From a virus: DNA of 30,009 nt. Positions 1 through 30,009 of the stretch are shown piece by piece. Made by a program: the position numbers and the translations under genes. Numbering within the stretch: position 1 is the stretch's first letter; each line of letters starts with the position of its first letter. The notes beneath the pieces are model-generated. The model saw only the letters and a list, made by a program, of their open reading frames with translations, had not been told where the DNA came from and did not search any database. The DNA lies in IMG/VR virus record IMGVR_UViG_3300046010_000123, positions 1-30,009 of that record, one strand, 5' to 3'.

Positions 1-428
1 TTGCGGCTGACCTTTCTGAAACATCGTTGGAAGCAGCGGTTATTCAGATTGCAGCTTGGACTGACGAACGTGGTCTGTTGATTGCAGCTCGTCCGAAGAA
101 GTTGATCATCCCGTCGGCATTGCAGTTCGTTGCAACTCGTATTCTGGAAACGGAACTTCGCGTTGACACGGCAGACAACACGATCAACGCCTTGAAGAAT
201 AATGGTTCGATCCCCGAGGGTTACGCCATTAACCACTTCTTGACTGATACGGATGCTTGGTTCCTTACGACTGACGTACCCAACGGTATGAAACACTTTG
301 TCCGTGCACCTTTGACACAGGGAATGGATGGCGATTTCGACACTGGGAACGTTCGTTATAAGAGCCGCGAGCGTTATTCGTTCGGTTGGTCTGATCCGCT
401 TGGGATGTTCGGTTCGCCCGGAGCCTAA
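1..428 (+). CDS. Major capsid protein, C-terminal part (5' end outside window)
   Basis: The open frame enters from the left edge (first complete codon at position 3, no start in the window) and ends at TAA 426-428, so about 142 C-terminal residues are visible. The text resembles the C-terminal part of phage major head proteins: an AARPKKLIIP stretch, a helix with LQFVATRILETELRV, a segment reading HFLTDTDAWFLTTDVPNGMK, and an end RYSFGWSDPLGMFGSPGA. In HK97-fold coats this region carries the A-domain and the end of the P-domain. It would form the icosahedral shell. Position fits: a strong terminator follows directly, as is usual after a highly expressed coat gene, and small virion proteins come next. 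The family was recognised by eye, so the exact capsid family is not settled. Confidence 0.75.
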   Translation, partial: AADLSETSLEAAVIQIAAWTDERGLLIAARPKKLIIPSALQFVATRILETELRVDTADNTINALKNNGSIPEGYAINHFLTDTDAWFLTTDVPNGMKHFVRAPLTQGMDGDFDTGNVRYKSRERYSFGWSDPLGMFGSPGA

Positions 429-439
429 ACGGTACGAAG

Positions 440-466
440 AAAGGGGGTTGCAAAACCCCCTTTTTT
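440..466 (+). terminator. Rho-independent terminator after the capsid gene
   Basis: A GGGGGTT arm (443-449) pairs perfectly with AACCCCC (454-460) around a GCAA loop and is followed by six T residues (461-466). The A run before the stem can pair with the T run, making it partly bidirectional. It lies 12 nt after the capsid stop codon and is the only clear intrinsic terminator in the window. Confidence 0.92.
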
Positions 467-482
467 ATTTATACTAGGTGTA
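448..482 (+). promoter_or_regulatory. Candidate sigma70-like promoter overlapping the terminator
   Basis: TTGCAA (448-453, four of six matches to TTGACA), a 16-nt spacer and TATACT (470-475, five of six matches to TATAAT) precede the only non-coding leader in the window. The -35 element would lie inside the terminator hairpin, with transcription starting near 482. Such boxes occur by chance, so this is a weak call supported mainly by position. Confidence 0.3.
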
Positions 483-543
483 TTCCGGGGTTAGCCCGGT
501 GTATTAGACAGTCCCGGCTGACGACATGCAGACTAATACACCG
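476..543 (+). promoter_or_regulatory. Structured leader with competing inverted repeats
   Basis: CGGTGTATTAG (497-507) and CTAATACACCG (533-543) form a perfect 11-bp inverted repeat with a 25-nt loop. CCGGG (485-489) can pair with CCCGG at 495-499 in a short hairpin, or with a second CCCGG at 513-517 inside the large loop, which would make a pseudoknot. GGTGTATT occurs at both 477-484 and 498-505, so the 3' arm also has an alternative 8-bp partner. The structure ends 20 nt before the ATG at 564 and 11 nt before its TGAGGA ribosome-binding site (554-559). A structured leader RNA or a protein operator are both possible. No match to a known riboswitch was recognised. Confidence 0.55.
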
Positions 544-563
544 ATATCGCATGTGAGGATCTA

Positions 564-1064
564 ATGGCGAATACAACCTTTAGTGGCCCAGTTACATCTG
601 AAAATGGGTTTATAGGTGCGATTACTGGTAATGTGACCGGTAATGTGACTGGTAATGTAACGGGTAGTGTTACTGGCGCTTCCGCAAATTCTGAGCTTAC
701 CGCAGTCGGGTCAGTTACTGCTGCACAGTCTGGTACTACATTCTTTTTAAACTCAGCTACTGAGTTTGCAACCACACTCCCTGCCCCTGCTGCCGGTTTA
801 CGTTACACGTTCATCGTTAAAGCAGCTCCATCAGGTGCTAACTACACAATCGTTACGGCTTCTAGCGCCAACATCATCAAAGGTCAGGCATATCCGGCTT
901 CTGGGGATGCGGGTGATACGGGAACTGCTGATGACACGATTAGTTTTGTAAGCGCCCAATCAGTTGCCGGAGACCGTGTAGAACTGTACTGTGATGGTAC
1001 AAGCTGGTTTGCTTATGCGTACTGTGCAGTTGCTGCGGGTGTGACTTTCACACAAGCTTCCTAA
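564..1064 (+). CDS. Small virion structural protein with GNVT repeats
   Basis: 166 residues, starting with MANTTFSGPVTSENGF. The ATG has TGAGGA 4 nt upstream. Residues 22-37 are four near-perfect G-N-V-T units. The rest is Ala/Gly/Thr/Ser-rich and probably all-beta, containing ANYTIVTASSANIIKG and a late DRVELYCDGTSWFAYAYC segment. Similar Thr/Gly-rich proteins commonly sit right after the capsid gene in uncultured aquatic phages and are taken as head decoration or minor structural proteins. That role is inferred from position and composition, as no catalytic motif is visible. It is the first gene after the structured leader. Confidence 0.6.
   Translation: MANTTFSGPVTSENGFIGAITGNVTGNVTGNVTGSVTGASANSELTAVGSVTAAQSGTTFFLNSATEFATTLPAPAAGLRYTFIVKAAPSGANYTIVTASSANIIKGQAYPASGDAGDTGTADDTISFVSAQSVAGDRVELYCDGTSWFAYAYCAVAAGVTFTQAS
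627..674 (+). repeat. 12-bp tandem repeat, 4 copies (encodes GNVT)
   Basis: Four consecutive 12-nt units of the type GGTAATGTGACC, in frame, encode GNVT, GNVT, GNVT and GSVT. The units differ mostly at third codon positions, so the peptide repeat is more conserved than the DNA. Confidence 0.9.
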
Positions 1065-1076
1065 TAGGAGGTTCGC

Positions 1077-1388
1077 ATGGCATCCATGCAATATGATGTC
1101 TTTGCGACCAAACCGCTAACATCTACTGGGGATTTTTTAAACCAGAACAACTTAGCGGTTCCTCGCGCAAGGATTAAGACAATCTACGCAGTAAATGGGA
1201 CTGATGCTGGGTCTGTCGTTATTCGTGATGGCAGCTCTACAGGACCGGTTCTTCTCACGGTCAATACGTCTTCAAGTTCTACTGCTGGCTACACCATCAT
1301 CCCGCTTCCTGGCGAAGGTATATTGGCTTCTACTGGGCTTCACGGCACGGTTACCAATACAACTTCGATGGTGATTTTCTATGGCTAA
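1077..1388 (+). CDS. Small beta-rich virion protein (hypothetical)
   Basis: 103 residues, preceded by a strong AGGAGG (1066-1071) at 5-nt spacing. The sequence alternates hydrophobic and Ser/Thr/Gly residues (for example IKTIYAVNGTDAGSVVIRDG and VLLTVNTSSSSTAGYTIIPL), as expected of a small beta-sandwich. There are no cysteines, membrane segments or catalytic motifs. Together with the gene at 564 it probably forms a pair of decoration or minor head proteins, inferred from position only. Its 3' end overlaps the next gene by 8 nt. Confidence 0.55.
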   Translation: MASMQYDVFATKPLTSTGDFLNQNNLAVPRARIKTIYAVNGTDAGSVVIRDGSSTGPVLLTVNTSSSSTAGYTIIPLPGEGILASTGLHGTVTNTTSMVIFYG

Positions 1389-1635
1389 GACACCGGCTTG
1401 GCAACGCAAAGAAGGTAAAAACCCAAAAGGTGGTTTGAACGCCAAGGGTAGAGCTTCCTATAACGCTGCTAATCCGGGTAAGCCTGGACTTAAGGCTCCA
1501 CAACCTGAAGGTGGACCTCGCAAGAAGTCATTTTGTGCCAGGATGACCGGCATGAAAAAGAAGTTGACTTCTGAAAAAACAGCCAACGATCCAAATAGTA
1601 GGATCAATAAATCTCTCCGTGCATGGAAGTGTTGA
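1381..1635 (+). CDS. Small basic DUF6321-like phage protein
   Basis: 84 residues beginning MAKTPAWQRKEGKNPKGGLN, followed by AKGRASYN and PEGGPRKKSFCARM, and ending LRAWKC. This WQRKEGKNP...GLNAKGR...PRKKSFCARM signature is a widespread small phage family that I associate with DUF6321. Function is unknown. The protein is strongly basic and likely flexible, and it may bind nucleic acid. It starts inside the 3' end of the preceding gene (8-nt overlap), which suggests translational coupling. Two cysteines (in SFCARM and the terminal KC) are visible. Confidence 0.7.
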   Translation: MAKTPAWQRKEGKNPKGGLNAKGRASYNAANPGKPGLKAPQPEGGPRKKSFCARMTGMKKKLTSEKTANDPNSRINKSLRAWKC

Positions 1636-1636
1636 G

Positions 1637-1909
1637 ATGGCGCAAGATAAATATGAAATGGTAAAAAACGTGGCAGATATTGTCTCGGTATTTGCCACTA
1701 TTGGATCTTTTTTACAGGTGATTACGCCGTTTTTCGGGTTAATTGGTGCTATCTGGACATTGATGCGTATCGCAGAAATGATTACCGGCAAGCAGTTTCA
1801 CGAGATTATTGGCCGAAAGAAAGGTGAATCTGATGCCAGCAGTCAGCGAGAAGCAGAGAAGGTTCATGCAAGCAGTAGCGAACAATCCGAAGTTCGCAAA
1901 GAAAGTTGA
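1637..1909 (+). CDS. Small membrane protein, holin-like
   Basis: The likely start is ATG 1637, one base after the upstream stop (1633-1635), giving 90 residues beginning MAQDKYEMVKNVADIVSVFA. An in-frame ATG at 1619 lies inside the upstream gene and is less likely. Residues about 12-46 are hydrophobic and can form one long or two short membrane helices with Gly/Pro breaks (ITPFFGLIGAIWTLM). A charged, Ser/Glu-rich tail follows. Size and layout fit a holin or other small phage membrane protein, but it lies far from the lysis cassette, so the function is uncertain. The last 77 nt overlap the next gene in another frame. Confidence 0.5.
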   Translation: MAQDKYEMVKNVADIVSVFATIGSFLQVITPFFGLIGAIWTLMRIAEMITGKQFHEIIGRKKGESDASSQREAEKVHASSSEQSEVRKES

Positions 1910-2126
1910 TGTCCCTCAATCCGTTGGAAAGGAATTTACGATGAAAAAGATGAAAATGGGCGGTATGGCTGAGTCCAAAATGGGCGCTGTAAAAACTGCC
2001 GCTCCTAGCCGTGATGGTGTTGCTATGAAGGGTAAAACCAAAGGCACCATGATTACGATGGCTGGTAATAAAGGCATGAAGAAGGGCGGTAAGGTCAAGA
2101 AAATGGCTTACGGCGGGAAGTGCTGA
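1833..2126 (+). CDS. Small Lys/Gly/Met-rich protein with SEKQRRFM N-terminus
   Basis: The start at ATG 1833 follows AAAGGTGA about 5 nt upstream and gives 97 residues. The N-terminus MPAVSEKQRRFMQAVANNP plus VPQSVGKEF is a recurrent short phage motif (MPxVSExQ...A..P....G.P..V..EF). The remainder is low-complexity and basic, rich in KMKMGGM, MKGKTKG and KKGGKVKK, ending MAYGGKC. Function is unknown. Positive charge suggests contact with DNA or a scaffold role. The 77-nt overlap with the upstream membrane protein is unusually long for this window. Confidence 0.6.
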   Translation: MPAVSEKQRRFMQAVANNPKFAKKVDVPQSVGKEFTMKKMKMGGMAESKMGAVKTAAPSRDGVAMKGKTKGTMITMAGNKGMKKGGKVKKMAYGGKC

Positions 2127-2127
2127 G

Positions 2128-2406
2128 ATGATGGCTTCACGCGGCATGGGGGCCATACGTGCCTCCAAGATGCCTAAACCTGTAACCAAACCTCGTCGGG
2201 ACGATACTGACTTTACGATGTTTGCTAAAGGCGGTATGTCGCGTGTGAACGAAGCTGGCAACTACACCAAACCTGGAATGCGTAAATCGTTATTCAACAG
2301 CATCAAAGCTGGCGGTAAAGGTGGTGCGCCGGGGCAGTGGTCAGCCCGCAAAGCTCAAATGCTTGCCTTGAAGTACAAGCAGAAGGGCGGGGGTTACCGC
2401 GATTGA
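2128..2406 (+). CDS. Small basic protein with GQWSARKAQ domain (DUF5872-like N-terminal half)
   Basis: 92 residues. The first third contains FAKGGMSRVNEAGNYTKPGM and the C-terminal half contains FNSIKAGGKGGAPGQWSARK, ending with LALKYKQKGGGYRD. The KPGQWSARKAQ...Y...GGGY text is a widely distributed small domain that I associate with DUF5872. In many relatives it continues into the domain found here as a separate downstream gene. Function is unknown, and a basic DNA- or protein-binding role is plausible. Starts at 2128 or 2131 are equivalent. The stop overlaps the next start by 4 nt. Confidence 0.65.
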   Translation: MMASRGMGAIRASKMPKPVTKPRRDDTDFTMFAKGGMSRVNEAGNYTKPGMRKSLFNSIKAGGKGGAPGQWSARKAQMLALKYKQKGGGYRD

Positions 2407-2648
2407 AGGCACCGCAGAAAAGTCTAAAAGACTGGACTGACCAGAAATGGAGGACCAAGAGTGGCAAACCTAGCACACAGGGTTCAAAAGCAACTGGCGA
2501 ACGGTATCTCCCATCGGCGGCAATCAATGCTCTTACACCTGCAGAATACGCTGCGACAACAAGAGCTAAACGCGCTGGAAAACGCTCAGGTAAACAATTC
2601 GTCAAGCAACCAAAAGGCATTGCTGCTAAGACCGCGAGGTACAGATAA
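2403..2648 (+). CDS. Small basic protein, 'KSGKPSTQG' domain (DUF5872-like C-terminal half)
   Basis: The most economical start is TTG 2403, which overlaps the upstream stop (2404-2406) as TTGA and gives 81 residues. An ATG at 2337 exists but would read 66 nt of overlap with unrelated text. The protein reads KAPQKSLKDWTDQKWRTKSG, then KPSTQGSKATGERYLP, then LTPAEYAATTRAKR, ending GKQFVKQPKGIAAKTARYR. This pattern is conserved in phages and bacteria and often directly follows the GQWSARK domain in one chain, so the pair here looks like a split version. Function is unknown. Confidence 0.6.
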   Translation: MKAPQKSLKDWTDQKWRTKSGKPSTQGSKATGERYLPSAAINALTPAEYAATTRAKRAGKRSGKQFVKQPKGIAAKTARYR

Positions 2649-2905
2649 TGGCTAAAAAGTTTCCTGATTTAACAGGCGATGGGGATGTAACCAGAGCGGA
2701 CATCCTCAAAGGTCGTGGTGTAGAGGGATTTAAGAGCGGTAAGTTTATTCAAGCTGCGATTAAGAAACCGGGAGCACTTCGTGAACAGCTTGGTATTAAA
2801 GGTAAAAAGCCGATTCCTGCGAAGATGCTTGATAAAGCTACTAAGGCTCCAGGCAAACTTGGGCAAAGAGCTAGACTTGCTAAAACGCTTCGAGGGATGA
2901 AGTGA
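2648..2905 (+). CDS. Small basic protein with dockerin/EF-hand-like calcium loop
   Basis: 85 residues; the start ATG overlaps the upstream stop by one base. Residues 7-18 read DLTGDGDVTRAD, a match to the 12-residue calcium loop (ligand positions D7, T9, D11, D13, T15, D18) found in EF-hands and dockerins. It is followed by ILKGRGV. The C-terminal half (KPGALREQLGIKGKKPIPAK, then KAPGKLGQRARLAKTLRGMK) is a recurrent basic phage module. Only one loop is present, so it is not a complete paired EF-hand. Function is unknown; a small virion or DNA-associated protein is likely. Confidence 0.65.
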   Translation: MAKKFPDLTGDGDVTRADILKGRGVEGFKSGKFIQAAIKKPGALREQLGIKGKKPIPAKMLDKATKAPGKLGQRARLAKTLRGMK

Positions 2906-3612
2906 CCACAACTTCAGGTACGACAGCCTTTAATCTCGATCTAAACGAGATTATTGAGGAGTCATTTGAGCGGTGCGGAATTGAGGTGCGTACTGGGTAC
3001 GAACACCGTACGGCACGTCGTTCTATGAATTTGATGTTTACTGAGTGGGCCAACCGAGGGATTAACCTGTGGACGATTGAGCAGGGTCAGATTGCCATGA
3101 CCACGGGCACAATTGTTTATAACTTACCAGTAGATACAGTAGATCTCATCGAGCAGGTTATTCGTACGCAGACTGGGATACCACAGACTGACATCAACAT
3201 CAGCCGTATCTCGGTGGATACTTATGCCACGATACCAAACAAGAACGCTCAAGGTAGACCGATTCAAGTTTGGATCAACAGGCAGTCAGGGGTACTAACA
3301 CCTACTGGGATTGCGTACCCTACGATTAACGTCTGGCCTGCGCCAGACCAAGACAATTACTACACTTTTGTGTACTGGCGATTGCGCCGGATGCAGGATG
3401 CTGGTGGCGGGGCCAATATTCAGGATGTGCCATTTAGGTTTATTAACTGCTTGGCTGCTGGATTAGCGTACTACTTATCGTTAAAGATACCCGAGGCCGC
3501 GCAGCGCATACCCATGCTGAAAGAGATGTATGACGAGCAGTTAAGGCTTGCGCTAGACGAAGACCGCGAGAAAGCACCGTTGCGTCTCGCACCACGGCAG
3601 TTGTTCTACTGA
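2902..3612 (+). CDS. Head-tail adaptor-like protein (gp4/tail tubular A-like)
   Basis: The GTG start at 2902 overlaps the upstream stop as GTGA; 236 residues. The N-terminal part is helical (EIIEESFERCGIEV, then a conserved MNLMFTEWANRGINLW). A beta region follows with IVYNLPVDTVDLIEQVI, GRPIQVWINRQ and TINVWPAPD, and then helices with DVPFRFINCLAAGLAYYLSL. This order (helical start, a YxLPxD strand, WPxP, a C-terminal helix around LAxxLAYYLxxK) is typical of phage connector or adaptor proteins that sit under the portal. The gene at 4395 has the same architecture. The exact family (P22 gp4-like or T7 gp11-like) cannot be fixed by eye. Confidence 0.65.
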   Translation: MTTTSGTTAFNLDLNEIIEESFERCGIEVRTGYEHRTARRSMNLMFTEWANRGINLWTIEQGQIAMTTGTIVYNLPVDTVDLIEQVIRTQTGIPQTDINISRISVDTYATIPNKNAQGRPIQVWINRQSGVLTPTGIAYPTINVWPAPDQDNYYTFVYWRLRRMQDAGGGANIQDVPFRFINCLAAGLAYYLSLKIPEAAQRIPMLKEMYDEQLRLALDEDREKAPLRLAPRQLFY

Positions 3613-3613
3613 T

Positions 3614-4036
3614 ATGCCTAATCGGTTTGCATCAGGTAAGTGGGCAATATCGCAGTGCGATAGGTGTGGCTTTCGGTACAAACTGAAAGAACTTCGTGAG
3701 ATTGTTATTAAGACTAAGAACGTTAATATCTTAGTCTGTCCTACGTGTTGGGAACCCGATCAACCGCAGTTGCAGCTTGGTATGTATCCTGTGGATGACC
3801 CACAGGCATTGCGTAATCCCCGTCCTGATACGACATATCGCGTTGCAGGTTTAAATGGATTGCAGATCAACACAACGACTACGCAACTAGGTAGCGGAGA
3901 TCCCTCTGGAGGTAGTAGAATTATCCAGTGGGGATGGGCACCTGTAGGTGGGGCAAGATCCTACGACACAGGACTAACGCCGAACAATCTTGTGCTGGGC
4001 ATCACGCTAGGCACTGTTACTGTGAACGTCACATAG
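3614..4036 (+). CDS. Zinc-ribbon phage protein, hypothetical
   Basis: 140 residues beginning MPNRFASGKWAISQCDRCGF. Two CxxC pairs (C15/C18 and C42/C45, the second reading CPTCW) make a probable zinc ribbon. A conserved QPQLQLGMYPVDDPQALRNP segment follows. The C-terminal part is Gly/Thr-rich and beta-like (IIQWGWAPVGG, LGITLGTVTVNVT). The MYPVDDPQALRNPRPD text recurs in aquatic phages in this position between the adaptor genes, so it is probably a structural or assembly protein. Function is unknown. Confidence 0.6.
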   Translation: MPNRFASGKWAISQCDRCGFRYKLKELREIVIKTKNVNILVCPTCWEPDQPQLQLGMYPVDDPQALRNPRPDTTYRVAGLNGLQINTTTTQLGSGDPSGGSRIIQWGWAPVGGARSYDTGLTPNNLVLGITLGTVTVNVT

Positions 4037-4045
4037 GAGCCTATG

Positions 4046-4252
4046 ATGGACAAGAAAGACTTAGCTCAAGACAAGAAAATGGTTGCTGGTGCTGTGCATA
4101 AGCATGAGAAAGCCAAGCATAAAGGTCAGCCACTGACCAAACTTCGCAAAGGCGGTAAGACTAACGCCGAAATGAAAACGTTGGGTCGGAACATGGCGAA
4201 GATTGCTAACCAGAAGTCACCTTCCTTCAAATACAAGATGGGGGCAAAATGA
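4046..4252 (+). CDS. Small Lys-rich hypothetical protein
   Basis: About 68 residues. The second of two adjacent ATGs (4046) is preferred because AGGAG (4035-4039) lies 6 nt upstream; 4043 is the alternative. The sequence MDKKDLAQDKKMVAGAVHKH, then KLRKGGKTNAEMKTLGRNMA, is strongly basic, with a helix-prone N-terminus and no membrane segment. It belongs to the same class of tiny basic proteins as those at 1381-2905. Its stop overlaps the next start as ATGA. Confidence 0.6.
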   Translation: MDKKDLAQDKKMVAGAVHKHEKAKHKGQPLTKLRKGGKTNAEMKTLGRNMAKIANQKSPSFKYKMGAK

Positions 4253-4395
4253 AACACAGCAAAATGCCAACGCCTGTGCCTGTTAAAGACACGCACAACG
4301 GTTATCCCAACAATGTACCTAACACCCAAACAGTAAAAGTCCGAGGAACCGGATGTGCTACAAAGGGTACGGGTGCTTCTAAGAAGATGGGCTAA
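4249..4395 (+). CDS. Very small phage protein with VRGTG...KGTGASKKMG tail
   Basis: 48 residues, beginning MKHSKMPTPVPVKDTHNGYP. The start overlaps the upstream stop (ATGA) and the stop overlaps the next start (TAATG), so it fits exactly between two coupled genes. The C-terminal KVRGTGCATKGTGASKKMG is a short motif seen in other small phage proteins (VRGTGAATKGT..). Function is unknown. The exact fit and the recognisable motif support a real gene. Confidence 0.6.
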   Translation: MKHSKMPTPVPVKDTHNGYPNNVPNTQTVKVRGTGCATKGTGASKKMG

Positions 4396-5078
4396 TGAAC
4401 TACTCGACCCTTTTTTCGACGATTCAAGGCTATTTAGAGAACGATTTCCCATCGTTTACTGGTGCTGATTCGTCTGGGTCGGGCACAGCTACGCTGACTG
4501 CTAAGCAGCAGATCGATACGTTCATTAAGCAAGCTGAACAACGAATTTACAACTCAGTTCAGTTCCCGCAGTTTAGAAAGAACCAAACAGGCACGATGAC
4601 CGGGGGTAACAAATACCTTGCTATGCCTACTGATTTTTTAGCGGTTTATGAGTTAGCGGTAACTAATCCGACAACGAGCGAGTATGAGTACTTACTCAAT
4701 AAGGATGTTAGCTATATTCGCGCTTCGTATCCCAATCCAACAACGACTGGGATTCCTAAGTATTACGCGCTTTTTGACGAAAATACGTTGATTCTTGGAC
4801 CTACACCTACTTCAAACTACGCTGTAGAGATCCATTACTTCTATTACCCAGAGTCAATCACTACAGCAAACACGACTTGGCTTGGCGATAATTTTGATTC
4901 GGTGCTTCTCTATGGTTCTTTGGTTGAGGGTTATACCTTTATGAAGGGTGAGGCTGATGTTATTGCCAATTACGCCAAACGATATGAAGAAGCCATGATT
5001 CTTGCTAAGCGTCTTGGTGATGGTATGGACCGCCGCGATGCTTACAGGTCTGGTCAGGTCAGGATGTCGGTGAACTAA
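4395..5078 (+). CDS. Phage adaptor protein (SU10-adaptor-like)
   Basis: 227 residues. Helical N-terminus MNYSTLFSTIQGYLENDFPS, then IDTFIKQAEQRIYNSVQFPQ, a beta part with KYLAMPTDFLAVYEL, and TLILGPTPTSNYAVEIHYFY, then C-terminal helices with YEEAMILAKRLGDGMDRR. The pattern (IxxAExRIYNxVxxP, a YLxMPxDFLxV strand, LxLGPTP, YY) matches the phage adaptor family that includes SU10. It would sit between portal and nozzle. The start overlaps the upstream stop by one base and the stop overlaps the next start. Confidence 0.72.
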   Translation: MNYSTLFSTIQGYLENDFPSFTGADSSGSGTATLTAKQQIDTFIKQAEQRIYNSVQFPQFRKNQTGTMTGGNKYLAMPTDFLAVYELAVTNPTTSEYEYLLNKDVSYIRASYPNPTTTGIPKYYALFDENTLILGPTPTSNYAVEIHYFYYPESITTANTTWLGDNFDSVLLYGSLVEGYTFMKGEADVIANYAKRYEEAMILAKRLGDGMDRRDAYRSGQVRMSVN

Positions 5079-5509
5079 TGGCCTTTACTGGAAACTACAC
5101 ATGCAACTCCTTCAAGCAGCAATTGTTTGAGGGAGATTTTGATTTTTCTTCGGGTACGACACAGACTTTTAAAATTGCGCTGTACACCAACAATGCTACG
5201 CTTGACCAGACTACTACGACTTACACGGGTACGACTGGCGAGGTTGTGGCTACAGGTTATACGGCAGGAGGAGAGGCTATCACTCCTTCACTTGCTATTG
5301 ATAGTTCCACAGGTATTGCTTATATTGACTTTTCTGACGCTTCTTGGAGTGGTGCTTTTACTGCTAGGGGTGCTTTAATATATAGAGTTACAACTGGAAA
5401 CCCCGCAATCTGCGTATTGGATTTTGGTTCAGATAAGACTTCGACAACTACGTTTGTCGTTGAGTTTCCTCCCAATACCAGCACCGGCGCACTAATAAGG
5501 CTTGCATGA
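5078..5509 (+). CDS. Small beta-rich structural protein (hypothetical)
   Basis: 143 residues, MAFTGNYTCNSFKQQLFEGD, then FKIALYTNNATL, GEVVATGYTAGGEAI, and a terminal TTTFVVEFPPN...LIRLA. The core pattern (F.IALYT, then GEV.ATGY.AGGEAI, then a final strand ending in a hydrophobic residue) is shared with the gene at 6383, so they look like diverged paralogues. Both are likely virion components, perhaps small fibres or decoration proteins, inferred from position and beta-rich text. One-base overlap with the upstream gene, 4-nt overlap with the downstream gene. Confidence 0.55.
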   Translation: MAFTGNYTCNSFKQQLFEGDFDFSSGTTQTFKIALYTNNATLDQTTTTYTGTTGEVVATGYTAGGEAITPSLAIDSSTGIAYIDFSDASWSGAFTARGALIYRVTTGNPAICVLDFGSDKTSTTTFVVEFPPNTSTGALIRLA

Positions 5510-6381
5510 TGGGCACTCCTGTTGGATTTTTCTCCGAACCACCGACTGTTGTAATTGCTCCAATTCCGCCCAAGGATGATGAAACTTGGGTTGCTGCTGA
5601 AGAAGTGGAGATGGAGGGGTCGTTAAATATAGACTTGGAAGTTCTTAAAACTAACGTAGCACACAACATCAAATTAGGGTTTCAGCAAATTGCTCCCCAT
5701 CCTACGAACGATGTTGAGGTCATGATTGTTGGAGGCGGACCCTCACTTGCCGAACATATAGGCACAATCAAACAGCTACGGCAACAAGGCGTAAAACTTA
5801 TTACGTTAAATAATGCGTATCAATTTTGTATTGATCACGGTCTTCTACCTTCTGCTTATTTTATGGTTGATGGTCGTGAGTTCAACAAACGCTTTTTAAC
5901 ATCGATCATTCCGACCTGTAAGTATTTTCTTTCCTCACAGTGCCACCCGTCTGTGTTTGAAGGTATGCCTAAAGAGCAGACTTATATTTGGCACACCAGT
6001 GCAGAAGAGATTCAAGAGATTTTGGCAACCGAATACAGAAATTGGTATGCGGTGCCTGGGGGTTCGACAGCATTGCTTCGAGCCATCCCTATGTTTAGAA
6101 TGTTAGGGTTTAAGCGGTTTCACATCTTTGGATGCGACTCCTGTTTAGAAGACGGTAAGCATCACGCTTACGCGCAAGCAGAAAACGACGGTCTTCCTGT
6201 TGTGCCGGTAAAAGTTGGTGGAAAGCTCTTTTACTGTCATCCTTGGATGGTCTCGCAAGCAAGGGAGTTTATCGACCTGATTAAGTTCATGGGTGATGTC
6301 ATGGAGCTTCAGGTTTACGGTGGGCTTCTCCATCAAATTTTAGTGACTGGGGCGTCAAACGCCGATATTAAGGAGTATTGA
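5506..6381 (+). CDS. DUF115 / 6-hydroxymethylpterin diphosphokinase MptE-like enzyme
   Basis: About 291 residues. A Rossmann-like start MIVGGGPSLAEHI (GGGPSL at 76-81) is followed by VKLITLNNAYQFCIDHGLLP, AYFMVDGREF, a glycine turn PGGSTALLRA (184-193) and FHIFGCDSC..DGKHHAY (206-222). This V.GGGPSL...N.A......G..P.....D layout is that of the DUF115/MptE-like family, which includes archaeal 6-hydroxymethylpterin diphosphokinase and proteins in flagellin and surface-sugar glycosylation loci. In phages the substrate is unknown. The start at 5506 overlaps the upstream stop (ATGA). It lies between two paralogous structural genes, so it may act on a virion or host surface component; this is inference. 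Confidence 0.7.
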   Translation: MMGTPVGFFSEPPTVVIAPIPPKDDETWVAAEEVEMEGSLNIDLEVLKTNVAHNIKLGFQQIAPHPTNDVEVMIVGGGPSLAEHIGTIKQLRQQGVKLITLNNAYQFCIDHGLLPSAYFMVDGREFNKRFLTSIIPTCKYFLSSQCHPSVFEGMPKEQTYIWHTSAEEIQEILATEYRNWYAVPGGSTALLRAIPMFRMLGFKRFHIFGCDSCLEDGKHHAYAQAENDGLPVVPVKVGGKLFYCHPWMVSQAREFIDLIKFMGDVMELQVYGGLLHQILVTGASNADIKEY

Positions 6382-6382
6382 A

Positions 6383-6844
6383 ATGGCCGCTTCCGCATGG
6401 CAACTCTACAACGACGCCAAACGTTATATTGGCAATGGAACGATTCAGCTTGGTGTTAACAACTTTAGGATGGCGCTTTTTACAAGCGCAAGTAATACCT
6501 CAACGTTTACGCTGAGTACCTTTGGTTCACTGACTAGCGAGATTGCAGCTACTGGGGGTTATGTCTCTGGTGGTAAAGCACTCGTACCGGCGACGGGGCA
6601 GTGGACAACTGGAGCGTCTGCTAAGCAGATGAAGTTTACTTACTCAACGATTGGACTGACATTCACGGCTTCTGGTGCTTCGTTAACCAACGTTAAGTAT
6701 GCTGTAATTTTCCAATCGGCTGCTACGTTAGCCAACGGTAAACTTGTGTGCTTCTGCCAGCTTTCTTCGACTCAGTTTACGGTTTCTTCCCCCAACACGT
6801 TGACGGTGCTTCCTGCTGCAACGGGTGTGTTTACCCTCACCTAA
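6383..6844 (+). CDS. Small beta-rich structural protein, paralogue of the gene at 5078
   Basis: 153 residues, MAASAWQLYNDAKRYIGNGT, then FRMALFTSASN, SEIAATGGYVSGGKAL and VKYAVIFQSA, ending in a Thr/Val-rich strand LTVLPAATGVFTLT. The F.MALFT...SEIAATGGY.SGGKAL core parallels F.IALYT...GEVVATGYTAGGEAI in the gene at 5078. The protein is predicted to be all-beta apart from the first 20 residues. A minor virion role is likely from position. It follows the DUF115-like gene by one base. Confidence 0.55.
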   Translation: MAASAWQLYNDAKRYIGNGTIQLGVNNFRMALFTSASNTSTFTLSTFGSLTSEIAATGGYVSGGKALVPATGQWTTGASAKQMKFTYSTIGLTFTASGASLTNVKYAVIFQSAATLANGKLVCFCQLSSTQFTVSSPNTLTVLPAATGVFTLT

Positions 6845-6858
6845 ACTAGGGGGTCGCG

Positions 6859-7890
6859 GTGGCGACTACTGAAACAGGCTGGGGCCGAGGTAGTTGGGGG
6901 TCTTATGGCTGGGGTGTTGGGATTCTCATCACCCCGGATACCGGCTCGCTTGTTGTTGCTGGTGCTGCCCCGTCAGTAGTTCGTAGTAGTGTCATAACAC
7001 CTGGGACTGGCACGCTATCTTTAGCGGGAGTTACGCCGTCTGTACGCACAGATTCGTTTATAACTCCTGCAACGGGGGCGGCGACTTTTGTTGGCGCTGC
7101 GCCATCTTCATACACCTCCATACCAATAACAACTCAAACTGGATCAGCCAGTTTTGTTGGAGTTGCCCCCGAGTTATTAACAGACTATCGAATACAACCT
7201 GCATCAAATGCGCTAGCGTTTACAGGTGCAGCACCTTCCTTAGCTACTACTGCTAGCCCTGCTGTTGGGGCGGCAACTTTTGCTGGTATTGCGCCGCTTG
7301 TTGTTACTGGGGTTGTCATTCAACCTGCTACTGGGGCAATAACTGCAACGGGTGCAGCACCAGAAGTTCGTACAGATTTCTTCATTACCCCAGCGGTTAA
7401 TGATCTGGTGTTTGTAGGAAATGTACCTGAGATTGAAAGAAGTTCAGTTCTTACCCCACAGACAGGGTCGCTCTCACTAGCGGGTGCTGCTCCGACGATA
7501 CTTGATGGGCGTGTAGCTATCCCTGGTACTGCGGGCCTTATTGCCGCAGGTACTGCTCCAAGTCTAACTGCTACGGTTCAACCAAATACGGGTGCGGTAG
7601 CGATTCAGGGGTATGCTCCGACATCAAGTACAGGACAGGTTGTAACGCCTACGGGAGGCGCGACTATTGTAGGGTCGGCTCCTAGTGTTGTTGTCAGCGG
7701 TATTGTTGTTAATCCGGCAGCAGGTGCCCTCAACATCACAGGCGCAGCGCCGAGTATTCTTAGAGGTTTAGTAGTACAACCGGCTTCTGGCGCATTGAGT
7801 TTAGTAGGTAGTGCGCCTACAATTAACAATCCAAACTGGACGCCGATTGACGATTCACAAACACCCAATTGGCTACCCGTGGCTGCGTAG
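6859..7890 (+). CDS. Fibre-like protein built from about 14 beta repeats
   Basis: GTG start at 6859 after AGGGGG; 343 residues. A Trp/Gly-rich N-terminus (ETGWGRGSWGSYGWGVG) is followed by 14 units of about 20-23 residues of the form ITPxTGxLxxxGxAPxV (residues about 24-324). The tail reads NWTPIDDSQTPNWLPVAA. Each unit looks like two short strands and a turn, so an elongated beta-solenoid or bead-on-string fibre is likely. No enzymatic motif is visible. It lies directly upstream of the large tail fibre. A single unit of the same repeat ends the protein encoded at 17803-18570. Confidence 0.65.
   Translation: MATTETGWGRGSWGSYGWGVGILITPDTGSLVVAGAAPSVVRSSVITPGTGTLSLAGVTPSVRTDSFITPATGAATFVGAAPSSYTSIPITTQTGSASFVGVAPELLTDYRIQPASNALAFTGAAPSLATTASPAVGAATFAGIAPLVVTGVVIQPATGAITATGAAPEVRTDFFITPAVNDLVFVGNVPEIERSSVLTPQTGSLSLAGAAPTILDGRVAIPGTAGLIAAGTAPSLTATVQPNTGAVAIQGYAPTSSTGQVVTPTGGATIVGSAPSVVVSGIVVNPAAGALNITGAAPSILRGLVVQPASGALSLVGSAPTINNPNWTPIDDSQTPNWLPVAA
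6928..7830 (+). repeat. 14 degenerate protein repeats (TPxTGxLxxxGxAPxV)
   Basis: Units of about 57-69 nt are in frame and conserved at the protein level (T/Q-P, G, then G.AP) but strongly diverged in DNA, which points to old repeats under protein-level selection. Confidence 0.8.
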
Positions 7891-7899
7891 GAGTAATAA

Positions 7900-9639
7900 A
7901 TGGCAAGCACATATTCCAATCTTAAATTTGAACTGATTGGGACCGGCGATCAGTCTGGTACGTGGGGAACAACCACCAACACCAACCTGGGCACTGCAAT
8001 TGAGCAAGCCCTTGTTGGCATGGCTACGATCAGTAGCGGGTTTGTTACTAACTCCCTGACGCTTACGCTGACTGATACCAACGCTGCACAGAACGCTCGT
8101 GCGCTGGTTTTAAATCTTACGCAAGCATTGTCAGGGGCAGGAACTCTTAACGTCCCAGCTATCCAGAAGCCTTACATGATTATCAACGCCACGGGTCAAA
8201 CCGTGACAGTCAAGGTGACGGGACTTACAGGCGTTGCTGTTCCAAATGGCACAAGGGCTTTCTTATATAACAACGGTACAGATGTTGGTGAGTTTTTTAA
8301 TTACCATTCTTCTTTAACGCTGGGCACGGCGCTACCGATTACTTCAGGTGGCACAGGCACAACGTCTACAACTTTTGTCAATTTAGCCACGAACGTCACG
8401 GGCACGTTGCCAATTGCTAACGGCGGCACAGGCACGACATCAACTACCTTTGTTAATTTAGCCACGAACGTCACTGGTACGTTACCTGTCGCTAACGGTG
8501 GTACGGGAGGCGCGACTCAAGCTGCGGCTCGCACAGGCATTGGTGCAAGTACCGTTGGTTCTAACTTCTTTACGCTGACCAATCCTTCTGCAATCACCTT
8601 TCCGCGAATGAACGCAGACAACACGGTGTCTGCACTTACTGCTGCGGACTTCCGCACAGCTATTGGGGCTGGTACAGGGGCAGGCACTGTTACAAGTGTT
8701 GCAACCACAGGTACGGTCAACGGTATTACGCTAACCGGCGGGACGATTACCACTTCAGGAACCATAACGCTAGGCGGTACGCTTTCGGGAGTAAGTCTTT
8801 CCACTCAAGTGACGGGAACGCTTCCAGTTGGTAATGGTGGTACGGGAATTACCACAGGAACTTCAGGTGGGATTCCTTATTTCTCAGCAACCAATACGAT
8901 TGCTTCGTCTGCCGCACTAGCTGCAAATGCAATTGTTTTAGGTGGTGGTGCAGGTGTCGCTCCTGCCACAACAACCACAGGTACGGGCGTAGTCACAGCC
9001 GTTGGTAACGCAGTTAATACCACAGGCGGTATAGTTACACAAAGTGGAACGCTTGCTTCTAGTGCGCTTTTATTGGGTGGTGGTGCGGCTACAGCCATTA
9101 CTTCAACCACTACAGGTACAGGTGTCGTCACAGCCGTTGGTAATGCAGTTAACACCACAGGTGGCTTAGTTACACAATCAGGTACTCTTGCTGCTAATAA
9201 CATTTTGCTTGGTGGGGGCGCAAGCACTGCTATTTCCTCGTCAAGTCTTTTATCCACTTCTGCTGCTGTAACTTCAGGCACCTATATCAAGTCAATTGGT
9301 TATGCCGATACGGTTGTAGCCCTGGGGAACACAGGCACAGCAATAAATCTGGATGTTGTCAGTGGTGGTGTATTCACGGCAACGCTGACAGGAAGTGCAA
9401 CAATTACACTGCGTTACCCCGTGTCTTCTGGGTCTTCTTCGTTTACACTCATTCTTACAAATGATGGAACCGCAGGTCGCACAGTAGCATGGGCTGGTGG
9501 TTCGTTTAAGTTCCCTGGTGGTGCAGCGTCTTTGTCGCGTACGACAACGGCAAACGCAGTGGATATTTGGGTCTTCTTCACGCCGGATGGCGGGACGACT
9601 TGGTATGGCAATATTGCCATGAAGAATATGACAGCCTAA
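7900..9639 (+). CDS. Tail fibre protein with GGTG repeats
   Basis: 579 residues. The N-terminus (ASTYSNLKFELIGTGDQSGT, then WGTTTNTNLGTAIEQAL) is a standard virion-attachment start in aquatic phage fibres. From residue about 145 the protein carries repeats ending LPI/VANGGTG (a classic phage fibre unit), then a duplicated 45-residue block around TGTGVVTAVGNAVNTTGG. The C-terminal part (ATLTGSATITLRYPVSSGSS, then WVFFTPDGGTTWYGNIAMKN) looks like a beta domain that may contact the host. It would be a trimeric receptor-binding fibre. It is followed 14 nt later by a short coiled-coil gene and then by the oxygenase block. Confidence 0.82.
   Translation: MASTYSNLKFELIGTGDQSGTWGTTTNTNLGTAIEQALVGMATISSGFVTNSLTLTLTDTNAAQNARALVLNLTQALSGAGTLNVPAIQKPYMIINATGQTVTVKVTGLTGVAVPNGTRAFLYNNGTDVGEFFNYHSSLTLGTALPITSGGTGTTSTTFVNLATNVTGTLPIANGGTGTTSTTFVNLATNVTGTLPVANGGTGGATQAAARTGIGASTVGSNFFTLTNPSAITFPRMNADNTVSALTAADFRTAIGAGTGAGTVTSVATTGTVNGITLTGGTITTSGTITLGGTLSGVSLSTQVTGTLPVGNGGTGITTGTSGGIPYFSATNTIASSAALAANAIVLGGGAGVAPATTTTGTGVVTAVGNAVNTTGGIVTQSGTLASSALLLGGGAATAITSTTTGTGVVTAVGNAVNTTGGLVTQSGTLAANNILLGGGASTAISSSSLLSTSAAVTSGTYIKSIGYADTVVALGNTGTAINLDVVSGGVFTATLTGSATITLRYPVSSGSSSFTLILTNDGTAGRTVAWAGGSFKFPGGAASLSRTTTANAVDIWVFFTPDGGTTWYGNIAMKNMTA
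8347..8515 (+). repeat. 75-bp tandem repeat in the tail fibre
   Basis: Two full copies and the start of a third of a 25-residue unit, GGTGTTSTTFVNLATNVTGT plus LP(I/V)AN, begin at about 8347, 8422 and 8497. Confidence 0.8.
8935..9240 (+). repeat. 135-bp tandem repeat in the tail fibre
   Basis: A 45-residue unit centred on TGTGVVTAVGNAVNTTGG starts at about 8980 and again at about 9115, with partial LGGGA units before, between and after. DNA identity is high, so this duplication looks more recent than the other fibre repeats. Confidence 0.8.
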
Positions 9640-9652
9640 TAGGAGTAAGAAA

Positions 9653-9886
9653 ATGGCTTTAACCGCAGAACAGCAAGCACAAGTTGACGTTCAATTAGCC
9701 GTTGAAAACGCACGACATGCCAATCAGATGCAAGCCGAGGCAGTTCGCGTAAAGCTTGAGGCAGTTCGTCTGGCGAAAGAAACGCTAATTGAGAATGCTC
9801 GCAGCAAACCTGTAGACGCTCGTGATGTATCAGCGGCTGATATTCAAACTTTTGCTCAAACGCTTGTGTCTTACGTTAACGGATGA
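9653..9886 (+). CDS. Short coiled-coil hypothetical protein
   Basis: 77 residues with an AGGAG ribosome-binding site about 8 nt upstream. MALTAEQQAQVDVQLAVENA, then continuous Ala/Glu/Gln/Arg heptad-like helix to about residue 50, then VDARDVSAADIQTFAQTLVS. It lies between the tail fibre and the oxygenases, so it may be a fibre-associated helper. Function is unknown. Confidence 0.6.
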   Translation: MALTAEQQAQVDVQLAVENARHANQMQAEAVRVKLEAVRLAKETLIENARSKPVDARDVSAADIQTFAQTLVSYVNG

Positions 9887-10476
9887 TTCAGGGTTTTGCG
9901 TACTTCCCTGCCATCGTCTACCGCGATGAACATCCTGAGTGGGTTGATTATGCGTTAAGAGTGTCTCAAAAATACTTTGACGCGCAAACCAGTCAGGGTG
10001 CCATGTGTCAAACAGGTCATATGGGTAGCGATCCTGAGATGAAGTTTTTAACGGATTATTTGCTGTCAACCAGCCATGACATTCTGGCGGGGCAAGGCTA
10101 CGCAATGGATCGCTATGAGCTTTATGTTTCAGGTTTGTGGGGTCAGGAGGTAAAAGGACATGGTGGCACAAATGTGCATGTGCATAAACACAGCCAGCTT
10201 TGCGGATGGTTTTTCTTAGAAACCCCTGAAGGCGGGTCATATCCTGTGTTTTATGATACTCGTGCTAACAAGCAAATGATTGAGCTTGACTTTGCGCCAA
10301 GCAATGAAGTGACTAACGCAACTTCAACTATCCATTTCAACAACATCATCCCCGGCACGATATTGCTAGCCAATTCATGGATGCAGCATCAACTAACCCC
10401 CAACATGACAGATAAGCCAACCAAGAGCATTCATTTTATTGTTTCACATAGGGATAAGTCATGCAGTACTTGTTGA
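9883..10476 (+). CDS. 2-oxoglutarate/Fe(II) dioxygenase, first of four
   Basis: 197 residues; the start overlaps the upstream stop (ATGA). The double-stranded beta-helix signature reads GTNVHVHKHSQLCGWFFLE (H99, H101, H103), then YPVFYDTR, and later GTILLANSWMQHQLTPN with the distal histidine and KSIHFIVS as the last strand. The layout fits the PF13759-like phage 2OG-Fe(II) oxygenases (HxHxxSxLxG...DxR). Such enzymes use iron, O2 and 2-oxoglutarate to hydroxylate proteins, nucleic acids or small molecules. Substrate is unknown. Overlaps the next oxygenase by 16 nt. Confidence 0.75.
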   Translation: MIQGFAYFPAIVYRDEHPEWVDYALRVSQKYFDAQTSQGAMCQTGHMGSDPEMKFLTDYLLSTSHDILAGQGYAMDRYELYVSGLWGQEVKGHGGTNVHVHKHSQLCGWFFLETPEGGSYPVFYDTRANKQMIELDFAPSNEVTNATSTIHFNNIIPGTILLANSWMQHQLTPNMTDKPTKSIHFIVSHRDKSCSTC

Positions 10477-11048
10477 CACCTTATGCCGAAACAGTTGAGC
10501 CTTTTGTTTGGTGGGAAGGCGCATTTAATGATAAAGAACTTGATTTACTTCAAGAACGAGCTATCAAAGCTGATCAAAGAGCGCAAGTTGGTGGCAATCC
10601 CGATGCAGAGCATTTGGCAAAAATTAGACGTTCTCATATTTCATGGATAGGCTGTAATGACGAAACGCGTTGGGTGTTTGATAAGTTAGCCCATGCTGTG
10701 TCATCACTCAATTCACAGTTTTATCGGTTTGATTTAACAGGGTTTGGTGAACCCTTGCAGCTTACAAACTATGATCAGTCTGAAAACGGTATGTATGGTT
10801 GGCATCAGGATTACGGTGGTAAACGCGGTGTAAGTAGGAAGCTTTCAGCAGTGCTTCAATTGACTGACCCCGCTCAGTATGAAGGCGGTAATCTCCAAGT
10901 AATGACAGGGGGTCAGCCAATGAATGTACGGAAACAGCGTGGACTTATCGCTGTTTTTCCTTCATACCAACTTCATCAAGTAACACCCGTGACGCAAGGC
11001 AGTCGTCAAAGTCTTGTGGCATGGCTTTCAGGACCAGCATTTCGATGA
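10461..11048 (+). CDS. 2-oxoglutarate/Fe(II) dioxygenase, PKHD-like, second of four
   Basis: 195 residues. Iron ligands are visible as H115-x-D117 in YGWHQDYGG and H172 in YQLHQVTPV; R182 in SRQSLVAWLSGP fits the 2-oxoglutarate-binding arginine. The strands between (SAVLQLTDP, YEGGNLQVM, RGLIAVFPS) follow the prolyl-4-hydroxylase/PKHD fold closely. This is the most canonical of the four. Proteins of this type commonly hydroxylate Pro, Asn or Lys side chains, but the target here is unknown. Overlaps both neighbours (16 nt and 4 nt). Confidence 0.85.
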   Translation: MQYLLTPYAETVEPFVWWEGAFNDKELDLLQERAIKADQRAQVGGNPDAEHLAKIRRSHISWIGCNDETRWVFDKLAHAVSSLNSQFYRFDLTGFGEPLQLTNYDQSENGMYGWHQDYGGKRGVSRKLSAVLQLTDPAQYEGGNLQVMTGGQPMNVRKQRGLIAVFPSYQLHQVTPVTQGSRQSLVAWLSGPAFR

Positions 11049-11641
11049 ATATTGAGTACAACGGATTTATTGGTATTTATAACGATGTGTATCCTGAAGG
11101 ATATTGCCAACACTTAATTAGTGAGTTTGATCGTTTAGAAAAAGATAGTGTAGGGTCCAATCGTTGGCAATCCGAAAAAGCTTTAGAATCTAGAAAAAAT
11201 GATTACCAGATTGGCTTAGATTTACGGGGCCATAGCACTAATGACTTTCAAGATAAACGTATTGTGTCTATGTTTTTTGATGGTTTACAAGTTTGTTATG
11301 ACGAGTACACACGTAAATTTTCAAGCCTCAAAGATGGAAAAATTCGTGCTAATGTGATGAAAATGCAGCGCACTCCTCCTGGTGGTGGCTACCATGTTTG
11401 GCATGGGGAACAAGGCAACGGAGATCATACAGGGCGGGTGCTTGTTTATATGCTGTACCTCAACACGTTAACGCAAGAAGAGGGTGGCGAAACAGAATTT
11501 TTGTACCAAAGGCAGAGATTTAACCCAACTAAAAATCAAATGATTTTATGGCCTGCTTCATTTACTCACACTCATAGGGGCAATACTGTGCTTGGGGATT
11601 GTTCAAAATATGTCGTAACAGGGTGGTTTTATTATGACTGA
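11045..11641 (+). CDS. 2-oxoglutarate/Fe(II) dioxygenase, P4H-like, third of four
   Basis: The start ATG 11045 overlaps the upstream stop as ATGA and gives 198 residues; an in-frame ATG at 11021 would overlap the upstream gene by 28 nt. Motifs: PPGGGYHVWHGEQG (probable iron ligands H120-x-E122, with Glu in place of the usual Asp), VLVYMLYLN, GGETEFLYQ, ILWPASFTHTHRGN (distal H175 or H177) and KYVVTGWFYYD with K188 as the likely 2-oxoglutarate anchor. This is a prolyl-4-hydroxylase-type arrangement. Base composition is AT-rich (about 34% GC in two sampled lines around 11101-11220). Confidence 0.78.
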   Translation: MNIEYNGFIGIYNDVYPEGYCQHLISEFDRLEKDSVGSNRWQSEKALESRKNDYQIGLDLRGHSTNDFQDKRIVSMFFDGLQVCYDEYTRKFSSLKDGKIRANVMKMQRTPPGGGYHVWHGEQGNGDHTGRVLVYMLYLNTLTQEEGGETEFLYQRQRFNPTKNQMILWPASFTHTHRGNTVLGDCSKYVVTGWFYYD

Positions 11642-12227
11642 AGCGATTACAAACCCAGAACAGTTTGAACGGTTTGGTTGTGTGCTGGTCCAAGAATTTT
11701 TAGACCCAGTAACAACACAAACAATTTCAATGTATTTAGAAAACAAACTTCGTAGACAAGAATGGCAGGCAAGTTCAGAAAATCCTACGACCGAACTCGC
11801 ATATTACGCCGATCCGCTAATTGAAACGGTGTTGTTAAATAGTCTTCCTTTGGTGTCTGAGGTGTGCGGTAAGGAGCTTTACCCAACCTATTCTTATATG
11901 CGTGTTTATCAGCCTGGGGAAGAGCTTGAGCCGCATGTTGATCGTCCATCTTGCGAGATTAGCGTTACAGTCAATGTTGCTTCAAAAGGTCGCCCATCCC
12001 CAATATGGATGCACTATAAAGATAATGAACCCCATTCATTTACACTCAATCCAGGTGATGCGGTTATATATAAAGGCTGTGAAGCAAAGCATTGGCGTGA
12101 TACTTTTAAGCGCGATCAAATGAATGTTCAATTTATGTTGCACTATGTTGACACTGCTGGACCACATGCGGATAAACGCTTTGACGCTAGGTCTGGTCTA
12201 GGTTTTCCCTCTACACGGAGGTCATAA
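11634..12227 (+). CDS. 2-oxoglutarate/Fe(II) dioxygenase, fourth of four
   Basis: 197 residues; the start lies 8 nt inside the upstream gene. YSYMRVYQPGEELEPHVDRP gives H101-x-D103, followed by SCEISVTVNV, and the distal histidine is H153 in CEAKHWRD after PGDAVIYKG. The R-Y-x-x-G-x-x-L-x-x-H-x-D-R-x-x-C-E-I-S text is a recognisable phage 2OG-Fe(II) oxygenase signature. Substrate unknown. The stop overlaps the start of the glycine-rich protein by one base, so oxygenases and adhesin are in one translational chain. Confidence 0.8.
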   Translation: MTEAITNPEQFERFGCVLVQEFLDPVTTQTISMYLENKLRRQEWQASSENPTTELAYYADPLIETVLLNSLPLVSEVCGKELYPTYSYMRVYQPGEELEPHVDRPSCEISVTVNVASKGRPSPIWMHYKDNEPHSFTLNPGDAVIYKGCEAKHWRDTFKRDQMNVQFMLHYVDTAGPHADKRFDARSGLGFPSTRRS

Positions 12228-13198
12228 TGCCTGCTGGTACACCTAAAGTCACGATGTTTGGGGGTAAGTCTATTGTCCCCGGCGGGAGCCAAACATTTAA
12301 TAGTCCAGGAACTTTCACAGTACCTGTAGGGGTTACAAAAGTTTCTGCTACTGGAAAAGGCGCAACTGGAAACGCAGGTGCGTCGGGGAACCCTGGTAAC
12401 GCTGGCGGCGGGGGCGGGGGCGGGGGCGGGGGGTTTTGGACTCCTGGGTGCGGAAGAAATTCGGGTGGAAATGGTGGAAACGCAAACCCCGGAGGTTCAG
12501 GCGGGACTGGTAACGGGTATGCTTGTAGTCCCTCCCCATCAGGTTCTTCGGGTTCTGCCGGTACTAGTGGTAATACCGGAGCTGCTGGTAATACCGGAGC
12601 TGCTTCTACTGTTTTTTCTCAAAGTTTTCCAGGTGGAGCTGGAGGTAATGGGGGTAATGGAGGTACTGGAGGTGCTTCCACTGGTAATGGGGGTAATGGA
12701 GGGCGAGGACAACCGTTTAACGGTAATACTTCTGGTGGTAGTGGAGGTACAGGTAATTATTCAGGGGGCCAAGGGGGTCTTGGAGTTTATTTTAGATCTG
12801 GTGGTGGAGGTGGGGGTGCTGGGATATATGGAGCCGGTGTTGCGCCACCCCCTAGTCCTGTTTGTGTTGTAGGATGCCCCGGTCCGGGTGGTCCTGGGTT
12901 CGGTGGTCCTGGGGGAAGAGGTTCAAATAGTGGTGTTGGGGGTAATCCTGGCAGTCCTGGTTATTGTGGTGGTGGAGGTGGTGGTGGAGGTGGTTTTGGA
13001 CCATCCGCTGGGTGTTACTATAATGTGGCTAGTGGTGGTGGAGGGGGTGGTGCTGGTAGCCAAGGAAATGGTGGAAATCCTGGAAACCCTGGAGCTGCTG
13101 CAAATCCAACAACTTACAATTGTATATCTGTTTCTCCTGGGGCTAATTACCCAGTTACGGCAAACGGACCTATAACAATTTCATGGAACCCACAATGA
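12227..13198 (+). CDS. Glycine-rich tail adhesin-like protein
   Basis: 323 residues after GGAGG at 5-nt spacing. The N-terminus (GGSQTFNSPGTFTVPVGVTK) is the common phage glycine-rich-domain start (QTF..PGT.TVP.GVT.V). Most of the rest is Gly with Asn, Ser and Pro: poly-Gly runs of about 8-10 residues, GNPGSPG, and CPGPGGPGFGGPGGRG. The C-terminus ends in TANGPITISWNPQ. Such sequences are known to form packed polyglycine-II helices in the S16/T4-type gp38 adhesin tip, so a receptor-binding tip is a reasonable inference. Five scattered Cys residues may form disulfides. The gene directly follows the oxygenases and overlaps the next gene (ATGA). Confidence 0.68.
   Translation: MPAGTPKVTMFGGKSIVPGGSQTFNSPGTFTVPVGVTKVSATGKGATGNAGASGNPGNAGGGGGGGGGGFWTPGCGRNSGGNGGNANPGGSGGTGNGYACSPSPSGSSGSAGTSGNTGAAGNTGAASTVFSQSFPGGAGGNGGNGGTGGASTGNGGNGGRGQPFNGNTSGGSGGTGNYSGGQGGLGVYFRSGGGGGGAGIYGAGVAPPPSPVCVVGCPGPGGPGFGGPGGRGSNSGVGGNPGSPGYCGGGGGGGGGFGPSAGCYYNVASGGGGGGAGSQGNGGNPGNPGAAANPTTYNCISVSPGANYPVTANGPITISWNPQ
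12410..12433 (+). other. G-quadruplex-type sequence inside the glycine-rich gene
   Basis: Four G runs (5, 5, 5 and 6 G) separated by single C residues occur on the coding strand. This is a textbook intramolecular G-quadruplex pattern. It encodes part of a poly-Gly run through alternating GGC and GGG codons, unlike the GGT/GGA-rich glycine runs elsewhere in the same gene. Confidence 0.7.
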
Positions 13199-13689
13199 AT
13201 CCCAAAATGAAACAAATTGAAGCCCAAATGCAGCTTGAAGCAAGATTGGGGGATTTAAATCGTGCCCGTTCAGTTACAGTTGGAACGGCTTTTGGGGGTA
13301 TTACTGAAATCTCCATGAGAGCTAACAATAGGTATTTGTGGTGCATTTTACAACCAGTAGAAGTTATTGAATTTATCCATCAACTAGCAGCAAGTGTTGG
13401 ATGCCATATACACATTCAACCAAGAAAAGATTTTTCGAGTTGGCGGGATTGGAAATACACGGAAGAAGAACTTGCACATTATCGAGGCGAGCAACCCGGA
13501 GAGTGGAGGCGTGCTGAAGGATTTGCGCCTTTTCCTAAAGGTTGGCATGAGAACCAGCAAACGGCAGCAGCATTACCCGTCCCGGAGAGACAACCTGGGT
13601 TAAATATTGAAAGGAAACAAAATGAGCCTGTGGCAACTAAAAAAACTGTCAACCGGCGAAGCACTAAACGAGCCGCAACCACTACCTGA
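13195..13689 (+). CDS. Conserved hypothetical protein between adhesin and fibre chaperone
   Basis: The start at ATG 13195 forms an ATGA overlap with the upstream stop (164 residues); an in-frame ATG at 13183 is possible. N-terminal helix MKQIEAQMQLEARLGDLNRA, then SVTVGTAFGGITEISMRANN, LWCILQPVEVIEFIHQLAAS and HIHIQPRKDFSSWRDWKYTE. A basic, disordered tail ends the protein (TKKTVNRRSTKRAATTT). I recognise no enzyme motif. The position before a tail-fibre assembly chaperone suggests a fibre-related role. The 3' end overlaps the next gene by 68 nt. Confidence 0.55.
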   Translation: MNPKMKQIEAQMQLEARLGDLNRARSVTVGTAFGGITEISMRANNRYLWCILQPVEVIEFIHQLAASVGCHIHIQPRKDFSSWRDWKYTEEELAHYRGEQPGEWRRAEGFAPFPKGWHENQQTAAALPVPERQPGLNIERKQNEPVATKKTVNRRSTKRAATTT

Positions 13690-14008
13690 AAATTGGGGGC
13701 CGATCTTCGGTCTTCATGGCTTTGCGGATCGGTTAGGTGATTTGTCTTGGTTGGGTGAAGCCTATAACGACCAAGGTTGGATTCAGGTTGGCGAAGCACC
13801 ACCCCCTCCAGCCGTAGCAACCAAAGCGCAGCTTGAATGGGATCGCGCTAAAAAAATGCTGCAAGAGTCGGATTGGTCAATGCTGCCTGATGTGCCGATG
13901 ACTGCTGGTGATAAAGCTGCGTGGATTGAGTATCGTCGTGGGTTGCGTGAAATTAGGCTTCAAGCAGGTTTTCCTGACGATATTATTTGGCCTATAAGAC
14001 CATTATAA
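13622..14008 (+). CDS. Tail fibre assembly chaperone-like protein
   Basis: ATG 13622 is preceded by AAAGGAAAC, giving 128 residues starting MSLWQLKKLSTGEALNEPQP. The C-terminal half reads WDRAKKMLQESDWSMLPDVP, then KAAWIEYRRGLREIRLQAGF, then PDDIIWP. This W.......L..SDW..LPD.P......W..YR..LR.I....FP...WP signature is that of phage tail-fibre assembly chaperones (PF16778-like). These help trimerise or fold fibre proteins, which supports the view that the genes at 7900 and 12227 are fibre or tip components. Overlaps the upstream gene by 68 nt. Confidence 0.78.
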   Translation: MSLWQLKKLSTGEALNEPQPLPENWGPIFGLHGFADRLGDLSWLGEAYNDQGWIQVGEAPPPPAVATKAQLEWDRAKKMLQESDWSMLPDVPMTAGDKAAWIEYRRGLREIRLQAGFPDDIIWPIRPL

Positions 14009-14015
14009 AACCATT

Positions 14016-14453
14016 ATGAAACAACCTTTAATTACGCTTGCAGCAATTAGTAATGTTTTTTGTCGTTTAATGTATTTTCAAGATGAGGGTGATGTAGAAC
14101 ATGGGCATTGCCATACATATGACCATTTAACTTTATTAAGTAAAGGGCGCGTTCTGTATGAAACTTTAAATAACTTAGGAGAGGTAACACACCAAAAAGA
14201 GTTTGTTGCACCTGGGTTTATTTTGGTGAAAAAAGACTTACAGCATCGTATAACAGCTTTAGAGTCTGACACGGTATGTACGTGCATTCATGCTTTACGA
14301 ACAATAGACGAAGAAATTATAGCCCCTGATTTTTTAATTGAACCTTTATTTTCTTCAAACAGAGGGGAAGTAAAAAATCTAATTAGAGAGAAATTTGGAA
14401 AGGATTGGAAACCTTTAGTTTACTCAAGTGAAGTATTACAAAATTCGGTTTAA
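14016..14453 (+). CDS. Cupin-fold protein
   Basis: 145 residues. FQDEGDVEHGHCHTYDHLTL gives a cupin motif 1 (H31, H33, H37 as candidate metal ligands), followed by LSKGRVLYE and FVAPGFILVKKDLQHRITAL (motif 2, with H after Q in LQH) and CTCIHALR. The single cupin domain probably binds a metal. Cupins range from dioxygenases and isomerases to non-enzymatic binders, so the function is open. GC is low (32% and 38% in two sampled lines against roughly 50% in the flanking structural genes), which suggests an acquired accessory gene. It sits between the fibre chaperone and the lysis genes. Confidence 0.68.
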   Translation: MKQPLITLAAISNVFCRLMYFQDEGDVEHGHCHTYDHLTLLSKGRVLYETLNNLGEVTHQKEFVAPGFILVKKDLQHRITALESDTVCTCIHALRTIDEEIIAPDFLIEPLFSSNRGEVKNLIREKFGKDWKPLVYSSEVLQNSV

Positions 14454-14661
14454 CAAAAGCCGAGGTCAGCCAGGGCGAGGGAGCATAGAGCATGTCTGGC
14501 GGGTCTTTGAGAATGGGCACGAACACCTTGCACGACATTTGCAGATCAGAGTGCCGACTTGGAGCGAGTTGGATACCAACGGTCAGGATTACAACATTGC
14601 TTGTCGAGGTAAGATGCTTTGGTTTGCCGACACCGACACCGCAGTAATTGTGGAGGAATAA
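14428..14661 (+). CDS. Small hypothetical protein
   Basis: GTG start at 14428, 26 nt inside the cupin gene; 77 residues. VKYYKIRFNKSRGQPGRGSI, then EHVWRVFENGHEHLARHLQI, then a C-terminal beta stretch KMLWFADTDTAVIVEE. The text alternates like a small beta-sheet protein. The KYYKIRFNKSRGQPGRG start recurs in phages near lysis genes. No function is evident. The stop abuts the next ATG directly. Confidence 0.55.
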   Translation: MKYYKIRFNKSRGQPGRGSIEHVWRVFENGHEHLARHLQIRVPTWSELDTNGQDYNIACRGKMLWFADTDTAVIVEE

Positions 14662-14931
14662 ATGGCTTGGTCTGATGTTCTTAAAGCAATTATCCCCATA
14701 GTGGTAGCCGCACTTGCTTGGCTGCTTGGTCAAGTGGCTAGTTTTAGCGAACGGCTTACTAAAATTGAAGGGCAAATGCCAGCACTAATTACCCGTGAAG
14801 GTGTGCCGACTGACTCTCCCATAAGTGCCGAGAAGCGTGCTTTGCAGAAAGAGCAACTCATGCAACACATCAACGAACTTCAGGTCAAAGTCAGGCTGCT
14901 TGAGGAACGTGAAAAGATGGGGAGGAAGTAA
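14662..14931 (+). CDS. Single-pass membrane protein with coiled coil, i-spanin- or holin-like
   Basis: 89 residues: a membrane helix at about 6-27 (LKAIIPIVVAALAWLLGQVA), then a Glu/Lys/Gln-rich helical region including KRALQKEQLMQHINELQVKV. The N-in, one-TM-plus-coiled-coil layout fits an inner-membrane spanin subunit or a single-TM holin. It is the first gene of the lysis cassette and overlaps the next start by one base. Confidence 0.6.
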   Translation: MAWSDVLKAIIPIVVAALAWLLGQVASFSERLTKIEGQMPALITREGVPTDSPISAEKRALQKEQLMQHINELQVKVRLLEEREKMGRK

Positions 14932-15416
14932 TGTTTGAGCTGCTAGGTGGTGGTTTGCTCGGCTCTATCTTCGGTGGCATCTTTCGGCTTGCGCCTGAAG
15001 TCCTCAAGTTTTTGGACAAAAAGAACGAGCGTCAGCACGAGTTAAGTATGTTCCAGCTCCAGACCGATCTGGAGAAGATGCGGGGTGAGTTCAAGATGGA
15101 GGAGAAGTATGTTGACTACTCTATCCAGCAGATGGACACCATTAAGGAAGCATTTAAGGAACAGGCCCAGACCGCAAAAGAGGCTGGCTGGTTCGCTAGC
15201 TTTATCACTGCTGTTACCCGCCCCGGTCTTACTTGGATTGCATTTGGCGTATACGTGGCTGTCAAAGCTGCTGGGCTAACGATTGCTTTTCAGACCAACG
15301 CTAACTGGGCTGAAGTCCTAACCAAAAGCTATGACGAGGACGACTTCGCCATGCTGAACATGATGTTAACGTTCTGGTTTGTAGGACGGTCTATTGAGAA
15401 GTACAACAAATCGTGA
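14931..15416 (+). CDS. Holin-like membrane protein (GTA_holin_3TM-like)
   Basis: 161 residues with GGAGGA upstream. A Gly-rich amphipathic N-terminus (MFELLGGGLLGSIFGGIFRL) is followed by a charged helix (KKNERQHELSMFQLQTDLEK), then hydrophobic segments at about 96-120 (FITAVTRPGLTWIAFGVYVA and following) and 140-155 (LNMMLTFWFVGRSIE). The LLGGGLLGSxFGGxFRLxPEVxKF start and the TRPGLTW segment are typical of phage and gene-transfer-agent three-TM holins. It would make the inner-membrane lesion for the endolysin encoded next (4-nt GTGA overlap). Confidence 0.72.
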   Translation: MFELLGGGLLGSIFGGIFRLAPEVLKFLDKKNERQHELSMFQLQTDLEKMRGEFKMEEKYVDYSIQQMDTIKEAFKEQAQTAKEAGWFASFITAVTRPGLTWIAFGVYVAVKAAGLTIAFQTNANWAEVLTKSYDEDDFAMLNMMLTFWFVGRSIEKYNKS

Positions 15417-15880
15417 AAGAGGCAAAGAAGCTTTGCAAGGATGTACTGATCAAGCCCTTTGAAGGGCTAGCAAAGCGTTTGCCTGACGGGCGAGTAACGG
15501 CTTATCCTGACCCCGGAACCCGTGGGCATCCTTGGACAATCGGTTGGGGAGCCACTGGCCCTGAGATTAATCCCGGCACAATCTGGACGATTGAGCAGTG
15601 TGAGGATGCACTGGATCACCACGTTGAATACTTTCTCAGGGGGCTTTTTAAGATGTCCCCCAAACTTCAGACTGCGTTGCCAAGACGCATTGCCGCCGTG
15701 ACAAGCTGGGCTTACAATTGCGGATTAGGGAACTATCGGGTTTCCACGTTCAAAAAGCGGATAGATGCGGGGGATTGGGATGGTGCAGCCGATCAATGCC
15801 TTCTCTGGAATAAAGCTGCGGGTCGGGTTCTCCCTGGTCTTACGCGCCGCAGGGCGGCAGAAGCTGCATTGATGAGGTGA
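15413..15880 (+). CDS. Endolysin, glycoside hydrolase family 24 (T4/P21-type lysozyme)
   Basis: GTG start overlapping the upstream stop; 155 residues. KPFEGLAKRLPDGRVTAYPD supplies the catalytic Glu (E17) and D33, and PWTIGWGAT supplies T42, the E-D-T triad of this family with a slightly enlarged loop between E and D. Later segments fit too: VTSWAYNCGLGNYRVSTFKK and RVLPGLTRRRAAEAALM (the GLxxRRxxE signature). It cleaves the peptidoglycan glycan backbone. No clear signal-anchor is visible, so export through the holin is expected. Confidence 0.9.
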   Translation: MKEAKKLCKDVLIKPFEGLAKRLPDGRVTAYPDPGTRGHPWTIGWGATGPEINPGTIWTIEQCEDALDHHVEYFLRGLFKMSPKLQTALPRRIAAVTSWAYNCGLGNYRVSTFKKRIDAGDWDGAADQCLLWNKAAGRVLPGLTRRRAAEAALMR

Positions 15881-15883
15881 CAG

Positions 15884-17800
15884 ATGCCATTCCTCAAACT
15901 CAATTTTCGTCCAGGGGTCAATAGGGACCAGACCAGCTATTCTGGCGAAGGTGGTTGGTATGAGTGCGACAAAGTACGGTTCTTCTCAGGCTATCCACAA
16001 AAACTAGGTGGGTGGGAGAAGGTAACACCTTATTTTTTCTTCGGGGTGTGCCGACAGCTATTTAACTGGATCACTTCATATAGTGACAACTTACTGGCGC
16101 TTGGTACAAACAACCACGTTTATATCGAGACTGGTGGGCAGTTCTATAACATCACCCCACTGCGGGACACAGCAACATTAACAAATCCGTTCACAGCAAC
16201 TAACGGTTCTTCAACAATTACCGTAGCGGATACAGCACATGGTGCTGAGACTGGAGATTTTGTTACTTTCAGTGGGGCCACAGGACTAGGTGGCAACATC
16301 ACTGCTGATGTACTTAATCAAGACTATGAGATTACAAAGGTCGATGCTAACTCCTACACGATTCAAGCACGGTCCCCTACTAATCTCAACTCCGTCACAC
16401 TAGTAACCGCAAACGCGACGGATGCTTCTGGCTCCCCTGGGGGTGGTACGGTCACTGCCAAATATGGCGTAGCTTCTGGGTATTCATCAACCGCGTTTGG
16501 TTATGGTTGGGGTACAGGTCCGTGGAGTACGAGTCCTTGGGGGTTAGGTACGTCCGCTCCGATTGCGCTGCTTCAACGTGATTGGTGGTTTGATAATTTT
16601 GACAATGACCTTGTGATGAATATTCGCAAGGGTGAGATTTACTACTGGGAGCGAGGCTCACTTACTAGCCCGTCTACGGCACTCAATACACGGGCGGTAT
16701 TACTCTCCTCGCTCACAGGTGCTAGTGACGTGCCAAATGCGGCTATGCAGATACTTGTCTCTCAAAACGATAAACATCTCTTAGCTTTTGGGTGTCAGCC
16801 TTATGGCGGCACTTCGACTGATTACGATCCCTTGCTTATTCGTTGGGCAAACCAAGACGAGCCGCAAAACTGGACACCATCAAGCGCAACCTCTGCTGGA
16901 TTTATACGAGTATCGCGTGGGTCTGAGATTGTCCGTGCGTTTGCAACACGTCAAGAGATCTTAGTCTGGACAAACTCTAGTTTGTATTCGATGCAGTACC
17001 TTGGTACAACTGATGTGTTCGGTCTCCAAGAACTTGCCGATAACATTTCGATCATCGGGCCGCGTGCAGTAACCACGGCTAATAATGTCACCTACTGGAT
17101 GGGGCAGGATAAGTTTTACGTCTATTCCGGTCAGGTGCAGACACTACCTTGCACACTGAGGCAATATGTTTTCCAAGATATCAACATTAATCAAGCGGAT
17201 CAGATTGTTTGTGGGACGAACGAAGGGTTCACCGAAATCTGGTGGTTCTATCCGAGTTCAGCCTCCAACTGGAACGACAGGTACGTCATCTTCAACCACT
17301 TAGAAAACGCATGGTATTACGGCAGTATTGTTCGTACGGCGTGGCTTGATACTGCTTTACGAGGAAATCCCTTAGCTTGTAGCACAGGGGAGAATGATGC
17401 CGTAGGGTACGAGTACGAGCATGAGTTAGGCGTTAATGACGACAACGCTCCTATGGCGTCTTTCATCCAGTCTTCTGATTTTGACTTGGGTGACGGTGAA
17501 CAGTTCATGCTTACCCGCCGTTTGTTACCAGACTTTAATTTCACCGAATCGACAGCCACCTCACCCACCGTGACGATGACTATGCGTCCTAAGAGGTTCT
17601 CAGGAAGTGCTTACGTCAATACTGCATCCGATACTCAAAGTGTTATTTCTAGCAGTGCAACGATTGACCAATACACAGAGCAGGTGTTTATTCGTGCGCG
17701 TGGTAGACAGATGGCGCTTAAAGTTGAGTCCACAGGTGAGGGGGTGCAATGGCAGTTAGGTTCGCTTCGACTTGATGTAAGACCGGACGGTAAGAGGTAA
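15884..17800 (+). CDS. Large tail nozzle/hub-like structural protein
   Basis: 638 residues starting MPFLKLNFRPGVNRDQTSYS, then GGWYECDKVRFFSGYPQKLG. The N-terminal FxFRPGxNRxxTxYxxEGGW..CDKVRFxxGYPxKxGGW text is a hallmark of a large podovirus-type tail protein. Residues about 100-195 contain an inserted beta domain (ITVADTAHGAETGDFVTFSG). Repeated strand motifs follow (LLAFGCQPYGG, IVRAFATRQEILVWTNSSLY, GPRAVTTANNVTYWMGQDKF, VYSGQVQTLPCTL), consistent with a beta-propeller as in P22 gp10 or T7 gp12-type nozzles. It would form the short tail tube below the adaptors. Confidence 0.65.
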   Translation: MPFLKLNFRPGVNRDQTSYSGEGGWYECDKVRFFSGYPQKLGGWEKVTPYFFFGVCRQLFNWITSYSDNLLALGTNNHVYIETGGQFYNITPLRDTATLTNPFTATNGSSTITVADTAHGAETGDFVTFSGATGLGGNITADVLNQDYEITKVDANSYTIQARSPTNLNSVTLVTANATDASGSPGGGTVTAKYGVASGYSSTAFGYGWGTGPWSTSPWGLGTSAPIALLQRDWWFDNFDNDLVMNIRKGEIYYWERGSLTSPSTALNTRAVLLSSLTGASDVPNAAMQILVSQNDKHLLAFGCQPYGGTSTDYDPLLIRWANQDEPQNWTPSSATSAGFIRVSRGSEIVRAFATRQEILVWTNSSLYSMQYLGTTDVFGLQELADNISIIGPRAVTTANNVTYWMGQDKFYVYSGQVQTLPCTLRQYVFQDININQADQIVCGTNEGFTEIWWFYPSSASNWNDRYVIFNHLENAWYYGSIVRTAWLDTALRGNPLACSTGENDAVGYEYEHELGVNDDNAPMASFIQSSDFDLGDGEQFMLTRRLLPDFNFTESTATSPTVTMTMRPKRFSGSAYVNTASDTQSVISSSATIDQYTEQVFIRARGRQMALKVESTGEGVQWQLGSLRLDVRPDGKR

Positions 17801-17802
17801 GC

Positions 17803-18570
17803 ATGGCGCTTGTCGGCTTCAAAGCCCCGGCCCTCCCACTGCCTCCTCCGCAATATGATGTACGGCAGCAAAATGAGCTTAATCGTGCGCTGCGTCTGTA
17901 CTTCAACCGGCTTGATTCTTTTGCGCCAAACCAAGCTGAGTCTTATACGGCTGATGAATTTATTGGTGGATCATTTAGTGGAGGCAGTGTAACCGCAAGC
18001 ACACTTTCGGGGTTTGGATCTGGACTGGTTGTACCCTACGGCGCGTTTCAAGATAGCACTGATCAAATTGCTGCGAATACAACAACTGCTTATCCAGTAA
18101 CGTACAACACAACTGATTATTCAAACGGAGTTTTTGTTGAGAGTAGTTCAAGAATTACTCCTTATATAAGCGGTTTATATAATCTTCAATTTAGTATTCA
18201 ATTTGTTAATACTGATTCGCAAATTCATGACATAGATGTTTGGTTTAGAAAAAATGGTACAAACATAGCGAATTCAAATTCTAGGTACTCCGTGCCAAAC
18301 AGTCATGGTGGTGTAGATGGGCACTTAATTGCCGCGCTTAATTTTTTTACAGAGTTAAACGCCAGAGACTACATAGAAATCATGTGGAAAACTGACGATG
18401 TCGCTGTTAGTATCCAAGCGTTACCTACTTCGTCTAGTCCAAGCAGGCCAGCCATTCCCTCTGTAATTGCAACGCTATCATGGGTTTCTGCTATTCCTAA
18501 CCGATTTGTAATTAACCCAACAAAGTCTCTTACACTAGCTGGCTATGCGCCAACTGTAACTATTGCGTGA
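17803..18570 (+). CDS. Fibre or collar-like protein with C1q/jelly-roll-type domain
   Basis: 255 residues. A Pro-rich, helical N-terminus (LPLPPPQYDVRQQNELNRAL, then RLYFNRLDS) probably anchors it in the virion. A short Gly/Ser stretch follows, then a beta jelly-roll at about 78-230 (ITPYISGLYNLQFSIQFVNT, IDVWFRKNGTNIANSNSRYS, YIEIMWKTDDVAVSIQAL). The C-terminus (INPTKSLTLAGYAPTV) is one unit of the repeat that fills the protein at 6859-7890. The jelly-roll part is strikingly AT-rich (25-32% GC in sampled lines against 53-55% just outside), suggesting a swapped domain. Receptor or sugar binding is possible. Confidence 0.62.
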   Translation: MALVGFKAPALPLPPPQYDVRQQNELNRALRLYFNRLDSFAPNQAESYTADEFIGGSFSGGSVTASTLSGFGSGLVVPYGAFQDSTDQIAANTTTAYPVTYNTTDYSNGVFVESSSRITPYISGLYNLQFSIQFVNTDSQIHDIDVWFRKNGTNIANSNSRYSVPNSHGGVDGHLIAALNFFTELNARDYIEIMWKTDDVAVSIQALPTSSSPSRPAIPSVIATLSWVSAIPNRFVINPTKSLTLAGYAPTVTIA

Positions 18571-18578
18571 GATAAATC

Positions 18579-21500
18579 ATGGCTACGAGAACCATCACTC
18601 TTAACGGACAGACGCTCACTTGGGATACAGGTGCGGGCGTTCGTGATAAAGCCGATGCCTATAATTCTTGGAAAGATGCAGGAGCGTCTGATGCTGCAAT
18701 TAAAACTGCATTAGAAAAAGCTTTTGGTGAAACAATTCCCGATAAAGATTGGACTTATCTTGGTGGGTACGCTGCGACGACTCGCGCTATTAATAACGAC
18801 AACAAGATAACTGCTGATGAATTTGCTGGACTTGAAAACCAAGGGTTTCAGCCTGCTGAGATTGCTAATCTAATTGGTGGTATTACTGGGGAAGTCCCGC
18901 CTCTCGCTGAAATTCAGCAGTTAGACACGGCTGCATCGGCGCTAAGTTCTGGTGCAAATACTGGTGCAAATACTGGTGCAAATACCGGTGCAAATACCGG
19001 TGCAAATACGGGTGCAAATACGGGTGCAAATACGGGTGCAAATACGGGTGCAAATACGGGTGCAAATACTACAACCACCACAAACAAAGGACTTACTACA
19101 CTACTACCGTTTGGGAACCCGGATTACACCTGGAACACTGAAGGAACGTTAGGATCAAAACAAGCACTCGTCCAAAAGATGAAAGACGACGGGTTTACTG
19201 TAGCCCAAATCCGAAACGAAATCAGCAGATTAGAACCGGACAAGTCTGCCTTAACTGAAGCCAACTTTAAGTTACTTGGGTTGGAAGCCGTACTACCTAA
19301 ACCTGCTGATACGGCTACAACAACCGCAGCAGCCGCAGACATACCAGCCTCAAGCAAAATCTATAACATCGGTGGGTTGCAGTGGAACAGTGGTGCGAGC
19401 TTAGATACCAAGAAGGGTTATGTCCAAGACCTGCTAAAGATGTACACGCCGGATCAAATTAAATCCATCATTAGGTACAACGACCCAGCAAATGCCACTG
19501 ATGAAAACTTTGCACTTCTAGGTTTACCTGCGGGTGCTTCTAAAGCTGCGACACCAACTGGGTTTAGCGCACTGTATAAAGCTCCTACTGAACTAGCACC
19601 GTCGCGTGGACTAGGTGCGCTTGTTTCTCAGTATGTTGGTCAGCCTAATTTGCGGACGATGACTCGTTCGATTGGGCCTGAAGGTATGGGCAAGCTGACT
19701 GAGCAGCCTTCAGCAGCTCTTTCCTATGCAACTCGCCCTGGCGGTATTGGAGAGACTCAATACTTTCAAAATATACGTGATTTCTTTGCAGATCCTAAAG
19801 TTACTCCGCAAGATGCCGCTTATCAAATGTCTCGATACAACATCCCTGAGACAGACATACAAGCTGCTATCGGTTTGACACCTACACAGTTCTTTGCTCA
19901 AAAACAATTAGCTGCGGATAGACAAGCTGCTTTGGATGCCGCAAAGCAAACCAAAGTTGAAAAAATTGAAGCTTTACCCCCTCCTTCGCTAACTTATGGT
20001 GGAGCACCTATTTCTTTAGGAACAAATACTGGGGGCGCGGGTAATACTGTTGGTGGGGCAGGTAATACTGTTGGCGGAGCAGGTAATACTGTTGGCGGAG
20101 CAGGTAGTACTGTTCTGGGTGGTGAAGGATCTTCGTTTAGTGGTGGTGCAGGTGGTATAGGTGTTGGTGGCGGCGTTGGCGGCGTTGGTGGTGTAAGTGA
20201 TGTGGATAGTGGTGCTAGCGACAACGACTCCGTAATTAGCACAATCTTAAAATCAATAGTCGGACCTTCCCAAGAACCCGCGCCTATTAGAAGAGCGGGC
20301 GATCCAGACACGCCTCCACCACCTACCGAAGATAATAGAGCAGGGGGGCCGATAGCCCTTGCCGAAGGGGGTGATACAAAAATGGCTGGGGAGCAGAAGT
20401 TCTCGTTTGAGGATTTCGGTCTTAAGCCTGCCACGGTAAAAGATGTAGACCTGCGTACCCCCAGAGATGTGCTCTTTAATCCTGAACTTCGTGGGTTAGA
20501 AGCATTAGTTTCATCTCGTATGACACCTAGAGATTACGAAGATTTGCTAATCCGGCAGGGTCGTACTGGTAGAGAATATTTAAAGTACCTTCCTGATATT
20601 CGTGTTGGTGGTGCGGCAACGGGCGACATTCGTCCGCTTAACTATTACTACGCCGAAGGCGGTGACGTTGGTCGAGGGTTGGGCAGTATTGCCATGAAAG
20701 GCTATGCTCAAGAGATGGCACAGAAAGGTCGGTTTGGCGACACGATGCTAGCTCACATTAGCCCCGAAGAAGCTCAGATGCTACAAGCCGCAGGTGGTGC
20801 GGGTACTATAAACCCACAGACGGGCCTGCCTGAGTTTTTTAGTTGGCGTAAAACGTTAAAAGGGATTGCTAAAGTAGCGCCGTTCATCGTGCCATTTATT
20901 CCTGGAGTAGGTCTTGCTGCTAAAGCACTAATTTCTGGTGTTGCTGGTGGTCTTGGCGGCGAGAAAGGCTTTGACTTTAAACGCGGTCTGATGTCAGGCT
21001 TGATGTCTTATGGCATTGGTAGTGCCGCACAAAATCTTGGACTTACAAGCGGAGCCGCACCCACAGGTGCAGAGGCAGCGGCAACATCTACGAGTGGGCT
21101 TACCCCACCAGTACAGGCATTAGGGGATGCTGGGGAAATTGCTAGGACAGTTGTCAATCCAACCGGAACTGCTTCTTTGGATTTTCCTACAAATGTCGGC
21201 GTACCTGCTGGAGACGCTAGCGTAGCTGAACAAGTGCGGGGAATGGCTCCTAGTTCAAATACCTTACAAGGGTATGTAGGCCCAGAAAGTCGTATAGGTG
21301 CAGCACCAACTCCACAATCGTTCACAGACAAACTAACTGCTGGGTTAGAAAAAGCCCAATCAGTGGTAGATCAACCCATAAGCACCATGTATGCGTTGCC
21401 GTTGGCAGTTGGTTCAGCCGGTATGGTGTCTGAAGGTGATAAGTACGCGCAGGCTATGGCAGCACAGGAAGCGGAAGAAGAACGTAAAAGGCGGCGTGGG

Positions 21501-21863
21501 GCAGATTTGTTTGCCGAAACACTTGGACGTATACCATTCCGTGCAGCTTCAGGAGGTATGGCTGGGCTTGGCGCACTTGCTGCGGGGGGTGCCACTGGAC
21601 CTGCTAACGAACCACGCACAATAAATGGCGCAGGGGATGGCATGAGTGATAGTGTGCCTGCTACCATCGAGGGTGTTCAAGAGGCGCGTCTTGCCGATGG
21701 TGAGTTTGTGATTCCTGCCGATGTTGTTGCAGATCTAGGTAACGGCTCCAGTAATGCTGGGTCTAAGAAACTTTACGCCATGATGGATCGAGTTAGAAAA
21801 GCACGACATGGCACAACAAGACAACCGCCCGAAGTAGATACGGGTCGTTTGATGCCTGCTTAA
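18579..21863 (+). CDS. Large internal/ejection-type virion protein with repeats
   Basis: 1,094 residues. N-terminal half: about three related 55-60-residue modules (residues about 9-65, 175-236 and 260-320; W, a helix, then LLGL-type ends), a 10-copy GANT linker (125-164) and a fourth looser helical module near 391-439. A GGAGNTV linker follows (485-512). The C-terminal half has AEGGD motifs (about 592 and 690), a conserved [20 protein letters not shown], a long hydrophobic Gly-rich segment (about 757-822, [20 protein letters not shown]) and a conserved end with [20 protein letters not shown] and [14 protein letters not shown]. This layout is typical of large internal proteins of aquatic podoviruses. 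The hydrophobic segment could act in the membrane during DNA ejection; that is inference. Confidence 0.62.
18951..19070 (+). repeat. 12-bp tandem repeat, exactly 10 copies (encodes GANT)
   Basis: Ten consecutive GGTGCAAATAC(T/C/G) units occupy 120 bp. Only the last base varies, in blocks: T,T,C,C,G,G,G,G,G,T. Blocks of identical neighbours are the mark of recent slippage or unequal exchange. Confidence 0.97.
20031..20114 (+). repeat. 21-bp tandem repeat, 4 copies (encodes GGAGNTV)
   Basis: Four in-frame 21-nt units encode GGAGNTV three times and GGAGSTV once, forming a flexible linker before a Gly/Val-rich stretch. Confidence 0.9.
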
Positions 21864-21873
21864 GGAAATAGCT

Positions 21874-23025
21874 ATGAGCACTACGCAAACAATTACCACC
21901 GCAGCCGAGATACCAAAAGTCCTAGAACAGTTTTATTTAGGAACCGGCAAACAAGGCGAAACAGGATATCAGCCAGGACTCATTGGTCGTGGTATATCTG
22001 AAATATTTCCAAGCGGACTTACCGGTGCCGATGCGTATAGAGAGCAGTTTAAAACACTAGAACAAGCCGGATTGTTGGGTAGAGGCAGTGTTGCTGGTCT
22101 TTCGCCTTTTCAAGAAGCAGTAGGTACGCAGCTTGGTACGATGAGCGCAACTCCAAGCCAGTACGCACTTGGTACGCAGGCTGGACAATCAGCGGCATCA
22201 GGACTGCAAGCACTACAAAATTACCAAAGCATGGGTGTAGCTGGGCCACAGCTAACTACCTTTCAAATGGACCCTGCTCGGCAATTCAGCGCCGCAGAAG
22301 CCCAAAGTTATATGTCGCCGTATATGCAGTCGGTTGTGGATCGTCAACAGGCGGCGGCACTTAAATCAGCTAGAGAAGCACAGTTAGGACAGAATCTTGC
22401 TGCGGCGCGTCAAGGCACTTATGGCGGTGCTAGACAGACTCTTCTCCAAGGAGCAAGGGAAGCCGGACTCCAGTCAACATTGGCCGATATTCAGGCTAAG
22501 GGTCTACAGTCTGCGTTTGAAAATGCACAGGCACAGTTTGAGCGTGATCGCGCAGCGCAGATGGGTGTTGGTAGTCAGAACCTGCAAGCAGCACTTGGGG
22601 TACAACAACTTGGTGCAGGCCAAAACCTACAAGCCCAACTAGCTAATCAAGCAGCACAGCAACAAGCAGCACAAACTCAACTTGCTGCGGCACAAGGGCT
22701 TACTGGACTTGCTGGTCAATTTGGTCAGCTTGGTACGCAACAACGTGCGGCAGAACTTGATACGCTTAAGACGCAAGGTGCGTTTGGTGACTTACAACGT
22801 GCCATTGAGCAACAGAAGATGGACGCTCAGCGTCAACAACTTACGGATCAAGCTCAATACGGTTTGACTCAAGTGGGGCAACTCTCTAACTTGCTGCGTG
22901 GTATCCCGATGCAGGGTTCAACACAAACAGCAACAACGCCCCCACCGAGCTTTGCTAGTCAGTTGACTGGCTTAGGCTTGACAGGAATTGGGCTGTATAA
23001 CATGCTTGGCGGGGGTCCAAAATGA
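21874..23025 (+). CDS. Internal virion protein, Ala/Gln-rich helical
   Basis: 383 residues with AAGGA upstream. After an N-terminus with TTAAEIPKVLEQFYLGTGKQ, a conserved middle reads YMSPYMQSVVDRQQAAALKS, then GTYGGARQTLLQGAREAGLQ. A long Ala/Gln/Leu-rich helical region follows (residues about 210-345), likely coiled coil, and a short hydrophobic C-terminus (LTGLGLTGIGLYNMLGGG). The MSPYMQxVVDxxxxxA...GxYGGxRxxL text recurs in aquatic phage structural clusters. The composition and order resemble ejection-core proteins, but this is not proven. Overlaps the next gene by 4 nt (ATGA). Confidence 0.62.
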   Translation: MSTTQTITTAAEIPKVLEQFYLGTGKQGETGYQPGLIGRGISEIFPSGLTGADAYREQFKTLEQAGLLGRGSVAGLSPFQEAVGTQLGTMSATPSQYALGTQAGQSAASGLQALQNYQSMGVAGPQLTTFQMDPARQFSAAEAQSYMSPYMQSVVDRQQAAALKSAREAQLGQNLAAARQGTYGGARQTLLQGAREAGLQSTLADIQAKGLQSAFENAQAQFERDRAAQMGVGSQNLQAALGVQQLGAGQNLQAQLANQAAQQQAAQTQLAAAQGLTGLAGQFGQLGTQQRAAELDTLKTQGAFGDLQRAIEQQKMDAQRQQLTDQAQYGLTQVGQLSNLLRGIPMQGSTQTATTPPPSFASQLTGLGLTGIGLYNMLGGGPK

Positions 23026-24866
23026 GCCTTCGGACATTAGAAAAAGCGATTAATAGGACCGCAGATCGTACGGTTGGTGACATTGTTGCCACTTATGGAT
23101 CTAACGTGCAACGTCTGAAGATGGACGCTGCTGCGGGAAAGATTGACCCCACGACGGCACTTATGGCGATGATGACGATCCAACGGATTGTCGCTGCAAA
23201 CACTCAACCACCGTCCGGCACAACCGTGGCACAAGATACTGGGATGGCACCTCCCCCACAACCGATGATGCCCCCACCTGCTGCACCGCAACAAGCTCCA
23301 GTCGGTATGGCCTACGGCGGTCAAGTTGCTATTAGTAATAACCAAGTACCATCACCTGCGATGGAGCGTGGCATCTCCGGCCTACCTGTGCCTGACAACA
23401 TGTTTGACTATGCTGATGGCGGCATGATTGCATTTGCTGGTGGTGGGGATGTACAGCGGTTTGCTCTGGGTGGTCAGATGGAGTTATTTCCTGAACTAGA
23501 TCGGTTCGGGCAACCTAAACCAAGACTAAGTGGTGCTCCAAGACCTACTGGCACGACATTCGCTCAAGCATTTCCAAGCGCAGCGGCAACACCTGCTGCT
23601 GCGACACCATCAATGTTTTCTCGTGGATTAAGCTTTTTGAGTCGTTCGTTTCCAGGCGCAGCAGCAATAGGAACTGCCTTGTTCGGCTCGGATGACCTAA
23701 ATGCTAATGAAGCAGAGACATTAGCAGTACTTAAACGTCTATACGCTTTGGGTTATACGCAAGAACAAATTAACGCAATGAAGCCTGAAGAGGCTAAGCG
23801 TGTCGCTATTGCAAATAAACCGCCTCAAGAAACATTCCCGCAAGCTGCGGCGCAACAAGCTGAGGCAGAAGCGCAAGCTGCGGCTAATAAACCGCCACCC
23901 CCGAAAGTTCCTGCTGCTGCACCCGCAGCACCGGCTGCTGCCCCTGCAAAACCTGTTGAGCTTGGACCTGTACCCATGTTGTCTGCTGCACGCTCTGCCG
24001 CAGAAGGTACGTTACAAGCAGAAGGGGGTAAAGATATTCCGGTGGTTCCTGGGCTTTCGCAAATCAGAAGTGAACGAGTCAAACAGCTTACTGATGAAGG
24101 TTATGACTTCAATCTTCTCAAAGATATGGTTGCTGAGAACCGCAAAGATATTGAAGCGGTTCCGCAAAAACGAAAAGAAGCTGCCAATATGCGGGTTCTC
24201 GAAGCAGGATTAGCCATTCTAGGCGGCGCGTCACCACATGCGTTTGTCAATATTGGCAAGGGTGCTGAAGGTGCCGTAAAAGGTTACGCTCAGGATATTA
24301 AAGAGCTTGACAAGCTTGAACGTGATTACAAGTTGCAGGAACGTCAGATTCGTACGCTTCAAAACAAAGAAGCCGCAGAGTTTACGAAGGCAGACCAAGT
24401 ACGTTTGGATAAAGCTATTGAGCGGCGTGACAACGCTCTGGATAAATACAACTTACGTGTTGATAGACTTGCCGGGATTATGTACGAAGGCGAAATGGGT
24501 CTATACAAGCAGAAGGCACAAGATGCTGCGGCTATGGAGCGTACTCAGGCGCAGGTTAGAGGACAGTTAGAATCGGCAAGGATAGGGGCTAGTAGACCTT
24601 CACAACTTTCAGAGTTGCGAGATTTGTTCCGTAGCAGTAATCCTGAAGATAGACGATTAGCTGAGTCGTTTATTGGTCAGAACAAGATGGGCAAACTCAC
24701 ATATGAGGAAGCTATGAAGATAGTAACAAGCAACCCAAGAAATCTGAGTAAAAGTCCCGCTGAATTATCAAGGTTAGCTAGAGAAGAAATGCAGCGAGCA
24801 GAAGGCGGAACTGCTGCCCCAGCTCCGGTCAACTACTATGAAAAATACGGATTAGCTGCTAAATAG
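23022..24866 (+). CDS. Internal virion protein with GG motifs and C-terminal coiled coil
   Basis: 614 residues; the start overlaps the upstream stop. An N-terminal helix (LRTLEKAINRTADRTVGDIV) is followed by Pro/Gln-rich linkers and a cluster of A-x-GG motifs (MAYGGQV, YADGGMIAFAGGGDVQRFAL, then GGQM). Next come Ala/Pro-rich linkers (residues about 270-320) and a C-terminal conserved block: MRVLEAGLAILGGASPHAFV, NIGKGAEGAVKGYAQDIKEL and a long charged helix. The EAGLxxxxGxSPxAFxNIGxGA signature recurs in internal proteins of uncultured podoviruses. A likely partner of the genes at 18579 and 21874 in an internal core or ejection apparatus. Confidence 0.6.
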   Translation: MSLRTLEKAINRTADRTVGDIVATYGSNVQRLKMDAAAGKIDPTTALMAMMTIQRIVAANTQPPSGTTVAQDTGMAPPPQPMMPPPAAPQQAPVGMAYGGQVAISNNQVPSPAMERGISGLPVPDNMFDYADGGMIAFAGGGDVQRFALGGQMELFPELDRFGQPKPRLSGAPRPTGTTFAQAFPSAAATPAAATPSMFSRGLSFLSRSFPGAAAIGTALFGSDDLNANEAETLAVLKRLYALGYTQEQINAMKPEEAKRVAIANKPPQETFPQAAAQQAEAEAQAAANKPPPPKVPAAAPAAPAAAPAKPVELGPVPMLSAARSAAEGTLQAEGGKDIPVVPGLSQIRSERVKQLTDEGYDFNLLKDMVAENRKDIEAVPQKRKEAANMRVLEAGLAILGGASPHAFVNIGKGAEGAVKGYAQDIKELDKLERDYKLQERQIRTLQNKEAAEFTKADQVRLDKAIERRDNALDKYNLRVDRLAGIMYEGEMGLYKQKAQDAAAMERTQAQVRGQLESARIGASRPSQLSELRDLFRSSNPEDRRLAESFIGQNKMGKLTYEEAMKIVTSNPRNLSKSPAELSRLAREEMQRAEGGTAAPAPVNYYEKYGLAAK

Positions 24867-24874
24867 GGGGCATC

Positions 24875-27800
24875 ATGGCTGAAGGTCGTTATGACAGGGT
24901 CATCCGTAATGTAAGAAAGATGATCTCGCAGGGTGCTCCTGAATTTGATATTGATGGGTATCTTGATTCTGAAGGACTTACCCCATCACAATTTAAACGT
25001 ATCGTCGAAGGTCCGACAATTGGCGGACAACTCAAGGAAGCCGTCAAGGGCATAGTGCCTGGAGCGATTGGGCTTGTTGAGCAAGCTGCTGTTGGTGCGT
25101 CTGCGCTCTTACCTGACCAGTATGAAGCTGGTGCACAGGAAGCCATTCGTGGAGTTGCTGCCGCAGCGAAGAAACCATTTGCACCTGAAGCAGGGTACGA
25201 AGAATCGGTAGGTCGTAAGTTTGGTGAAGCGGTAGGTTCGTTTGGACCGTTCTTGGGTTTAGGTGCACTGGGTGTCGCAGGTCGTGTCGGAGCAGGTGCA
25301 CTAGCTACGGGGTCTGGTGCGGGTGAAGCGTTAACACGTGCACAACAAGAAGGTGCGACTCCTGGGCAGCAGTCTCTATCCACAGGACTTGGTGCCGTTG
25401 TGGGTCTGTCTGAACTTATTACACCGTTCAGAATCTTATCGCGCATACCTGAAGGCGAAGTATTAAGCGCGGCTAATCGCATAAAACGTGTCGCACTTGC
25501 CGGTGGAGAAGAAGCTGCACAAGAAGCTGCTGCTGGGTTAGCACAGAACTTAATTGCTCGTGGCGTTTATAAACCTGAACAACAACTTGTTGAGGGGCTA
25601 GGCGAACAGGCTGCATATGGTGGTGCGGTTGGTGCGTTGGCACAAGGTCTTTTAGATGTTGCACTTGGACGTAGAGCTAAAACTGCGGCTACACCGGCAC
25701 AACCCACTACCCCTGCGGTAGAAGAACAAGCAACTACGGCAGCGGTTACGCAACCTGCTGCACCTACAACATTTGCCCCCGTACGCGGTGTACCAGAGAC
25801 TGCTACACAGCAAGACCTCTTTACAGAAGAAAACATTCAGCGCACCGCACAATCAACACGTGATGCTCAGGACCGTCTGTTTAAGTTGAGAGATGAATTT
25901 GATCTTTATCAGCGAGAGAACGAAAGACTTGCGGCAGCTTATGAACGTGAAACTGATCCTACTAAAAAGCAGCAGATCTACGATCAAGCAGTAGCACTTG
26001 CAAAGCCACTCAGCGAACTAAAGACTCAGATCGAAGCTGTAAAAGGTACGCTTGGTGCAGCGGAAGGTGCACGCCCTGGCACTGGAGAACCGCAGCTAGA
26101 TTTTGAAGCTCCGTTGCCTAGTATCGGTGATCGCGTTGGACAAGTTACTAAGACTGAGTACCGACCAGATACAGGGGCGGTTATTGGCGAAGAAGCCGCA
26201 GCTCCACGTTTGAACGAGCAGCAACAGCGCATGCTGGAAGAACAGCGTGTGCAAGGTATTCGTGACAAGATCGCAGCAGGAGAACCCGTAACCCAAGCGG
26301 ACATGATGCGGGTTAAGTTCTTAGAGCGTGATCAGTATCAAGAGGAAGCAGCTAAACCGACCCCTGAGTTAGACCTATCGCAGCAAAAAGTAACTAGGTT
26401 TCCATTAACGCTTCAGCGCACGGACATCGAGCAGCAGAAGATGAAAGTGCAGGAGCAACCTGCTGCACCAGAAACTCGTCCTGTGACAGAACAGGACTTT
26501 CGTACGATGGGAGTTGCTGCAACTAACAAGAAGTTACGCAGTGAGTTGTTAGGTAAAGATTTATCTAACCCCGAAGATCGTAGGTTTGTGAAGGAGCGTC
26601 TTGAGGCTTTTGCTTCAGACCCTAATCGTAGTCCTGGCATTGTTAAGAAGGTTGAGAACTTTTTAGATAGTCCTATATTCTTTGAGCAGATGGAGTTACC
26701 GTTAGCTCCGAGGAGAAAACAACGTGTCAAACAACCTAAGCAACCTGTCGCCGGAGCAAGTCAGCCAAGCGTTCCTGTACCTGACCAAGGAGCTGCCGTC
26801 GCTGCCCCCGGACCTGAAGCACCTGTCACAACTGGAGTGGGCGAACCTGCATTACGCGCTGAGCCACGTGATGTGGCAGAAGGAAAACAGCCCGCTCCAG
26901 TAAATCCTGAAGTAGAAACCCTTCGTAAGCAATATCAGCGCAGGGTGGAGAAGGGAACAATGGAGCTTGCTGATGCTAAGCCCATCGAAGATTTGTTGGC
27001 GAATCCAACACCGGAAAACATCAATCAAGCGCGTCAGATCCTAAAGGGCACTGCCACCGTAGGAGAAGGAGTTGTCGCGGGAGTTGCGCTTACTCCTGAA
27101 GAACAACGTGCGTTAGATAAAGAAGCAAAAGCTACAGTACGTAGAGAAGGCGCGGGGACAGTAAAAATTCCTGGCACGTTGTACCGCACGCAAAGGTCTG
27201 AAGAACAAGCTGCGGGTATGGACCCTGCAATCGTTGAAGATTATGTTGCTCAAATTGTAGACGGTTGGAAAAACGCGCCTGTCATTGATGTTGTCAATAC
27301 ACCTGCCGACTTACCAAAGCGGTTACGTGAAGGCACGGATATTCAGCCTGGGTTGTTTGATCCTGTCACGGGGCGTGTGTTCGTTATCGCGTCTAATCTT
27401 AAAAACGAATTAGACCTTTTCCAAACAGTTTTGCATGAAACCGTAGGGCACTACGGTATGCGTTCGCTTCTTGGGGATAGCTACACCCGAGTAATGAACA
27501 ACCTGTACAACGGCAACGAAAAGGTACGGGAAGCTGCAAAAGAAAAGATGGAGGCAAACTCCAAACTAACCAAAGAAGTAGCGGTTGAAGAGTTTTTAGC
27601 TGAAGTCGCAGAGAGGAACATTAAGCCAAATCCAAGCAAAGCTGACAAGAGCCTTGGCAATCAGATCGTTAGGTTCTTCCGTAATGCGCTTAGAAAGTTG
27701 TTTGGTAAAAAAGCAGACTTGATCTCTGATACAGAGGTGCTGGATATCGTTGCTGAAGCTCGGATGTTTGTGCAAACGGGCACCCCTACGCAAGGTTATA

Positions 27801-30009
27801 AAAATGTTTCAGATAGAGAAGTGCCGCTTTACCGTACCCCAGAAACAAGTGCGTTCAAAAAATGGTTTGGTGATAGCAAGATAGTTGACAAAGACGGGAA
27901 GCCGTTAGTTTTATATCGTGGAATACAAGGCGATGCGGAGGGGGCACTCAATGCTGAGCCAAGAGGGAAGTACAACGTTTTTGCATCGGATAGCCCAGAC
28001 GTTGCTGCCTCATATGGTATGCCAGACGAAACTTTCGGGACTCCCGGTTCTATCCTTCCGATATACGTCAAGGCAGATAAACTAATTGAGTTCCCCGTAA
28101 CTGTAGACCGATACGGTTCACGTAGTTTTGACAAGATAGAGTTTGACCGCCGCGCTAGACTCCTTGCCCCTGGCGAAGTTCTTGTAGCCAGACAGGTAGT
28201 TGATATCGGGCCTATGTCTCGTGAAGCGTATGCGGTAGATAAGGAAAAAAAGTACTCCTACTATAGTGATGTCTACGCACTTGGCAGGGGAACTTCAGTT
28301 AAATCCGCCGTTGGCAACCGAGGAACGTTCGACCCCACAAGTCAAGATATCCTTTATCGCACTCCAACACCCGCACTAACAGCAGCGGGGCAGCAAGCAC
28401 AAGCAGCGGTAGCTGCTATGGCAGGTATAACAAATGCCAAGCCCAAGGGTCCGCAGATGTCTACGCTTCAAAAAGTTGGAGCGTTCTTCCAAGACCCTGC
28501 ATACCGTCAAGAGCAGATCGATAAGTTCCGTGTGCAGGTAGCGTATAAGGGTGCGGCTGCTGAGTCGAAGCTCGCCATGCTCAACCAGTACAACGGCAAG
28601 ATCCGTGATGCGTTAGGTAACATTCGTCCTGATGTGTTTATGACTGCTGCGGAACATGCCGATACGATGGCTGTTGCCGTGATGAAGGATGGCAAGTTAA
28701 AGCTTGATCCGAAGGTGGGCTGGGTTGCAGAGAAGGGCACTGCTTCCTTCCAAGGTGTTATCGATAAGATCAAGGATCTTGGCACCAAGCTAGGCGATCA
28801 GCAGCTCGCGTTTAAATTAGCAAACGATGCGTTTATTGCTCGTCGTGCGAACTACTTCAAACAGCACCCGCAACTTGGTATCTCTGGCTTACCTGATGAT
28901 GCAAAGATCAAAGCAGGTATGCAAGCCTTCAAAGACTTCCCTGAGTTAGAAGCTGCGTTCAAAGAGTTCACCACATTTAAGAACAACTTGATTGATGCGG
29001 GTGTCGATGCAGGACGCTTTAGTAAAGAGCAAGCTGCCGAGTGGAAAGAAGCTGCGGACTATGTACCGTGGAACCGTATCAAAGATTATGAGGACAAGAT
29101 TGCTACAAGTCCTCAAGCGTACTTCCGTGGGTTGACCAACCTCAAGCAGATGAAAGAGATCCGAGGCGGCACCGACGAGATCAACGACATCTTTGACAAC
29201 ATGGTGGGCCTGTCCTTCTGGCTTGTTAACGGTGCGATACGCAACCATGCTGCGGTGCAACTTACTGACGCATTTGTATCCAACGGGTTAGGTGCGCGGC
29301 AGGTACGCCAAGGACAGCCTGGAGTTGACCCCAACAAGACAATCTATATCTACCGCGATGGCAAGCCTGAAGTCTATGAGTACGAGTCGATAGCAGATGT
29401 TTATGCGTTCAAGGGTGTGGAAAGCATGGGGGGTCCGATCCTCAGCAGCTTCACTGCGTTCGCTAACATCTTACGGCGCACGACCACAGCTACTCCTCAG
29501 TTCGCAGCAAGTCAGTTATTCCAAGATGCGTATCGCGCCACGGTGACATCAGGCGTGAAGAATCCGTTTGAGGTTGCTGCCAAAGTCTTAACAGGTGCAG
29601 TGGGTGCGTACCGTGGGGATGCCACGACACAGCAGCTTGAGAAGTTTGGGATTGTGGGCGCATATGACCTGATGCCTGGACGTGCCAAGGATGAGATCGA
29701 GAAAGAGTTTGGGATTCGGCAGCGGTCTGTGCTTGAGAAGGGGCTGTCGTTCATGGAGTCATTCTCCATCGCCTCTGATGCCTCGTTGCGTAAAGCAGTC
29801 TTTGAGCAGACGTTAGAAGAAACTAAGTCGCCGCAGTTCCCCGATGGTGACGTGCTGCTTGCACGGTATCGCGCTCAAGAAGTCATCAACTTCAAACGGC
29901 AAGGTGCAAACCGGACGGTGGGTCTAATGCGCCAACTCATTCCGTTTATGAACGCCTACATCCAAGGTATGGATGTGTTCTACCGCACAATGACCGGACG
30001 TGGGGTTGC
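24875..30009 (+). CDS. Giant polyvalent protein (metallopeptidase- and ADP-ribosyltransferase-like domains), 3' end outside window
   Basis: ATG 24875 follows AGGGGG at 4 nt. The frame stays open to the right edge, giving at least 1,711 residues. N-terminal 30 residues look like a small capsid-targeting helix pair; Gly/Ala-rich segments at about 50-180 could be membrane-active. Around 850-912: LHETVGHYG (H854, E855, H859, a HExxGH zinc motif as in dipeptidyl peptidase III) and, 46 residues later, EEFLAE (E905/E906 as third-ligand candidates). Around 986-1168: TPETSAFKKWFGDSK, then LVLYRGI (Y1014, R1015), FASDSPDVAASYG and NRGTFDPTSQDILYRTP, matching the ADP-ribosyltransferase-like domain of polyvalent proteins. 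The last visible region (RQLIPFMNAYIQGMDVFYRT) resembles LPD38. Polyvalent proteins are thought to be co-injected with phage DNA to counter host defences. Confidence 0.8.
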   Translation, partial: MAEGRYDRVIRNVRKMISQGAPEFDIDGYLDSEGLTPSQFKRIVEGPTIGGQLKEAVKGIVPGAIGLVEQAAVGASALLPDQYEAGAQEAIRGVAAAAKKPFAPEAGYEESVGRKFGEAVGSFGPFLGLGALGVAGRVGAGALATGSGAGEALTRAQQEGATPGQQSLSTGLGAVVGLSELITPFRILSRIPEGEVLSAANRIKRVALAGGEEAAQEAAAGLAQNLIARGVYKPEQQLVEGLGEQAAYGGAVGALAQGLLDVALGRRAKTAATPAQPTTPAVEEQATTAAVTQPAAPTTFAPVRGVPETATQQDLFTEENIQRTAQSTRDAQDRLFKLRDEFDLYQRENERLAAAYERETDPTKKQQIYDQAVALAKPLSELKTQIEAVKGTLGAAEGARPGTGEPQLDFEAPLPSIGDRVGQVTKTEYRPDTGAVIGEEAAAPRLNEQQQRMLEEQRVQGIRDKIAAGEPVTQADMMRVKFLERDQYQEEAAKPTPELDLSQQKVTRFPLTLQRTDIEQQKMKVQEQPAAPETRPVTEQDFRTMGVAATNKKLRSELLGKDLSNPEDRRFVKERLEAFASDPNRSPGIVKKVENFLDSPIFFEQMELPLAPRRKQRVKQPKQPVAGASQPSVPVPDQGAAVAAPGPEAPVTTGVGEPALRAEPRDVAEGKQPAPVNPEVETLRKQYQRRVEKGTMELADAKPIEDLLANPTPENINQARQILKGTATVGEGVVAGVALTPEEQRALDKEAKATVRREGAGTVKIPGTLYRTQRSEEQAAGMDPAIVEDYVAQIVDGWKNAPVIDVVNTPADLPKRLREGTDIQPGLFDPVTGRVFVIASNLKNELDLFQTVLHETVGHYGMRSLLGDSYTRVMNNLYNGNEKVREAAKEKMEANSKLTKEVAVEEFLAEVAERNIKPNPSKADKSLGNQIVRFFRNALRKLFGKKADLISDTEVLDIVAEARMFVQTGTPTQGYKNVSDREVPLYRTPETSAFKKWFGDSKIVDKDGKPLVLYRGIQGDAEGALNAEPRGKYNVFASDSPDVAASYGMPDETFGTPGSILPIYVKADKLIEFPVTVDRYGSRSFDKIEFDRRARLLAPGEVLVARQVVDIGPMSREAYAVDKEKKYSYYSDVYALGRGTSVKSAVGNRGTFDPTSQDILYRTPTPALTAAGQQAQAAVAAMAGITNAKPKGPQMSTLQKVGAFFQDPAYRQEQIDKFRVQVAYKGAAAESKLAMLNQYNGKIRDALGNIRPDVFMTAAEHADTMAVAVMKDGKLKLDPKVGWVAEKGTASFQGVIDKIKDLGTKLGDQQLAFKLANDAFIARRANYFKQHPQLGISGLPDDAKIKAGMQAFKDFPELEAAFKEFTTFKNNLIDAGVDAGRFSKEQAAEWKEAADYVPWNRIKDYEDKIATSPQAYFRGLTNLKQMKEIRGGTDEINDIFDNMVGLSFWLVNGAIRNHAAVQLTDAFVSNGLGARQVRQGQPGVDPNKTIYIYRDGKPEVYEYESIADVYAFKGVESMGGPILSSFTAFANILRRTTTATPQFAASQLFQDAYRATVTSGVKNPFEVAAKVLTGAVGAYRGDATTQQLEKFGIVGAYDLMPGRAKDEIEKEFGIRQRSVLEKGLSFMESFSIASDASLRKAVFEQTLEETKSPQFPDGDVLLARYRAQEVINFKRQGANRTVGLMRQLIPFMNAYIQGMDVFYRTMTGRGV

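Follow-up and report, generated by a model that had tools for sequence, protein, structure and literature searches.

Few unexplained genes are more numerous in marine phages than those of the 2-oxoglutarate (2OG)-Fe(II) oxygenases, which are treated there as auxiliary metabolic genes (AMGs). Runs of three or four such genes beside tail genes are already known in isolates. Pelagibacter phage HTVC023P (MN698239; gp65-gp67) and phage 023Pt_psg01 carry three consecutive overlapping oxygenase genes in the tail region, and in cyanophage S-SCSM1 (MK867354) four consecutive overlapping ones (ORF240-243) lie directly 5' of the tail-fibre genes; the latter phage has 24 oxygenases, spread over its genome (PMC9602691). 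In Synechococcus phage S-MbCM6 (KJ019063) the gene for a protein with 39% glycine is directly followed by a pair of oxygenase genes. The collagen prolyl hydroxylase of Chlorovirus PBCV-1 (PDB 5c5t) is also virus-encoded and has the same fold, although the virus infects eukaryotes and only one gene is involved; the virions of PBCV-1 reportedly contain no hydroxyproline. Our literature search yielded no paper that links an oxygenase cassette of this kind to a glycine-rich partner or assigns a substrate to it, no phage 2OG oxygenase with a demonstrated substrate, and nothing direct on the hydroxylation of phage tails.

The window analysed here, 30,009 bases of an IMG/VR record, comes from a tailed phage and covers a portion of its virion module, with adaptor, tail fibre, tail chaperone, holin-like, endolysin, stabilization-type and ejection-type genes. 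It holds four consecutive oxygenase genes (A to D) that directly precede a gene encoding a glycine-rich protein. The run of HTVC023P is composed of B, A and D types, in that order and without a C, and its members are only 26-40% identical to the genes of the window; the D type is called ferrochelatase there, and the glycine-rich protein of that phage is a different one (PF21722 type), encoded several genes upstream. The S-SCSM1 run differs in consisting of two PF13759 and two PF13640 members that are undetected by our A to D profiles, and the fibres that adjoin it are not glycine-rich. S-MbCM6 is a T4-like phage, in which the pair is formed by B-type and D-type genes without A or C and the glycine-rich protein is devoid of NPG repeats. 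The isolate runs, the glycine-rich partner and the separately occurring relatives described below had not been foreseen in the preliminary description of this DNA.

The oxygenase cassette in the window and in related contigs

All genes of the tail module considered here are on the + strand. At its upstream end lies a gene for a 579-aa tail fibre (7900..9639; phrog_7760 tail fiber, 2e-6), followed by a conserved 77-aa ORF (9653..9886), a homologue of which occupies the same position in relatives with A-B-C or A-B-C-D, hereafter ABC(D). Next come A (9883..10476, 197 aa), B (10461..11048, 195 aa), C (11045..11641, 198 aa) and D (11634..12227, 197 aa), the glycine-rich protein (12227..13198, 323 aa, 37% Gly), a 168-aa ORF with homologues in relatives (13183..13689) and, at the downstream end, a tail assembly chaperone (13607..14008; PF16778 Phage_tail_APC, 47.3 bits), the start codon of which is uncertain. 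The four consecutive oxygenase ORFs of the preliminary description were thus all recovered, with overlaps of 16 (A/B), 4 (B/C) and 8 nt (C/D); the 77-aa gene overlaps A by 4 nt and D overlaps the glycine-rich gene by 1 nt. The B/C value presupposes that C starts at the ATG at 11045, whereas a longer ORF opens at an alternative ATG at 11021. Comparison of sequences makes 11045 the most likely start, because the resulting 4-nt overlap is kept in 116 of 120 relative loci; numbering C from this codon also reproduces the residue numbers given earlier. The C/D overlap is likewise kept (58 of 61 loci). Counts of promoters and terminators inside the oxygenase run were no higher than shuffle level.

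The cassette was found, as A-B-C or A-B-C-D, in more than 100 uncultivated virus contigs, with D present in about half. With A as the only query, IMG/VR yielded 67 loci after dereplication, among which ABCD was found untruncated in 33 and ABC in 26, and every locus with enough downstream sequence has B and C; searches with B, C and D gave concordant linkage. Since the cassette recurs across dereplicated loci, a chance arrangement is excluded. A, B and C travel together, and D with them in about half of the contigs, but more distant relatives of these genes are also met separately in other phages, A alone and B and D as pairs. Where dS could be estimated, each of the four genes is under strong purifying selection, with low dN/dS. 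Single genes look to have been swapped by recombination, judging from their uneven identities (57% for A and 93% for B in one locus, L005; 62% for C in another, L006). In 10 out of 12 contigs of 44-65 kb, matches to PF13640 and PF13759 are confined to the cassette cluster; the two exceptions each have one extra match, ca. 3 kb (G002) and ca. 10 kb (G006) away. Co-travel, conserved junctions, selection and clustering support a joint function of A to D, as had been proposed. A search of bacterial genomes with A gave three distant matches only, all in MAGs and pointing to no host.

Family, fold and metal site of the four enzymes

In the Pfam profile search A matches PF13759 (40.8 bits, cut-off 27), B and C match PF13640 above its cut-off (55.6 and 48.7 bits), and D has only a sub-threshold match to the AlkB-like PF13532 (20.2 bits vs. 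31.2). The double-stranded beta-helix (DSBH) fold of these oxygenases is evident from structure models and PDB fold matches for A and D and from PF13640 for B and C. Residue conservation was scored over 117-171 sequences across the four genes. Loss of the metal site in two or more of the enzymes is not seen; its residues are conserved in all four, in A without an acid.

For A, the match to TIGR02466 (51.9 bits) stays below the curated subfamily score of 62.5. The model of A (pLDDT 92.2) is closest to 3bvc and 2rg4 (Z 19-19.5, with 19.5 for 3bvc), and its weaker fold matches are prolyl hydroxylases, including chlorovirus 5c5t (Z 15.5). The metal site H99-x-H101...H169 is invariant in all 171 sequences, among which no acidic iron ligand is conserved, and the HxD/E...H pattern is not found. 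The iron site of A is possibly all-histidine. All iron-ligand texts given in the preliminary description are present, but 'HVHKH' overstates the site of A, because its last His is usually Asn in relatives; of this text only H99 and H101 are invariant, together with H169. A is grouped with the other three only as a protein of PF13759 type that shares their fold, and its 2OG-dependent catalysis is putative.

B, C and D can be regarded as 2OG-Fe(II)-type oxygenases that are probably catalytically active, with iron triads (HxD/E...H) that are 0.99-1.00 conserved in 117-130 sequences. In B the conserved residues are H115, D117, H172 and R182. Its catalytic C-terminal half resembles the PKHD-type hydroxylases PiuC/YbiX and aligns with 3dkq (2e-9) and PiuC, but B does not reach the PiuC/YbiX equivalog level (65.6 bits, best cut-off 143) and its gene context is different. 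C has conserved H120, E122 and H177 and an invariant K188, located at what we take to be the position where collagen prolyl hydroxylases bind 2OG through Lys. Among known prolyl-4-hydroxylase (P4H) sequences, C matches only the PBCV-1 enzyme 5c5t, weakly and non-significantly (E 0.53). D matches phrog_2954 (4e-46) and its metal site is formed by H101, D103 and H153. The D model (pLDDT 93.8, built from 45 sequences) is a prolyl-hydroxylase-like barrel, with fold matches at Z 17.7-17.9 to SnoN, the bacterial prolyl hydroxylase 4j25 and human PHD2; its closest folds are thus prolyl hydroxylases and small-molecule enzymes.

Recent duplication as the origin of the four genes can be rejected, in line with the preliminary description: B and C share 28% identity across 54 aa only and A and D give no meaningful alignment. 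Judged by these alignments, A to D would at most be ancient paralogues.

The glycine-rich neighbour as candidate substrate

The ORF directly 3' of the last oxygenase is glycine-rich in 82 of the 87 ABC(D) loci with enough sequence, while no ORF of at least 150 aa was called at that spot in the remaining five. Its start is usually at most 30 nt from the last oxygenase, and in loci without D it adjoins C instead. The reciprocal search, which used the first 49 residues of the glycine-rich protein as query and was therefore blind to the oxygenases, found oxygenases upstream in all 60 dereplicated loci obtained from the best 80 of 192 matches; in three of these A has changed sides and directly follows the glycine-rich gene. 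This two-way linkage names a concrete candidate substrate. Constant neighbours of the cassette further include the genes for the 77-aa protein, the fibre and the chaperone.

In the glycine-rich family the first ca. 45 and last ca. 20 residues are conserved and the body varies in length and sequence. For the protein of the window, which is of low complexity, neither Pfam nor a sequence search of the PDB, gp38 structures included, gave a match at E<=1, and PHROGs gave no name. Naming its relatives through PHROGs or Pfam nearly failed as well, the best relative reaching 17.5 bits against Gly_rich_2 (PF21722; gathering threshold 24.3). Because its gene lies between those of the fibre and the Phage_tail_APC chaperone, the protein is presumably located in the tail, where it would be a probable adhesin. 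The polyglycine-II adhesins gp38 of T-even phages and S16, tail-tip proteins that combine glycine-rich motifs with variable segments (PMC12892980), offer an analogy only; the protein of the window has no sequence match to their solved structures.

The protein of the window contains five NPG and 14 GNxG motifs, and the family is full of Gly-Asn-Pro/Ala triplets. In cassette-linked glycine-rich proteins NPG occurs 1.48 times per 100 aa vs. 0.26 in shuffled sequences (ca. 6-fold), GNxG 3.88 vs. 1.04 times, and Gly-x-x runs have a median of 9 vs. 5. Where A is the only oxygenase next to the glycine-rich protein, or where none lies within 10 kb, NPG is almost absent (0.04 and 0.09 per 100 aa, respectively). 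This enrichment should be read as one correlation and not as dozens, because the linked proteins share ancestry. NPG and motif content are unchanged by the presence or absence of D, and a role of D in marking a residue type is therefore unsupported. Among 43 related loci that share a neighbouring stabilization protein, the presence of an oxygenase of whatever type shows no association with that of a glycine-rich ORF of whatever family (Fisher p 0.48); the claim is therefore limited to this specific glycine-rich family. Near distant A singletons, glycine-rich ORFs are concentrated in the 2 kb upstream; distant B and D pairs are mostly without a glycine-rich neighbour. In collagen, prolyl hydroxylation classically takes place in X-Pro-Gly (PMC9676403, which cites primary work).

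The position of the oxygenases next to a glycine-rich tail gene suggests that the phage hydroxylates its own attachment protein and does not alter host metabolism. We consider the most likely reading, to which we give an even chance, to be that A to D hydroxylate the adjoining glycine-rich protein. The four enzymes would be produced along with the proteins of the tail fibre, their genes forming a single overlapping run, and each may use Fe(II), O2 and 2-oxoglutarate to act on its own residue type or site, during or after synthesis of the glycine-rich protein and before assembly; once modified, the protein would be built into the virion, where it would serve in receptor binding. Asn-Pro-Gly would be the likeliest target of C, which is prolyl-4-hydroxylase-like and has Lys where 2OG would be bound, whereas A, B and D could act on Asn or on other residues. 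The modification might lend stability to a fold of Gly-X-Y or polyglycine type, or decorate or tune the surface that contacts the receptor. Protein hydroxylases (PHD2, a bacterial P4H and the chlorovirus collagen P4H) are among the closest fold matches of A and D. Of the two possibilities raised in the preliminary description, a multi-step or a multi-site pathway, the latter fits better, because what constantly adjoins the cassette is a single protein, glycine-rich and repetitive. Counting against hydroxylation of this protein are the absence from A of the acidic ligand that iron usually has in these enzymes, the lack of association between generic glycine-rich ORFs and oxygenases, the mostly missing glycine-rich neighbours of distant B and D pairs, the S-SCSM1 run before fibres of another kind, the common ancestry of the linked proteins, the motif content that is the same with or without D, and the reported lack of hydroxyproline in PBCV-1 virions. 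The more specific proposal of a dedicated system of several diverged oxygenases, one possibly with an all-histidine iron site, that converts specific Asn and Pro residues of an adhesin of collagen-like or polyglycine type is put forward tentatively, as less likely than not; under it, many '2OG AMGs' of marine phages would be enzymes of virion maturation and not of metabolism.

In another reading the oxygenases would act on a different product of the tail module, be it the fibre of 579 aa or the proteins of 77 and 168 aa, or on glycans or lipids of the host surface, and the glycine-rich gene would belong to a tail-specificity module in which its place is fixed. The S-SCSM1 run adjoins fibres that are not glycine-rich, the oxygenase run of HTVC027P adjoins other tail genes, and in our loci the fibre, the chaperone and the 77-aa protein are constant neighbours as well. 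The glycine-rich gene, however, is the immediate neighbour whether D is there or not, and the NPG/GNxG content of its product tracks the ABC cassette; we consider a target of this kind unlikely, though it is the most probable of the alternatives. That the genes would have no joint function at all and be mobile cargo, brought by chance into a variable tail region, might be suspected from the seemingly swapped single genes and from the absence of D in about half of the cassettes, but it is hard to reconcile with an order and overlaps that stay the same in more than 100 contigs, with invariant catalytic residues and with low dN/dS; the conserved junctions in particular disfavour it, and we regard it as extremely improbable.

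For cyanophages and pelagiphages the prevailing interpretation is metabolic (PMC9602691; AMG class in PMC9599517), i.e., the genes would alter the 2-oxoglutarate, nitrogen or iron metabolism of the host. This seems rather improbable for a set of four diverged enzymes that is locked in a tail module and, in most long contigs, confined there, and the link to iron and haem rested on a ferrochelatase label for the D family that the model contradicts. Modification or repair of nucleic acids or nucleotides, as by AlkB or thymine hydroxylases, is very unlikely: DNA repair has been proposed for cyanophage homologues (PMC2984593) and D has its sub-threshold match to an AlkB-like family, but its closest folds lie elsewhere and the genes are situated in the tail module and not among replication genes. 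If hydroxylation of the glycine-rich protein proves true, it would represent a new layer in the maturation of phage tail adhesins.

The 'ferrochelatase' label of the D family

The family of D is named 'ferrochelatase' in PHROGs and in many cyanophage and pelagiphage records, and a link to haem and iron has been built on this name (PMC9599517). Ferrochelatase as an identity for D can be rejected: D has no ferrochelatase match in Pfam at E<=1 and none in NCBIfam, its model is an oxygenase barrel, and H-x-D...H is conserved. The predicted structure and these residues indicate that the D family is itself an oxygenase family and that the label is wrong, which would correct a widespread annotation of phage genes tied to haem and iron metabolism. 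Every 'ferrochelatase' was noted to have an adjoining oxygenase (PMC9599517). ORF248 of S-SCSM1, for which two oxygenase domains have been described (PMC9602691), is matched by both our D and our B profiles.

Family labels of the oxygenase genes

The phage family annotated as 'ferrochelatase' (phrog_2954 and phrog_3531; represented by L020:8611-9231, L229:7614-8222 and further phage records) appears to be wrongly named, since its member in the window, oxygenase D (11634-12227), has an oxygenase barrel in which H-x-D...H is conserved. The haem and iron inferences published for pelagiphages depend on this label. The phrog_274 family ('DNA endonuclease V'; L226:6304-6786) may be a second misannotated oxygenase family; oxygenase C (11045-11641) matches it at 5e-9 and oxygenase B (10461-11048) matches it weakly. 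A gene with the 'DNA endonuclease V' label also immediately precedes the oxygenases of 023Pt_psg01, a phage listed with pelagiphage HTVC023P.

Metal site, apparent fusion, and gene order

Oxygenase A (9883-10476) and all 170 relatives examined carry H-x-H...H without a conserved acid, and the HxH text is likewise present in its solved relatives 3bvc and 2rg4; a three-histidine iron site is possible for this oxygenase family. ORF248 of cyanophage S-SCSM1 (L231:6643-8004; 453 aa) is matched by both the D and B profiles and is apparently a D+B fusion, which hints that D and B act together. The oxygenase set remains around the glycine-rich gene (12227-13198 in the window) despite altered order: A is relocated downstream of this gene in three related loci (L499, L503, and L512), and two others (L465 and L466) have an additional B-type gene downstream.

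Other genes of the virion module

Two SU10_adaptor-type genes (2902-3612 and 4395-5078) and two phrog_644 genes (5078-5509 and 6383-6844) lie in one stretch and are duplicated adaptor-region genes. The module also contains an MptE-like domain gene (5506-6381; PF01973, 70.8 bits, cut-off 34.6), an unexpected location for a pterin-kinase-like protein. A protein of >1,700 aa that extends past the window end (24875-30007) matches the ADP-ribosyltransferase model ART-PolyVal at 24.7 bits, below the cut-off of 31.2, and is possibly a polyvalent ejected protein.

What the first reader, a model, noticed from the sequence alone, without database searches (positions are those of the whole stretch)
24875..30009. 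Polyvalent protein combining HExxGH metallopeptidase and ADP-ribosyltransferase-like domains
One chain of more than 1,711 residues carries a HExxGH motif with a downstream EExxAE, an ART-like domain with YRG, DxPxVAxxYG and NRGTFDP text, and an LPD38-like end. The HExxGH spacing is unusual compared with HExxH and is shared with dipeptidyl peptidase III. Two toxin- or effector-like enzymes on one co-injected protein fit an early anti-defence or host-takeover role.
Basis: partly seen in the sequence, partly recalled or inferred. Interest (0 to 1): 0.66.

Follow-up and report, generated by a model that had tools for sequence, protein, structure and literature searches.

The report
Phage injected protein with swappable enzymes
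A virus of bacteria carries one very long protein, probably injected with its DNA, whose two ends are conserved while the enzymes in the middle (a metal-dependent protease and a protein-modifying enzyme) are swapped between related viruses; the kind of protein is known, the swapping pattern and an altered active site are the new part.

Summary
The open frame 24875-30007 is the first 1711 residues of a 2034-residue protein, complete in overlapping contig L002. HETVGH (854-859) lies in a zincin-type metallopeptidase domain, residues 994-1163 have an ADP-ribosyltransferase (ART) fold, and a true LPD38 domain follows at 1744-1914, just past the window. The kind is known: Iyer et al. 2017 described phage polyvalent proteins with LPD38, ARTs and zincins, including a set with this longer HEXXXH motif. 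The dipeptidyl-peptidase III comparison is superficial.

What goes beyond the finding: the middle of the gene is an exchange slot. Close relatives keep both flanks (88-96% identical DNA) but swap the peptidase between two remote zincin classes (HEXXXH, HEXXH), and carry the ART, another domain or nothing behind it. All 10 aligned relatives have a peptidase; 5 have the ART. The ART is under purifying selection and moves on its own, yet this lineage has Arg where most polyvalent ARTs have the strand-1 His.

Most likely the peptidase belongs to the delivery vehicle (self-processing) and the ART is cargo acting on the host. Both activities are inferred, none tested. "Two co-injected effectors" is only partly supported.

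The parts
24875..30009 (+). Polyvalent, probably ejected protein, residues 1-1711 of 2034 (3' end cut by the contig end)
   Evidence: complete in L002:8001-14105
24875..26903 (+). N-flank (residues 1-676): two hydrophobic 19-mers at 60-79 and 126-144 and Gly/Ala-rich stretch; conserved in relatives, matches phrog_10691
26904..28371 (+). Exchange cassette (about residues 677-1166), replaced as a block in relative L007 (and nearly the same block in L008)
   Evidence: blastn: L002 vs L007 88.8% up to gene nt 2029, no match 2030-3497, 95.6% from 3498
27182..27802 (+). Zincin-type metallopeptidase domain (modelled residues 770-976); predicted ligands H854, H859, E906, general base E855
27434..27451 (+). 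HETVGH (residues 854-859)
   Evidence: H, E, H invariant in 87 of 87
27587..27613 (+). EEFLAEVAE (residues 905-913), third-ligand motif; E906 invariant
27854..28363 (+). ADP-ribosyltransferase domain (residues 994-1163), R1015 in place of the usual strand-1 His
28364..30009 (+). C-flank, first part (residues 1164-1711); LPD38 proper begins at residue 1744, outside the window
21874..23025 (+). Neighbour: predicted DNA ejection protein (phrog_4287, E 8e-13)
23022..24866 (+). Neighbour: 614-aa protein of unknown function between the ejection protein and the polyvalent gene

Best explanation
This is an LPD38-type phage polyvalent protein, packaged in the head and ejected with the DNA (inferred). 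Its conserved ends are the delivery vehicle and its middle is a slot for exchangeable enzymes (the exchange is shown). The zincin, here of the HEXXXH class, works on the protein itself or on the ejected assembly, freeing or activating domains (inferred). The ART is optional cargo that ADP-ribosylates a host target early in infection (inferred; its Arg-for-His active site leaves catalysis unproven).
For: Architecture: LPD38, ART fold, zincin fold with four catalytic residues invariant in 87 of 87.

Exchange: blastn of close relatives shows 88-96% identical flanks around non-matching cassettes. L002 and L005 share the ART but not the peptidase; L005 and L007 share the peptidase but not the ART; L009 and L011 differ by presence of the ART. 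ART dS is 0.11 between L002 and L009 where flank dS is about 1.15, and 2.7 between L002 and L003 where flank dS is 0.2-0.4: separate histories.

Peptidase as part of the vehicle: present in 10 of 10 aligned relatives, ART in 5 of 10. Among 27 non-redundant complete proteins with this C-flank, 19 have a class A or B zincin by profile and 21 have an HEXXH or HEXXXH within 450 residues before it, against 0.4 expected. The class B profile also matches solved ejection proteins: 9sfn, E 2.4e-17; PhiM1 gp48, 8vb2, E 4e-11; N4 virion RNA polymerase, about 1e-3.

Selection: dN/dS in the A peptidase 0.02 and in the ART 0.04 for L002 vs L003.
Against: No enzyme activity, cleavage site or virion proteomics exists for this phage. 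Eight of the 27 C-flank proteins lack a class A or B profile match, and five of them have no HEXXH in the slot other than a ParB-like HEGRH, so the peptidase is not universal across the wider family. One class A relative (L087, dropped from the 87) has lost the HE..H motif. The C-flank matches no solved structure by sequence and not the C2 domain of N4 polymerase, so the link to ejection proteins rests on the peptidase and on gene neighbourhood. The ART lacks the canonical His. The A and B classes are linked only weakly (hhalign E 7e-5, probability 62%).
Confidence: 0.6

Rival explanations
1. Both enzymes are host-directed effectors: the peptidase cuts a host defence or regulatory protein and the ART modifies another.
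For: Iyer et al. list host-directed proteolysis as one option for these peptidases. Swapping of peptidase class among close relatives resembles arms-race turnover.
Against: The peptidase is never missing among the 10 aligned relatives while the ART is. Its class B form also sits in solved ejection proteins. The A peptidase is highly constrained (dN/dS 0.02 between L002 and L003).
Confidence: 0.25
2. The zincin is a structural or allosteric domain of the ejection machine that keeps the metal site but performs no proteolysis, as may be so for the unprocessed N4 virion RNA polymerase.
For: N4 polymerase is packaged unprocessed although it has this domain, which is in the region needed for encapsidation (PMC5512222 section 8); its C-terminal domain is reported to inhibit the polymerase (PMC12633501 passages).
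Against: H, E, H and E invariant in 87 of 87 aligned sequences, including the general-base Glu that a purely structural metal site would not need.
Confidence: 0.15
3. The peptidase is a miniature relative of dipeptidyl peptidase III (M49), sharing HExxGH and a following Glu motif.
For: Same HExxGH spacing; M49 also has both HEXXGH and HEXXH members (abstracts of PMC5805324 and PMC9820243 in a listing).
Against: None of 87 members matches an M49 Pfam model at E 0.01; the Glu motif differs; the fold ranks with lethal factor, ArdC and IrrE.
Confidence: 0.03
4. The ART is a decayed, catalytically dead copy kept only as a spacer.
For: R1015 instead of His; the strand-5 region is unlike the canonical FxPTQIKSA; L003 and L005 lost the terminal GTFDP.
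Against: Strong purifying selection (dN/dS 0.04 L002 vs L003; 0 nonsynonymous against 16 synonymous changes L002 vs L004); the same R-type ART persists in four loci (L193-L196) at 50-100% identity.
Confidence: 0.2

Closest known systems
Phage polyvalent proteins with zincin MPTase, ART and LPD38 (Iyer et al. 2017, PMC5512222)
   Same: Same three domain types, late-gene context, HEXXXH peptidase set described, autoprocessing model proposed
   Different: That paper, in the sections and passages read, does not give the block exchange of peptidase classes at one locus nor the Arg-type ART clade
LPD38 giant proteins of Bcep22-like phages (JC1 gp69, 'DarB-like')
   Same: LPD38 near the C-terminus; last large gene of the morphogenesis block; detected in virions (PMC9144972 passages)
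   Different: 4515 aa with LT-like, LPD3, COG4646, HepA and YtxK matches in its domain table; no ART is listed in the table passage read
PhiM1 tetrameric ejection protein gp48 (PDB 8vb2) and internal virion protein 9sfn
   Same: Carry a domain that the class B zincin profile matches (E 4e-11 and 2e-17), with an HExxH
   Different: Shorter (1263 and 1337 aa); HEXXH class; C-flank not detectably related by sequence
N4 virion RNA polymerase gp50
   Same: Ejected giant protein; HExxH zincin-like C1 before a large helical C-terminal part
   Different: Polymerase payload; C2 does not match the C-flank here
Tox-ART-HYD2 / ART-PolyVal (PF18760)
   Same: Fold, WFG-SK-VVD lead-in, YxG strand 1, AxxY, SAxGNxGTFD tail
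   Different: Arg for the strand-1 His; below the Pfam cut-off
Dipeptidyl peptidase III (M49)
   Same: HExxGH spacing
   Different: No profile match; different Glu motif; different closest folds

Membership tests
Phage-type polyvalent protein | Several unrelated enzymatic domains in one large polypeptide | tested here: met
   Zincin and ART folds predicted in a 2034-aa protein
Phage-type polyvalent protein | Encoded beside virion genes | tested here: met
   phrog_3287 virion structural and phrog_4287 DNA ejection protein upstream; phrog_2941 head/packaging gene at 4395-5075
Phage-type polyvalent protein | Packaged in the virion and injected | not testable with these tools
   Only a precedent: JC1 gp69 in virions (PMC9144972)
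LPD38 (PF18857) | Profile match above cut-off | tested here: met
   L002 residues 1744-1914, 112.9 bits against a cut-off of 27; outside the window
Zincin-like MPTase of polyvalent proteins, HEXXXH set | HEXXXH in a helix and a Glu in a following helix | tested here: met
   Helices 76-111 and 131-145 of the model; H, E, H, E 87 of 87
Zincin-like MPTase of polyvalent proteins, HEXXXH set | N-terminal helix plus three-stranded sheet before the active helix | tested here: met
   H15-26, E35-38, E57-60, E65-69
Zincin-like MPTase of polyvalent proteins, HEXXXH set | Zinc binding and proteolysis | not testable with these tools
   No assay
Tox-ART-HYD2 / ART-PolyVal | ART fold | tested here: met
   The 50 rows listed for the model are ARTs (one, 6kyf, known as an ART from recall), best Z 6.8; Z is modest
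Tox-ART-HYD2 / ART-PolyVal | His in strand 1 | tested here: not met
   R1015; A8 column H 44, R 9, K 1, T 1 of 55
Tox-ART-HYD2 / ART-PolyVal | Tyr in strand 2 | tested here: inconclusive
   Y1047 of AxxY kept (39 of 55 Tyr), but which Tyr is catalytic was not established
Tox-ART-HYD2 / ART-PolyVal | Asp in strand 5 | tested here: inconclusive
   D1132 candidate, D in 15 of 55; kept in the R-type clade, alignment uncertain
Tox-ART-HYD2 / ART-PolyVal | PF18760 above curated cut-off | tested here: not met
   24.7 bits against 31.2
Dipeptidyl peptidase III (M49) | Match to the family profile | tested here: not met
   0 of 87 members at E 0.01
Dipeptidyl peptidase III (M49) | M49 catalytic fold | tested here: inconclusive
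   Fold comparison of the model cannot exclude a family

The most novel reading that the evidence does not exclude
The conserved ends are a general delivery vehicle for injected enzymes with a cargo slot. A zincin is its obligate release enzyme, which can be replaced by a remote class but not lost, and the same zincin is a shared part of short-tailed-phage ejection proteins (PhiM1 gp48, 9sfn, N4 polymerase), so ejection proteins and polyvalent effectors are one continuum. The cargo ART is a clade that has replaced the active-site His by Arg, stays under selection, and hops between phages as a unit.
Probability: 0.3. Interest if true: 0.7.

Novelty: new variant of a known kind. Interest (0 to 1): 0.48.

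Why it matters
If the slot reading holds, close phage pairs that differ only in the cassette are natural experiments: the same vehicle with peptidase A or B, with ART, with an ATPase, or empty. That makes two open questions testable, namely what polyvalent-protein peptidases cut and what the injected ARTs modify. It would also tie a poorly understood domain of solved ejection proteins to a peptidase function.

Tried and rejected
Rejected: (1) M49 kinship, see rivals. No M49 row appeared in the fold comparison, which by itself excludes nothing. (2) C-flank equals the N4 polymerase C2 domain: hhalign probability 0.2% against one, incomplete N4 sequence. (3) Solved relatives of the A peptidase, the ART and the C-flank by sequence: chance-level rows only. 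(4) Pfam on the class A peptidase: nothing consistent, 14 families with one member each, so this class seems to have no Pfam model. (5) NCBIfam: nothing useful. (6) Pfam identity for the GHEGRHRA domain of L008: none; likeness to ParB-type domains is recalled.

Rows dropped before counts: of 98 selected class A sequences 86 plus the window went into A7. The 12 left out are L004, two of L087, L112, L069, L099, L109, L047, a second L090, L116, L114, L168; one L087 match lacks HE..H and L047 has HEGGH, both against invariance. Of 60 ART references 52 were used, plus window, L003 and L005. One search counted 96 pattern matches in 76 of 80 loci; one (Ser) lies outside any ART. One search counted only ORFs complete in the locus, 43 exact-unique, 27 non-redundant; two of its 21 motif hits are HEGRH, probably ParB-like. 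L006, cut before the cassette ends, was left out of the ten-row alignment.

Papers: PMC5512222 abstract, sections 8 and 34 and passages; PMC9144972, PMC12633501, PMC11440229, PMC9024508, PMC9503650, PMC9569702 passages; PMC5805324 and PMC9820243 abstracts in a listing. Remarks that something was not seen in print rest on searches only.

Full report
What is there. The open frame 24875-30007 reads 1711 residues to the end of the record, and the record is the whole window. Contig L002 overlaps it at 99.992% over 13,135 bases and completes the protein at 2034 residues. Pfam finds LPD38 at 1744-1914 (E 2.6e-32) and a sub-threshold ART-PolyVal at 1005-1152.

The peptidase. HETVGH is one of a large family. 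Relatives were found in 7 phage records, 7 plasmid records, 24 genome-contig loci and 69 viral loci, some in proteins annotated with LPD domains. Of 114 distinct profile matches 97 read HE..GH, 15 HE...H with another residue before the second His by a first-match regex (in one of these, L104, a true HEAVGH overlaps the string picked), one HEGGH and one neither. In the 87-sequence alignment H854, E855, H859 and E906 are invariant. The model (mean pLDDT 83, pTM 0.81) has an N-terminal helix, three strands, a long helix with both His and a later helix with E906. Its nearest solved folds are zincins: lethal factor, Z 8.1, 156 aligned, rmsd 5.2; ArdC, Z 6.7, 117 aligned, rmsd 4.3; IrrE, Z 6.1, 91 aligned, rmsd 2.8. 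These are middling scores and show fold, not function. Foldseek itself gave no match below E 0.17. Atomic distances were not available.

The ART. The model (pLDDT 79, pTM 0.75) lists ARTs throughout (exotoxin A and its relatives, PARPs, tankyrases, ParT, and 6kyf, an anti-CRISPR protein recalled to be an ART), best Z 6.8; Foldseek E is 0.07 or worse. Of 96 strand-1 pattern matches in the ART set 82 have His and 11 Arg. The window clade (L193-L196) is all Arg and shares an unusual strand-5 region, YSYxSDVYAxGKGTSVKSA or close to it. The clade is not visibly decaying: dN/dS is 0.04 for L002 vs L003, and L002 vs L004 has no nonsynonymous change against 16 synonymous.

The slot. Alignment of ten relatives and blastn show conserved flanks and an exchanged middle. 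L002, L003 and L004: HExxGH peptidase plus ART. L005 and L009: HEIVH peptidase plus ART. L007, L010, L011: HEIVH peptidase alone. L008: HEIVH peptidase plus a domain with GHEGRHRA. L012, 28% identical: HEVTH peptidase alone. L121, whose C-flank is 68-70% identical, has a GHKL-type ATPase domain (PF13589, E 5e-8) before its HEIAH. In L005 the end of the ART is replaced by a tail that L008 has behind its own second domain, a visible junction. Synonymous divergence confirms separate histories: L002 and L009 differ by dS 1.15 in the flanks but 0.11 in the ART; L002 and L003 differ by 0.2-0.4 in the flanks but 2.7 in the ART. A more distant phage, L194, has the same order, class A peptidase (HEVGAH), R-type ART, C-flank; L195 has the ART before a class B peptidase.

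Peptidase and C-flank as partners. Of 27 non-redundant complete C-flank proteins 21 have an HEXXH or HEXXXH within 450 residues before the C-flank (0.4 expected on shuffling) and 26 within 1500 (0.5 expected); 19 are supported by class A or B profiles, which were partly built from the same proteins. Eight are not, so the pairing is strong but not universal. Of 107 distinct class A proteins 29 also carry an ART and 26 this C-flank (lower bounds, because many ORFs are cut by locus ends).

Link to ejection proteins. The class B profile matches the internal virion protein 9sfn (E 2.4e-17), the PhiM1 tetrameric ejection protein gp48 (8vb2, E 4e-11) and N4 virion RNA polymerase (about 1e-3) with the HExxH aligned. 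The PhiM1 paper calls this region (268-528) endolysin/exotransglycosidase-like (PMC11440229 passages); the sequence match suggests a zincin instead. The gene order here (383-aa ejection protein, 614-aa protein, 2034-aa protein) recalls T7 gp14-gp15-gp16, but that comparison is from recall and was not tested. The C-flank itself has no solved relative by sequence and does not match N4 C2.

Mechanism. Shown: domain content (by profile and predicted fold), invariant catalytic residues, exchange of cassettes, purifying selection. Inferred: packaging and ejection, proteolysis, self-processing, ADP-ribosylation of a host target. Iyer et al. proposed this processing idea and also the alternative that the peptidases act on host proteins. 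The data here favour the first, because a vehicle part should be conserved and replaceable by an equivalent while cargo should come and go.

Verdict. The finding is a genuine member of a described kind. The DPP III angle fails. The exchange slot, the remote peptidase classes that replace each other, and the Arg-type ART clade are additions worth a specialist's look, at moderate interest.

Noticed in passing
window 18579-21863 and homologues in L003, L004, L005, L006, L008, L009, L011: The 1094-aa gene three genes upstream keeps its last ~510 residues (48-74% identity in six of seven homologues; 98% over the last 197 in L006) while its N-terminal part is replaced or rearranged; lengths 898-1377 aa. 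A second mosaic gene in the same block, no Pfam match.
   Followed up: partly
PDB 8vb2 (PhiM1 gp48) residues 328-512: Annotated in its paper as endolysin/exotransglycosidase-like, but the class B zincin profile matches it with E 4e-11 and aligns an HExxH and the later EF motif.
   Followed up: partly
L121 residues 838-968 of the fragment L121:3-4562: A GHKL-type ATPase domain (PF13589, E 4.7e-8) in a polyvalent protein with a nearly 70% identical C-flank: another cargo type.
   Followed up: no
L008:10947-11705: Between peptidase and C-flank a domain with GHEGRHRA instead of the ART; no Pfam match, ParB-like from recall.
   Followed up: no
window 10461-12227: Three adjacent genes matching 2OG-Fe(II) oxygenase (phrog_61, twice) and a 'ferrochelatase' family (phrog_2954).
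   Followed up: no
L195: Same R-type ART but placed before a class B peptidase (ART 1002-1172, peptidase 1194-1400): order within the cassette can invert.
   Followed up: no
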